From: Arion vulgaris
Taxonomy: Eukaryota; Mollusca; Gastropoda; Stylommatophora; Arionidae
DNA: 64,000 bases
Direction of reading: 5' to 3'
Assembly (NCBI GenBank): GCA_020796225.1
Contig: CM036759.1
Coordinates: 71,401,512-71,465,511 of the forward strand
The notes beneath the pieces were generated by a model. That model was given only the letters and a program-made list of their open reading frames with translations, made no database searches and was not told the DNA's origin. The position numbers and the translations under genes were made by a program. This document shows, piece by piece, positions 1 to 64,000 of this stretch. Numbering within the stretch: the first letter of the stretch is position 1; each line of letters opens with the position of its first letter.

Positions 1-19
1 CTTTGAAAAAAAAAAAGCT

Positions 20-345
20 ATCATGGACATTAGAAAAGAACCTACACCATCCAACGATGACTACCACACACTTGACAGACATGGACAGACTATCATCTTC
101 CGACTCAGGATAAGTCATAACAGACTGAACAAACACCTACACAGGCTAACCTTGTCCCCATCCCTTCTGTGGCACCCTGAAAAACCACAGAACATGTTCT
201 GCAAGACTGTCCCTGTATGTCCTCCCAAGAGAAATGCTGGCCTACAACACTACATTCAAAACTACATGGCACTAGAGATGAGCTCAGACAACAGTCAACT
301 TCATCATAAAGCGCGTCTAACAGTATAATCATCAAAATAGCGATG
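20..345 (+). pseudogene. C-terminal fragment of a jockey-like non-LTR polyprotein
   Basis: The + frame reads through the conserved tail that follows RNase H in jockey/I-type elements: a QTIIFRLR-x-SHNRLN block, then a degraded Cys-rich region (NMFCKTVPVCP) and the last helix before a stop near 328. In intact relatives this tail follows the RNase H domain. Here everything upstream is outside the window or missing, so this is a 5'-truncated or cut copy. The stretch after the stop ends in an AAGAAG-rich tail. It encodes no product by itself. Assignment to the JK type rests on the FRLR..HNRL motif alone. Confidence 0.6.
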
Positions 346-354
346 CAAAGAAGA

Positions 355-1003
355 AGTTCTTACAGTCTGGTTAGAGTTGTAGATTCTCGCTATTCGTGAA
401 TCATGTCGCGTCCTCTCTCCCTTAATGAATTTATAATATCAGCCTGGTCCATTGCTCCCCCGCTTTGTACAGCAGCCATACCTGCAAGCCTTTTTAATTT
501 TAGTTTAGTTTAGTCGTCAGATCACCATCATTGCACGTCGAACAAATTAGTCCATAAGTGCTCCGATCTCTCCCTCAGTATGTCCATCAGCTGTGGCGAC
601 TAACGACACGGTTCTTTGTTGGTTTACAATTCTTCTTTGTCTGCCAGCATAGCGTTCTTGTCGAGCTACACCACACTTAACTTTGAGTTCTTGCAGTCTG
701 GTTAGTGTTGTGGATTAGCCGCTATTACGTGAATCATGTACACGCCCTCTCTCCCTTAAGAAATTTATAATATCAGCCTGGTCCGTTGCTCCCGCTTGGA
801 CAGCAGCCATACCTGCAAGCCTATCCGCACTTTCATTTTCCCCTTACACCTGCATGCCCTGGCACAAAAATAAGTGTTCTTTGTCAGCCTAGACCTCCTC
901 AGTGACTCCATCCAGTGTCTCCTAGCCCATCCTGATTCAATCTTCCTGAGCATACTCATTGAGTCACTGAGAAAACATGCATGGATAAAAGTCATGTTGC
1001 CGA
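355..1003 (-). pseudogene. RH2 RNase H region and 3' end, rearranged
   Basis: On the minus strand the bases from 1,003 downward encode the C-terminal half of an RNase H domain (ACFLSDSMSMLRKIESGWAR, then a degraded GHAG motif) and continue to a 3' tail of TAAAC repeats at about 498-518. The same sequence is found cleanly on the plus strand at 31,547-32,011, which serves as a reference. A second, overlapping fragment of the same element lies at 355-495 and repeats the text of 683-825. Frameshifts break the reading frame. Non-functional remnant. Confidence 0.7.
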
Positions 1004-2137
1004 AAAGTAAGAAACAGCAGTGTACAGTCGTCTCGACAATACAAACTCCCGGGTAAATGATCGCACCAAAATTAAAGGGATGAGAGGTGTATCCAGCGAA
1101 GAGACGTTGACCCACGTGGGGCAAAACTCTGAGCCAGTATAGCTCTAGCTCTCTCGTCCCCTAGAGCCCGATATGCCGGGTCCCAGGTTGAGTTGCATGT
1201 AGCCCACATAGGGCAGAAACTCGGGGCTCTGATGAGGGCCGGGTGAGCTCTGTGTCCAGGCAGAGCTAGAGGCAATGGGAAGGCGTGCACTGTGAGAAAC
1301 ATAAGAAACAGTAGTCGTCAGTGAAGGAGTCCTTACTTTACAGTTGCGTTGCTAGAGCCTATTGAAACGACCCTCTAGAATATGCTTGCGCAGCCCCAGA
1401 CCAGTGTTTCCTGGAGACAGGAAAATGCAAAGTAAAATCCTTGCAAATTGCCCAGCAAAGAATCGGCTGAGAATACTCCTATTCAGGAACAAACTCACCT
1501 TGGATAGAAAAGTATGGCCGATAATGCGAAGCTCTGGCTAGTACAACCAAACATTGGCTAAGAGGCAATACTTTTGGACGCCGATCATCCTACACAGATG
1601 ACGGTCAAACACCATGGCTCAGATCACATAAAGGCTAAGCATACCGCTAACATATGATCGTTTGTTTGAAAAGCAATACAAAAAAGGTCATACTTCCTAG
1701 ACTAGCCCTAGAAGGGTTGAGGTTGCTCTGGTCTTTCGGGCGACCTCACCCAGTCAGCACATGTAGCTAATGCTCTTTTGGCATAGATCTAAGCCCAAAT
1801 AAATGGCACTGAAGGTCATTAAAGAGTGGTTACCTTACGATGCGTATGGAACGACCTCACCAGAGGCAGGAAATCCGATCGAGAAGTCATCCGTTCTGCC
1901 TTCATTAAACTAACTCTGTCCGAGAAAGAGCTGTCCGAGAAAGAGTTACAAGGACAATAGGTCTCCTGCAACGATCACTCTTGAAGGATCTAAGCTTTAA
2001 GTACCTCGGAAGTCGGCGAGGCTGTCCATATGGTTGAGGATGACTGTAAAAGGTAATATAGGTCACACAAAAATCAGTCAGAAGCGTTATGACTTTCCGC
2101 CTGAATTAACAGCGGGCGTACGAGGAAGAAGAAGACC
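1003..2137 (+). mobile_element. NA/NC composite non-autonomous repeat, 5' truncated
   Basis: Positions 1,003-1,640 match the interior of the NA family (compare 20,408-21,300 and 62,820-63,900, opposite strand), including the AACGACCCTCTA block near 1,364. From about 1,620 the text changes to the NC 3' part, matched by 57,945-58,455 in the opposite orientation. It ends in a GAAGAAGAAGA-type tail after a GAATTAACAGCGGGCG block. No long reading frame is conserved between copies, so the family is non-coding. The NA 5' terminal structure is missing here. Confidence 0.6.
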
Positions 2138-2149
2138 AAATAATTACCC

Positions 2150-3180
2150 TACGACTAATTTTGGAGGAACATATTGAGAAGCAACAACCACTTATACTAA
2201 ATTTCATCGATTTTAAAAAAGCCTTTGATAGTCTACACAAAATCTCCCTGTGGAATATTCTGAAATGCTATGGCATACCAGACAAAATAAACATTATCAA
2301 AAGCCTCTATGATGGTTCACAGTGTGCAGTTCGCACTGATGGTGGACACAGTGACTGGTTTATGGTTGAAACCGGAGTAAAGCAAGGCTGTATTCTATTT
2401 CGCTATTGTTTGGAGTGGCCATTGACTGGGTGATGCGAAAAATGTTGCAGAGGCGAAACTGGCATCGATTGGGTAAAAATAGTCAACTAGAAGATTTGGA
2501 TTTTGCAGATGATATTGCCTTGTTAAGTAGAAACAACCAAGATATACAAATAAAAACAGACAACTTGTCATCTATAGCATCAAAAGTTAAACTGCAGATA
2601 AGCTATGAAAAAACAAATATAATGAAGACACCTAAGACAAGTAATGCAGATATCACACTGGAATCTAAAATGATAAAAATAACGAGCAGTTCACCTATTT
2701 AGGTAGCAATTTTGATTGCACAGAAAAGGTTAAAAAAAGAAATTATGATACGAATTGGCAAAGCAACATCAGCTTTTAAAAGTCTGAATAAAATATGGAA
2801 CTGCAAGTTATATAGTATTAAAAATAAATTACGAATTTTAAATTCAAATGTTGTATCAATCCTAACATATGCCAGCGAGAGTTGAAAATGACTAAAGATA
2901 TAGAAAGTAAGTTGAATGCATTTGAAAATAGATGTCTGGAGGAACGGAGTCCCTAAAAACAACAGTAAAATTCATGATGAAGTTGATCCATCAGGCTAGG
3001 CGGAACGCAAGAGAAGAATATAAAATGGAGCAATTCAGGAGAAGTGATGAAATCAGAAATGTCTGGTCAACCACTAGTAACAACTGTTGTAGGAAAGAGA
3101 AGATGGAGATATGTTGGACACATCTTGAGAGAAATGATCATCAAATATCAAAGCAGGCATTGAAGCTCGATGCAAAGGGT
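2150..3180 (+). pseudogene. LINE reverse transcriptase fragment, interrupted
   Basis: Two adjacent frames carry RT blocks. The palm motif NFIDFKKAFDSLHKISLW is near 2,200, a TGVKQGC block near 2,370 and the catalytic LDFADDIALLSRN near 2,495. The C-terminal segment follows (LNAFENRCL near 2,915 and RRWRYVGHILRE near 3,100). A frameshift near 2,400 and several stops break it. A 74-bp RH1 3' tail is inserted at 2,938-3,011. The RT sequence is of the CR/RTE-like type. EN is absent, so the copy is 5' truncated. A second copy of its C-terminal part is at 7,072-7,200 and an antisense one at 10,940-11,060. Confidence 0.7.
2938..3011 (+). mobile_element. RH1 3'-terminal fragment (extreme 5' truncation)
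   Basis: About 74 bp match the last bases of RH1 at 33,505-33,591 and 54,490-54,571: GGAGGAACGGAGTCCCTAAA, AAAATTCATGAT, CATCAGGCTAGG and the GCAAGAGA terminus. It splits the LINE C-terminal region in which it lies. A 5'-truncated stub is the usual product of incomplete target-primed reverse transcription. It shows that RH1-type machinery also inserts outside rDNA. Confidence 0.65.
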
Positions 3181-3840
3181 TCTCTCTCTCTCTCTTGCGA
3201 TCGTTCTTAGGCCGCTTTTATCATTCTATTGTGATATATAAGCAGCCAAACATCAAAAACGGATGTACATGCACAGCCTTCAGTACCTATTGGAGCTCAG
3301 GTGCTTATCCTTCAGCGCCGTGTTCGATTTCAACCAGCGTTTACTGGGTTCGCTCTCTGTTAGCCTTTGCTGTCCCCAGCGAAAACCCACAAGGTAACAG
3401 GGCTGCTATTTTCTTTATTCCAGATTTTCATTAGAAGCGTTTGTTTTAGTCGTCCATTTGTTTTTTAAAATTTGTCACTCCTGTTGTTGGTTTGCTTGAT
3501 AAAGGCCTTGTTGGTCGAAACATTGTTGTATTTGGTCATTGTTTTTGTAATTTGTAAAATTACAGTACTTTGTGATTACGTGTTTGCCAATCAAATAGTT
3601 TTACTGCAGTCTCATCTATTTTGTATTTTTTTTTAGGGCAGCGACCCTTAGGCAGCCTGCCCTCCCAGGCTTATGAGCGCCAGCTGTCCAGCAAACCGTC
3701 ATTTTGTGACTCCTTGGTTTGCCGCCCGTCCAGTTTTGTGTATGGTTTGCTCCGCTAGCCTTTGATTGTCCCCAATCAAACTACAAGGCACAGTGGTTCC
3801 TGCGGCGAAGCGAGCACTGGCTTTACCTCTGCTGGGCTTT
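3045..3840. repeat. Left arm of 0.8 kb direct repeat flanking a CR LINE
   Basis: This segment is repeated almost base for base at 7,070-7,875. It begins in a LINE C-terminal fragment (GATGAAATCAGAAATGTCT), continues through a CT-rich run and the 3' half of an NB element on the minus strand, and stops at GGGCTTTCC. The CR LINE starts at the next base. The right arm carries on without a break into the rest of NB. The arms differ by a few substitutions and small indels. Confidence 0.75.
3425..3640 (+). mobile_element. Penelope-like terminal fragment inside NB, with hammerhead-like motif
   Basis: This AT-rich segment interrupts the NB sequence at an oligo-T tract. It matches, in opposite orientation, the 3' flank of the Penelope-like element at 58,490-58,620. 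Bases 3,494-3,521 read GCTTGATAA, a GGCC/GGTC stem with loop TTGTT, then GAAAC. This resembles the core of the hammerhead motifs known from Penelope-like terminal repeats. The core is imperfect (TTGATAA instead of CTGATGA), so cleavage activity is doubtful. The same insertion at the same site occurs in the NB copy at 7,440-7,660. Confidence 0.5.
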
Positions 3841-6800
3841 CCATGAGGCCATTACCTTGTAGTGGTGGGGAGGCTTGCGTGCTCAAATGATACAGTGAGC
3901 TATGACGGCGGGAACTTATGTTCCCGGAAGGGTTACCCAAGCCGGAAAGGTCACTGAAGAGGGACAGACGAAGCATGGTCTCCTGGTCCTCCAGGTTGGG
4001 GTTGGGCTTGGGACTAACAATCCCATCCTTTAAAAAAATTAAATTCGGAAACAACACAAACATACAACCTATCTACGGGCATGAAGGGCTACCAGAGTCA
4101 TTGACTCACATGACTGGAAGTGGTGAAGCCGAAAGGAAGCTACTTTCATGAGGACGGAAGTCCTGAATGCCAAAACCAAGACCAGAATTGGATGCTGGAA
4201 TGTAAGAACAATGTCCGAAACTGGAAAACTATCACAAATAACAGCAGAAATGAGAAGATATAATCTACATATCCTAGGGTTGAGCGAAGCAGATGGACAG
4301 GAAATGGAAGAAGTACCACTGCAACAGGTGAAACAGTCCTTTTTCTGGACGAGGCGATGACCTACACCATGAAGGAGTAGCAGTAATCCTAAGAAAGGCG
4401 TGGAAAAGTGTCTGTTAGAATGGAAACCTATCAGCAGCGGCTTGATTAAGATCAGACTAAAGGGGAAGCATACAAACATCACAATCCTACAATGCTGTGC
4501 GCCAACTAATGATAGCGAAGATACAAAGAAAGACTCGTACTACGAAAACCTACAAGCAGAATTAGACAAGTCACCATCCCATGATGTTATCATTGTTATG
4601 GGAGATCTAAATGCGAAGGTCGGACAAGACAACACGATAGTTATAAGAACTATGGGAAAATATGGATGTGGTATGATGAACGAAAATGGGGAGCGTTTAG
4701 TAAACTTCTGCAGCATGAACAATCTCGTTATAGGAGAAACCCTATTTCAACATTTAGATATCCACAAATTAACATGGTATTCCCCTAATGGCAGAGATAA
4801 AAACCAAATAGACCATATAATGATCAATGGACCCTGGAGCCGCTCGCTGCTAGATGTTGTAGTCAAGAGAGTGCAGATGTTGGTAGTGACCACCACCTAG
4901 TCACAGCTTATGTCAAACTTAAACTAAGAAAAACAGGACAACAGAAAAACCTCCAAAAGAGGTTCGATGTGGATAGACTAAAGACACGGAAGTAAGGGAT
5001 AAGTTTATAATGCAGATAAAGAACAGATTCCAAGCCTTAGAAAGTAATGAAACTACGGATGAAACTGACAACATAGATAGAACATGGGACAACATAGCAT
5101 CTATATATAGCAGAGCAGTGAAACATGTCTAGGGTACCGCACAAAGAAAAGAAAAGAATGGATAACACCAACAACATGAAATAATAGACAGCAGAAGAAT
5201 ATTAAAAAAATTGTTAGAAGCAAAGTCGAAAGACTGAAAGCAAGATACCAAGAACAGTACAAAAGCGCAAGTAAAGAAATCAAAGCGGGCTGTGAGGCGA
5301 CAAAAGAATGTATGTTGAAGACCTGGCAGTACAGGCAGAAGAAGCAGCAAAAAGTGTGATCAGGGAACAGTGTACAAAATTACAAAGCTAATAAGCGGAA
5401 AACATTACAGAAGATCAAATACTCTCATAAAGGATAAGAATGGAATACTATTGACAGGAAAAGGAACAAGAAATACGATGGACAGAGCATTTTAAAGAAT
5501 TGCTAAACAGACCACCTCCACCGGTAGTAGCAGACATACCAGAACCAACAGAGGAGTTAGAAATTGGCATTGAAACACCCAGCCAGGATGAGATCATTAC
5601 AGCAATTAAATCTCTTAAGAATAACAAGGCACCAGGGAATGATAACTAAGCAGAACTATTCAAAATAGACCCAGAACTTGCAGCTAATATTTGCAACCTT
5701 GTTTACTACTTTTGGAATGCCCAAAATAATACCTGATGCATGGAACAGAGGAGTCATCATCAAGATACCCAAAAGGGCTCCCTTGCCGATTGTAATAATT
5801 GGCGTGGAATAACACTGCTTTCTGTCCCAAGTAAAATCTTAAGCAAAATCATGTACAACGTATTACTGACGCTGTGGATAAGAAACTGAGAAAGGAACAA
5901 GCAGGATTTACTTGAGGACGGAGCTGTATAGGCCAAATATTTGCTCTTAGAAATATCATAGAACAATGCACAGAATGGCAAAGCAAACTCTATATCAACT
6001 TTGTAGATTTTGAAAAGGCTTTTGATAGCATACACAGCGAAAGTCTATGGCGTATCTTAAGATGGTATGGAATCCCACTGTGTTTTATAAATATTATAAA
6101 AAGCTGCTACAGCAAGTTTGCATGCAGTGTTGAAACTTCAGAACTAAAGTTTGAAGTAAAAACAGGCGTGCGACAAGGATTGTTATGTCAGCCTATTATT
6201 CAACACTGTCATAGATTGGGTGATCGTAAAAACGGAAGATAAGGCAAGAGGTATTAGATGGACGCTCACATCCACGCTGGAAGACCTAGATTTTGCAGAT
6301 GACATCGCACTCTATCTCATACACATAGAGATATCCAGGAAAAGACCTGCCGCCTTACCCAATATAGTGAGATGGTTGGGCTGAAAATAAATCAGAAGAA
6401 AACTGAAGTAATGACTCTGAACATAGCAACCCCAGCACCAGTCAAACTAGAAGGTAAAACCCTCCGAGATACAACCGCTTTCACATACCTTGGAAGTGTT
6501 ATTAGCAATGAAGGAGGCGCTGGATCTGACATTAAAAACAGACTGAGTAAAGCACGAAGTGCATTCATGACCCTTCAGACCGCCTGAAAATCTGCCCAAT
6601 ACAGCATCAGAACCAAGACTAGTATCTATAACAGCTGTGTGCTGTCAACTGCTGTCGGATCGGAATGCTGGAGAATGACAGAACAGGATATGTCCAGATT
6701 CTCCGCCTTTCATACAACTTGTCTGCGAAAAATCTTACGCGTGTACTGGCCGACTACTATCTCGAATCAAGAATTGCTTGCGCGATGCCAACAAGAGAAT

Positions 6801-7065
6801 ATGGGCACTATCATCCGAAGAGCGAGCTGGAGATGGATTGGACATGTGATCGCATGGAGACTGGCTCCGACACGAAAACTGCACTGAGATGGACTCCAGA
6901 GGGTAGGCGCAAGCGTGGAAGACCAAGGCGACTTGGAGGAGAACGATAGAGCAAGAGCTGAAGGAAATGAATCATAGTTGGAACACAATACAGAGGAAGG
7001 CCATGAACAGGGAAGAATGGTGTGCGTTTGTTGCTGCCCTAAACGCCAGGGGCGTAACAGGCTAA
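3841..7065 (+). pseudogene. CR-type LINE, near full length, broken
   Basis: The element has a 5' leader at 3,841-4,147 (CTTGTAGTGGTGGGGAGGC and GGTTACCCAAGCCGG blocks). The EN domain follows from 4,160 (IGCWNVRTMSETGKL) through a GDLNAKVGQDN block near 4,600 to DKNQIDHIMINGPW near 4,795. The linker is at 4,930-5,560. RT has NFVDFEKAFDSIH near 6,000, TGVRQG near 6,165 and DLDFADDIAL near 6,285. The C-terminal region includes SECWRMTEQD, RWIGHV and GRRKRGRPRR and ends near 7,065. The EN is the type often annotated 'craniofacial development protein 2-like'. At least six frameshifts or stops make it inactive. Its target flanks are the 0.8 kb direct repeats. Confidence 0.85.
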
Positions 7066-7069
7066 AGAA

Positions 7070-7875
7070 GATGAAATCAGAGAAATGTCTAGTCAACCAT
7101 TAGTAACAACTGTTGTAGGAAAGAAGATGGAGATATGTTGGACACATCTTGAGAGAAATGATCATCAAATATCAAAGCAGGCATTGAGCTCGATGCAAAG
7201 GGTTCTCTCTCTCTCTCTTGCGATCGTTCTTGAGCGCTTTTATCATTCTATTGTGATATATAAGCAGCCAAACATCAAAGCGGATGTACATGCACAGCCT
7301 TCAGTACCTATTGGAGCTCAGGTGCTTATCCTTCAGCGCCGTGTTCGATTTCAACCAGCGTTTACTGGGTTCGCTCTCTGTTAGCCTTTTGCTGTCCCCA
7401 GCGAAAACCCACAAGGTAACAGGGCTGCTATTTTCTTTATTCAGATTTTCATTGAAACGTTTGTTTTGGTCGTCCATTTGTTTTTAAAATTTGTCACTCC
7501 TGTTGTTGGTTTGTTGATAAAGGCCTTGTTAGTCGAAACTTTGTTGTATTTGGTCATTGTTTTGTAATTTGTAAAATTACAGTACTTTGTGATTACGTGT
7601 TTTGCCAATCAAATAGTTTTACTGCAGTCTCATCTATTTTGTATTTTTTTTTAGGGCAGCGACCCTTAGACGGCCTGCCCTCCCAGGCTTATGAGCGCCA
7701 GCTGTCCAGCAAACCGGTCATTTTGTGGACTCCTTGGTTTGCCGCCCGTCCAGTTTTGTGTATGGTTTGCTCCACTAGCCTTTGATTGTCCCCAATCAAA
7801 CTACAAGGCAGCAGTGGTTCCCTGCGGCGAAAGCGAGCACTGGCTTTACCTCTGCTGGGCTTTCCAGTTGCTTTG
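7070..7875. repeat. Right arm of the 0.8 kb direct repeat
   Basis: Second copy of 3,045-3,840, starting directly after the 3' end of the CR LINE. It contains the LINE C-terminal stub (7,072-7,200), a CT run and the 3' half of the full-length NB element. It continues past 7,875 into the NB 5' half that the left arm lacks. Confidence 0.75.
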
Positions 7876-8519
7876 CACACTCGGGTGGTCGCACACCCTC
7901 TTGCCTGCCATGCTTGCCGCGCCTGACTTTTCTGGCAAACTGTGGGCCAACCCGTGCATCGCATGCGTGCACGCTCTGCCCTGGTGCCTACCTCACCATT
8001 TCCGTCAATTCACACCGTGCTCACATTTGCGTGGGCTGTCTCCACCTGTGACTCAACTCGGTCCCCCACCCTTGTGATGGGTTCCGAGGTTTCGTCCCCT
8101 GAGGGCCCACCCGTACATCGATCGCTCGCACCGTCAATTCCCGCAGTGCTCACATTTGCCTAGGCCGTCCGTGTGGACCTGCGTGCAGCTCAGCTCAACT
8201 CCCAGTATACTCATCAGCTCAAGAGAAAGGGCTCAAGAGAGAGCATGTGCTGGCTCCGAATTTCACCCCAGGCAGTCGGCGTCTGTTGATCGGCCTATGT
8301 GGGCCCACGTGTCTGCTCGTCTGTGTTGCGAGCGGATTCCCATCTAGCGTGACTACCTTTGCATCTCTACTTGCCCCAGAGTAGCTCTCCACGGCACCTG
8401 CCCTCTTAGCCAGACCGGAACTACCGTCTGTTACCAGGGTCACCATGTGAAGGTGAGGGCAGGGATTAGTGCCAGCTCACTAATCTGGCGTGCCGTCGTT
8501 TCCTTGCGCCTTTGACCCC
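7205..8519 (-). mobile_element. NB non-autonomous element, full length, with Penelope insert
   Basis: On the minus strand the element starts at 8,519 with the family 5' module: GGGGTC, a GGCG/CGCC hairpin, and an ATTAGTG/CACTAAT hairpin around 8,464-8,486. It ends at 7,205 with the family 3' end (TATATCACAA, GAATGATAAAA, GAACGATCGCAAGAGAGAG). The interior matches the RH1 5' untranslated region (CAAAGGCTAG.GGAGCAAACC and CGCTGGTTGAAA blocks near 7,770 and 7,360). It carries a 0.2 kb Penelope-like piece (about 7,440-7,660). No conserved frame; the ORFs on both strands here are incidental. Confidence 0.65.
7513..7540 (+). other. Hammerhead-like core in Penelope-derived insert
   Basis: TTGATAA followed by an AGGCC-TTGTT-AGTC stem-loop and GAAACT. 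It corresponds to the motif at 3,494-3,521, with one stem base changed (GGTC to AGTC), which weakens stem II. Likely inactive. Confidence 0.3.
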
Positions 8520-8690
8520 GCAAAGTTTTCCAAGAAAGAGAGGCGACCTAGGAAGACCCTGAAACAAACGCTTAAGAGAGGCAAGAAATATCGATCTGTT
8601 TACTCAGGATAGAGCGGTATGGAGAAATTGCTTGCAGGCCCTATGTAACGAGTAACAGATTATTATAAAGAAGAAGAAGATAAGAGTGAA
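8520..8690 (+). pseudogene. LINE C-terminal end and 3' tail
   Basis: The + frame encodes a LINE C-terminus: LKRGKKY/LREARN context, then TQDRAVWRNCLQALCN and a stop, followed by an ATTATTATAAAGAAGAAGAAG tail. The same C-terminus is found antisense at 10,570-10,850 and 13,762-13,935. Only about 170 bp remain, so this is a strongly 5'-truncated insertion. It directly abuts the 5' end of NB. Confidence 0.55.
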
Positions 8691-8734
8691 CACAAAGAAG
8701 AAGACGACCGTAACCATGTATACTCTAACAAAAG

Positions 8735-8880
8735 TTAATATTGATTGATTGATTCTACCAATCATCATTGCACTTCGGGGAGTAACCATGTGTGCTCCAA
8801 TCTTTTTCTTGCACATGAAGATCTCAGCTGCAGTGCACAAACTCCATAGCACTGGTGAGGTCCCGATGTAATTTTGAAGA
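8735..8880 (-). pseudogene. 3' end of an RH2-related RNase-H element
   Basis: GATTGATTGATT, then ATCATCATTGCACTTCG, GTGTGCTCCAATC and GAAGATCTCAGCTGCAGTGC recur at 57,690-57,800. They resemble the antisense of the RH2 C-terminus (compare 520-600 and 31,930-31,990). Only the last few dozen codons and the tail are present. The match is by short blocks. Confidence 0.4.
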
Positions 8881-9274
8881 TGGTAAGATATTTTTGTAGG
8901 AATTGTTATTTTTAATCTTTCCTAATGAATCTTGCCGGTGCAGCAGCTTTCCAGCCTGCTTTTTCCATTTAGAACTGCCAAGGATTCTTTACATGCTCAA
9001 ATTGAACACAGGACCTACTTGATTCAACTGTTGTCCATGATTGGCTTCATTAATAGTATATTGCTGGTCTTACTCAGGACGATAACGTGAGTACCTCTGA
9101 AGTCGGAGAAAATCTGCCTGTATGCGAGGGAATACTAATTACGAGTACATTGAGCACACGGCTGCCAGTGTAAAGTAATTTACAATGTCACGCTGCTGCC
9201 ATTGTAGAAATTGAAAAAACGGATTTTCAACGAAAATCAGTTTCAGAGATGAAACTTCGTCTGAGTTGAAAGCG
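8881..9274. other. No recognised feature
   Basis: I find no repeat shared with the rest of the window and no reading frame with recognisable motifs here. Composition is moderately AT-rich. It may include intron of the candidate exon at 9,352. Confidence 0.4.
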
Positions 9275-9321
9275 GACGAAAGAAAAAGAAAGAAAAAAGG
9301 AAAAAGAAAGAAGAAAAAAAT
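9275..9321 (+). repeat. Purine-only low-complexity tract
   Basis: About 45 bp of almost pure A/G (AAAGAAAAAGAAAG pattern). On the minus strand it is a poly-pyrimidine run. It creates spurious Lys- or Phe-rich frames on both strands. Confidence 0.7.
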
Positions 9322-9351
9322 GGTATATTGTTCCATTCTCTTTTATTGCAG

Positions 9352-9448
9352 TCAGTTCAGTATGTCTAGGCTGGATGAAGACGATCTTATCGGAGATATG
9401 GACGACTTTGTTGGAAACCAGGGTCCAACGTTTCGCAGCTTTAAATAA
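9352..9448 (+). CDS. Candidate terminal coding exon of an unknown host gene
   Basis: A pyrimidine tract ending TTTTATTGCAG (9,341-9,351) is a good splice acceptor. Read in phase, the exon gives QFSMSRLDEDDLIGDMDDFV followed by GNQGPTFRSFK and a TAA stop at 9,446-9,448. The stop overlaps an AATAAA polyadenylation-type hexamer at 9,444-9,449. The peptide is acidic in the middle and not repeat-like, and I find no second copy in this window. I do not recognise the protein. An alternative is an ATG-initiated micro-ORF at 9,362. A single short exon with no partner exon in view is weak evidence, so the call is tentative. Confidence 0.3.
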
Positions 9449-9555
9449 AAGATACAGTAACAACTGTGGTACAGGCAAAGTGGACTGTGATGGACTTAAT
9501 TATGGGTGCTTGTGTGATTGTCTCTAAGCATGCTCGGGCTGAATGCAGTTTTTTA

Positions 9556-9760
9556 TGAATGATTGGATGTGCAGATATGCTGAGGCTGAATCCTGTTTTC
9601 CGACATATGATTGGATGCAAAGGTTCTGTTAGCTTACATATGATTGGATGCATAGGTTCTGTTATCTTACATATGATTGGATGCAAGGATTCTGTATCTT
9701 ACATATGATTGGATGCAAGGATTCTGTATTTACATATTATTGCATGCTGAATCTGAATGA
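9556..9760 (+). repeat. Minisatellite, 30-36 bp units with ATGATTGGATG core
   Basis: About five imperfect units of the form CATATGATTGGATGCA-AGGTTCTGTTATCTTA, becoming shorter toward 9,760. The core ATGATTGGATG is also the core of the 30-bp minisatellite at 11,930-12,225. Antisense ORFs rich in HPIICK units are products of the repeat. Confidence 0.75.
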
Positions 9761-9769
9761 TGTTATATC

Positions 9770-10110
9770 TTATATGTACTTATTCCGCTTCACTCCTCGG
9801 GGAGCATAGGGCATCAACAGGTGGATTTCACTTCCCCCAGTCTCTGGTTGTTTTCTTTATGACTTTCCAGGATATTCCAACATATTTCAGTTGCTCAAGA
9901 AGATTAAATCTCCAGGTCTGTTTAGGATATCCTATTTTTCGCTTCCTCTGTGAGTTCTACCAAAGTGCTTGTCTAGGGACACTTGACTTTGTTTTCTGCA
10001 GGGTATGCCTGACCCATCACCATTTTCCTCTACTCATCTGGGTCATCATGGTTCCTGTCCGGTTCTTATCCACAGATCTCTGTTTGCAACTCTGTCATAC
10101 CATCTCAGTC
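9770..10110 (-). pseudogene. LINE C-terminal fragment (antisense)
   Basis: The minus strand reads YPKQTWRFNLLEQLKYVGIS, then DALCSPRSEAE and a stop at about 9,785. This is the end of a LINE polyprotein after the GRPKxTW motif. Upstream text (10,000-10,110) encodes a degraded DLWIRTGxEP segment of the same end region. Frameshifted and 5' truncated. Confidence 0.5.
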
Positions 10111-10169
10111 TGAGAATATGTTGAAGACATCCGTTGACAAATGTCTGATTATTATTTGTATGTAACTTG

Positions 10170-10405
10170 GTGATTCACCATGATAGTTCAAAGCATAACT
10201 TCATGCACTGAATACATTCAAAGACAACAAATACAGTGGTTTGAACATTTAATGAGAATGGAATACAACCAACCACCAATAACAACATACAATAAAAAGA
10301 ATCAGGTACTAGAGCCAATGGAAGAGCAAGAGAGATGGATAGACAATATCAAGACCACACTAAATAAACAAGGAGACTCATCTGCCTGGAGCATAAATTA
10401 AAGCT
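10170..10405 (+). pseudogene. LINE C-terminal fragment
   Basis: The + frame has IQRQQIQWFEHLMRMEYNQP, a degraded linker, then RWIDNIKTTLNKQG. This is the pattern of LINE C-termini (QWFGHLxRM ... W.d.i...L...G). It is 5' truncated and lies between other LINE tails. No function. Confidence 0.55.
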
Positions 10406-10569
10406 CCCACCCTTACTGCAACGGCAGAGTGGACAAGCAATTCCATCATCCACCTGGGAAAAGACAATAGACTTGTCATGTTTGCAAGCCATACAGCAAC
10501 ACATATTTCACATTGAAGCTGAATATCTTGAACTTTGTTTTCAGGAGATAACAAGTAGATTTCCACACT

Positions 10570-10930
10570 TTGTGCAGGAGAACAAATCTTGTCAGACTTT
10601 CATCATATAATAATCATTTCTCTTGTACCGCTATGTGTTACGTAGGACGTGCAAGCAATTTCTCCATACCATTCTATCCTGGACAACTCGCTCAATCTCT
10701 ACCATGGAACTGAGACTTATATTTCTTGCCTCTCTCAGCAAAGTTCGTTTCATAGTCTCCTTAAGTCATCCTCTCTTTCTTGAACTCTTTGCATCCCACT
10801 ACAATGCCTGCTTTTTTCTTCTTCTCTCGTCCGACCACTGTTAATTCAGGTGGAAAGTCATGACGCCTGGTATTGCGCTTCTGATTTTTTCGTGGACCTA
10901 TATTACCCTTTTATTACCCTCAAGCATGTG
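10570..10930 (-). pseudogene. LINE C-terminus and tail (antisense), with NC-like 5' text
   Basis: On the minus strand the segment 10,850 to 10,620 gives LREARN, SSMVEIERVVQDRMVWRNCL and HVLRNT with a stop, then an ATTATTATATGATG tail. It is the same LINE end as at 8,520-8,690 and 13,762-13,935. The flank at 10,840-10,925 (GTTAATTCAGG, AAAGTCATGACGCCTGGTAT) matches the 3' terminus of NC at 57,948-58,020. Confidence 0.5.
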
Positions 10931-10934
10931 GTCA

Positions 10935-11062
10935 ATGCCTGCTTTGATATTTGTTGATCATTTCTTCTCAAGGTGTGTCCAACATATCTCCATCTTCTTA
11001 TAACAGATGCTACTAGTTGTTGACCCAACATTTCTCTGATTTCATCACTTCTTTCCTAATAC
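10935..11062 (-). pseudogene. LINE C-terminal stub (antisense copy of the 3.1 kb fragment)
   Basis: Reading the minus strand gives GATGAAATCAGAGAAATGTT, then the blocks for RRWRYVGHTLR and RNDQQISKQAL. These match 3,045-3,175 and 7,072-7,190 in the opposite orientation. About 130 bp remain. Confidence 0.55.
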
Positions 11063-11132
11063 TGGCGTTAATATTCTAATCTTATTTATAATTGGATGAC
11101 AATATTCTCACACTGAATACAGTCTGAAGCAC

Positions 11133-11280
11133 ATGTCCCCTCAGTCCTACATGTCCCCCCAGTCCTACATGTCCCCAGTCCTACATGTCCCCCAGTCCTA
11201 CATGTCCCCTCAGTCCTACATGTCCCCCAGTCTACATGTCCCCAGTCCTACATGTCCCCCCCGTCCTACATGTCTGCTCA
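11133..11280 (+). repeat. Minisatellite, 18-20 bp units (CAGTCCTACATGTCCCC)
   Basis: Eight imperfect units of CAGTCCTACATGTCCCC(CT) in direct orientation. Unit length varies with the number of Cs, which is typical of slippage. Frames across it give PQSYMS-type peptides that are not genes. Confidence 0.85.
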
Positions 11281-11394
11281 ATAAAGCGGTATTACAGGCA
11301 GTAACAACAGTTTTGAATAGTTTTCTTAAACATGATTTTGCCTGTATTCTGCCAGGGCTCACAAGGGAGCAAGAATAGTAACATTGCGACCTAC

Positions 11395-11640
11395 AAGGCA
11401 TGTCGTAAGAGGCGCTGACTGAGGTAGGAGCCTAGGGAAGCTACCTAGTCATTAAAAGCGTTACAGAACTTCGGATGTGTTGACCTACTTGTAGTCCATA
11501 GCTGGCAGAATGTACAATGGCTCATAGGATCAGATCATATAAAGATCACAGAGAGGGGTTAATAAGTGGTCGATGTGGAGCATTCGAAGAAGACACACGA
11601 TTTGATAAAAAAGTTATATTATGTTATCTTACACATGATT
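11395..11640 (+). repeat. Short repeat fragment with GCATGTCGTAAGAGGCG motif
   Basis: The motif GCATGTCGTAAGAGGCG at about 11,399 recurs antisense at 25,640-25,656, each time next to NA-like text. The following bases (CCTAGGGAAGCTACCTAGTC, CATAGCTGGCAGAA) look like a decayed NA 3' part. Nothing coding. Confidence 0.35.
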
Positions 11641-11644
11641 GACC

Positions 11645-11835
11645 AGTCATATAATTCATAAAAGAAAAGATTAAATGGTTTGGACACCTGACAAGAAGGC
11701 ATCGTCTACCACGAGAAGCCACACAGATAAAGTATAACAAGTACAAAGCAAGAGGAAGACCACGCAAAAGATGGAGAGCGGCATCCAGAACAGCCTTACG
11801 AAAAGGAATATCAGCTTACAAAGTGCCTTAAAACA
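11645..11835 (+). pseudogene. LINE C-terminal fragment
   Basis: The + frame gives IKWFGHLTRRHRLPREATQ, then a GRPRKRWRAASRTALRKGIS block and a stop near 11,830. This is the GH..R..GRPRKRW signature of LINE C-termini. It is 5' truncated, and the downstream flank is the 30-bp minisatellite. Confidence 0.65.
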
Positions 11836-11929
11836 AGCACACACAAGACAACTACATCTCTACCTCCCCCTCTCCATCCCCCTGGCACTTCTATAAAAGT
11901 AAATGGTGGAAGAGAAGAGAGAGACATAT

Positions 11930-12225
11930 GATTGAATGAAAAAGGCTTCAAGTGAATAGTTTTCTTAAATATGATTGGATGACAGCTTAGAGTGAACGCT
12001 ATGATTGGATGACAGCTTAGAGTGAATGCTATGATTTGATGACAGCTTAGAGTGAATGCTATGATTTGATGACAGCTTAGAGTAAATGCTATGATTGGAT
12101 GACAGCTTAGAGTGAATGCTATGATTGGATGACAGCTTAGAGTGAATGCTATGATTGGATGACAGCTTAGAGTGAACGCTATGATTGAATGACAGCTTAG
12201 AGTGAACGCTATGATTGGATGCCTG
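11930..12225 (+). repeat. 30-bp minisatellite, about nine units
   Basis: Near-perfect tandem units of GCTATGATTGGATGACAG plus CTTAGAGTGAAC (or AATGCT variants) run from about 11,970 to 12,218, with a degenerate lead-in from 11,930. Because 30 is a multiple of 3, antisense frames stay open and give HPIIAFTLSC or NHSVHSKLSS ladders. These are not proteins. The core ATGATTGGATG is shared with 9,556-9,760. Confidence 0.9.
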
Positions 12226-12260
12226 TATGTCCAGACCAAAAGCACAAATTTTCCAACAAA

Positions 12261-13358
12261 ATTGTTTCCATTGTTGACACATTATATGATGTCAATATAT
12301 TCATGACAAGTCATATTGATCTTATATTTGTCATGAGTAATTGTTTCCATTGTTGACACATTATATGATGTCAATATATTCATGACAAGTCATATTGATC
12401 TTATATTTGTCATGAGTAATTGTTTCCATTGTTGACACATTATATGATGTCAATATATTCATGACAAGTCATATTGATCTTATATTTGTCATGAGTAATT
12501 GTTTCCATTGTTGACACATTATATGATGTCAATATATTCATGACAAGTCATATTGATCTTATATTTGTCATGAGTAATTGTTTCCATTGTTGACACATAT
12601 GATGTCAATATATTCATGACAAGTCATATTGATCTTATATTTGTCATGAGTAATTGTTTCCATTGTTGACACATTATATGATGTCAATATATTCATGACA
12701 AGTCATATTGATCTTATATTTGTCATGAGTAATTGTTTCCATTGTTGACACATTATATGATGTCAATATATTCATGACAAGTCATATTGATCTTATATTT
12801 GTCATGAGTAATTGTTTCCATTGTTGACACATATGATGTCAATATATTCATGACAAGTCATATTGATCTTATATTTGTCATGAGTAATTGTTTCCATTGT
12901 TGACACATTATATGATGTCAATATATTCATGACAAGTCATATTGATCTTATATTTGTCATGAGTAATTGTTTCCATTGTTGACACATTATATGATGTCAA
13001 TATATTCATGACAAGTCATATTGATCTTATATTTGTCATGAGTAATTGTTTCCATTGTTGACACATATGATGTCAATATATTCATGACAAGTCATATTGA
13101 TCTTATATTTGTCATGAGTAATTGTTTCCATTGTTGACACATTATATGATGTCAATATATTCATGACAAGTCATATTGATCTTATATTTGTCATGAGTAA
13201 TTGTTTCCATTGTTGACACATTATATGATGTCAATATATTCATGACAAGTCATATTGATCTTATATTTGTCATGAGTAATTGTTTCCATTGTTGACACAT
13301 ATGATGTCAATATATTCATGACAAGTCATATTGATCTTATATTTGTCATGAGTAATTG
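12261..13358 (+). repeat. Satellite array, 79/76-bp monomers with trimeric higher-order pattern
   Basis: Fourteen head-to-tail monomers start with ATTGTTTCCATTGTTGACAC. Long monomers (79 bp, ACACATTATATGATG) and short ones (76 bp, ACACATATGATG, 3 bp missing) occur in the order L L L L S L L S L L S L L S. This is a 234-bp L-L-S unit repeated four times after two leading L monomers. Each monomer has a 9-bp inverted repeat, TCATGACAA ... TTGTCATGA. Monomers are otherwise almost identical. There is no coding potential. Confidence 0.95.
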
Positions 13359-13429
13359 TTTCATTTACGAATGCTGAATTGAGCAATTTAATGTAAGTGT
13401 TACAGAAGGAGTCTTCTGTATATCATGGG

Positions 13430-13560
13430 CAGAGAAGATTGGCCACTTGATGAGAATGAGCCCAACTACACCAGTTGCAAGAGCATGCAACCTGAAAATG
13501 GAATCATCAAGAGGAAGGGGCAGACCAAGAAAAAGATGGTTTGTTGGAGTTGATGGTTTG
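13430..13560 (+). pseudogene. LINE C-terminal fragment
   Basis: The + frame has KIGHLMRMSPTTPVARACN, then SSRGRGRPRKRWFVGVDG, a LINE C-terminal signature. It follows directly on the satellite array. 5' truncated, no product. Confidence 0.6.
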
Positions 13561-13761
13561 TTACAGATATCTTACAACTTCACAATACCACAGCATATCA
13601 AGCGACCGAGCGTGCACCATCTCGGAATCCGATCATCAGTTAAACATGCGATGCCTAACAGCAAAACAGCAGGGGAGGACAACAGAAAGAACTCCCCAAC
13701 ATAGATTTAAGAATGCATTGCAGCTGTCTTCAATTTGCTGAGATGTTAATAATAATAATTC

Positions 13762-13935
13762 CTCTAGTACCACTATATATTACATAGTACATGCAAGCAA
13801 TTTCTCCATACTGCTCTATCCTGGATAACTCGCTCAATCTCCTCCATGAAAATGAGGCCGATAGTTCTTGTCTCTCTCTGCAAAGTGTTTCTGGGTCTCC
13901 TTAGGTTGTCCTCTTTTTCTTGGTTGTCTATAATT
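13762..13935 (-). pseudogene. LINE C-terminus and tail (antisense)
   Basis: Minus-strand text gives NLRRPRNTLQRETRT, IERVIQDRAVWRNCLHVLCN and a stop, then an ATTATTATTA tail (13,745-13,760). It is homologous to 8,520-8,690 and 10,570-10,850. Confidence 0.55.
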
Positions 13936-14164
13936 ATTAAATATATGGTATTTTTCGTCTTTACAGATGGTCACTTGCCAAGTGTTTTACTGTGACAACT
14001 TCTGAGGTTTTGCTTTTCTTTCAGCTCATCACAAAGTGTCCTTTTCAAAGATTCTACACCCTTGCGCAATGTCGTTTTGCACACAACTGTCATCGGCTAG
14101 TTTTTCCCATTTGGCGGCGCTTATAGAAATGTTCTTCATTGAGGCCTTGCAGACATCCTTATTT
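13936..14164. other. No recognised feature
   Basis: T-rich spacer between a LINE tail and an NA 3' end. A short + frame at 14,036-14,221 shows no known motif and overlaps the NA terminus. Confidence 0.3.
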
Positions 14165-14674
14165 CTTCTTCTCTTGTTCATTCTTCGCAGCCAATTTTAT
14201 CATTCTTTTTGTGATATATAATTGATCTTTGACAAGACGGGTTTACGTTGATGATTATGCGCCCATGGTGACTAGGCTCACCTACCCGATTTCAACCAGC
14301 TGTTTATTTACTAGGACAGCTAGCCCTAGGGATCGATCCATTCTGCTGTATATTTTGGTCCAGATCTACGCCTTTACGATCATCTATTTGCTGTAGCATT
14401 TATCTGATCTGAGCCATGGTGTAGGCTGTTATCTCATTTTGTGTAGGATGATCGGCGTCCAAGCGTATTGTCCTTAGCCAATGTTTGGATCAAGCCTTTG
14501 CATTATCGGCCATATGTTTGTATCCATTGTGAGTTTGTTCCTGAGTAGGAGTATTCTCAGCTATTTCGGGCGTGTGTAGTTACTTGGCAATTTGCAAGGA
14601 TTTTACTCTGCGTTTTCCCTGTCTCTGGGAAACACTGGTCTGTGACTGCGCACAGATATTCTAGAGGGTCGTTT
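14165..14674 (-). mobile_element. NA element, 3' portion (interrupted by RH1)
   Basis: Minus-strand NA text runs from the AACGACCCTCTAGAATA block (14,674) down to the 3' end (TATATCACAAAAAGAATGAT near 14,205). At 14,674 it is cut by an RH1 3' fragment and resumes at 15,468. The interruption is flanked by GTCGTTT (14,668-14,674) and GTTGTTT (15,467-15,473), a probable 7-bp TSD with one mismatch. Confidence 0.65.
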
Positions 14675-15466
14675 CTCTCTGTCTCGCGATCCCAACCTAG
14701 ACTGATGAACCAACTTTTATCATGAATTTTACCGTGGTTTTGAGGACTCCGTTCTTCCGTACAGCTTTTCGCGAGCTCTGTGTTTGTGGATAGGTTTCGT
14801 TTCTTAAACCTGCTATCCGTTGACAATCCTGCAGAACGTGTTCTGCCGCCATGTCCGTCTTGTTGCATGGGCACAGGCTAGTTGTGCCTATTTTAAATTT
14901 GTTGTACCATTTCCGTCAATTCACACCGTGCTCACATTTGCGTGGGCTGTCCCCACCTGTGACTCAACTCGGCATGTGGGCACATAGCTTGTTGTGGCCG
15001 GTACGGAGGCGAAGTATGGCAACTTGTTCGCTACGAGACAGACCATAGTATCCGTCACTGTTGGAATGCTGGGATAGTCTTTGTCCACTTGTCTCTGTAG
15101 TGTGAACTGATAGTTGTTCGGGCTTCCTCATAACTGATCTCGTGATCAGTCTGAGGTGATCGCCGCCTTCTTTAGCTAGTTTGTCAGGCACGTTCGTTTC
15201 CCCTTACATTACAGTGTGATGGTATCCACTGAATGACGGTGCGTTTGAGTGAGCGCGTTAGTTCATCGAGTGTCGCTTTGAGCTCATTCAGCTCTGTTTT
15301 GCCAACACTTTTAAGTGCCGTGATGACCGATAGAGCATCGGTGAATATCACGACCTTGTTTGCAGAAGGTGCCTCTTCTCTCTAGGATCATTTCGGCCGA
15401 TGTTCTTATTGCCTCCGCTTCTGCTCGGTAGTTATTCGAGTATTTGCTTGTGGCAATCGATTTTGG
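14675..15466 (-). pseudogene. RH1 RNase H domain and 3' end, 5' truncated
   Basis: Minus-strand reading begins inside RNase H (NNYRAEAEA near 15,425) and continues through IFTDALSVITAL (near 15,340), TVIQWIPSHC (near 15,220), KLAKEGG (near 15,175), DGYYGLSRSEQVA and LRLRTGHNK (near 15,000). After a 68-bp interruption it resumes with KFKIGTTSLCPC, AEHVLQDC and the RH1 3' terminus near 14,690. It is inserted in NA. Stops and frameshifts are present, and EN and RT are missing. Confidence 0.75.
14905..14972 (-). repeat. 68-bp module shared with NB, inserted in RH1 fragment
   Basis: This short block (CATTTCCGTCAATTCACACC ... GTGACTCAACTCGG on the plus strand) interrupts the RH1 coding text between HM and NKFKIG codons. 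It also occurs at 7,994-8,061 inside NB, nearly identical, and a degenerate copy follows NB text near 8,125-8,205. It has no frame of its own. Confidence 0.6.
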
Positions 15467-15467
15467 G

Positions 15468-16532
15468 TTGTTTCAATCGGCACTAGCAACACAACTGAAG
15501 TTTTGCGCTCAGCAACATCACTCACCTCAGTTCTTCCAGGGATGTTAGTTGTTATTGCAAAAGTACCATGCCCGGTTGTCCCAGGGAAGGCAGTTTCGTT
15601 AGGCACTAAAATGAGACTTTAGGATTTGCGCTTGTCATCCTTATCTACCTCAGTTCTTCCCCCGGGGATGTTAGTTTTTATTGCAACAGTACCATGCCCG
15701 GTTGTCCCAGGGAGGACAGTTTCGTTAGGCACCAAACGCAACTTTAGGATTTGCGCTCTGCCAACTTTACCCAATAGGTTTCTCTGTGCTTGGCCTCATG
15801 TCGGAGTTTGCCAAACTTCCCATGTATCGTCACAATGTTGCATTATCATGTTTTTTTCTCAAGATACTTGCAGAGACTTATGATTGATTACGCATCATTT
15901 TTATTGATTCTTGCCCCACAGCTGGCAATCTGCTTGCGACCCTTTACTCCAGGGGAGTTGGGATTCTTTCACAGACGACTACTGTTTCTTGCGTTTCTGT
16001 TGTTTCTCATCGTGCACACCTTCACAGTGCCTCTAGCTTGTCCGGACACAAAGCTCAACTCTGGCCCCATCCTCAGAGCTCCGAATTTCGCCCTATGTGG
16101 GCCCTACGTTTTGCTCCAACACGGGCCCACGTCACTTCCTTGGATGCACTCTCATCCATTCATGTTCGTTTTCGTGCTTACTGACTCTTGTCCCGTAGGT
16201 GGCAATTTTGGTTCGGTCATTTACTCCAGGGAGTTTTCACTCGTTCGCTGACATCTCGTACTCTGCTGTTTTCTTACGTTTCTGCAAAACTGGGCTTTGT
16301 TTCTACGGACAACGGTCAGGAGATGCGTGCATTTTGTTTAGCGATTTTTGGACTACCATTGCTTTTCCGTGCTTGCACTACTACCTGTAGCTCTTCCTCG
16401 ACCCCTGCCCTCTTAACCAGACCGGAACCAATGTCTATTTCCAGGGTCACCACGAGGAGGTGAGGGCATGGTCTTGATTAGTACCAGCTCACTAATCCTG
16501 GTGTGGCGTTGTCCCCATGCGCCTTTGACCCC
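15468..16532 (-). mobile_element. NA element, 5' portion
   Basis: Continuation of the NA copy cut by RH1. On the minus strand the 5' end is at 16,532 (GGGGTCAAAGGCGCATGGGG), with the ATTAGTG/ACTAAT hairpin near 16,477-16,495 and the GGTGACCCTGG block near 16,446. A short segment (about 15,600-15,730) is tandemly duplicated: ACCATGCCCGGTTGTCCCAG appears at 15,566 and 15,690. Plus-strand frames here are incidental. Confidence 0.65.
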
Positions 16533-16845
16533 ATCCTTACATCTGAGCAGTGGTCTGCCTTGGTGCCTCTTTCCCTCTGAAAGTTCACAGAACATTTGTT
16601 TTTGTATGCGACAATTGTTCATTCTTCTCACATGCCCCAACCATCTTAGTCTTCTACTGCTGAGCATGCCCATGATTGAAGGCAAGTTTTCATGTCGCAG
16701 TACTTCAGAGTTGGTTATCTTATCGTACCATAATCTTGCAGCAACATTGAAGGTGAAAGATGTTAAGTCTCCTCTCGTGCCTTGAGTAGGCTGCTGTCCA
16801 TGTTTCTGAGCCATATAGTAAATAATTATAATTATTACATTCTTG
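16533..16845 (-). pseudogene. LINE RT C-terminal fragment
   Basis: The minus strand encodes YGSETWTA, then after a frameshift NIFHLQCCCKI, VLRHENLPSIMGMLSSRRLR, WLGHVRRMNNCRIQKQ and SEGKRHQGRPLLRCKDGVK. This is a LINE C-terminus of the type SETWT...RWLGHVxRM...GRPLLRYKD. The frame runs on into the NA 5' end by chance. It is 5' truncated next to the 19-bp minisatellite. Confidence 0.75.
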
Positions 16846-16889
16846 ATAAAAACTGTTTCCTCGTGTAATGCAGTCATTCCTATGCAATG

Positions 16890-17166
16890 TGATATGTTTG
16901 AGTACAATATGTATGTTTGTGTACAATATGTTTGTTTGTGTACAATATGTATGTTTGTGTACAATATGTATGTTTGTGTACAATGTGTTTGTTTGTGTAC
17001 AATATGTATGTTTGTGTACAATGTGTTTGTTTGTGTACAATATGTATGTTTGTGTACAATATTTTTGTGTACAATATGTATGTTTGTGTACAATGTGTAT
17101 GTTTGTGTACAATATGTATGTTTGTGTACAATATTTTTGTGTACAATATGTTTGTTTGTGTACAAT
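16890..17166 (+). repeat. 19-bp minisatellite (TGTTTGTGTACAATATGTA)
   Basis: About fourteen units of TGTTTGTGTACAATATGTA, with TGTG, TGTTTG and short TTTTTG variants. The unit lacks stop codons in every phase on both strands. As 19 is not a multiple of 3, long open frames of YVCVQYVCLCT or HTYCTQTYIL ladders arise in all six frames. None is a gene. Confidence 0.9.
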
Positions 17167-17289
17167 ATCCGCAGTTTCGACATTCTTACAAAATGTTCCT
17201 TGTTTTAAAATTGTAATGTTCCGTAAGTGAACATGTAACCTCGATACCTGTACTTTTTCTTGACAATTAGATTGTATTAGTTAATAAGT

Positions 17290-17890
17290 AATATTGTTGT
17301 TTGTGTATAAATACTATGTTTGGTTATTGACAGATCCATCGTTGCTCAGTTTTACCCAACAGAGGTCAAAGAGTGCAAATTTATAGTACCCGTGGGTAGA
17401 CGGTTAAACACACCCCTCACTCAGGCATCCAGTTCTACTCGTACAACGGGTAACTCCAAACTGCTTAAATCTCTGAATCGATTCAACATATACATTTTTT
17501 CTTAATAAGTACTATCATTTTTTTTAAATACCATGTTTGGTTATTGGCAGACCCATATGTGATCAGTTTTCCCCAACAGATGTCAAAGGGTATACATACT
17601 GTTGGTACTGTTGCTCACTGGCTAAACTAATTCAATTGTGCAGGCAATGAACAGATTCACTACAAACATCAACAATTTGCAGACTTACACTTATCTTTGT
17701 TCCGGGCATGTTGTTGGCAATGAGAGAGCGGTTGGAGATATTGTGAAGAAGATTGGAGCACCTGTTGGATATGTCCGGAGTGCAAAGAAGATATTTGTAA
17801 CTAACTCACTCTCTTCCCTTCAGACATCCAGTTCTACTTGTATAATTACAAACTCCTTAAATTGATGGATAGACTCAACATCAATTTGAA
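17290..17890 (+). repeat. Two tandem copies of low-copy repeat R, second one split
   Basis: Blocks GGTTATTGACAGATCCAT, CAGTTTTACCCAACAGAGGT and CATCCAGTTCTACTCGTACA ... ATTCAACAT occur at 17,318-17,490 and again at 17,540-17,885. In the second copy about 0.2 kb (17,600-17,815) separates them. That insert has an open + frame from 17,638 (NERAVGDIVKKIGAPVGYV) that I do not recognise. A third R copy lies antisense at 60,298-60,640. The nature of R is unknown. Confidence 0.45.
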
Positions 17891-17949
17891 TCTAAAAAAT
17901 GTCTCAAGCTGAAGTATTCTTTCTACTTCTGCGAACGCCTTGATATCAA

Positions 17950-18205
17950 CTACTTATTAAACCACTAGTTATACACCTAGGGGTGCCTAGGCCATCACAT
18001 CCGATTTCTGCGTGCTTTTTATTTACTAGGTAACTACCTAAGTTCTTTTCCTTCGTGTTTTCATCGCTCTAAAACAATCATTTTTCAGCGTATATTTGGG
18101 CTTTATGATTTTCCCTAAGAGTATGTCTACACAATACGACCTTTATGACTATATTAGACTCCGGATTAGGAACATTTTCAGTCATTAGGGACACATAAGT
18201 TTGTC
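17950..18205 (-). mobile_element. Decayed NA 3' fragment
   Basis: Short blocks in NA order are visible: TTTACTAGGTAACTACCTA, GTATATTTGGGCTTTATGAT, CTCCGGATTAGGAACATTTT. They match 62,780-62,965. It is more diverged than the other NA copies and therefore probably older. Confidence 0.4.
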
Positions 18206-18263
18206 ATGTTCTCAGTCAGTTTTCAGCTGTTCGATTAGCCTTTCGTTTGATCAGAGCCTTGGA

Positions 18264-18838
18264 TGGGATCAAAGGCGCATAGGGACGTTCTGCCAGGATT
18301 AGTGAACTGGCACTAACCAAGATCCAACCCCCACCTCTGATAGACACAGTGGGCAGGCACCAAAGCAAGCATAGGGGTGAGCGGACCACCCAAATGTGCA
18401 GAAAAACTGGAAAGCCCAGTAGAGGCCTGAATCCAGTGCGCGTTTCCGCTTGCAGGGAACTACTACTGCCTTGTAGTTAGATTAGGAACAATCAAAGGCT
18501 AAGGAGCAAACCGCACACAAAACTGGACGGTAGGAAAACCAAGTAGTAAAAAAAAAGACAGGTAACCTGGGCAGATGGCGCTCAACAACCCGGGAGGGTA
18601 AGTTGTCCTAAAAGAAAATAACAACCTGCTACCTTTGCAGGTAGGCTGGGGGCAGCCAAAGGCTGACGGAGAGCAAACCCAGTAAACGCTGGTTGAAATA
18701 GGACACATCACCGAAGGATAAGCACCAAAGCTCCAAAAGGTGCTGAACGATGTGACGTAAAAATATGTTCTTGGCAAAGACTTTATATATCACAAGAATG
18801 ATCAAAATGGCCAAAAAGAACGATCGCGAGAGAGCCTG
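18264..18838 (+). mobile_element. NB element, short complete form (575 bp)
   Basis: Starts GGGATCAAAGGCGCATAG (5' module, with TTAGTG/CACTAA hairpin) and ends TATATCACAAGAATGATC ... AAGAACGATCGCGAGAGAG. The interior blocks CAATCAAAGGCTAAGGAGC, GGCAGATGGCGCTCAA, GACGGAGAGCAAACCCAG and AACGCTGGTTGAAAT match the RH1 5' untranslated region (43,690-43,930 and 50,650-50,900). It is therefore an RH1 derivative that keeps both ends and has lost all coding sequence. No Penelope insert in this copy. Confidence 0.65.
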
Positions 18839-18844
18839 GGATGG

Positions 18845-19776
18845 CATCCTACTTGTGTAGGACACTGAAAAAGCGTCTGCCTTCACCAATGTTTGAATTT
18901 GGACGAACTGTCAAACCTTTACACTGTCGACCTTACTTTTCTAGCCATTGTGAGTTTATCCTGGAGTAAGAACATTCTCTGCCTTTTCGAGACGTGTATC
19001 GGCACGTGGCAATTTGCAGTTTATACTCTGTATTTTCCCTGTCCACAGGAAACACTGGACTGAGGCCGCGCACATATATTTTAGAGGGTTGTTTCAATTG
19101 GCACTAGCAGCTCAACTGAGATTTTTGCGCTTACCAACATCATCCACCCCGTCCGGGGATGTTTTTTTTTCCAGCACTAAAGTACAACCTTACATTTTGT
19201 ACTCGTGCAACAGTACCTTGCCCAATTGTGCCAGGGAGGGAAGTTTCGTTAGACACGAGCATGACCTTAGGTTTTGTGCTCAGCCAACCTTACCCAATAG
19301 ATGTATCCGTGCTTGACCTCCAATACAGAGTTTACTGCAATCTTCCCTTGTGTCGTCACGATACGTTACAGTGTTCTCAGAGACACTTGCCGAGAGCTGG
19401 CAATTGTGATGCGACCGTTGACTCGTTACACATCATTCTCATGGATTCTTGCCCCACAGCTGGCAATTATAGTGCAGCCATTGCCGCTGGAAGAGTTGGT
19501 GTTTGCTCACAGAGTACTCATACGCTATTATTTCCTACGTTTGCATTTGATCATACATCTGCCAGGAGATGCATGCATTTTATTCAGGATTTTGGACCTG
19601 TGTAACGTTTCTGTGCTTGCACTACTACCACTACCTGTAGCTCTCCCTACCTGTTTCGCCAGATAGGATCATGTCTGTTTCCAGGGTCACCATGTGGAGG
19701 TGGGGTAGAATCTTGAATAGTGCCAGCTCACTAACCCTGGCGTGACGTTGTTCCTATAACTGCGCCTTTTACACCC
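18845..19776 (-). mobile_element. NA element, 3' truncated
   Basis: Minus-strand NA with 5' end near 19,776 (GGCGCAGTTATAGG lead, GTTAGTG/CACTA hairpin near 19,715-19,735) down to the CCTTCACCAATGTTTGAAT block at 18,870. The final ~300 bp of the family are absent. It lies tail to tail with the NB copy at 18,264-18,838. Confidence 0.6.
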
Positions 19777-20156
19777 CTAATTTGGGCCCCGGTAACCAGT
19801 TGAGCTTTCCATCCACATGCTAATTGGCTGTGCTAAATGGTGGATTGGCCTTACCCAGGACGAAGCTCACGGATAATATGTTAATTAAGTCTTATTTTGT
19901 GTTTGTTTGTCTAGCCATGACCTTCATCACCATGTTACCAAAATAGTGATAGATTGACCTTTCACCCTGGGGGGAGAAGGGTCAAAGATTATTTCCTTCT
20001 ACCACTTGTTTGTTAAGATTATTGAAAGCCACAGAGATGTAGTTTTAGAGAAGAATGCTGAAAATTCCATGGACAGCGAAGAAAACAAATGAGGTTTTAA
20101 AACAGGCCTGCACACAAAGAAACCTTATCAAAAGAATATGAATCAGACAATCAAGG
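19777..20156. other. Spacer between diverging NA copies
   Basis: Contains a short block, ACACCCCTAATTTGGGCCCC, resembling 25,685-25,705. It also contains one ~60-bp unit around 19,940 (GTGATAGATTGACCTTTCAC) that recurs at 21,785 and 21,885. No coding signal. Confidence 0.35.
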
Positions 20157-21492
20157 GGGTCAAAGACGCATGGGGACAACGCTGTGCCAGGGTTAGTGAA
20201 GGGGCACTAATCAAGACCCTGTCCCCTACCTCCACGTGGTGATCCTGTAAACAGACTTTGGTTCCGGTCTGGCCAAGTGAGCACAGAGATCAAAGGAGAG
20301 CTGCTGGTAGTGGTAGCAGTGCAAGAACGGAAAAGAAAAGTAGTTCCACAAAATTACGAACAAAAAGAATGCATCTCCTGACCGAATGTACAATAAAATA
20401 TGCCAGAGTTGCCAAAAAGTAAGAAACAGCAGTATACGAGTCGTCTGCGAACGAATGGTAACTCCCCCAGAGTAAATGATCGAATTAAAGGGATGAGAGG
20501 TGCATCCCAAAGCAGATATGTGGGCCTACATGGGGTGAAACTTGGGAGTCCTGTACCCGGGCAGTCTTGAGGCACGAAAAAAATAAAAATGTCTTGGCAA
20601 CTGTCTTCGAAAACTCTAATGTATCGTGCCGATATATGGGAAGATTGCAGTAGACTCCGTATCATAGGCTTAGCGCAGATAGTTACTGGGTAAGGTTGGG
20701 CAAGCGCAAATTCTAAAGTTGCGTTTTAGTGCCTAACGAGCTGCCCTCCCGGGACAACCGTGCAAGGTACTGTTCAAATAACAACTAACATCCCCGGAAG
20801 CACTGAGGCGGGTGATGCCTAACGGGACAACCGGGCAAGGTACTGTTTGCATTTACAACTAACATCCCCGGAAGAACTGGGGTGGGTGATATCTGGCGAG
20901 CGCAAAATCTCAGTTGCGTTGCTAGCGCCAATTGAAGCGACCCTCTATATTATTTGTGCTTAGCCCCAGTCCAGTGTTTCCCGGGACTAGGGAAAATGCA
21001 GGGTAGAAACTGCAAATTGCCGACTCGCGCCTCGAAAAGGCTGAGAATATTCCTACTCTGGAATAAACTCAAATGGTCAGTAAAGTAAGGCCGACAATGC
21101 AAAGATCTGACAGGCTGTCTGGATCCAAACTTTGACGAAGACCGATACTTTACATGATATGTTACATGAGTATTACGCCGTCCCAGGACAAGCATATAGG
21201 CCCCGTAAAATGTTCCTAATTCGGAACGACTTCACAGTCAGTAAGGACATATCAGTAGTAACTCACTGTTTGGCGTAGATCACAAAGCCCAAATATACGG
21301 CAAAAACTGATCGAAAAGGCATATATCCGGGCCGAAATATTCGGTTGAATGGATCGTACCCTAGGCAAGCTACCCTAGTAAATCAACAGCTGGCTGAAAT
21401 CGGGTAGACTGGCCTAGTCACCATGGGCGCATAATCGTCAGCATAGATCAAGCATTCTTGTCAAAGGAAAAATTATATATCACAAGAAGAAT
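20157..21492 (+). mobile_element. NA element, full length
   Basis: GGGTC at 20,157-20,161 pairs with GACCC near 20,215. It encloses a GACGCA/TGTGCC hairpin and a GTTAGTG/CACTAAT hairpin. The interior holds a tandem repeat of the CCCCGGAAG(C/A)ACTG-GGTGAT block (about 20,795 and 20,870) and the AACGACCCTCTATA block. The 3' end is AATTATATATCACAAGAAGA followed by AATGAACGACAGAG. No conserved frame. It is the best complete + strand copy outside the two nests and abuts a LINE C-terminal fragment. Confidence 0.7.
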
Positions 21493-21722
21493 GAACGACA
21501 GAGACAAGCAAGGTTCTTCGGGTATATAATGCGAAGGGGAGGTTTAGAACATTTGGTGACATGTTAAATTCAGGGAAGGAGAAATCGTTGGAAGACAGGG
21601 CGAAGAATTTGGATGGTCTGACATCATGGTTCGACAAAAGATAGACGTCAGAACATGCATCAGACAGAGAGTTGTAGAGAGACATGATCGCCTATGCCAG
21701 CAGGCCTGGCACTTGATTGATC
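21493..21722 (+). pseudogene. LINE C-terminal fragment
   Basis: The + frames give RQARFFGYIMRRGGLEHLVT, GRRNRWKTGRR, LDGL/MV context, then DRELWRDMIAYAS with small frameshifts. This is the C-terminus of a LINE family with the RQARFFGHIMRR signature. It is 5' truncated at the NA 3' end. Confidence 0.65.
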
Positions 21723-22359
21723 AATTCTTTTTTTTTTTTTTATTAAGAATGATCTGACCAGCATCTAAGCAATATAATAGTAGTGGACTAACCTTTTATC
21801 CTGGGGAAAGAAGTTCAAAAGTAGTTGCTATTTATTTTTTTTCAACCAAGACTGATCTCGCCCACATCTTAGCAATATAGCTGTGGATTGACCTTTTACC
21901 CAGAGGTGAAGGGTCATGGATATTTTGTTGGACCAGGAAAATTATTGTATCTAACCGTGACAGGTCTCATGTTTGTCCTTTGACCTGGATATCACCTTGA
22001 ATCTTATATCTCTAGACGAGCAGCTACATAATTGTGGATTTATTTTTGTAGAATTTTTTTTTTTTGGAAACTGATTTTTGTTAATAAATGTTATCTCGTT
22101 GATGTACTTTATTATTGATGTCTATTTCATTGACTTGAACTTTTGTATGTATATTTTATTGAACTTTTGACCTCTGCATGTCTTTTTGATTGATTTGAAC
22201 CTTTGACCTGTTTGATCACAAATGTATGTTCAATGAACAGCAAAACTTTGCTTAGGTATGATCTAGCATGATTGATGACTTTAGCACAAAAGAAAGAAAT
22301 GAAGTGTCTTAAAATTTCTATTTGTATACTTACTTTCTTGTGTGATTATTTCTCTATCT
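21723..22359. repeat. T-rich spacer with short direct repeats
   Basis: Two diverged units (about 21,770-21,810 and 21,870-21,915) share AGCAATATA..GTGGA-TGACCTTTTA-CC. A homopolymer T run lies at 21,728-21,742. From 22,070 to 22,220, four loose units of TTGAACTTTTGACCT / TTGATTGATT occur. Nothing coding is evident. Confidence 0.45.
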
Positions 22360-22465
22360 GTTTGATTGATATTTGTCATGTTTTCCTTTTAATGTCAGTC
22401 TTCAGCTCTCTTCTCCAGCTATTTCTAGGCCTTCCCCTACTCTTCTTACCTTGCAGGTTTTTACA
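22360..22465 (-). pseudogene. LINE C-terminal stub (antisense)
   Basis: Minus-strand text gives NLQGKKSRGRPRNSWRREL followed by KTDIKR, the GRPR.SW signature of LINE C-termini. About 100 bp remain, joined directly to the RNase H fragment on the other strand. Confidence 0.5.
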
Positions 22466-23035
22466 CAACGAAACAGTGGTACACTGCATGAGGACTGCGG
22501 CGCTTTCAAGACAACATCGAGCATGACTATGGAGATCACTGGCTGCCTCCAGGGCTCTGTCATGGGTGGCTGAGCAACAGGTAACCCATACGATTATCAT
22601 ATCAGACTCGATGAATATGCTTCAAAGGATTGAATCTGGAAGTCTACGCGTGGAATGTGTGGACATCATTTGGAGATCACATCTCAAGAAAATGACTTGG
22701 CTGTACACACTGGAGTTCAGGAAAACAAGCGTGCTGACTTTCTGGCAAACAACGCCTCAACTCAAGCGGGCAGAAGCATGGACAAAGCTGATATAATCAA
22801 TGCGGTACGCTCATTTATGTGACACGAACGAGCCTCACACACAGAAACGAGTTCAAGAATTAGGCACTAAGTTTGGACATGCCAGACAGTGTTGTCTTCG
22901 TGGTAGAAAGAGAAGATATACTAATCAGCTTCTAATGGGTATGGTGAGCAAATGGACTTTGGTATGGCTGCTGCAGCAGAGGATGGAGCACGAATGGGAA
23001 TGCCCAATGTGCCATGATGTTGATCGCATAATATA
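22455..23035 (+). pseudogene. RH2-type RNase H domain fragment
   Basis: With frameshifts the + strand encodes HEDCGAFKTTSSMTMEI, then AASRALSWVAEQQ, IISDSMNMLQRIESGSLR (RNase H catalytic Asp block) and a degraded C-terminal part ending in WECPMCHDVDR near 23,025. The SSMTMEI and SDSMN..Q.IESG motifs are those of the RH2 group but with different residues, so it is a separate family member. RT and EN are absent. At least three frameshifts. Confidence 0.65.
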
Positions 23036-23039
23036 ACCT

Positions 23040-23330
23040 TGCAATGTGTGTCCTATCAATCGTCAGCTTCTCTTCCTCAGCTATTTTTCCACTGGTATCT
23101 GCTTAGTTCTTTCTCAGAGTTCATAATCTTATCATACCATCTCAGTCCCTCTATTCTACATAAACAAGTCAACAAATTAGTGGATATAATCCCAATGGAC
23201 ATACAATTGAACATTTCTAGCTTGTTTTCCACTGGTTATCTGTTTAGTTTCAATTCGTAATGTTATACCATCTCAGTCTCTATTCTACATGTTTTATTAC
23301 AGAATCATTTGTTTTTGGTGATAGACATTA
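23040..23330 (+). repeat. Imperfect tandem duplication of about 110 bp
   Basis: TTTCCACTGGTATCTGCTTA ... CATACCATCTCAGTCCCTCT ... ATTCTACAT at 23,085-23,165 is repeated as TTTCCACTGGTTATCTGTTT ... TATACCATCTCAGTCTC ... TATTCTACAT at 23,224-23,292. No reading frame of interest. Confidence 0.55.
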
Positions 23331-23657
23331 CACATTTTATATATCCTACCAAAACTGCTGATTATGTATTCTACTATCAGAGATTATACTATTTTAATAA
23401 ATTATTAATGATTGACTTTTGTTCTTTTGTCGGTACACTGTTACCGGGTTGTTGCCTAGAATCGTGATTTTCTGTTTCTGTCTTGCACTGCTCTAGCCAT
23501 TTCACACATTGTCCACTTTAGTGTACTCCTACTATTCGTTCATTTCATAGCTACACATGCATGTCTCGTGAGCTCTGACGTATTCAGTGTGTATTACTAG
23601 GAACAGCTGTGGACTAAGGTGTGTCTATTACCAGTGTCATACATTGAATGGTACTTA
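23331..23657. other. No recognised feature
   Basis: AT-rich spacer with no repeat found elsewhere in the window and no motif-bearing frame. Confidence 0.4.
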
Positions 23658-24015
23658 GGGTCGAAGGCGCAGTGGGACAACGCTGCGCCAGGGTTAGTAA
23701 AGGGGCTCCGACTCAAGACTCTGTGCCCGCCCTCCATGTGGTGACCCTGGAAACACTCTGGTTCTGGTCAAGTGGGCACAGGGATTGAAGGAGAGCTACA
23801 GGTAGTGGTAGTAGTGCAAGCACGAAAAGCAATACAGGTCAGAAAATCCCTGAACAACGCACACATCTCCTGGCCGATGTCTGCTAAATTTTGCCCAAGT
23901 TCCCAAAAGTATGAAACAGCAGTGTACAAGCGTCCGCGAATAAAATGCTAACGCCCTGGAGTATAAAGAACGAATTAAAGGGATGAGAGGTGCATCCCAA
24001 AGCAATTACATGAGG
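23658..24015 (+). mobile_element. NA element, 5' fragment
   Basis: GGGTCGAAGGCGCAGTGGGA starts the 5' module at 23,658, with TTAGTA/AACTC-type hairpin remnants. The text follows NA through the CATCCCAAAGCA block at 24,000. It then meets an oppositely oriented NA 5' fragment. The 3' 70% of the element is missing. Confidence 0.6.
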
Positions 24016-24019
24016 CTAA

Positions 24020-24386
24020 ACTCTGAGCCTTACACATTGTTCTCATAGATTCCGTCCCCACAGCTGGCAATTTTAATGCAGCCATTTACTACGGAGGAGT
24101 TGGTATTCATTCACAGACGACTTGTATGCTGCTATTTCTTGCATTCTAGCACTTTTCATTGGTCATCAGCCAGGAGACGAGTGCCTTTTATTCAGGGTTA
24201 TGGACCTGTGTAACGTGTCTATGCTTGCACTACTACCACAACCTGTAGCTTTCCCTCAATCTCTACCCGCTTAGCCAGATAGGATGCTGTCTGTTTTCAG
24301 GGTCACCATGTGGAAGTGGGGTAGGGTCTTGATCAGTGCCAACTCACTGACCCTAGCGCACACTGTCCCTTTATGCCATTTGCGTG
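24020..24386 (-). mobile_element. NA element, 5' fragment in inverted orientation
   Basis: Minus-strand NA text with its 5' end near 24,386 and the CACTGA/TCAGTG hairpin near 24,338-24,352. It forms an inverted pair with 23,658-24,015, the two 5' ends pointing outward and a junction of only a few bases. Confidence 0.6.
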
Positions 24387-24940
24387 TGCAGCCCCTGTGG
24401 AAGTAGTTAAATGTACTCTGAAATCATGAAGGTATAAGTCTTTAATACATGCCCAATAGACCAATGAGAAATTGTAGCATGGTCAATTTCACTTGTACAA
24501 TTTAATTTCAAACATTTCACATGCAGGCAATTTTATGGGCATTTGATTCATAAGAATGACATTCTAAACAAACAAAAATCACCTGTCATCAAAAAAATAT
24601 GCATGAACACATTTGAAATGAATTTAGGGAAGCATAGACTGATTGAATTTAGGGGAGCAGGGACTACTGATATATGCCTCATCTAAATAATCAGAAACTC
24701 CTGCAGTCAATCTACGACCAACTATAGATAACTAGGCCAGACACCTGACCAGGTATTCCCTGACCTAGATCAGAAAAGGGGCTGGAAATTACAGATGTTT
24801 GATAGAACACTGCACACATTTTTGCAATTTTACTCAATTCTGTGAGTCTATGGTTATTTATTGGTGAAAAATATTCATAATTTAATTAAACGTAACTTGT
24901 TGCATAACATAACTTTTGATTTAGCATTTTGTGTTGATTT
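24387..24940. other. AT-rich unique spacer
   Basis: No shared repeat and no recognisable frame. Contains two short near-repeats (TGAATTTAGGGAAGCATAG and TGAATTTAGGGGAGCAGGG, 24,620-24,662). Confidence 0.4.
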
Positions 24941-25044
24941 TAAAATGAATGTCTATATACACCAATACTGGAATGCGGGGTCACGTGGTGTAGTTGTGGT
25001 CCAATTTCCCATAATTCTTAACCGAGTCCGAAGGCCCATAAGTT

Positions 25045-25073
25045 TATAGTTGGCTCTGGTCAAGCCAACTATA
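25045..25073. other. Perfect 11-bp inverted repeat
   Basis: TATAGTTGGCT, loop CTGGTCA, AGCCAACTATA. It lies within a 0.5 kb region (24,975-25,470) that resembles no other part of the window. Function unknown; it could be a terminal or internal palindrome of an unclassified repeat. Confidence 0.6.
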
Positions 25074-25479
25074 CCTTCACATGGTGCTCCCTCGTTTAAA
25101 GTAACACGGCTGTGGCAAAAGCGAGTCCCCAGCACTATAATTGGGCCTTCAATGCCTGAAGAGGTAAAATACAAGGCTGTGGCAAGCCAGACAAAAACCC
25201 CTGGGGAGGTGTGATTCCCCTTTAGGTGAAGCAGATGCTGGACTCACCAGTGTGTGGACACGTCCCGATCCCCACCAAGATCACACCCCAGGGAGCCCAC
25301 TTTGGTTAAAATAAAAGCTGAGAAGGAAACTCCTAAAAACCTCTGATGCCTGGCAGGCAATGTTGGGAAGACCCATAACTTCCCCACCAAGACAGACATG
25401 TCAGCAAGACGCAGGCACCATGAAATGGAAAAAAGACAACACACAATATGGTTAGTGAGTGTGCTCAGATCTTCTTCTT

Positions 25480-25660
25480 TGAGTTCGTTCTTTACAACCA
25501 ATTTTAATCACTCTTTGTGATATGTTTGATCTTTCCCAAAAACGTGTATACCTTGCACATTGGTTTGTAGGCCCCTAAACGCATAAGACTTCTACACGTT
25601 TAGGACACATGCATCCGATTTCAGCCAAACCTCCTTAGTCGCCTCTTACGACATGCGTGG
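25480..25660 (-). mobile_element. Decayed NA 3' fragment
   Basis: Plus-strand text TTCGTTCTTTACAACCAATT, CACTCTTTGTGATATGTTTG and CCGATTTCAGCCA follows the order of the NA 3' end at 62,650-62,780. It is strongly diverged. It ends near the CGCCTCTTACGACATGC motif. Confidence 0.4.
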
Positions 25661-25869
25661 CAGGTAACAGTGGTTCTATTCTTTACACCCCAAATTTGGG
25701 CCCGTAACCACTCGGGCGGCTCAGATATTTACTAAGATATGGGGTTGCTTCTGTGGACTGCTGCCAGATGTGAGCAACGCCGGTTCCCAAGCCTCTAAGG
25801 TATTCACCCCAAACTACTGACAGTAGCTCTGCGCATCAAATAACCAAGAATTAAACACAGTATTACAAC

Positions 25870-25949
25870 TGTTCAAAACAAGAACAGCACACTAAAAATA
25901 ATGCAATTGAATGCAGAAGGTGTTGCCAGAAAGAAACTCGAACTCCAAA
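25870..25949 (+). pseudogene. JK element, start of endonuclease domain (outermost layer of nest)
   Basis: The + frame gives IMQLNAEGVARKKLEL, the usual opening of the EN domain in jockey-type elements (I.Q.N..G...K..EL). It is cut at 25,949 by the RH1 insertion and resumes at 33,592. The segment 25,940-25,949 (GAACTCCAAA) is repeated at 33,592-33,601 (GAACTGCAAA), a 10-bp TSD with one mismatch. Confidence 0.7.
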
Positions 25950-27723
25950 CCTCCAACTCGGCAAAGCAGCGAACGAGGCCTACAGGAAAAAGTTACTGGT
26001 TCGAACGCAAGTATTGGCCAGAGACGATTAAATATTACCCAATGGAATGCCGAAGGTATTCATCACAAAAAGCAAGCACTCGCAATAATACTTGCAGAAG
26101 ACGATCTTGACGTTGCGTACATACATGAGACACACCTAAATTCCCAACATAGATTCGAGATTAAAGGTTACCAAACCTTTAGAATAGACAGAAGGACACA
26201 AGGGTGGAGTCCTCACCCTAGTACGAAACGGAATTCCTGCGAAGCAAACGGAAGGAACCACAGGAAGTGCAGCGCACTAGAGATTGTAGGCGTCCTAATC
26301 ACTTGTAACGAAATGCAGATTCTTCTGTACAACCTATATTGCCCAAGTGACATCTCGCTGTCACTCGATGCAATGAATATCAATGATACAGTATGAATTG
26401 TCGTCTGTGATTCCAACAGTCACTCGGAACGATGGGGCTACCTCGAAACAAACAGCAGAGGCGTAGAAGTGGAAGACTGGGAGATAGAGAACAACCTGTT
26501 CCTCATCAATGCCCCAGACGATCCGCCAACCTTCTACTCGAGAATGTGGCATACGACGAGCACCCCAGACTTGGCCTTTGCAACAAGCGATTTATCCACA
26601 AAAACAGTCCGTACAGTGACCATATACTGGTCAACCTGCAAGTAAACCTCAATTTTGTACCCGAGCCCAAAATGTGATTGCCACGATGGAACTACAAGAA
26701 AGCAAATTGAAAACAGTATGGGGCACTTACTGATGCCAATGTTGAACGTATCAACATGCATGAAAAGAAAAACATGCGATCTGTGCAAGGAACTGTCACA
26801 AGCAATCCTGAAAACGGCATGGGGGACCATTCCTAGAGGCGCACGAAAGAATTACAAGCCATACTGGACAGCAGAGGTTCAGAAGCTTGAAAAAGACCTT
26901 AAGATGGCAAGGAGTGAGGCAGAACAGGCACAGTCAGTGGCGACCAATACTGCTTACAAGGAGGCAGCAGCTAAATACAGAAGGGAGGTAAAACGAGTGG
27001 CGCGACAGAGTTGGTTGCACGGGCAAACTCATGGAGCGTATGATGAACAAACGGCTATCTTGGCACTTAGACAGCAAAGGGCTTCTCATGTCACAACAGG
27101 GAGGCTTCCGAAGATAACGATCTACAGATCATGTAACCTGATCAGGAAATCGAGGATGGTTCCCAAGAAAAGAAACAGACCCTGGCAGTCTTGGTAGATA
27201 TGGAGAAGGCGTTCGACAGTCTGGAAGGAAGGTATAAGGCTGAAACTCCTCACCCCCGGGATAAAGGGAAGAATGTACAAGTGGCTTGATAGATACCTAG
27301 AGAACAGAACAGCAAGGGTTCAGGGGTACACAAGCATGAAGGCCACACTAGAGCAAGGAGTCCCAAGGAGGAGTGCTCTCACCAACCCTCTTTCTAATCT
27401 TTGTCAATGACATTGCAATATGCCTGCCAGAACGAGTACACTCTGCCATGTATGCCGATGACCTGGCAATATGGGCAAGGGAAGAGTCAATGCCCACAGC
27501 AACAAATCGACTGCAAGTTACGTTAAATAATCTGGAAGTGTGGTCAGAAAAGAATATGAACATAAATGCTTCAAAAACCACTTACACTGTATTCTCCCAG
27601 AACAACCAGGATTACAAGATAAAGCTTAAAGTCAATGGGCAGGAACTTCCAGAATGCAAGACCCCAACGTACCTAGGAGTCACACTCGATAGAAAACTGA
27701 CTTGGTGCCATCAAATTAAAAAT
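25950..27723 (+). pseudogene. RH1 element, EN and RT part (second layer of nest)
   Basis: This copy starts within the RH1 5' untranslated region (CCAACTCGGCAAAGCAGCGA; compare 51,095). EN begins near 26,030 (ITQWNAEGIHHKKQALAIIL), with a QETHL-type block near 26,125 (here IHETHL) and FYSRMWHTTSTPDLAFATSD near 26,530. A deletion in the linker near 27,012 removes several hundred bases. RT carries LVDMEKAFDS near 27,190, FLIFVNDIAI and the catalytic YADDLAIW (27,451), ending YLGVTLDRKLTW at 27,705. Frameshifts break it. The sequence quality is good, so it is the best reference for RH1. RH2 interrupts it at 27,723; it resumes at 32,012. Confidence 0.8.
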
Positions 27724-28563
27724 TGTGATCGTAGTCTAGCTTTTACGGAACACATAGCTCATGTGATAATGAAGGCGTGGAAAGGTTTGCTGGCGATGAG
27801 GGTAATGGCTGCGGCGGATTGTGAACAGCGCCATCTTTGTCTCTTATACCAGGGTCTGGTCTTTTCTGTGCTTGAGTATGCGCTGGCGATCCTGACTCTC
27901 AGTCATAGTCAGATAGAACGACTGGAAAGAATACAGAGCGAGGCTATGCGCATTATACTTGGGTGCACTAAAGACACGTCGTGCAGGGCGATGCGCTATC
28001 TCCTTGACTATCCTACTATGGAGTATAGAATACTGATGAGCCGTGCACGAGCATACCTTCGAGTCAATGCTGACACACAACATCCCTTGCACATGGAAAT
28101 AAAGAGACAAAAAGGAAATAAAGAGACAAAAAGGAAATAGGTTAAAAAGAGGAAATCTTGGATGGGTCAGGCCGAGGACTGTATTGAACAGGTGTGTACA
28201 CTTGAAGACATTGATCCCGGTGAAGAATGGATACCAGTGCCAACAGGAATCGCTACATCCTTTTCTGTATGCATCGAACTTGCTAAAGAATGCAGACAAC
28301 ACAACCCACTTGTCGTGGAGGCAGAGGTTCAGGCATTCATTTCTGAGAACGCATCTGCGCATGATGTAATCATTTATACGGATGGTTCGATGATTCGACA
28401 TGTGCGGAGCTCATGGGCTTTCACTGCTCAGGTCGGAGGTGATGTGAAGGAAGACAGTGGTGGTTTTGCCATGACTACGAGCAGTCTCACTATGGAAATC
28501 ATGGCGGTTACCAAGCGATGATTTGGCTAGAATCAGACTTTTATCCATGCATGTTTTCTCAGT
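27724..28563 (+). pseudogene. RH2 element, RT C-terminus and RNase H start (third layer)
   Basis: One frame runs nearly unbroken: EHIAHVIMKAWKGLLAMRVM, YQGLVFSVLEYALAILTLSH, RLERIQSEAMRIILGCTKDT and RARAYLRVNADTQHPLH. After a short AAAGGAAATAAAGAGACA duplication it continues in RNase H: DVIIYTDGSMIRHVRSSWAF and TTSSLTMEIMAV. It is 5' truncated in RT. Flanks TTAAAAAT at 27,716-27,723 and 32,012-32,019 form an 8-bp TSD in RH1. It is interrupted by a CR LINE at 28,564. Confidence 0.8.
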
Positions 28564-29957
28564 CAACTGTTGACAACAGAGCAGGAGCAGGATATGAGAT
28601 GGACATCCCACTTTGAAGATGTGCTAAACAGACCTGATCCTGAACATCCACCGGATATTCCACCATCCACGGATATTCCACGCCGAGGATATTGATATCA
28701 ACCTGAAATTGCCAGAAAGCAAGAAATAGTAAAAGCTATTGGATCCCTGAGAAACAACAAAGCACCGGAAATGATGAAATGACAGCAGAGCTTTTCAAGA
28801 TCGATCCCATCTTAGCTGCAAACATATTAGAGCCACTCTTTGCAGATATCTGGGAGAAAGAAGAATTGCCTAAGGATTGGACTAGGGTACTGTGGTGAAA
28901 ATCCCCAAGAAAGGAGACCTAACAGATTGCAATAACTGGAGAGAAATCACGTTGCTTTCAATCCCAAGTAAGATATTCTGCAAAATTGTCATAATGCGAA
29001 TACAAGAAGCAATAGATAAGTGTCTACGAATGGAGCAAGCAGGATTTAGGAAAGGAAGAGGAACAAATGAACATATATTTACCCTGCGTAACATTTTAGA
29101 ACAATGCAGCGAGTGGCAAAGGACTATATACATCAACTTCATAGATTTTGAAAAGGCAATCGACAGCATCCACAGAGACAGCCTATGGAAGATACTAAGA
29201 CAATACGGCGTACCGCAGAAGCTTGTCAACATCATAGCCCTCTTCTATAAAGATTTCTCCTGCAACCTAAAGAATTCCAACAAAACATTCCCAGTAAAAT
29301 CTGGTGTAAGACAGGGATGCATAATGTCCTCTCTTTTGTTTAGTATTACAATTGACTGGGTGCTAAAAATGCCATAAAACAACAAGCACCAAGAGGAATA
29401 AGATGGACCCCTTTCGATATGCTTGAGGACCTGGACTTTGCAGATGATATAGCCCTGGTGTCACACAAATATGAACATATACAAGAGAAAAGTACAATAC
29501 TTCACAGCACGGCACAGACAGTAGGACTCAAAACAAACACAGGAAAAACAAAAATTATGACAAACAGTGAAATCCAACAACCAGTAATGTTAGAAAATGA
29601 AACACTGGAAAGGGTTGAGCAGTTTACATATCTTGGTAGTGTACTGACACTAAATGGTGGTACAGAGGAAGATATAAAATCACGTCTAAGTAAGGCCAGA
29701 ACCGCTTTTGCCAGAATGAAACCAGTATGGAAGTCCAAAATCTACAATAGGACCACAAAGCTTAAACTCTATAAAGCATTGTTTTGCCAGTTTTGCTCTA
29801 CGGATCGGAGTGTTGGAGGATGACCAAAGGAGATACTAGCATGCTGTCAGTTTTCCACCACTCTTGTCTTCGCAGAATCTTGGGAATCTTTTGGCCAGTA
29901 AAAATATCCAATAACCAACTACTCCAAGATACAAGACAAGAGGCAATGAATGACATA
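28564..29957 (+). pseudogene. CR LINE, RT part (fourth layer)
   Basis: It begins in the linker (LLTTEQEQDMRWTSHFEDVL) and carries RT: IPKKGDLTDCNNW near 28,905, QAGFRKGRGTNEHIFTLRN near 29,040, NFIDFEKAIDSIHRDSLW near 29,140, SGVRQGC near 29,300, DLDFADDIALVSH near 29,430, then FTYLGSVLTLNGG and SECWRMTKGD. Frameshifts occur near 28,770, 29,375 and 29,800. TSD ATGTTTTCTCAGT (28,551-28,563 and 31,534-31,546) proves insertion in RH2. It is 5' truncated, and an NA element cuts it at 29,957. Confidence 0.85.
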
Positions 29958-31258
29958 TGGGGTCAAAAGGCTCATGAGGTCATGGTGGTAACATGAGCCA
30001 GGGTTAGCGAGGGCGCGCGCTAACCAAGACCCTGCCCCTAACCTCCACGCGGTGACCCTGAAAACAGACTCTGGTTCTGGTCTGGCTAAGAGGGGCAGGG
30101 ATCGGGAGAGGAAACTACTGGTAGTGGTAGCAGTGCAATTACGGAAATACGATAAAGATACATACAAATAAAATGCACAATTCTTCTGACCGATGTCCAA
30201 CAAGATATTGCCCAAGTCCCTGAACGCAAAGAAACAGCAACGAAACGTCTCAGAAATGGATGAGAGGTGCATCCAGTGACCAAAGTATGCCCAAGTAGGG
30301 CGAAGCTCGAAGCCCTGAGGAGGGGGCAAACATTGCCAGCCCGTCTGCAAGAATAAATAAGACAGGACCGTAACGAATGAAAGTCTACCCTCGTGTTGGT
30401 GCGAGAGAAGATTGCAGCTGACCCCGCATTGGTAGCCTGGTGCAGATACATGTACTGGGCAAGGTTTGCCGAGCGCAAAAGAACAAGTTGCGTTTAGTGC
30501 ATACGAAACTACCGCCCTGGGAAAACCGTGCAAGGTACTGTGCGATTAAAATTAACATCCCCGGAAGAACTGAGGTTGGTGATGCCTAACGGAACTGCCA
30601 GCCTTGGGGCAACTGGGCAAGGTTCGATTGCAGTCGTAACTAACATCCCGGAATAACTGGGGCGGGTGATGGCGGCGCGCGCAAAATCCTCAGTTACGCT
30701 TATAGTGCCCACTGAAACGACCCTCTACATTGCTTGTACTCGGTCCCATGCCAGTGCTTTTGAGGTTAATTGCAAATTGCCACGACCGATCACGCGTCTA
30801 GAAAAGGCTGAGAATGTTCCTTCCCGGATCAAGCTCAAAAATGTACGGTAAAGCAAGGCGACAATGTCACGGACCAAACAGGAAGCCGGGTCCTGAACAT
30901 TGGCGAAGGCCGATACTTTACACGGTGTTTTATACGAGTAAGACGCCGTCCGAGGACAAGCTGACAAGCCACGAGAAATATTTCTCAGCCAGAACGGGTA
31001 AAGCAGCGTAACTCACTGTCTTGGCGTAGATCACAAAGCCCAAATATACGGCAAAGTTGATCGAAAAGGCGTAGATCCGAAGGATCGTACCTAGGAAAGT
31101 TCACCTAGTAAATCAAAAGCTGGCAGAAACGGACGGGCGGGCCTAGTCACCATGGGCGCAAATCGTCCCACGTAGATCACTCCGTTCTTGCCAGTGGACC
31201 AATTATACATCACAATAAGAATGATCAAATTGGCCGTGAAGAATGTTAGCAGAAGAAG
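29958..31258 (+). mobile_element. NA element, full length (innermost layer), 9-bp TSD
   Basis: It is flanked by AATGACATA at 29,949-29,957 and 31,259-31,267. The 5' end folds as a three-way junction: GGGTC 29,960-29,964 with GACCC 30,028-30,032; GGCTCATG 29,969-29,976 with CATGAGCC 29,992-29,999; GGTTAGCG 30,002-30,009 with CGCTAACC 30,018-30,025. The first ~250 bp match the RH1 5' end. The 3' end is TTATACATCACAATAAGAAT ... TTAGCAGAAGAAG. No conserved frame; minus-strand ORFs are incidental. Confidence 0.85.
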
Positions 31259-31533
31259 AATGACATACTCAAAAGAGAAGATGGAAATGGCTCGGACATG
31301 TTATGAGAATGAGACAAGAAATGCCTGCAAGGATAGCCCTAACTTGGACACCAGAAGGAAAGAGAAAGAAAGGCAGACCACGGACAACATGGAGGCGCAT
31401 GATGGAAGAGGAACTGACACCGCATCTCTGACGTGGGGCTCTGCGCTGAAGGTTGCAGGGGACAGGAGAGCATGGAAAGTCCTTTCTGAAGCCCCATGTG
31501 TCACTAGGCATGACGGGATTAAGTAAGTAAGTA
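31259..31533 (+). pseudogene. CR LINE C-terminus and AAGT tail
   Basis: Continuation of the LINE interrupted by NA. It gives the blocks MRQEMPARIALTWTPEGK, RKRGRP/RTTWRRMMEEEL, KVAGDRRAWKVLSEAP and CVTRHDGIK-stop, followed by an (AAGT)n tail to 31,533. Confidence 0.8.
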
Positions 31534-32011
31534 ATGTTTTCTCAGTGACTCAATGAGTATGCTCAGGAAGATAGAAACTGGATGGGCTAGGAGGCATTGG
31601 ATAGAGTCGCTGGGGAGGTCTAAGCTGACAAAGATCAGTTTTATTTTTGTGCCAGGGCATGCAGGTGTAAAGGGAATGAACGTGTGGATAAGCTTGCAGG
31701 TATGGCTGCTGTCCAAAGCGGGCGAGCAATGGACCAGGCTGATATTATAAATTCCTTAAGGGAGAGAGGCGTGTACATGATTCACGTAATAGCGGCGAAT
31801 CCACAACACTAACCAGACTGCAAGAACTCAAAGTTAAGTGTGGTGTAGCTCGACAAGAACGCTATGCTGGCAGACAAAGAAGAATTGTAAACCAACAAAG
31901 AACCGTGTCGTTAGTCGCCACACGCTGATGGACATACTGAGGAGAGATCGGAGCACTTATGGACTAATTTGTTCGACATGCAATGATGGTGATCTGACGG
32001 CTAAACTAAAC
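31534..32011 (+). pseudogene. RH2 RNase H C-terminus and CTAAA-type tail
   Basis: Resumes RNase H with SDSMSMLRKIETGWARRHW (D of the catalytic triad), FVPGHAGVKG (the conserved HAG block) and a C-terminal RLQELKVKCG / RYAGRQRRIVNQQR region, ending at a CGGCTAAACTAAAC tail. The near-identical antisense copy at 500-1,003 has the same tail. Confidence 0.8.
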
Positions 32012-32657
32012 TTAAAAATGCTACGGCAAAAGCGAAGCATAGGCTCACGATGATGCGCAAACTCGCAGTCTCCACGTGGGGAGCAAACGCCAAAGTTCTT
32101 AAAACACTCTACTCTGGTAGAGTGCGACCGGTCCTAAGAGTACGGTATAGCAGCCTGGAGCAATGCACCCAACAAGCAATTTGCCAAAGTGAGCAATAGC
32201 CAGAACCGTGCCATGCGCAATATCACTGGAGCCATGAAGTCCATGCCTATCAAGGCGATGGAAATAATCACCGGCATCCAACCAATGACAGATCGAAGGG
32301 ACAGAAAAGTATTAGTACTAGTGGAAAAACTTAAACGGCTCGATTCCCACCCAATGCACGGAAGAATGTATGAATTCGAATACAGAGATCTAGCTTCGCA
32401 AAAATCTCCAAAGCACAGATCATCCAGTCCTATCAAAATGCAAAGCCAAACCAATTCCGGCAACCGTCCGCCTTGGAAAACCAGAACTAAGGGAATCAAT
32501 GCCAGGCATGCTGAATAAAGGGAGCAAAAACTTTGAAAGAAAAGCACATAGAATCCGAGTACCCTGAAAAAAAAATTGGACGCATGTGTACACTGACGGA
32601 TCGGCCAATAACGCAATCAGCGATGGCGGAGGAGGAATAGTGTTTAAACTCCCAAAG
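32012..32657 (+). pseudogene. RH1 RT thumb and connection region
   Basis: It resumes RH1 with MLRQKRSI, TLYSGRVRPVL-like text, AKVSNSQNRAMRNITGAMKS, IKAMEIITGIQPMTDRRDRK and LKRLDSHPMHGRMYE. RNase H opens near 32,585 with VYTDGSANNAISDGGGGIVF. A SINE is inserted at 32,657. Several frameshifts. Confidence 0.75.
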
Positions 32658-32862
32658 GCCTGCGTGCCCAGCGTGTTCGTAGCGCGTTGGACTGTGGGTG
32701 ACTAGCCCTCTGTGTGTACGGGTTCAATTCCGTGGGCAGGCAGAAAAAGCCACAGATTCCCCAGATTCACGGTGTTCGTGGCACCGAACCGAAGGGTTAC
32801 GATGTCCATGGCACCGAGCCGAAGAGCTGAAAAGCTCAAGTGCTTCTGGATCGAAAAAAAAA
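32658..32862 (+). mobile_element. tRNA-derived SINE with 12-bp TSD and poly-A tail
   Basis: The head (32,658-32,742) has complementary ends GCCTGC/GCAGGC. It has a tRNA-like D-arm region (CCCAGCGTGTTCGTAGCGCG), GTTGGACT as in class II Ser/Leu tRNAs and a perfect T-arm / B-box GGTTCAATTCC. The body contains two ~27-bp direct repeats (GTGGCACCGA.CCGAAG at 32,776 and 32,806). The tail is about 12 As. AAACTCCCAAAG flanks it at 32,646-32,657 and 32,863-32,874. A Pol III-type retroposon, probably moved by a LINE in trans. Too decayed in the anticodon arm to be a functional tRNA. Confidence 0.8.
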
Positions 32863-33591
32863 AAACTCCCAAAGAAAGTGACTGACACGAAGTGATTGCC
32901 ACAGGCAAATACTACCGAGCAGATGCAATAAAAGCTGCGGCCGAAATGATCCTATAGAGAATAGGTACCGCTCGCAACAAGGTCGTGATATTCATCGATG
33001 CTCTGTCATCACGGCACTCAAAAGTGTTGGCAAAACAGCTGAATGAGCTCAAAACGGCCCTCGCTGAACTAACGTGCTCACTCAAACACACCGTCATTCA
33101 GTGGATACCATCACACTGTAACGTAAGGGAAACAAGCAGCCGACAAACTAGCCAAAGAAGGCGGGCGACTACCTCAGACTGATCTCGAGATCAATTATGA
33201 GGAAGCCAAAACAACCACCGGCTCGCACTATAGAAATAAATGGACAAAAGACCATCCTCAGTATACCAACAGCAACGGATACTATGGTCTCTCTCGTAGT
33301 GAACAAGTTGCCATACTTCGCCTCCGTACCGGACACAAGAAGCTCCGAGCCCGCATGTTCCACAAATTTAAGATTGGCACAACTAGCCTGTGTCCCTGCA
33401 AAAAGGCGGACATGACGGCAGAACACGTTCTGCAAGACTGTCAACGTTTAGCAGGTATAAGAAAAAAAACATGGCCCCCAAAACACAGAGCTTCGCGAAA
33501 AGCTGTACGGAGGAACGTAGTCACTTAAAACCACGGTAAAATTCATGATAAAAGTTGGTCCATCAGTCTAGGCCGGAACGCAAGAGAGAGA
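32863..33591 (+). pseudogene. RH1 RNase H domain, C-terminal zinc-type tail and 3' end
   Basis: It continues RNase H with NKVVIFIDALSS (catalytic Asp), LKHTVIQWIPSHCNVR, then KLAKEGG-like text, YYGLSRSEQVA, LRLRTGHKKLRARMFHKFK, TSLCPCKKADMTAEHVLQDC (Cys/His cluster) and the 3' terminus ATTCATGATAAAAGTTGG ... GGAACGCAAGAGAGAGA. It includes the uninterrupted GGACAAAAGACCATCCTC site at 33,242, which is the empty site for the 5.0 kb chimeric insertion at 36,431. Confidence 0.8.
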
Positions 33592-33945
33592 GAACTGCAA
33601 ATTTTCCTGCATGAACAACAGATTGACATCTTCATACATGAAACACTAAAATAAAAAACTGTTGCTTCTACATCAGAGACTATGAGACATAACCGAGGTA
33701 TCATAATCTAGTTAAAAACAATATCGCAGCCTCAGAAACATTCAGAAGTACAGGGGAAGCAGAACACCTAACAATTAAATAAATCTCCTCCCAGAACATA
33801 CATGTCACCAACTACTACTGTCCCAACAATAAGAAATAAAATCTAAATAGCATATATACTGCTGAAAAGATTCAAATAATCCTAGGCGACTTCAAATAAA
33901 CAGCTGCTCCCCCAGCTGGGGATATGCTAGAGTCTGTTCAACTTG
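33592..33945 (+). pseudogene. JK element, rest of EN fragment
   Basis: It continues directly from 25,949: LQIFLHEQQIDIFIHET, a long degraded part with stops, and an ILGDF/SPSWGYA-like block near 33,880. It is truncated after that. With 25,870-25,949 it forms one decayed EN domain. Confidence 0.6.
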
Positions 33946-34855
33946 TCATGCCCAGATACAAATTTGTATCTTTGTAACCATTTGATTAAATGACTTGAAA
34001 ACTTGCATGTGAGCTACACATTTTTCCAGAAGCTACCAAATGATTATTTTGCTATTCAAACAATCACACCATCTAGAAGTCTTCTTTGTGCTATATATTT
34101 AACGTCTCCATTACATGGTTGAATAACACGAATGTTTACAGCCATTTAATACATTGATGAGAACAATAGCAATATTCAGGCCGAAATCCATGGTTTTTTT
34201 CAACAATTCTTTCATTTCCAGTGCACCAATTCAAAACGAGGTTGACCACGGTAAACAAATGAAGTCATTAGTACAAGACGTTTAGTTAAAGGCATATATC
34301 GGAATTAGTGTGAAGCTATCTGGTCATATTGTTGACTTCTCATCACAGACATTGATTTAGCATTTCTAATGAGTTTGAAGTTACAATGCAAAAAAGATTA
34401 ATTAATGCTATACGTGCAATTCCGCATAGAGGCACATATAGATCATCTGTACCACAGTGAACAAGAGAAAAGAGCCATTTTATTGTAGTGATACCTCCCT
34501 ACGGTATATGTTAACACACGCACATTGTACCGAAGAAGTAGCGATTTGAAAAGAATGTCTCCAATTAGCTCCACCATTGCAAGTTCCAAGTGTGGATGTG
34601 AAAGGGGGATGACATTATAACATGGCAGCTAAAGTTAACTGTAATGTAAGTTATTTAAAAACAATAATACAACAGTTTACATTTCTTGTTTATTTCATGA
34701 CTCTGAAATATCAACATTGGTCCTCATGTGTAACAGAGGACGAGATCAGATGAAGGAGAAGTACCGCTGTAAAGAAAATAAATGGGTAACCTCAAATTAG
34801 GGAAGATAAGATTGGCGGGGAAGTATATAGTTATGATATTATATGTTATATGATA
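33946..34855. other. AT-rich unique spacer
   Basis: About 0.9 kb without repeats found elsewhere in the window and without a long or motif-bearing frame on either strand. It may be ancestral host intergenic DNA. Confidence 0.45.
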
Positions 34856-34945
34856 AGTTGTGATATTCACCGATGCTCTATCGGTCATCACAGCACTCAA
34901 AAGCGCAGGAAGAGCTAAATGCGATGCTCGATGAACTAGTGTATG
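34856..34945 (+). pseudogene. RH1 RNase H fragment, first piece of a second interrupted copy
   Basis: Text from VIFTDALSVITAL to DELVY of RH1. It is 5' truncated at 34,856. The remaining pieces are 36,263-36,430 and 41,430-41,760, separated by an NA element and by the rDNA/RH1 chimera. Confidence 0.75.
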
Positions 34946-36262
34946 GGGTCAAAAGGCTCATGAGGTCATGGTGGTAACATGAGCCAGGGTTAGCGAGGGC
35001 GCTACAAGACCCTGCCCCTAACCTCCACGGGTGACCCTGAAACAGACTCTGGTTCTGGTCTGGCTAAGAGGGCAGGGATCGGGAGAGGAAACTACTGGTA
35101 GTGGTAGCAGTGCAATTACGAAAATACGATAAAGATACATACAAATAAAATGCACAATTCTCCTGACCGATGTCCAAAAAGATATTGCCCAAGTCCCTGA
35201 ACGCAAAGATCCCTGAACGCAAAGATCCCTGAACGCAAAGAAACAGCAACGAACGACTCAGACATGGATGAGAGGTGCATCCAGTGACCAAACGTATGCC
35301 CACGTAGGGCGAAGCTCGAAGCCCTGAGGAGGGGCAAACATTGCCAGCCCGTCGGCAAGAATAAATAAGACAGGACCGTAGAATGAAAGTCTACCCTCGT
35401 GTTGGTGCGAGAGAAGATTGCAGCTGACCCCGCATTGGTAGCCTGGTGCAGATACATGTACTGGGCAAGGTTTGCAGAGCGCAAAAGAACAAGTTGCGTT
35501 TAGTGCATAACGAAACTACCCGCCCTGGGAAAACCGTGCAAGGTGCTGTGCGATTAAAATTAACATCCCGGAAGAACTGAGGTTGGTGATGCCTAACGGA
35601 ACTGCCAGCCTTGGGGCAACTGGGCAAGGTTCGATTGCAGTCGTAACTAACATCCCCGGAATAACTGGGGCGGGTGATGGCGGCGCGCGCAAAATCCTCA
35701 GTTACGCTTATAGTGCCCACTGAAACGACCCTCTACATTGCTTGTACTCGGCCCCATGCCAGTGCTTTGAGTAAAATGCAAATTGCCACGCACCGACAGC
35801 GTCTAGAAAAGGCTGAGAATGTTCCTTCCCGGATCAAACTCAAAATGTACGGTAAAGCAAGGCCGACAATGTACGGATCAAACAGGAAGCCCGGGTCCCG
35901 AACATTGGCGAAGGCCGATACTTTACACAGTGTTTTATACGAGTAAGACGCCGTCCGAGGACAAGCTGACAAGCCCGAAAAATATTTCTCAGTCAGAACG
36001 GGTAAAGCAGCGTAACTCACTGTCTTGGCGTAGATCACAAAGCCCAAATATACGGCAAAGTTGATCGAAAAGGCGTAGATCCGAAAGGATCGTACCTAGA
36101 AAGCTCACCTAGTAAATCAAAAGCTGGCTGAAACGGACGGCGGGCCTAGTCACCATGGGCGCACAATCGTCCCGGCGTAGATCACTCCGTTCTTGCCAGT
36201 GGACCAATTATACATCACAATAAGAATGATCAAATTGGCCGTGAAGAATGTTAGCAGAAGAA
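34946..36262 (+). mobile_element. NA element, full length, 13-bp TSD
   Basis: It is flanked by GAACTAGTGTATG at 34,933-34,945 and 36,263-36,275. The first base of the insert is the first G of the GGGTC stem. GGCTCATG and CATGAGCC form the second stem. It is almost identical to 29,958-31,258 apart from small indels and a local expansion of TCCCTGAACGCAAAGA to three units at 35,193-35,240. The 3' end is TTAGCAGAAGAA. It inserted in RH1 RNase H text. Confidence 0.85.
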
Positions 36263-36430
36263 GAACTAGTGTATGCACTTAAACGCACCGTCATTCAGTG
36301 GATCCCATCACACTGCAACATAAGCGGACATGAACACGCCAACAAACTAGCTAAAGAAGGCCATCGCGAGATCAGTTATGAAGAAGCCAGAACAACCATC
36401 GGCTGGCAATATAAAGACAAATGGACAAAA
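36263..36430 (+). pseudogene. RH1 RNase H fragment, second piece
   Basis: It continues the host copy: LKRTVIQWIPSHCNISGHEH, KLAKEGH, ISYEEARTTIGWQYKDKWTK. It stops at GGACAAAA (36,423-36,430), the left TSD of the chimeric insertion. Confidence 0.8.
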
Positions 36431-36868
36431 ATTGGGTTGTGGCTGCAAACTGTGCCTCCCGTTTTGAAAAAAAAGGGACGGCGAGCCAGAGCGGAGGGGT
36501 TCCCGTGTCGATCCAATTCGTGCATAGTCTTTAGGCTGCCGTGCCTCCCGTTTTTCCGGAAAACGAGGCTTCAGCGAAAAAGGGACGGGTAGCTCCTTTA
36601 AGACTTCCCCCGGGGTCTTATTGGTGGTTTTGTGTGTCCGTTTCGGAGTTTCTCGGTCGCCAGTCAGTCTAAAATTTTAACCCCGGGTGGTCCTTTAAAA
36701 AGGCCCGGCCCCAACAGCTAGCCCCAGGATAACATGGTGTCGTTTTTTGTTGCGGCCAAGTTTTTGGAAAAACTTGGGAAGCCCGTTTTTTCCTTAAATT
36801 TCCCGGGCTGGGATCTCTCTGCAAAAGGCGCTTCTCCCCCCCCGAGCATTTTCGGTCGGCTTCCGCAG
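36431..36868 (+). other. rDNA 5' external spacer (unit E1) at the start of the chimeric insertion
   Basis: It begins TTGGGTTGTGGCTGCAAAC, contains CCTCCCGTTTTG, the GGAGTTTCTCGGTCGC block, GTCCTTTAAAAAGGC and CATGGTGTCGTTTTTT, and runs straight into the 18S 5' end. The same unit precedes 18S 5' ends at 48,811-49,262 and 49,371-49,893. Position next to 18S identifies it as external transcribed spacer or promoter-proximal spacer. All three units start at the same internal point, which suggests a transcription start. Base-level errors are frequent. Confidence 0.7.
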
Positions 36869-36990
36869 CTATTTGGTTGATCCTCCCAGTAGTCATATCT
36901 TGTCTAAAAAGATTAAATGCATGTCTAAGTTCACACTTTTCACGGTGAAACCCGGAATGGCCATTAAATCAGTCGGGGTTCAAATAGATC
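36869..36990 (+). rRNA. 18S rRNA, first ~120 nt (transduced copy 1)
   Basis: TTGGTTGATCCTCCCAGTAG, TCATATCTTGTCT, ATGCATGTCTAAGTTCACAC, CACGGTGAAAC and CATTAAATCAGTCGGGGTTC are the universal 5' end of eukaryotic 18S, with small errors. It ends near AAATAGAT and is followed by the RH1 5' end rather than the rest of 18S. It is part of an insertion outside rDNA, so it cannot give a functional rRNA. Confidence 0.9.
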
Positions 36991-39900
36991 CCCGATCCGG
37001 GTCAAAGGCTCTTTTTTTCCGGCGGAAAATGACCCGGGTTAGAAGGGGCCAAGCCCTCCCCTCAAAACCCACCATGCGGTGAAACTGGAAAAAGACTTAT
37101 TTCCCGGTCTCAAGGGGGCGGGGATGGGGAGCCCGGAAAAGCAAAGGGGGGGCGAATCCTGGAAAATTTCAAAATCCCCGGGCCCAATTGTCCTCCAAAA
37201 GGCAGAAACAGCAGCGGCGGTTACCGTGGGATAGTGTGATCTTAAGGCAGGCGCATAAAAAAACCCCGAAAAAAACACATTTCTGGTCAAGTCCCGCGAT
37301 GTCCAACCAAAAGAACTTGAGATACAGAGTAAAACCCCTAAAACAAAATCGTGTCCTGAAAGAGACTAAACCCCTGAAAATACACACTTTTCCCGGGCCC
37401 AAAAGACTGCAAAAAAGCGAGCCCCAAAATTTAAAAGTAGTGAGCCCGCGACAAAATAGTGGTCACTGCAATGCGAAGACGGGGAAGTCCCTGAAAATAC
37501 ACACACTTTTCCCTGCCCAAAAGCCAAAAAAAACCTTGGCGTCCCTGAAACAAGCTCTGTTCTCTGCGGGGAACTGCCCCCTTTGGTGTCATGGTTGGTA
37601 CAAAAAGGGGGAAAACCGAAACAACCTGAGCAGGGGAACCAATGTGTTCAGAAAAACGACCGGTTGTTGGGAAGATGGCGCTATAAGCCGGGGGGGCGGT
37701 CATCTAAGGTAGCAGCCCTAAAAGAAAATGGCAACTACTGCCTTGTGAGTTTTGGCGGGGGAAGTGGGAATTGGGGAACCGAAAACGCTGGTTAAACGGA
37801 TCCGTCCGAAAGAAAAGCCCCCAGAGCTCAACGGCACTGAAAGTGTAACGTAGCTCCCCAGGGACGCTGCATGGACAAAATTTTATATGAATATGTTTAT
37901 TAATAACGAAAATCGATATGGTGCTAGCCTGAAGTCCCGGGCAGGGGAGGCGGGCCCCATGCCTCGAAGGGGCCGCTTTATCTCCGCGGCCCCGCCCCCC
38001 CAATTTCGGCCCGGGCAAAACGGGGAAACCCGGGTTAAAGCTACGGTTAAACGGTGATATTACCATAAAAATTAAAATCACCCAATGGAATGGAAGGTAC
38101 CCACCACAAAAGCAAACCAAAAAGACTTGAAAAAGCGATATGGCGTTTGCATACAAAAGCACCTAAATCCCAGACATAAGTTCGAGATAAAAGGTTACCA
38201 GCCCTTCCCAGAACAGACAGAAAAGGGGCACAAGGGTGGAGTCCTCACCCTAGTCAGAAATGGCATTCCAACCAAGCAGATGGAAGGAAAAAAGGGGGAA
38301 ACCCGGAGCAGTTGAGATCATAGGTGTTAAATTGTAAAAACCCGATCATTCTGTACAATCTTTACTGTCAAGTTCCCGCGCTGTCACCAAACAATGAATA
38401 TCAGTGAAACTCATGTATTGTGTCGGTGATTTCAACGCCGGGGAGATGGGGGTACTCAAACAAACAGTAGAGGAGTAGATGGAAAGACGGGAGATGAGAA
38501 CAATCTGTTCTCATAAACGCCCGGGCATCCATCAACTTTCTCTCAAACTGGCACACAACCCCCCTGACGGCCTTTTGCAACAAGCGATATGTCCACCAAA
38601 AAGTCTTGGTTACCCACCAACTAGGGATAGTGACCATAGACCAGTAAAATTCGAGACCTCTTTTCGTACCTGAGCCCAAAATGTGGTTGCCACGGTGGAA
38701 TAAAAAAGGAGCCAAATTGGAAAACAGTATGGAGCACTGACGATGAAAAGTTGACAATCAACATGCATGAAAAGAAAACCGCGACCGTGGCGGGGGAACT
38801 TTCAGGCAACCCTGAAGGCCGGGAAACCACCCCCAGAGGCGCAAAAAGGATTACAAGCCATACTGACGGAGTTCAGGTTAAAAGCCCTTTGAGAAGAAAA
38901 GGAGTGAGGCAGAGCAGGCACAGTCAGGGGGAGACAAATACGTCTACAAGGGGCAGCACAAAATACAAAAAGAGGTCAAACGAGGGGGCGAGACAGAGTT
39001 GGGGCAAAAAAAAAAGAAACCCTGAACCTCGATAGGGGCGGCCTAAAAGTGGAAGCTGGCCCAAAGGGTGGCATGAAAAAACCACAGACCACCTATAGTC
39101 CCGAAAAGACAAGAAGATTTCCAGGAAGAAAACATCCTGATGCAAAATATGCAAGTCAGCAGAGTAAGCATAGAAAGGAAAAAGTTGATGCCACCACGAG
39201 AAAAGCTGGGCTCTAAGGGCAGATATCACCTAAGGACATTCACCGTAACGGCTGGAAGAGGCTTTAGGGACCTGAAACCCCGAAAGTCGCCCGGGGAAAA
39301 ATGGGATCAAATGAGATGCAAAACTTGGGAAACAAAAAGGGGCTTACTGTCCGCTCAACATGTGGGAGAACAGGCATATACCCAAGAATGGAAAGAAGCA
39401 ATCATGGTACCCATCCCAAAACCAGGCAAAAAAAAAACTCGACCCAGGGTTACAGACCAATAAGCCTCCTAAGCTGCCCGGGGAAACTTATGGGCGCATG
39501 TGAACAAAAGCTTTTCCCCGGGACTTGGGAAAGAACTGCCGGGGAAACAAGGGGGTTTGGAGAAAAGATCCACAGAGGATCAAGAACCACATTGTCAGGG
39601 AAAAGAGGATGGTTTCCCAAAAAAACAATAACACTGGCGGGCTTGGTAGATATAGAAGGCATTTGACACAGTCTGGAAAAAGGTTGACTCAAACTCCCAC
39701 CTCGGGGTAAAAAGGGAAGAATGTACAATTGGTAGATAGATACCTAGAGAACAGAACAGCAAGGGTTCAGGTTCAGGGTCAAAAATATGAAGGGCCCCAC
39801 TGGGGAGTCCCCCCAAAGGGGGAGGCTCTCAGCCTCTTTTTAGTCTTTCAATGACTTTCAACATGCCTCCCAGAAACGAGTTCACTTGCCATGTATGCCG

Positions 39901-41429
39901 ACGACTTGGCAATATGGGGAGAAAGTCAATGCCCCCAGCAGAAAAAAACTGAAACTACGTTAAAAAAACCTTGAAGTGTGGTCAAAAGTGGAATAGAAAA
40001 TAAATCCTTAAAAACCACTTACACTGTTTCTCCCAGAATAACAAAGGTTACAAGATAAGCTTTAAAATCAATGGCAGAACCTTCAGAAAATAAAAACCCC
40101 CAAGTACCTAGGAGTCACCTCGACAGAAAGTATTGGTGCACCCAGATCGAATTCCCAAAAACGAGACATAGGCTAACAATGATGGAAATCGGTTCCATGG
40201 GATCAAACACCAGAATTCTCAAGACACTTTACTCTGGAGAGTGCGCCCCTCCCGATACGGTTGGGGCGTGGAGCAATGCATCAACAAGCAATTTGAAAAA
40301 TGGTAGATCAAAACCGGCCCTCGAATCACTGGAGCCAAAAGTCCCCCCATCAAGGCGAGGGGGGGAAACCCTCCGGCATCCAACCAAATGACCGAAGGGA
40401 CAAGAAAGTAGTAGTCGGAAAACTCAAACGGCCAAATCGCATCAATGCATGAAAGAATGTATGAATCCGGAAAATGGAGAAAAGAGATCTAACCGTTAGA
40501 ATCTCTAACGCACTGACCACAGACCATCCCGTCTGCCAAAAGCAAAAACCAATCCCGCTCGAAAGTGCCCCATGGAAAACAAAAATGCCAGCGATCAATC
40601 CCCGGCATAATGAAAAAAGGGGGTCAAACAAATCAAAAAAAACTGCAGCGAAAAGGGACATAGAATCAGAGTACCTGAAAATGAGTGGGCACTACACGGA
40701 CGGATCGGCAAAACGCAATAAGGTGGCGGGGGAGGGAAAAGGCTTTAAAAACTCAAAGAAAGTCACGGTCAAAAAACGTTTCAACTGGCAAAAACTCGAA
40801 TAACTACCGACTGAGGCAGAGGGAATCAAAGAGGCCGGGGAAAAGATCTTGGAAGAAAAAAAACACACACAACAAGGGCGGGTATTCCCCGATGCTCTAT
40901 CGGTCATCCCCCACTAAATCGCGGCAAAACTGAGATGAATGACTCAAAAGCCCCCCGCTGAATCGAGTTACTCAAGCACTGTCATCCCGTGGATACCCCA
41001 AATGCAACATTAGGGGCAAGCGGCCCACAAAACTAGCCAAAAAGGGGGGGCGATACCCCAGACTGATGCGGGGTCAGCTTGAAATCAAAAAAACCATCGG
41101 TTCCCTTGGGAAATGGGCAAAAAACCACCCGAGTAACAGACAGTGCGGATACATGGTCTCTCTCCAGTGAACAAGTTTCCATATTTCCCCCTCCTTGCCC
41201 CAACAAGCCAGAGCCCAATTTAAAATTTAAAAAGGCCCTGCCTGTGCCCATGCAATTGGGGGACATGCGGCAGAACACGCTTCAAAACTGTCAACGTTTT
41301 GGGGATACGAAAAGTCTGGCCACAACACACAGAGCTTGGGGTTGCGGAGGAACGGGTCCCTAAAAAAAACAGTAAAATTCATGATAGAAGTTGGTCCATC
41401 AGGCTAGGCCGGGAATACAAAGGAAGGAA
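36991..41429 (+). pseudogene. RH1 element, complete length, in chimeric insertion
   Basis: It starts with GGGTCAAAGGCTC (5' module) and a ~1.1 kb 5' untranslated region. EN begins near 38,075 and the RT YADD block is at 39,893. RNase H YTDGS is at 40,693, the KFK/LPVPMQLGD Cys-cluster remnant near 41,240, and the 3' terminus CATCAGGCTAGGCC plus an AAAGGAAGGAA tail at 41,429. Right TSD GGACAAAA is at 41,430-41,437. Length matches the copy in 18S. Dense indels and homopolymer changes break every frame. As the flanking host copy is clean, these look like consensus errors, so true coding capacity is unknown. Confidence 0.8.
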
Positions 41430-41765
41430 GGACAAAAGACCATCCTCAGTACAACAACAGCGATGGGTACTATGGTCTGTCTCGTAGTGAACAAGTTGCC
41501 ATACTCCGCCTCTGTACCGCCACAAGCTCGCTCCACATGTTTAACAAATTTAAAATTGGCACAACTAGCCTGTGCCCCTGCAAAAGGCGGACATGACGAC
41601 AGAGTATGTACTGCAAGATTGTCAACTGATAGCAGGTATAAGAAAAGAAACCTGGCCCCATAACAGAGCTTTCAGAAGCTGCATGGAGGAACGGAGTCCC
41701 TTAAAAACATGGTAAAATTCATGATAAAAGTTGGTTCATCAGTCTAGGCCGGATCATGTGCGCGC
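41430..41765 (+). pseudogene. RH1 RNase H C-terminus and 3' end, third piece of host copy
   Basis: It resumes after the chimeric insertion with KRPSSVQQQRWVLWSVS/ DGYYGLSRSEQVA text, LRLCTATSSLHMFNKFKIGT, CPC..ADMTTEYVLQDC and the terminus ATTCATGATAAAAGTTGG, CATCAGTCTAGGCC and GCGCGCGAGAGAGAAAG. Quality is clean here, in contrast to the insert just left of it. Confidence 0.8.
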
Positions 41766-41769
41766 GAGA

Positions 41770-42425
41770 GAGAAAGAGGGACAGAGAATGATTAAAATGG
41801 CTGATAAGAACGATTGAAAAGAAGGAAGTTGCAGGAAACTGATGGAGAGAACAGTAAACAAGAGACTGACATGGTACCTTGAAACTAATTCATTGCTCAA
41901 TCCTGCCCAGACAGACTAAACAGAAGCACAGAGGACCAACTGACTAACATCAAACAGGACATCGAAAACAACTTCCAGAAAGAAAAAAAAAGTAACAACC
42001 ATATTCCTTGACTTGTCCAGGGGGTCCAACATGGTATGGCCTAATGCTGAAAGTCCTACAAACAGTTTCCCACAACATGTTCACCTGGATCAGAAACCTC
42101 TCCCAACGATCAGCAAGAGTAAAATAGACAACCACCTCAGTAAGACGCAAAAAATGAAGGAAAGAGTCCCACAGGGCAGTGTGATAGCACAAACGCTATT
42201 TCTAATATGTATAAATGACATTACCAAATGCTACCCCCAGAAGGTCTCAAACAGCTTACATGCAGACAAATTTGCAACCTGGACAGCAGCAGAACACACC
42301 CAAAAAACATGCCATCTACTACAAAAAAACAGTGGCAAAATGGAGACTGAACAAAAGCTGGGGCCTCAAAATTAACCACAGCAACTGTTTTTCTTTCTCC
42401 CACACAAGAAAAAAGTATTCATAAA
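41770..42425 (+). pseudogene. JK element RT fragment
   Basis: Frames give KLMERTVNKRLTWYLET, ARVKIDNHLSKTQKMKERVP, QGSVIAQTLFLICINDITKC and NSLHADKFATWTAAEHTQKT (catalytic AD-D changed to ADKF), then GLKI. This is the jockey-type RT palm with the VPQG-S...LF...INDI signature. Loss of the second catalytic Asp and frameshifts make it inactive. Confidence 0.7.
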
Positions 42426-42429
42426 TTCA

Positions 42430-42760
42430 TGCTCGGTGTCGCTCGGTCACCAAGGCCAGCGGGTAGTATATCAGGCTTCCAGGAAAAGTTAGCAACAGGA
42501 AACATATATCTGTTCTCATTAAACATTTTACAACTAAATATCGGTGGATTGTCAACAAAGAAACTAGAACTAACACACCTACTACACCACAAGAAACCCT
42601 CCATCAAAATAGAGACCAACATATTCCAGGATAAACACATTACAACTGTAAATGTACTGACTGCAGGGGAATCATCACATATTAGAAATGATATCCAAGG
42701 GAATGTGACAAACATATCTCACCGTTCATCTGATATACAGAGGGCAACAATTTAACAAGA
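42430..42760 (+). pseudogene. JK element EN N-terminal fragment
   Basis: One frame reads LFSLNILQLNIGGLSTKKLE, then LLHHKKPSIKIETN and a degraded remainder. EN after RT in this order means two separate fragments or a rearrangement. It is truncated near 42,760. Confidence 0.6.
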
Positions 42761-43075
42761 AATACGCTGTCTATAATGTATATGGATAGGAAGTGCCCAA
42801 AGACATATCCTGCATCTGTACTGACACCATCTCCCAAAAGAGTTGTCCCGAGGTAATATTTTAAAAGGTAAATTTGGGACAAGTATAAAAAAAAAAAGAT
42901 AAACTGCTAGGTGAAATAAGTAGTTTTCCCGGAACACCTGCTGTTAATTCAGGCGATGGTCATCCCACCCTTTGGCCTTCTGGCTGATTTTTGCGTGAGG
43001 ATCTTTTTACTGGTGTCTCTTACCATGCGGAAAATTTTCCCTTTCAGGGGTACTTGAAGTTTAGTCATTCAAGTG
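42761..43075 (+). repeat. Spacer with NC 3'-end block
   Basis: GCTGTTAATTCAGGCGATGG and CTGGCTGATTTTTGCGTG (42,951-43,000) match the NC terminus at 57,949-58,005 and 10,845-10,900. The rest shows nothing. Base quality starts to fail near 42,960. Confidence 0.4.
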
Positions 43076-46000
43076 GGGTAAAAGGGCCATTCACGGGAAA
43101 ATGAGCCAGGGGGGTTAGGGGGCGCTAACCAAGACCCTGCCTTAAACCACCACGCGGTGAAACGGGGAAACAGACTTGGTTCGGTCTGGCTAAAGGGGGC
43201 GGGGATGGGGGAACCCTGAAAACAAAGCAGGGGGAAAACCCGGAAAATTCACATCTCCTGGCCAATTGCCCTCGAAATGGGCCCAGAAACAGCGCGCAAG
43301 TTACCTGTGGGGATAGTGTGAGCTTGGGGCCCCCGGCATAAAGGAAACCCCTGAAAAAAAACAAAATTTCCGGGTGAAGTCCCAAAGCGATGTCCATACT
43401 AGAAAGAACTGTGAGATAGGGGTAAAAAACGCCTAAAAACAAAATCGTGGTCCTCCGAAAACTGGAAATCTCTGAAAATAAAAATTTCCCGGGCCCAAAG
43501 ACCAAAAAATAGCGGCTCCAAAAGTCGAAACAGTAGTGAGTCGGGGGAAAAAGTGGTCACTGCAATGAGGACGGGAAGTCCCTAAAATACAAAAATTTCC
43601 TGCCCAAAAGACCCAAAAAAAAACGCTTGGCGCCCATGAAACATAGCCTGTTCTCGGAACCCCCCTGCCTTGTGGTGCATGGTTGGGAAACCAAAGGCTA
43701 GCGGAGCAAACCGTAAAAAAAACCTACAGTGCAACCAAGGGTTTCAAAACGCCCGGTTCAAAGATGGCGCCCTAAGCCCAGGGCAGGTCATCTAAGGGTA
43801 GCACCCCTGAAAGAAAATGGCAACTCACTGCCTTGTATTTTTGGCTGGGACATCAAGGCAAAGGGGAAAACCCGTGCTTGGGGCGGATCGCCCAAAAAGA
43901 TAAGCACCAGAGCTAGGGCCCGAAAGTGGTTGCCCCCATGCTGTGCAGGGAAAAATTTTATCAGAATATGTTTATTAATAAAATAATGGTTAGCCGAAAG
44001 CCCCGCCGGGGGGAGGGGGGGGCCCCCATGCCTCAAGGGGGCCCCTTTATCTGCGGTCCCCCCCCCAACCGGGCACAGCAGACGGTAACCGGGTTAAAGC
44101 TACGGGTTAAGGGGAAAGAAAAACCATAAAATTAAATATCACCCAAGGGAAACGGAATATCCACCAAAAGAAGCAAAACTGTGACTTCAAAGAACAAAAG
44201 GCGGGAAACAAAAAGCACCTAAACCCCAGACATAAGTTGAATAAAAGGTTACAGCCCTTTCAGAACAGACAGAGAAGGGACAGGGGGGATCTCACCTAGT
44301 CAAAAAGGCATTAACAAAGATGGAAGGAAAAAAAGGGAAACCCCCCGGGCAGTTAAATCTGGTTTAAATTTTTGTAAAAACACACAGATCATTCTTACAA
44401 TTTTTACTGTAAGTTACCCCCGCTGTCATAAACAATGAATATCGTGAGAACTCATGTATTGGGGTTTGGGTTTTAACACCCCTGGAGATGGGGTACTCAA
44501 ACAAAAAGTAGAGGAGTAGGGTGGGGCGGGGGATCAAAACAATCTGTTCCCCATAACCTCCAGCGACCATCAACTTTTTACTAAACGTGGGCCCCAAGAG
44601 TACCCCTACGCCTTTGCAACAAACGATATATCCACCAAGTAGTCCTAGGTTTTCCCCCCAACTGGGGGTAGTGACCATGACCAGTCAAATTTAAGTAGCC
44701 TCAATTTGACCGGCCCAAAGTGGGTTTCCAGGGGAACATAAAGAATTGGGAAAAAGTATGGAGCACGACTGAGCAAATGTTTCCCAACATCAAAAAAACG
44801 TAGAAGTGGGGAACTGTGAAGAACCTGAAAACGGGACGGGGAAAACCTCCCCAGAGGCGCCCAAAAAGGGTTAAAAAATCTGGGCACAGAGGGTTTAGAA
44901 GGAAAAAAACCGAGAAGACAAGGAGTAGGCAGAGCAGGCACAGTGTGGGGACAAATACTGTCACAAGGGGCAGCCCAAAAAACAGAAGAGAGGTCAAACG
45001 GGGCGAGACAGAGTTGGTCAAAACAACCTCCTGAACCCCATGGGCGGCCATAAACTGTGGGCTGGCCAAAGGGTGGCATGAAAACACCAAAACCACATAG
45101 TCCAACAAGACAAGAAGATGGCTTCGGGGAGGAAGCAGCAAACATCCATAACAAATGGAAGTCAGAGATAACATAGCAAAGGAAAAAGTTGATGCCACCC
45201 CCCAGAAAAGCCGGGGCCCCCAAGGGAGATATCCCCCGGAACATTCACCCTGGGGCTGGAAGAGGGTTTAAGGGGCCTGAAACCCAGAAAGTCGCCGGAA
45301 AGATGGGATCAAAAGATGAAAAAATTGGGGAAAAAGAGAAAGGTGTCTCTGTCCGTTTCAACATGTCGTGGAGAACAGGCATGGACCGCAAGAATGGAAA
45401 AAAGCAAACATGGTACCCATCCTAAAAACCCGGCAAAAAAATCGACCCCGCAGTTACAGACCAAAAATCCTAAGCTGGGCAAACTTATGGGCGAGGTGAA
45501 CAAACCATCCCGGCACTTGGGAAAACAAAGGGCTGCTTATGGCCCAAAAAGGCGGTTTTGGAGAAAAGATCCCCAGAGGATCAAGTAACCTACATTGTCC
45601 CGGAAATCGAGGATGGTTTCCAAAAAAAGAAACAGACACTGGGGTCTTGGGAGATATGGAGAAGGCATTTGACACAGTCTGGAAAGAAGGATTAGGCTCA
45701 AACTCCCCACCTGGGGAAAAGGGAAGAATGAAATTGGTAGATAGATACCTAAAAACAGAACAGCAAGGGTTCAGGTTCAGGGGACAAAAAATGAAGGCCA
45801 CACTGGGGCAGGAGTCCCCCAAAGGGGGAGTGCTCCGACTCTCTTTTTAGTCTTCGTCAATGACATTGCAACAGCCTCCCCGAACAGTTCACTCCCATGT
45901 ATGCCAGACTTGGCAATATGGGCGAGAGAAGAGTAATCCAACAGAAAATGACTGCAAACACGTTTAAAAACCTGGGCAGAAAGTGGAATATGAAAATAAA

Positions 46001-46845
46001 TCCTTCAAGACCACTTACACTGTGTTTTCCCCGAAAAAAAGGTTCAAGATAACGCTTAAAATCAATGGGCAGAACCTTCCGTAAAACCCCAACGTCCAGG
46101 AGTCACCTCGACAGAAAGCTGACTTGGTGCACCCAATAGAATCTCGGCAAAACGAGCATAGGCTAACAATGATGCTAAAATGGGTTCCCCTGGGGTCAAA
46201 CACCAAATTCTCAAGACACTTTACTCGGGAGGTCGACCGGTCCCGGGACGGATGGCAGCTGGGCAATGCTAAAAAACAACGCAAAAATAGGGAGCAGTCA
46301 AAACGGGGCCACGATTATCACTGGGCCAAAAATCCCGCCCATCAAGGCGTGGGGGGACCATCACAGGCATCCAACCCAAAGACTGACGAGGGACAAAAAA
46401 TGTAACTTGGGGAAAAATCAAAGCTCAAATGGGATCCCTGCATGAAAGAAAGTTTAAACCGGGAAAATGGGGAATACGAGTCTAACCCCTTAGAATCTCA
46501 CACGACGAAACCCCGTCCCCTTTCCCAAAAACAGCCAAACCAATCCCGGGAACGAAAGTGCCCGCCAGGAAAACAAAAAAGCCAGAACTAAGGAATCAAT
46601 CCCGGGATAATGAGCAAAAGGGGTCAAACAAATCGCAAAAAATCAAAAAAGAGCACAAGAATCGAGTACCCCGAAAATGAGGGAAGCCGTCACAGACGGA
46701 TCGGGAAAAGCAATGGATGGCGGAGGAGGGAAAAGTGCTTAAAATCTCAAAGAAAGTCACGGCAAAAACGGTGCAACTGGCAAATACCGAATAACTACCG
46801 AGCTGAGGCAGAGGAATCAAAGGGCCCAAAATTTTACCCCCCCCA
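43076..46845 (+). pseudogene. RH1 element, 3' truncated
   Basis: The 5' module is visible (GGTAAAAGGGCC, AAAATGAGCC, GGTTAGGGGGCGCTAACC near 43,075-43,130), then the long 5' untranslated region with CAAAGGCTAGCGGAGC (43,693). EN begins near 44,140, RT has an MYAR-LAIWA remnant of YADD near 45,898, and RNase H (VTDGS near 46,692) is cut inside the domain at about 46,845. No 18S or spacer precedes this copy. Errors are as dense as in the rDNA. Confidence 0.65.
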
Positions 46846-48707
46846 TTTACAGCCCAAAAAAAAACAAACTCGTCGTCCCCAACCGGGTGGTGTCGTCGTC
46901 GTCGTCTTCTTCTTAGTCCTCGGCGGAGACGTTGTCCTCGGCGGAGACGTTGTCCTCGGTTTGTCGTCCTCGGGGGGTCGTCCTCTCGTCCGTCTCGTCC
47001 TTCAGAAACCGACCGCGCAGGTTCGACTCCCCCCCGAGCAAACAAATAAACAGCATGGTCAAAAGTTGGAATGGGAAAAATGGCTCGGTGACCCACGGTT
47101 TGTGTTGGTTGATGGACAAACTCTTTTCTATTATTTAAAACATTTTTCGTTTTCAAAAAAAGAAAAGTGTACAGAAAAAAGAAATAATTTCACAAGCCCC
47201 TGAAACATTTTATATATATATTTTTTTTCTATCTCCCTAAATCGTATATTTTAAATACATCTTACGGCCAGCGCGCTCAATCGACCACCTACCCCAAAAG
47301 TGTACCCAGAAGCAAGCCCGTCAGCATAAAAGTATACAAAAGATCTTTTTTTTTCCTTTGCAAAAAGATACAAAAGAAGACAATTTTTTTTTTTTTTTTT
47401 TTTTTTAAAATTATTTAAAATTTTTAAAGGTCTTATTATAAATATTTGAATTTCGTACCTGTACAATTTGCTGACTTTAAGTTTTAACCACAATATCAAA
47501 TTTCTATTTGGCGAAATCTAGAATAACAGTTAGATTATTGCCCCCGCAAAAATGATTAACACTACCTTAATAACTACTATCAGCTAAGGGCTGCGATCAA
47601 ACCCCCCTCTCCCAATTAATATTTTTTTCAATGTATGTACCATGTTTGCTCATGCCCAAAAGTGTAACGATCGCATTTTTTTACTGTTACGATTTCTCCC
47701 CCCTGGGTCGTGGTATGGTAAGGCGGGTGGGGCGGTGAAATTTGGGAAAATAGAAACAAACAAACCAATATAGGCACAACTGGGCTACAACTTATTCTTT
47801 TCTTCTTGAGTTGCTGATTGTGTTTGCGTGAGATTGAACAAAATTTAGGATCATAACTTTAATTATAATTTTTTTAAAGTATAAATTATACCAACCATTA
47901 GAAATCATAAAAAAAAGGCCGGGCGGAAAACTTTTTTGGTTCAAGGGGGAAACAAAGGTTGTAGCAGCAGAAGAAGAAGTATACAAAAAAAACATTTTTT
48001 ATTTAGTAGAGTAGAGGGTCAGTGTGTATTGTTGCTTTGTTCGTCAATCCGTGGGGTTTTCATTGTTCTCTCAATAGACACCTAACCACGTGGTCGCCAG
48101 CAAAACGAAAAAATAATTTACGTAGGTACATTCAATGCGTTGGTGTGTTGTTGTTTTCTTTTTCCAACACAGGCGACGCGATGTCTGTGTTTACATTTTA
48201 AACTAACCTGCACCCTGGTTTTTAACCCACGGGGTTACCCGTGGTGAGCACGCTTGTTAGTTTAGAAATGAAAAACCGGCCACCGCCGTGTTGAAAAACA
48301 AACCAAAACATTGATTTTCTTATAAATTCCCCTTCTTCTTCTTCCTCTTCTTCTTCCCTTTTTTCTTTTTTTTCTTCTTCTTCTTTTCTTCTTCTTTCAA
48401 CTTTCTTTTGAAAAATTTTTGGTTGTGTTTTCGTGAAATGTAACACAAATTTCTGAATATCGTCTGAACTTGAACTTTAATTTTTTTATTAAAAACACAA
48501 AAAGGTTTGGATTTCAGGTTGCCAGGCATTGCATTTACTTACGTATGGACGTTTTTTAAATTTTTTTTTAAGCAGATTAAACGACAGTGTCATTAGCTTT
48601 GGTCACAAAAAACCCCAAATGTTTAATTAAAAAAATGCCCGGGGCTTGTTTTCATTTATCAAATATAATATAATCCCTATTCTATGAAAATGACGGTATT
48701 CTGAGGC
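46846..48707. other. AT-rich segment upstream of the 18S units
   Basis: It opens with a TCG/TCT microsatellite (46,880-46,915) and two tandem GGCGGAGACGTTGTCCTC units (46,922-46,958). From 47,100 it is AT-rich with a T run at 47,383-47,405 and a CTT-rich tract at 48,329-48,400. No recognised gene. Its position just before an 18S 5' end (48,708) would fit rDNA intergenic spacer, but it does not resemble the spacer units before the other 18S starts. Frames here are low-complexity. Confidence 0.4.
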
Positions 48708-48810
48708 TATCTGGTTGACCCTTTAGCATAGCTTGTTAAAAAGATTAACCATCATGTCTAAAAAGCACACTGTTCAGGGAAACCCCAGTGCTTTAAACAG
48801 GGAGGTTAAA
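48708..48810 (+). rRNA. 18S rRNA 5' end, unit 1 of 3
   Basis: TATCTGGTTGACC, AGCATAGCTTGTT, ATCATGTCTAA, CACACTGTTCAGGGAAACCC, TTTAAACAGGGAGGTT. This is the 18S 5' end with many errors, ending at the point where RH1 or spacer units join in the other copies. Confidence 0.8.
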
Positions 48811-49262
48811 AGAGAAGAATTGGGTTTGTGGTCGCAAACTGGCCTCCCCGTTTTGAAAAAAACACCACCAGGGCGGCGCGGTTATTCGATAACCAATTGG
48901 TGTGTTCTAACGGCGCGCGTGCCTTGCTTTCACCAACGGGGCTCCCAGGAAAAAAGGGACAAGGTAGCGTTGTTATTAAAAGACTGCTGCCGCCCGCGCT
49001 CTTATTTTTTTTTTCCCCTTTCCCTTTTTTCTCCTTATCCCCCTCTAAAATTTTTTAAAAGTGGGTGGTTTCCCTTTAAAAGGCCCGGCTCTCGCAACGG
49101 TTGTGGGTCCGCAGGATAACTGGTGTCGTTTTTTTTTTTTGGCAGCGAGTCTTCCCGGCAAAACTGTGGGAAGCGGGCTGGTCTTTCCTTAATTTCGATT
49201 TTGGGGGACGGGGATGTTAAAAAGGTTCTCCCCTCCCCCCGAGCATTGTCGCCGGTCCGTAT
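48811..49262 (+). repeat. rDNA 5' spacer unit E2
   Basis: It starts AATTGGGTTTGTGGTCGCAA and has CCTCCCCGTTTTG, GCGGTTATTCGATAACCAAT, TTAAAAGGCCCGGC and the GAGCATTGTCG end. It is homologous to E1 and E3 over its whole length and joins 18S text at both sides. Confidence 0.75.
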
Positions 49263-49370
49263 AATTTTGGGTTGACCTCCGTAGTATGCTTTCCAAATTA
49301 ACCTGCTTCAATTTCACACGTCCACGGTAAACCCGGGAAAAAGGCTCATTAAATCAGCGAGGTTCAATAA
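49263..49370 (+). rRNA. 18S rRNA 5' end, unit 2 of 3
   Basis: TTTGGGTTGACCTCCGTAGT ... GCTCATTAAATCAGCGAGGT ... TCAATAATA. It is followed by spacer unit E3 instead of the rest of 18S. Confidence 0.85.
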
Positions 49371-49893
49371 TACCGACCATCTGGGTTGTGCGTCTGCAAA
49401 CGGCCTCCCCGTTTTGAAAATAACCGGACGGGCAGCCAGTCGCGAACGCTTTCCCCCAGTGTCGATAACCAATTGCGTGCATAGTTCTAACGGCTGCGCG
49501 TGCCCCCTCGTTTTTTCACGCGAAGGGGGTCCCAGCGAAAAGGGACAAGGTAGGTTGTTTTAAAGACTCTTTTGCTCGCCGCGCGGGTCTTTTTGGTGTG
49601 TGTGTGTCCGTAATCGGAGTTTCTCGGTCGCGGTGTGATGCATCAGTCTAAAATTTTAAACGCTCGACGGTGGCCTTTAAAAAGGCCCCGGCTCTCGCAA
49701 GAGCTTGTGGGCCCCGGGTAGTAACATGGTGTCTTTTTTTGCTTGGCGAGGCGCGAGTTTTGCCGGCAAACCAAAAGCGAGCGCTCGGTCTTTTCCCGCT
49801 TAAATTTCGCTTTTTCCCCGGGACGTCGGGATCCGCTCTGCACGGGCGCTGTCTCCCTACCCCAGCATTGTGGGCCCGGTCTCGTCCATGACA
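49371..49893 (+). repeat. rDNA 5' spacer unit E3
   Basis: The best preserved spacer unit: CTGGGTTGTGCGTCTGCAAA, GGAGTTTCTCGGTCGCGGTG, GGCCTTTAAAAAGGCCCCGG (a 10-bp inverted core), GTAACATGGTGTCTTTTTTT and GGGACGTCGGGATCCGCTCT, ending directly before 18S. The run of 523 bp gives the true length of the spacer carried. Confidence 0.8.
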
Positions 49894-50008
49894 GCATCTG
49901 GTTGTCTGCCAGTAGTCATATGCTTGTCTCAAAGATTGCCATGCATGCAATTCACATTCCCCGGTGAACCCGAATGGCTCATTAAATCAGTCGAGGTTCA
50001 ATAGATAT
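49894..50008 (+). rRNA. 18S rRNA 5' end, unit 3 of 3, joined to RH1
   Basis: ATCTGGTTGTCTGCCAGTAG, TCATATGCTTGTCTCAAAGA, AATGGCTCATTAAATCAGTC and GAGGTTCAATAGAT. The rest of this 18S continues at 54,572 after the RH1 insertion. AGAT occurs at both junctions. Confidence 0.9.
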
Positions 50009-53000
50009 TGAACCAAAAGGCTCATGTTTCACGGCAAAAATGAGCCGGGGTTTGGAAGGGCGCGCAAACCAAGACCCTGCCTCTAAATCACCACGCGGTG
50101 ACCCTAAAAAAAGACAAAAGGTTGGGGTCTGAAAAAAGGGGGGGGGGATCGGGAGACCGTAAAAGAAAAGAGGGGCCGAAAATCCCGGGAGAATCCACAC
50201 GTCTCTTGGCCGATTGTCCCCCGAAATGGGACGAACAGCAGCGTGCAAAGTTATCTGTGATGACAGTGTGAGCTTAGAGACGCAACACATAAAAGGAAAT
50301 CCCTGAAAATAACCCATCCCCTGGTCGAAGTCCCAAAATGTATGCCCAAACTCAGAAAAAACCCTTTGGATGCAGGTACGAACCTTCGCAAACAAAATCG
50401 TGGTCACTGAAACTAGAGACGGGAATCCCTGAAAATACACACATTTCCTGCCCAAAGCCCAAAAATACGCGGCTAAAAAACTACGAAACAGTAAGAAAGT
50501 GAGTCCGCCCCCAAAAACGTGGTTGCAATGCAGAAGACTGGAAGCCCCTGAAAATCCCCACACATTTCCTGAAAAGCCCGAAAAAAGTCTTCAAAGCGTC
50601 CCGAAACATAGCTCTGTTTTTCCGAGGAACCCGCTGCCTTGTGGTGTCAGGGTTTGGGGTACAATCAAAGGTGCGGAGCAAACCGTAAACAAACCTGAAC
50701 GAGTGACGAACCAATGTGTTCAGAAAAACGACCGGTTCGGTGGGAAGATGGCGCCATAACCCCGGGGGGGCAGGTCATCTAAGGGTAGCAGCCCTGAAAG
50801 AAAATGGCAACTCATTGCCTTGTGAGTTTGGCGGGGACAGTCGAAGGCTAACGGAGAGCGAACCGTATACAAACGCTGGTTGAAAACGGATACACGTCCG
50901 AAAGATAAGCACCTGAGCTCAAAACGGCACTGAAAGTGTAACGTAGCTACCCATGCTGACGCTGCATGGACTAAATTTTATCATGAATATGTTTTTTAAT
51001 AATGAAATTTGATATGGTGCTACGCCGAAAGCCCCGCCGGCGGACAGTCCCGGGCCCCATGCCTCAAGGGCCGTTTTATTCCGACGGTCCCCGCCCTCAA
51101 CTCGGCACAGCAGCGAACGAGGTAACCGGGTTAAAGTACTGGTGCGATCGGGCAGTATTGACCAAAGAAATTAAATATCACCCAATGGAATGCGGAAGGT
51201 ATCCACCCCAAAAGAAGCACTCCCAAAAAACTTGCAGAAGCGATATAATTGCGTGCATACAAGAAACACCAATCCCGACACAAGTTCGAATCAAAAAGGG
51301 TTTCCAGACCTTCAGAACAGACAGAGAAGGACAAAGGGGGGTCCTCACCCCAGTCAGAAATGGCATTCCAACCAAGCAGTGGAAGGAACAAAGGAAACCC
51401 CGGGGCAGTTGAGATCATGGGTTTAAATTCGGGAAAAAAAACAGATCATTCTGTACAATCTTTACTGTCCAAGTTACCGCCGCTGTACTCGAAACAAAAT
51501 ATCAGTGAGAACTCATGAGGGGCGGGGATTTCAACAGCCCTGGGGAGATGGGGTACTGAAACAAAAGTAGAGGAGTTATGGAAGACGGGAGATCGAGAAA
51601 ATCGTTCCTATCAACGCTCCAAGATCCAAACTTTTACTGAGACGTGGCAACAACGAGTACCCCCGATCTGGCCTTTGCCCAAACGATATATCCACCAAAG
51701 TAGTCCCAGGTTACCCCCCAACTAGGATGTGACCAAAACCTGTCAAATTGCAAGTGACCCCAATTTTGTACCGGCCCAAAAAGTGGTTGCCCGGTGGAAT
51801 ATAAAAGAGAATTGGAAAAGTATGGAGATGATGATGCAAATGTTGAACGAATCAACATGCGACAAGAAAAACGTGCGAATCGTGGCAAGGGAACGTCAAA
51901 AATCCTAAAACGGCAGGGGAAAACCCTCCCCAGAGGCGCACGAAGGATTAAAGCCATACTGGGCAAGGGGGTTCAGAAGCTTTAAAAAAACCTTGAGAAG
52001 ACAAAGGGGTGAGGCAGAGCATGCACAGTCAGTGGAGACAAACACTGTCTACAAGGCGGCAACCAAAATACAGAAGAGAGGGAAAACGGCGGGGAGACAG
52101 AGTTGGTCAAAACAACCCGAATCCCCGAACCCCGATAGGGACGGCCATAAACTGGGGTGGCCAAAGGGTGAGCATGAAAACACAGCAGACCACCATATCC
52201 TCGAACAAAAAAAAGATGGCCGGGGGAAGCAGCAAACATCCTTAACAAAACCAAGTCGCAGAGTAAGAACAAAAGGAAAAATTGATGCCACCAAGAAAAG
52301 CTCGGCTCTCAAGGAGCCGAGAAAAAAGGAAAAGTCACCTAACGGACACATTCACCAGAACGAGCTGGAAGAGGCTTTAAAGGGGCCTGAAACCAGAAAG
52401 TCGCCCGGAAAGATGGGATCACCAATGGGATGCAAAAAACCCGGGGAAACAGAGCAAAAGGGCGCTCTACTGGCCGTTCTCAACATGTCGGGGGAAAAAA
52501 GGCATGTACCGCAAGAATGGAAAGAAGCAATCATGGTGCCCATCCCAAAAACCCGGCAAAAATAAACTTGACCCAGCGAGTTACAGACCAAAGCCCAAGC
52601 GACGGGCAAACTTATGGGCGCATGGTGAACAAACGCTTATCCTGGCCGGACAAAGGGGCTTATGGCACAACAAGGCGTTTTAGTCGATCCCCAAAGGGTC
52701 AAGAACCACATTGTCAGGGAAAGAGGACGGTTTCCAAAAAAAAACAGAACTGGCGGTCTTGGTAGATATGGAGAAGGCTTTTTACACAGTCGGAAAAAAG
52801 GGAAAAGGGAAAAATGCTACCCTCCGGGGAAAAGGGGAAAAATGTACAATTGGCTCGATAAAACCTAGAACAGAACAGCAAGGGTTCAGGTTCAGGGGGG
52901 ACAAAAGTATGAAGGCCACACTGGAGCAAGGGGGTCCCCCCGGGGGGGTCTCACCGACACTCTTTTTAGTCTTCGTCAAACATTTGCAACATGCCTCCCG

Positions 53001-54571
53001 AACGGTTCACTCTGCCATGTATGCCGACGACCTGGCAATATGGGCGAGAGAAGAGTCAATGCCCACAGCTGAAAATCGACTGCAAGCTACATTAAATAAC
53101 CTTGAAGTGTGGTCAGAAGTGGAAATGAAAAAAAATCCTTCAAAAACCCCTTACACTGTGTTCTCCCCGAAAACAAGGATTAAAGATAACGCTTAAAATC
53201 AATGGGCAGAACCTTCCAGAAAATAAAACCCCAACGTACCTAGGAGTCACACTCGACAGAAAGCTGACTTTGAAATCGAGAATGCTACGGGAAAAGCGAA
53301 CCAGGCTAAAAAGATGGAAAACTCGAGGTTCCACTGGGGGGCAAACAGCAGAATTCTCAAGAACTTTACCTGGTAGAGTGCGACCGTCCTAGAGTCGGGA
53401 TGGCAGCGTGGGCAATGCACGAACAAGCAATTCGCAAAGTGAGCGCAGTCAAAAACCGGGCCCTACGCATTATCACTGGGGCCATAAAGTCCCGCCCATC
53501 AAAGGGGATGGAGACCATCACAGGATCAACCAAGATGAGAAGGGAAAGAAAGTAGGCCGGAAAAAAAAAGGGTGAATGATCCCAAAGCGAAAGAAATTTT
53601 AATCGGGAAAATGGGGAAAAACAGAATCTAACTTCGTTAGAATCTCTCCCCCTACCACAGACCCAGTCTTGTCCTGCCCGCTAAAAATCCCGGCAATCGA
53701 CAAGTCCCGCCATGGAAAACAAAATGCCCGAACTAAGGAATAACCCGGGCATAATTTCAAAAGGAAAAAGAACCTCGACAGAAAAACTGGGAGAAGAGTA
53801 CATAGAATCAGAGTACCCCGAAAAAGGTGGGCGCACGTCTACACGGACGGATCGGAATAAACCAAAAGCGATGGCGGAGGAGGAATAGTGCTTAAAATCT
53901 CCGAAAGTACGGTCAAGCGTTTCAACTGGCAAATATGAATAACACCCAGCTGAAGAGGCAATCAAAAGGCGGGCCCAAATGATCTTGGAGAGAAAACACT
54001 AAAGCAACAAGGTCGGATATTCACCGATGCTCTATCGGTCATCACGGCACTCAAATGCTTGGGAAAACTGAATGAATGAGCTCAAAACGTCCCCGCGAAC
54101 TAACGAGTTCCTCCGCCGTCATCCCGTGGGTCCGTCACACGCAAATTTGGAAACAAGGGCCGACAAGGGTTTTAAAAGGGCGGGCGATACCCCATGATCC
54201 CGAGAAGCATGAGGGAAGTCAAAAAAAATCTTCCACATGAAGAAGTGGGCAAAAAAAACACCCCCAGTACACAGACAGTGACGGTTTCTTGGTCTTCGGC
54301 AGTGAACAAGTTACCATTTTCGCCTCCACCGGCCACAACAAGCTCAGAGCGCATGTTCCATAAATTTAAAATTGGCACAACTAGCCTGTGCCCATGCAAT
54401 ATGGCAATGACGGAACAGCTTGCAAGACTGTCCACTTGCTATACGAGAAAAGTCTGGCCAAACACACAGAGCTTTGCGAAAAGCTGTACGGAGGAACGGA
54501 GTCCCAAAAAACAACAGTTAAATTCATGATAGAAGGTGGTCCATCAGGCTAGGCCGGGAACGCAAGAGAAA
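50009..54571 (+). pseudogene. RH1 element inserted in the 18S rRNA gene
   Basis: It is full length (4.56 kb). 5' module: GGCTCAT/ATGAGCC hairpin at 50,029-50,058, GGTTTG/CAAACC hairpin, GACCC near 50,083. 5' untranslated region runs to ~51,150. EN starts with ITQWNAEG-like text (51,175). RT has LVDMEKAF near 52,760 and YADDLAIW at 53,019. RNase H has YTDGS at 53,840, FTDALS at 54,020 and a late SHA/C block near 54,135. The C-terminal Cys/His cluster is near 54,385, and the 3' terminus is CATCAGGCTAGGCCGGGAAC, GCAAGAGA. It expresses EN, RT and RNase H if intact; here frames are broken, probably in large part by consensus errors. Confidence 0.85.
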
Positions 54572-56259
54572 AGATGACACGATCCTACGGAAATGTGGCA
54601 ACCTAGAGCTAATACATCCCTTATTTTCCGACCCTCGTGGAAAGAGCGTTTTTAAATTTTTCCCAAACCAATCGCCGTTACCCTTTGCGGGTGGGCGTCC
54701 CACTGGTGACCCCTGGATAATTTTTGTGCTGATCGCATGGCCTCATGTGCCGGCGACGCATCTTTCAAATGTCTGCCCTATCAAATGTCGATGGTACGTG
54801 ACATGCCTACCATGTTTTTAACGGGGTAAGGGGAATCAGGGTTCGATTCCGGAAAAGGGAGAAATGGAAAGGCTCCCAATCCAAGGAAGGCAGCAGGCCC
54901 CAACCCCCACCCCCGGCACGGGGGGGGTGGTAACGAAAAATAACAATACGGGACTCTTTCGGGGCCCCAAATTAAATGGGTACATTTAAACCCTTTAACG
55001 AGGATCTATTGGAGGGCAAGTCTGGTCCCAAACAGCCGCGGTAATTCCAGCTCAATGGCGTATTTTAAAAGTTTTTTCCCATTTAAAAAAGCTCTAGTTG
55101 GATCTCGGGCGGGGGCGGGCGGTCCGGCTCGCGCCCGGTTCACCCCGTTGTCTCCTGCCCTACCGTCTCCCGGCTCTCCCCCGTGGGTGCTCTTCACTGG
55201 CGTCCCGGGTGGCCGGCCGTTTAAAAAAAATTAGAGTGTTCAAAGCAGGCCTCAGCTGCCGAATAATGGTGCATGGAATAATGGAATAGGACCTCCCCTT
55301 CTATTTTGTTGGTTTTCCCCGGGAAATGGAGGTAATGATTAACAGGGACAAACAGGGCATTCGTATTGCGGCGTTGGTGAAATTCTTGGATCGCCGCAAG
55401 ACGACTACTCCCAACATTTGTCAAAAATTTTTCTTAAATAAGAACGAAGTCAGAAGGGGCGAAGACGATCCAGATACCGTCGTAGTTCTGACCAAAAATT
55501 TAGCGATCCGCAGGGGTTGCCCTTTGATGACTCTGCGGGCAGCTTCCGGGGAAACCCAAAATGTTTGGGGTTTGGGGGGAAATATGGTTCCCAAAACGAA
55601 CAAAGGAATTGACGGAAGGGCCCCCCGGGGGTGGAGCCTGCGGGTTAATTTGACTCAACACGGGAAAAAATCACCCGGTCCGGACACTGTAAGGATTGAC
55701 CCGATTGATAGCTCTTTCTTGATTCGGTGGGTGGTGGTGCATGGCCGTTCTTAATTGGGGGGCATTTTTCTGGTTAATTCCGATAACGAACGAGACTCTA
55801 GCCTATTAAATAAATTCGCCGGTCCCTCGATGGGCCCGGGGCAACCCGTAGAGGGACAGTGGCGTTTAACACAGTTGAAATAACAAAGGGCTGTGATGCC
55901 CTTAGTGTCCCGGGGGCCCCACCCCGCCCCACTGAAGGAATCAGCGTGGATGCCTCCCCGGCCCGAAAAGGGGTTTTTGGGAAACCCCTTGAATCTCCTT
56001 TGTGCTAGGGATTTTGGGGGGAAATTCTTTATGAACGAGGAATTCCCAGTAAGCGCGAGTCCAAAACTCGGTTTTATTACATCCCTGCCCTTTGTTCACA
56101 CCGCCCGTCGCTACTATCGATTGAGCGGTTCAGTGAGGGGCCTGGTTGGGCTCGGTCTGGTACGAAAGTGCCGGCACCCCTGGCCGGGAAAAAGCTCGAA
56201 CTCGATCGCGGAAAATAAAAATCTAAAAGGTTTTCCGATGAACCTGGGAAGGATCATTA
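54572..56259 (+). rRNA. 18S rRNA, nt ~120 to the 3' end
   Basis: It begins AGATGACACGATCCTACG and runs through GAGCTAATACATCC, GGTAATTCCAGCTC (55,040), GTGAAATTCTTGGATCGCC (55,377), AACGAACAAAGGAATTGACG, GACTCAACACGGGAAAA, CACCGCCCGTCGCTACTA (56,100) and the end GGATCATTA (56,251-56,259). The length, 1,688 nt, is close to the expected remainder of an animal 18S. Universally conserved positions are wrong in places (for example TTGGGGGGCATTTTTC near 55,756), which indicates sequence error rather than biology. With RH1 in place this gene cannot make intact 18S. Confidence 0.95.
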
Positions 56260-56784
56260 TGGGTTCCCGGCAAAGCTAAAAGCACACCAAGTGCGCCGGG
56301 AAAAAAAATGTAGGCAAAAACGGTAAACTGAAGGAAAGAAACGTCGGACGGGCCCGCCCGCCGCCCCCCCGTTGCCCGCTACTGTTTTCGGGCCCTGACA
56401 GTCCTAGATACGATCCACGGTGACGGCTCGACCTTTTTTGTGCTCCCCGGGGTCGTGGTTCAAAGAGCGCTGCGGGATTGCCGGCCCGGCGGGCCCGCCC
56501 TCAGGCATGAGCGGTGCCCCCCCGTTTTTTGGGTTTTTGTCTGACTTTGGCCGCCGCCAAAGGGGAAGGTCGTTGAGGCCGGGCGTTTTTTTGCTCTTGA
56601 AATACCCGGAAAAAACTTTCCCGCGAGCAAAGGGGGGGGTGTTCAAGACCTTCCCCCTCACCCTTTCTGTCCGTCGCCCAATTTTCCATATTATTTCCCA
56701 AAAAATTTGTTAGGGAATTTTGTTCTTTTTTCCCCCCCCAAAAAAGGGGGAGGGGGAAAAACAAAAATATAAATCAAGCAAATG
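56260..56784 (+). other. ITS1
   Basis: GC-rich spacer between the 18S 3' end and 5.8S, 0.52 kb, with C and G runs. Frames across it are incidental. Confidence 0.8.
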
Positions 56785-56938
56785 ATAATTTTTGTGCGGT
56801 GGATCCCCGGGCTTGGCGTCGATAAAGGGCGCACCCAGCTGCGTGAATTAAGGGGAATTGCAGAACACATTGCATCGACATTTTGAACGCATATGGCGGC
56901 CCGGGTCCATCCGGGGCCCTCTGGGGGTGGGCTGTCTA
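56785..56938 (+). rRNA. 5.8S rRNA
   Basis: GCGGTGGATC, GGCGTCGATAAAGGGCGC, AGCTGCGTGAATTAAGG, AATTGCAGAACACATT, CATCGACATTTTGAACGCAT and GGCCCGGGTCCATCC are the 5.8S signature blocks, with a few errors. Ends are approximate. Confidence 0.9.
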
Positions 56939-57052
56939 AAGAATCGTTTTGGGGGTTTGGGTCTCGATCAGCGGCGGCGGGTCAATGAAATTTAGCAGTA
57001 CATCCCCTGCTTTCGTTGTGGGGGCCCCGGGGGAAAACCCCTGGGCTTTCGG
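56939..57052 (+). other. ITS2, partial
   Basis: About 115 bp of GC-rich text after 5.8S (CTCGATCAGCGGCGGCGGG). It stops abruptly at GGGCTTTCGG (57,052), where AT-rich non-rDNA begins. No 28S follows. Confidence 0.65.
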
Positions 57053-57304
57053 AGTATGCAGATAAAATTTGTACAGAGGGATTACTGATACAATTATATA
57101 AACATCAAATACGTCAGTTATGATTTTGGAATATTTAACCTCCATTTTCTAATGTACCGTATCTAATTATTTTATACTGTGAAATCTGTTGACCCGACTG
57201 GTCATCGTGAAACTAATCTGATCATGCTGATGATTTTAAATTATATAAGAACTAGACAGGGTAAGCGTCTACTAGTAAATTTCGTTTTTATTATTCTTTC
57301 TTAG

Positions 57305-57423
57305 GTTATCTATTCCACTTAACAGAAGCAATCGTGAATTCTCTACCATTGAAACAGGAAAAGGGAGCTAACAAGGACATGCTTAAAGTCATCACTACAC
57401 CTTTTACTGAAAAAATTATTCAG
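57305..57423 (+). CDS. Candidate internal coding exon of an unknown host gene
   Basis: It is preceded by TTATTATTCTTTCTTAG, a strong acceptor, and followed by CAG/GTTTGT, a good donor. The 119-nt exon has one open phase giving YLFHLTEAIVNSLPLKQEKG, then ANKDMLKVITTPFTEKIIQ. Composition and peptide look like ordinary protein, with an amphipathic, lysine-rich pattern and no repeat elsewhere in the window. The frame also stays open past the donor to 57,574, so the exon could be longer. I do not recognise the protein. Confidence 0.35.
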
Positions 57424-57689
57424 GTTTGTTATAGAGTATGTGTACATAACGTAGCTTTAGTATATAGTACAGTGGAGTCGACAGAGAAGAGTACTTGCTT
57501 CGTATTCGAACTCAATACACAATATTCAATCGCTAGAAATATTGTTTTTGTGTACCCTGAGATAAGGAATAACTAAATATTCGAGGAAGTTTGACCGGCA
57601 CTCCACTCTGCACGCGAACCGATCCCGTTCTAGGACATATAAACACCTGTTTATCAATGAAAAGAAGAATTTAGAATGAAATTAGATAA

Positions 57690-57880
57690 TGGATGATTGA
57701 TTGATTGATAGGACCATCATCATTGCACTTCATTCTGTGCCCCGATCTTTTTCTCACACAGGAAGATCTGCTGCAGTGCAGATGGTCCACGTGTCCCAGG
57801 TTGACATTTCGATCTTCTGTGGACACAGTCTACAAATAGGCCTATCCGTGGTTAGTACGTCGCGTATCTGTTGTATTTTC
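57690..57880 (-). pseudogene. 3' end of an RH2-related element
   Basis: GATTGATTGATT, CATCATCATTGCACTTCATT, TGCCCCGATCTTTTTCTC, GAAGATCTGCTGCAGTGCAG match 8,735-8,830. It is the antisense of a C-terminus of the RH2 group with a TCAA-type tail. Very short. Confidence 0.4.
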
Positions 57881-57944
57881 TATTTCTAATTCACTGCACT
57901 CTATCTCTCCCTCCTAAAGTTTTTATTCTTCTTCTTTCCTACGC

Positions 57945-58455
57945 CCGCTGTTAATTCAGGGAAAGTCATGACGCCTGGTATTGCGCTTCTGACTGTTTTT
58001 GCGTGGGCTTATATTACCCTTCACAGGCATCCCTCAACCATATGGACAGCCTCGCCGACTTCGGTACTTGGAACTTAGATCTTTCAGAGTGATCGTTGCA
58101 GGAGATCTATTGTCCTTGTAACTCTTTCTCGGACAGAGTTATTTAGTGAAGGCATAACTGGTGACTTCTCTAACGGTTTTCCTGAGAGTGAGGTCGTTCC
58201 ATACTCAGCGTAAGATAATCAATCCTTAATTATCTTTTTAGTGCCGTAAATTTGGAGCTTAGATATCGCCAAAAGAGCATTGGCTTAGATGCGCTGACTG
58301 GGTGAGGTCGCTAAGGTAAAGACCCGAACGATCTCGATCCTTATAAGACTAGTCAGAGGAAGTATCACCTTTTTTGTTTTGCTTTGTAAAACAAACGATC
58401 ATATGTTGGCGGCATGCTTAGCCTTTATGTGATCTGAGTATATAGTGAAACACGT
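57945..58455 (-). mobile_element. NC element, 3' part
   Basis: On the minus strand it matches 1,620-2,137 block by block: CAGATCACATAAAGGCTAAG, ATGATCGTTTGTTT, GACCTCACCCAGTCAGC, CTAAGCTCCAAATT, GTCCGAGAAAGAGTTACAAG and the terminus GACTTTCCCTGAATTAACAG. It is non-coding. It abuts the Penelope-like element at 58,460. Confidence 0.6.
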
Positions 58456-58511
58456 ACAAACAAAGTACTATTGTTTTACAAAATACATAAACAGTGACGA
58501 TAAACAGCAAC

Positions 58512-58539
58512 GTTTCGACCAACAAGGCCTTTATCAAGC
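58512..58539 (-). ncRNA. Degenerate hammerhead-like motif of Penelope terminal region
   Basis: Minus strand reads GCTTGATAA, AGGCC-TTGTT-GGTC stem-loop, GAAAC. It matches the conserved order of the hammerhead core (CUGAUGA, stem II, GAAAC) with two core changes. Penelope-like terminal repeats are known to carry hammerheads. The cleavage site and stems I and III were not resolved. Confidence 0.35.
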
Positions 58540-58713
58540 AAACGAACAAACAGGAGTGACAAATTAAAATGAAACACAAATGGACGACCAAATACAAACG
58601 TATCTAGGAAAATCTGGAATAAAACGAATAACAGAAATAAATGTAACACAAAAAACACACATAAAAACTAGAAATAGAAAGAAACAATGAAACATCTAGT
58701 AAATATATAACTT

Positions 58714-58842
58714 GAATACATGCAACATATACCATATAGATTACAAAGCATGGGAAGAGAAAGTACTAGAAGCATAAGAATGTAATACATGCAACATATA
58801 CCATATAGATTACAAAGCATGGGAAGAGAAAGTACTAAGAAG
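58714..58842 (-). repeat. 71-bp tandem duplication in the Penelope 3' region
   Basis: ATACATGCAACATATACCAT ... GGGAAGAGAAAGTACTA occurs at 58,718-58,771 and 58,789-58,842, nearly identical. It produces a repeated LVLSLPMLCNLYGICCMY in the minus frame. Confidence 0.8.
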
Positions 58843-60242
58843 CTAAGAATGTATACGTTGACCCCCTGGTCATAAGTACCATACAAAGAAATCAACCGAT
58901 TCTCCAGAGCAAATCGACTACGATCATCAAAGGAACATGATCGGATGGCTGTGACCTGGACATCGCAAGTTCCTGAATAGCCAGTATCATTGAAATGGGT
59001 AGCTACAGGGTCCGAGCATTGGCGTATATCGCGCAAGTGTTGGGCGAATCGGTCACTTAGTCTCCTGCCGGTTTCCCCAATATAGGCCTTGTTGCACCGC
59101 TTGCAGATAATGGCATAGATAATATTACGGGACTCGCACGTGAAACTGTCTTCAACAACGAACGTGGCTTTTGGAAAGACACCGTGCGGGTCTGTATTAC
59201 ATAAGTACAAGTGTTGCAGCGCCGAGCCACCTGGATGGTGCCAAAATGACTCTGGATATTAGGCTTGAGGCGACTGTGAACCAACATATCCTTAAGGCTT
59301 CTGTCCCGTCTGTACCCACCAAGGATAGTGTTGGAAGATTGACGTGTCTCAGGATCAGACTGAAGAATGGAGAGATGACGGAATAAGACTTTCTTCACAA
59401 GGAACTATGAGGTGAAAGTTAAGACAAGTTTCACCCTGTCAGAGTGGAAGTTCTATGCTGGTTAGAGAAGAGCCTCTGGCGAGAAATTTGCTGAACGCGC
59501 GCATAGCGAAACAAGCACCTTATCGGGAATAAGCGCTTACGAAAGAAATCCAGCATCTCGTGAGCTCTATCGAGAAAATCGTCGTCCTCGTCCTTGCTAC
59601 AGGGGCGACGAAGGCGCAAGAGTTGAGAGAATGGTAAAAAGTCACGACAAGCCTGGGAATGGGAAGAGGTATAAAGAAGAAAACTATGTGCATCAATAGG
59701 CTTGTAGTATACTGATGTAGTGATGATGGATAGGCTGATAGTGATAGTGATGTCAAGAAAGTTGACACAAGAGGTAGAGATGTGAGATGTAAACCGAATA
59801 GCCGGATTGAAGACATTAAGGAAATTAATGAAGCGTGACAAATCGGCTTCAGGCATATCGGTAATGCCAATACAATCATCAATGTATCTATGATACACGG
59901 ACGGAAGAAGAGACCATCATGGAATTCCATACTAGGTGCTCAAGATGACCCATGAATAGACAAGCATAACTGGGTCCCATTTTGTCCATGGCGACCCACT
60001 GATCTGCTCAAAGAACTGGTCATTGAACTGAAAGGAGTTGAGAGTGAGAACTGGTTCTGCAAGACGAAGGAGAGCCGAGGTGGAGACAAGTGGGTTAGTT
60101 CTCCTGTCGAGAAGAACTGGAGAGCTTGAAGTCCGTCGGAATGAGGTATGGAGGTGTACAATGAGCACACATCAAGGAGGAAGAGACGGTAAGTTCTGCC
60201 AGGCAACAACTCAATAGACGAAAAAACAGACAAGGTGTGGTT

Positions 60243-60297
60243 CGTATCTAAACTCCGTACCCTGCCCGGTTGTCCCAGGGAGGGAAGTTTCGTTAGA
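60243..60297 (-). mobile_element. NA fragment separated from the copy at 60,645
   Basis: TACCCTGCCCGGTTGTCCCA followed by GGGAGGGAAGTTTCGTTAG matches 63,312-63,350. It is contiguous, in family order, with the text at 60,645, so repeat R has entered this NA copy. Confidence 0.5.
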
Positions 60298-60640
60298 CCC
60301 TGAACTCAGTGTTTACGGTAATGAGAGAGCGAACAGGCTTGCATCAACAGCATCGATTGTTGGGAGTTGAAGATGGATAAGGATATTCTTCGGTCTCTTC
60401 GCGACTGTCTGTTGGATGAGGACACTAAAATCGATGTTGAATCGATCCAGCGATTTAGGCAGTTTGGAGTTAGCCGTTGTTCAAGTCGAACTGGATGCCT
60501 GAGAGGTGAGAGGTGTGTTTAATCAGCGAGCCACGGGAACTATCAGTATGCATACTCTTAGAGATCTGTGAGGGGAGACTTGGTACCTATGGGTCTGCCC
60601 GGAGTGCAATGACGTCAGTTTAGTAACCAATAACCAATAA
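60298..60640 (-). repeat. Repeat R, third copy
   Basis: Minus strand has GCAGACCCATAGG, GAGTATGCATACTGATAGT, GCATCCAGTTCGACTTGAAC and GATCGATTCAACATCGATTT, matching 17,318-17,500. A frame with NSKLPKSLDRFNIDF is shared in pattern with NSKLLKSLNRFNIY at 17,455. Nature unknown. Confidence 0.45.
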
Positions 60641-60644
60641 CTCA

Positions 60645-61456
60645 ACTCAACTTTAGAATTTTCGCTCGGTCAACTTTACCCAATAGGTTTCTCTGCGCTT
60701 GGTCTCATGTGCAGGGTTTGCAGCTACCTTCCCATGTAGCAACACGATGCTGCGTTGCCGTTTTTTTCCATTTACTAGCCGAGACTTTTGATTCGCTACT
60801 CATCTTTCTTATTGATACTAGCCCCACAGCTGGCAATTTGCTTGCGGCCATTTACTCCCCAGGAGTTGTCCTCTTTCAATTTGGATGCCTCTCATCCCTT
60901 CGCGCACAGCCTTCCCATCGGACAGGAAGCTGCTACTTGTGGTACTACCATTGTGTTAACATTTGCCGACACATTTACAGTACTGGGACTCCCTGACGCA
61001 GGTTTGACTCCTGCACATGGCTCCGTATTTCGCCCCATGTAGGCCCACGTCTCTGCTTTGTCATGCACCTCTCATCCCGTTAATTCGGTCATTTATTTTC
61101 GTGCTTATGGACTCTTTTGGCAATTTTGGTGTGGTCATTTACTCCGGGGGAGTTAGCATTCGTTCGCTGACGTCTAGTACTCTGCTGTTTTCTTTCGTTT
61201 CTGCAATAAATGGGCTTTGTTTCTACGGACAGCGGCCAGGAGCTGCGTGCATTTTGTTCGTATTTGTGGCTTTGCATTTCTTTTCCGTGCTTGCACTGCT
61301 ACCACCACCTGTAGCTCTCCTTCGATCCATGTGCCTCCTTGGCCAGACGAACCAAGTCTGTTACCAGAGTCACCGCGTGGAGGTGAGGTACAGGGTCTAG
61401 ATTATTGCCAGCTCCACTAATCCTGGCCAGCGTTATCCCAATGCGCATTTGACCCC
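60645..61456 (-). mobile_element. NA element, 5' portion
   Basis: 5' end at 61,456 (GGGGTCAAATGCGCATTGGG), ATTAGTG/ATAAT hairpin near 61,407-61,425, GGTGACTCTGG near 61,370, then interior NA text. A ~160-bp unit is partly duplicated inside (CCCATGTAG-CCACGTCTCTGC near 61,040). Confidence 0.65.
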
Positions 61457-62649
61457 CTGAAGTATTTGACACAGTAAAGAACAACTCTGCTGTTACAATC
61501 AAGTTAACTAAATCAAGTCCAACTTTATATTTTACTTCTAAATGCACATCTCCAACAATTATAAAACTTCACAAGAATCAACATTATATAAACAAAAGCA
61601 TTTCATCACAAGTTATTAAGTAAAATTAAATAGACCAAAAATACTAATTACCTTAAATATTTATCTGTCGTGAGCTCTGAGAATATCACATAGCTTTCAT
61701 CTCCTATTCATCCTATGCATTCTTCTCGTCTGTAGCTATGCACACAACAAATTCACAGTACATCACTTCTGGTCCTTCACCACAGCAGATCAGTTTTCTG
61801 GTGGTCCTTCACCACAGAAAATTAATTTGCACACAGCAAATTCACAGTACATGACTTCCTGGTCTTTTTCTATCTTGAAAGGGTTCTGCTGGGTTTTCTG
61901 AGAGTGCTCTTCTCGTCTGTATCGTCGCTATCTTCTCTATCTTCTGATCATCTGATTCTGAACGTGTGTTTCTGAACTTCTATCCTGATTGTGTTCAGCA
62001 ATTTAGTTTTATATTGTTCCCATATTTTGCTCAACTGTATCAAGAGCCGTGCCGTCTACGATACAGAGATGCGGCTACATCAGGCGCCACCATGCGAGGG
62101 CAGCATAACAGAGAAATCAGAAATACAATTTGAATTATTCAATAATTAAACATTCAACTGTTTTCTTTATAAGTATGTTTTATTTATGAGTTTTGCACTC
62201 GTTGTTCATAAATAATTGTAGTTCTTGCTATTTGGTTAAGCTTACTCAACAAATATTTTCTCGCTTCTTTCTTTTTTTCGTTATGATCCAAATATGCGGG
62301 TTCTCAATAGCAATCTCTGTTTCTATTATGAATTTGTTGATTTCTTTAACCTGAAAATGAATTCTATGACTGCATCAAACTGGTTTACGTAAAGTTGCAA
62401 ATACTGCAAATGTGCTAAACTGTATTCATTTTGAATTTATTTGAACTATACAAACTATAAAGTGTTTTATTATCATTATCGTCATTGTAATTCAACATTG
62501 AATTCCCATCAATATTAGATTTGCATTTTCGTATTAAATGATTTCAAATAAAAAACCAGAAATTGAAAATAGTTGATACATATACATTGTGTAAAAGCCA
62601 CGATAAGCAACGCTTTTATAATGGTCTTCTTCTTTTTTTTTTCTTCTAT
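61457..62649. other. AT-rich spacer with one local duplication
   Basis: Mostly unique. CACACAACAAATTCACAGTA ... GGTCCTTCACCACAG is repeated: 61,741-61,790 and 61,838-61,870, with GGTCCTTCACCACAG twice at 61,769 and 61,803. No frame with known motifs. A CTT-rich tract at 62,625-62,648 precedes the NA 3' end. Confidence 0.5.
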
Positions 62650-64000
62650 CGTTCGTTCTTAACGGCCAATTTTATCATTCTCTTTGTGATATATAATTGA
62701 TCTTTGACATTAATGGATTTTACGTTGACGATTTATGCACCCATGGGGACTAGGCCCGTCTGCAATTTCAGCCAGCTGTTGGTTTACTAGGGTAGCTTGC
62801 CCTAGGGAACGATCCATTCTGCCAAATATTTCGGCCCGGATCTACGCCTTTTCGATCAGCTGTTGCCGTATATTTGGGCTTTGTGATCGACGCCAAACAG
62901 TGAGTTACTACTGTTATGCCCTTTCTGACTGTGAGTCGTTCCGGATTAAGGAACATTTACGGGGGATATAAGCTTGTCTTGGGCGGCGTAATACTCGTAT
63001 ACCCCACCGTGTAAAGTGTCGGCCTTCGCCAATGTTTGGATCTGGACAGCCTGTCAGATATTTGCATTGTCGACCCTTTACTGACCACTTTGAGTTTATT
63101 TCGGCGTAGAACATTCTCCAGCCATTTCAGGCGCGTGTGGGCACGTGACAGTTTGCATTTTCTACTCTGCATTTTCCCTGGTCCCTGGAGACACCGGACT
63201 GGGGCTAGTACAAATAATATAGAGGGTCGTTTCAATCGACTAACAATGCAACAGTTTTGCGCTCGCCACAACACCCCACCACAGTTATTCCAGCGATGTT
63301 GGTTTTGTGACGTACCTTGCCCAGTTGTCCCAGGGAGGCAGTTTGTTGAACACTAAACGCAACTTTAGGAATTGCGCTCGGCAAAACTTACCCAGTAAAT
63401 GTATCTGCGCTAAGCCTTTGTTACGGAGTTCACCGCAATCTTACCCTATGTCGACACGATACATTGCAGCGTTTTCAAAGACACATGCCGAGACTTGTAT
63501 CGTCTCTCAAGACTGCCCGGACAAGTAGCTCAACTCGGCATAGGGCTCAAGTTTCGCCCCATATGTTCCCACTTCTCTACTATGGATGCACCTCTCATCC
63601 CTACATGTTCGTCTGTACGCCTTTACCATCGGCCGGAGAATGTAATTTGGTGTAACCATTGTGTTCGCATTTTCCGTGCCTAGTGAATGCCCTGCGTCGA
63701 TTCGGGTGCAGGGTTCCAGTTCGCCCCATGTGAGCCCACGTCTCTACTCCGGATGCACCTCTTGTCCCTTTAATTTTGTGTGGTCATTTACTCCGGGGAG
63801 TTAGCATCAGTTCGCAAACAGCTCGTACACTGCTGTTTCTTACGTTTCGGCAACTTGTGCAAATGTTATCGGACATCGGCCAGGAGATGCGTTCATTTTG
63901 TTCGTAGATTTGGACCTGCATTTCTTTCCGTAGCTTACTACTACCACTACCAGTAGCTCTCCTCTATACTGCCCCATTAACCAGACCGGAACAAAATTAT
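62650..64000 (-). mobile_element. NA element, nearly full length, runs off the window
   Basis: The 3' end at 62,650 (AACGGCCAATTTTATCATTC and TTTGTGATATATAATTGATC on the plus strand) is followed by all interior blocks, GTATATTTGGGCTTTGTGAT, TCGGCCTTCGCCAATG, TAGAGGGTCGTTTCAATCGA and CAGTTGTCCCAGGGAGG. It continues to AACCAGACCGGAAC at the window edge. About 130 bp of the 5' module should lie beyond the end. Confidence 0.7.

Follow-up and report, generated by a model that had tools for sequence, protein, structure and literature searches.

Background

Non-LTR retrotransposons that reside in rRNA genes include R7 of mosquitoes, an EN-type LINE of the R1 clade found in 18S, and the R2 lineages, which encode a restriction-like endonuclease. 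L1 does not live in rDNA; in the mouse it begins with tandem promoter monomers, that is, with a variable number of 5' units before its ORFs. The element considered here, termed R (RH1 in the first-pass annotation of the same DNA), is likened to R7 by description rather than by sequence, both being 18S-resident and, as far as can be judged for R, EN-type LINEs. It is like mouse L1 in its variable 5' units and unlike it in that the mouse monomers are not host rDNA.

The closest precedent is, in our judgement, melanogaster-type R1 outside rDNA, full-length copies of which carry 7-28 bp of upstream 28S sequence at the 5' end (PMC2718515). Like R, R1 of Drosophila is an rDNA-resident non-LTR element with ectopic copies that bear upstream rRNA-gene sequence, and it is associated with target-primed reverse transcription (TPRT); unlike R, it targets 28S, and its ectopic copies carry the 7-28 bp of 28S only, with neither spacer nor gene 5' end (PMC2718515). 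R8 of Hydra, which also inserts into 18S, and R9 of rotifers, which occupies another 28S site, are likewise non-LTR elements in rRNA genes (PMC5035012); they are R2 lineages, whereas the relatives of R instead have an N-terminal endonuclease (EN) and an RNase H (5 of the 5 that were scanned). Chimeras in which a LINE bears an rRNA segment at its 5' end, as the insert described below does, are known for L1 and 28S rRNA (n=18, median 269 nt, mostly in sense orientation for 28S), and the same source describes U6/L1 chimeras as well as 5S chimeras, many of which are reported with duplications; unlike the case of R, the segment is there proposed to have been joined by ligation or template switching (PMC13174262). 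Finally, in Drosophila ambigua an R2 carries a snU12 extension (PMC3414825). It resembles the insert in that an rDNA element is preceded by sequence from a foreign RNA, and differs from it in lying inside 28S and in that the extension is described as the product of a template jump to an unrelated RNA (PMC3414825). The portions of the open-access literature that were available describe no element with an rRNA leader and the 5' end of 18S. Nevertheless, the earlier statement that nothing comparable is known was too strong, given R1 with 7-28 bp of 28S (PMC2718515) and the L1/28S chimeras (PMC13174262).

Here a 64-kb stretch of Arion vulgaris DNA (the window) is analysed, which holds a eukaryotic 18S and 5.8S rRNA gene and many LINE-like and other repeats. 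Within it, one ectopic unit composed of rDNA spacer, the start of 18S and R was found, and it is compared below with a copy of R that resides in 18S.

Results

Anatomy of the insert

The insert (36,431-41,429, about 5.0 kb; its parts, duplication copies and flanks, the paralogous site, copies B and C of R and the rDNA parts named below lie on the + strand) begins with a spacer part of ~440 nt (36,431-36,868), the start of which, as placed by alignment (36,424-36,433), coincides with the starts of two spacers in the rDNA part of the window, u1 (48,812-48,818) and u2 (49,379-49,382). The spacer part is followed by 18S nt 1 to ~125 (36,869-36,990; Rfam SSU 29.6 bits, E 5e-6, below the gathering score of 50) and then by copy A of R (36,991-41,429), a non-LTR element whose EN and RNase H are predicted from its relatives and which is collinear with the 18S-resident copy C. 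The insert aligns collinearly with 49,382-54,579 (74.5% over 5,429 columns), so that copies A and C correspond across the whole spacer-18S-R unit. This collinearity, together with the sub-gathering SSU match, bears out the composition given by the first-pass annotation: rDNA spacer, 18S start and R element.

The insertion site

The insert splits an RNase H reading frame, whose two halves form its flanks. To the left, clean sequence at 36,245-36,430 encodes, by open frame and alignment, the RNase H part of a divergent relative of R; to the right, clean sequence at 41,438-41,774 aligns to the remaining part of the same RNase H and to the tail. The earlier view that the insert lies inside an unrelated RNase H of the same family is thereby half retained: the frame is indeed interrupted, but the flank is a divergent relative of the same LINE.

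An 8-bp target-site duplication, GGACAAAA, read directly from the sequence, is flush with both ends of the insert (left copy 36,423-36,430; right copy 41,430-41,437). When the flanks are joined (36,300-36,430 plus 41,438-41,600) and aligned to 33,050-33,450, the junction is ungapped against the paralogue at 33,242, with gaps elsewhere in the alignment, and an uninterrupted paralogous site is thus found at 33,235-33,270. The word itself is not unique, occurring in the 64 kb seven times on the + strand and once on the - strand; its significance lies in its being flush with either end of the insert and occurring once in the paralogue, not in its rarity. The bounding of the insert by GGACAAAA, with a matching empty site in a paralogue, accordingly stands as first proposed, as do the two flush 8-bp copies; the word 'clean', which had been applied to the duplication, is unwarranted for an insert so rich in errors.

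The two ends of the insert differ in sharpness. At the left, homology to both resident spacers stops at 36,424-36,433 in 6 of 6 comparisons made with three strict scoring schemes (two looser alignments overran this end into the flank, and the stricter schemes were adopted for it), and the left flank is no more similar to the text ahead of the resident spacers than random places are (scores 3 and 1; null 95%, 4). At the right, the insert stays homologous to copy C as far as 41,415-41,434, a resolution of ~20 nt, near the transition from R to 18S in copy C; scores for extension beyond the last common word (4.0, 2.5 and 0.0) are at chance level (null 95%, 4.0). On its downstream side the ectopic site bears a weak resemblance to the 18S target, 11 of 18 positions being alike; of 6,350 clean windows, 1.8% do as well.

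In sum, upstream sequence joined to R as it is in copy C, flanked by a duplication and placed at a new site, constitutes a 5' transduction as read from unpolished sequence.

The copy of R resident in 18S

From 48,706 onwards the window contains, in order, a first 18S(1-125) fragment, spacer u1, a second such fragment, spacer u2, a third fragment, copy C of R, the remainder of 18S, ITS1 and 5.8S. The first fragment (nt 1 to ~125, at 48,706-48,818) was recognized by alignment to the third and by self-BLAST, and the second (49,259-49,381) by alignment to the third and to the insert; among the three, Rfam matched the third (49,893-50,014; SSU 42.2 bits, E 2.5e-9, below the gathering score), which lies immediately ahead of copy C, and gave no match of their own to the other two. 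Both spacers match that of the insert, u1 (48,819-49,258) at E 1.7e-31 and u2 (49,382-49,892) at E 5.7e-47. Copy C (50,015-54,571) was delimited by alignments and includes a reverse transcriptase (RT) piece at 52,684-53,196 that matches PF00078; it is followed by the 18S remainder (54,572-56,259; Rfam SSU 720.6 bits over 54,560-56,259) and, beyond ITS1, by 5.8S (56,788-56,930; Rfam 64.2 bits). R thus resides in an rRNA gene, copy C lying in 18S after nt ~125. Residence in 18S is as the first-pass annotation had it. The first ~125 nt of 18S stand before copy C, and the 18S remainder, ITS1 and 5.8S after it. The spacer-18S unit, however, occurs twice in tandem ahead of the resident element, not once.

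The second and third 18S fragments and the fragment joined to copy A all stop at ...GAGGTTCAATA(G)AT or a near form, after which the second continues into spacer and the third and that of copy A continue into R; the end of the first is noisier and is compatible with the common stop. Each resident spacer is preceded by 18S text that ends near the insertion position of R. That this position is a fixed site is suggested by the matching fragment ends, with one resident copy seen. The length of a duplication at the 18S site is suggestive (summed p ~0.05; single p 0.75, 0.10, 0.75 and 0.03), two of the four junctions being no better than background. The GC content of the spacers (51-56%) is close to that of ITS1 (54%), as would be expected for transcribed spacer. 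A hairpin at 49,669-49,687 on the minus strand, within a spacer, resembles the histone 3' stem-loop at E 0.05; this is the level of chance, and the candidate was rejected.

The stretch ahead of the first 18S fragment

The 500 nt ahead of the first fragment, which starts at 18S nt 1 (~48,706), are AT-rich (33% GC) and form part of a noisy, AT-rich stretch (46,830-48,706, 37% GC) that adjoins 18S nt 1 and is either native leader or intergenic spacer (IGS), or a bad join. Its likeness to spacer is limited to a 33-nt block (48,273-48,305 against offset 18-49 of u1; E 0.034), which lies 435 nt before the first fragment, its counterpart lying 425 nt before the second. The best scores of the AT-rich stretch against the spacers of copy A, u1 and u2 were 14, 20 and 15, and of 300 shuffles 125, 11 and 32, respectively, scored at least as high; the u1 score at the collinear place was reached in 5 of 1,500 shuffles, a comparison made post hoc. 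For the spacer of copy A the best match falls at the same place and scores no higher than chance; for u2 it falls 63 nt off the equal-distance place. The match of the 33-nt block, being post hoc, is suggestive, and the weights given to the readings below were left unchanged by it. The block may be what is conserved at the start of a native leader that has otherwise diverged, which would favour read-through, or it may be due to chance. If the AT-rich stretch is itself the native leader and is unrelated to the spacer, then the spacer may by now be inherited with the element and not be the leader of today; if instead two pieces were wrongly joined here, as is suspected at 46,826 and 57,060, the stretch is uninformative. 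A search of 46,800-47,300 for the 3' end of LSU gave no match up to E 10. At 57,060, shortly after 5.8S, the rDNA ends against clean, apparently unrelated DNA, and at the ends of this block (~43,080-57,060; block 2) no duplication longer than 7 bp was present.

Identity of R

R appears to be a non-LTR LINE, its RT being detected directly and its EN and RNase H being predicted from full-length relatives. In a Pfam scan of 10 pieces of the window, RT (PF00078) was found in two, namely the piece of copy C (52,684-53,196, E 2.3e-7) and a clean relative at 27,352-28,140 (E 4e-11), and no EN or RNase H domain was found in any of the 10 at E 0.1. A joined query gave 254 matches, 120 of which were listed and 5 of which were domain-scanned; all 5 of these full-length relatives carry PF03372 or PF14529 together with PF00075. 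Proteins of the snails Littorina saxatilis and Batillaria attramentaria are among the matches listed. The RT piece of copy C is 66% identical to an Arion vulgaris protein over 51% of the query, and the clean relative is 84% identical to the same protein over 90 residues. Judged from the N-terminal EN and C-terminal RNase H of the relatives, and from one of them (P0004) that matches solved L1 ORF2 at E 2.8e-39 as against E 1.4e-17 for R2, membership of R in the R2 clade (R2, R8, R9) is unlikely.

Wider searches were made among viral and GTDB contigs. In viral contigs, one protein gave no pattern match and there were otherwise 200 pattern matches, 0 of which were confirmed by alignment. In GTDB contigs, 8 of 101 pattern matches were confirmed (25-37% identical), all in bacterial records and 5 of the 8 from mussel symbionts; these 8 contigs gave no Rfam match at the gathering score and are therefore uninformative on the target.

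A further copy of R, copy B (43,080-46,826, by alignment), follows a SINE-like repeat, has neither 18S nor spacer and is missing its 3' end. Judged by eye on the alignment, it starts at most ~10 nt from R's own 5' end. Bearing neither spacer nor 18S, it shows that the long 5' end need not accompany R on insertion. The SINE-like repeat has clean relatives at 57,941-58,091 and, on the minus strand, at 1,980-2,127. In the 5' region of R a CTGAAAATACACA motif (at most 2 mismatches) recurs at 37,374 and 37,491, at 43,241, 43,351 and 43,472, and at 50,429 and 50,548; its spacing of ~110-120 bp perhaps marks a degenerate repeat in ORF1 or the 5' UTR.

Quality of the sequence

Both the insert and ~43,080-57,060 have the appearance of long-read sequence that was left uncorrected and used where high-copy DNA stayed unresolved. 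In the 38 bins of 500 bases covering 36,501-41,500 and 43,001-57,000, homopolymer runs of at least 4 make up 12-30% of the sequence (median 20%), as against 0-16% (median 8%) in the other 90 bins. In a two-state model 36,457-41,149 is assigned to the noisy state, as are eight stretches between 43,111 and 56,767; the last ~280 bp of the insert come out as clean, as do parts of block 2, for example 49,458-49,957, which contains most of spacer u2. Over 4,150 columns, private differences number 523 (12.6%) in copy A, 560 (13.5%) in copy B and 598 (14.4%) in copy C, and all three copies differ from one another in a further 195. The longest open frames of A, B and C are 209, 131 and 218 aa, compared with 1,243-1,332 aa for the proteins of the ten best relatives among the 254 matches. 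A majority consensus of the three copies regained no long frame (167 aa) and was still homopolymer-rich (0.168), which implies that the errors are partly systematic and that three copies are too few; this outcome is neither for nor against the mechanism considered below. The unit boundaries and their order, the duplication, the empty site and the residence of copy C in 18S are all observed in sequence of this unpolished kind.

Discussion

How the insert may have arisen

We consider it moderately probable, the sequence being unpolished, that the insert is a real retrotransposition, by TPRT, of one RNA comprising spacer, 18S(1-~125) and R. R would then be a LINE living in the 18S gene, ~125 nt from the 5' end of that gene, and its RNA would start at a fixed point, the start of the spacer, and run through 18S into R. 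Copied back into the 18S target, such an RNA would place a new spacer-18S(1-125)-R unit after 18S(1-125), and each cycle of re-insertion into 18S would add one unit, giving the tandem units ahead of copy C; copied elsewhere by target-primed reverse transcription, the same RNA would give the chimera with its 8-bp duplication. The coincidence of the insert start with the spacer starts, together with 18S text that ends near the R site, is predicted by an RNA that begins at the spacer start and is not predicted by a random mis-join. We infer, further, that the spacer is, or once was, the rRNA 5' leader with its Pol I start and that the spacer-18S unit would now form the 5' end of the element, where it probably acts as R's promoter. 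The carried spacer may be acquired anew by Pol I read-through in every cycle, or it may belong to a 5' unit that is inherited. The original proposal, that an R RNA with spacer and the 18S 5' end was reverse transcribed and integrated, is accordingly sustained in its general form by the anatomy expected of one RNA (the common 5' end, the 18S stop at R, the 3' end of R, the duplication and the empty site). Its simplest read-through form fares less well, given that the AT-rich 500 nt before the first 18S fragment are like spacer only in the 33-nt block and that copy B has neither spacer nor 18S. It is tentatively suggested, as something that may well not hold, that R has taken over the transcription start of the host rRNA, so that its RNA begins in the rRNA leader and carries that leader and the 18S 5' end. 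On that reading one leader-18S promoter unit would be gained with every insertion into 18S, a ratchet giving rise to tandem promoters, and every insertion at another site would carry the rRNA promoter and the start of 18S to a new locus.

What must chiefly be set against retrotransposition of a single RNA is the assembly itself: the gap between the two RNase H halves may have been filled by an uncorrected long read, or by a repeat-graph piece, from the rDNA array. That the noise is confined mostly to the insert and ~43-57 kb agrees with this, as do the nature of the flanks, which are relatives of R and could recruit noisy R reads, the odd joins in block 2 at 46,826 and 57,060, and the resolution of the right end to ~20 nt. 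Yet a read recruited from the array would carry on the RNase H text rather than run from the first nucleotide of the spacer to near the end of R; a mis-filled gap would need chance breaks near both unit ends; and neither the flush 8-bp duplication nor the continuous empty site is predicted. Nor is the coincidence of the noise edge with the insertion edge telling by itself: high-copy repeats presumably end polished contigs at their boundaries, so that polished sequence would stop at the true insertion boundaries in any case. Altogether an artefact seems unlikely, if still to be reckoned with.

Two further routes would accept the insert as real and dispense with the single RNA. Synthesis of R cDNA might have moved, by template jump or RNA ligation, onto a separate fragment of pre-rRNA, as exemplified by the L1 chimeras whose 28S rRNA segments are mostly sense (n=18; PMC13174262) and by an R2 5' extension of 156 bp that matches snU12 (PMC3414825); but in both the insert and copy C the 18S text stops at the insertion position of R, as expected of a co-transcript but not of a jump, and we regard this route as improbable. 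Alternatively, unequal crossing-over in the rDNA spacer, where subrepeats are commonly found, might have made the tandem units and a DNA-level transfer the ectopic copy; this leaves the unit ends near R's position, the 8-bp duplication and the common unit start unexplained, and is slightly more improbable still. Even when the template jump and the DNA-level routes are taken together, their share of the probability is small.

Implications

If real, the insert is a 5' transduction by an rDNA-resident LINE, which is accompanied by striking tandem leader-18S units at the home site. Were retrotransposition of a single RNA to hold true, an rDNA-resident retrotransposon could keep its promoter on leaving the rDNA; there would be a route to tandem promoter units before a LINE, one per insertion cycle; rRNA gene starts could be seeded outside nucleolar arrays; and the start site and the carry-over of rRNA leader in R-element templates would become directly testable. 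Were the insert instead an assembly artefact, it would serve as a warning that unpolished long-read fills can mimic exotic biology.

Other features of the window

The 64-kb window contains no tRNAs. A tandem array at 12,260-13,362 consists of 14 copies of a 79-bp unit with 97% matches.
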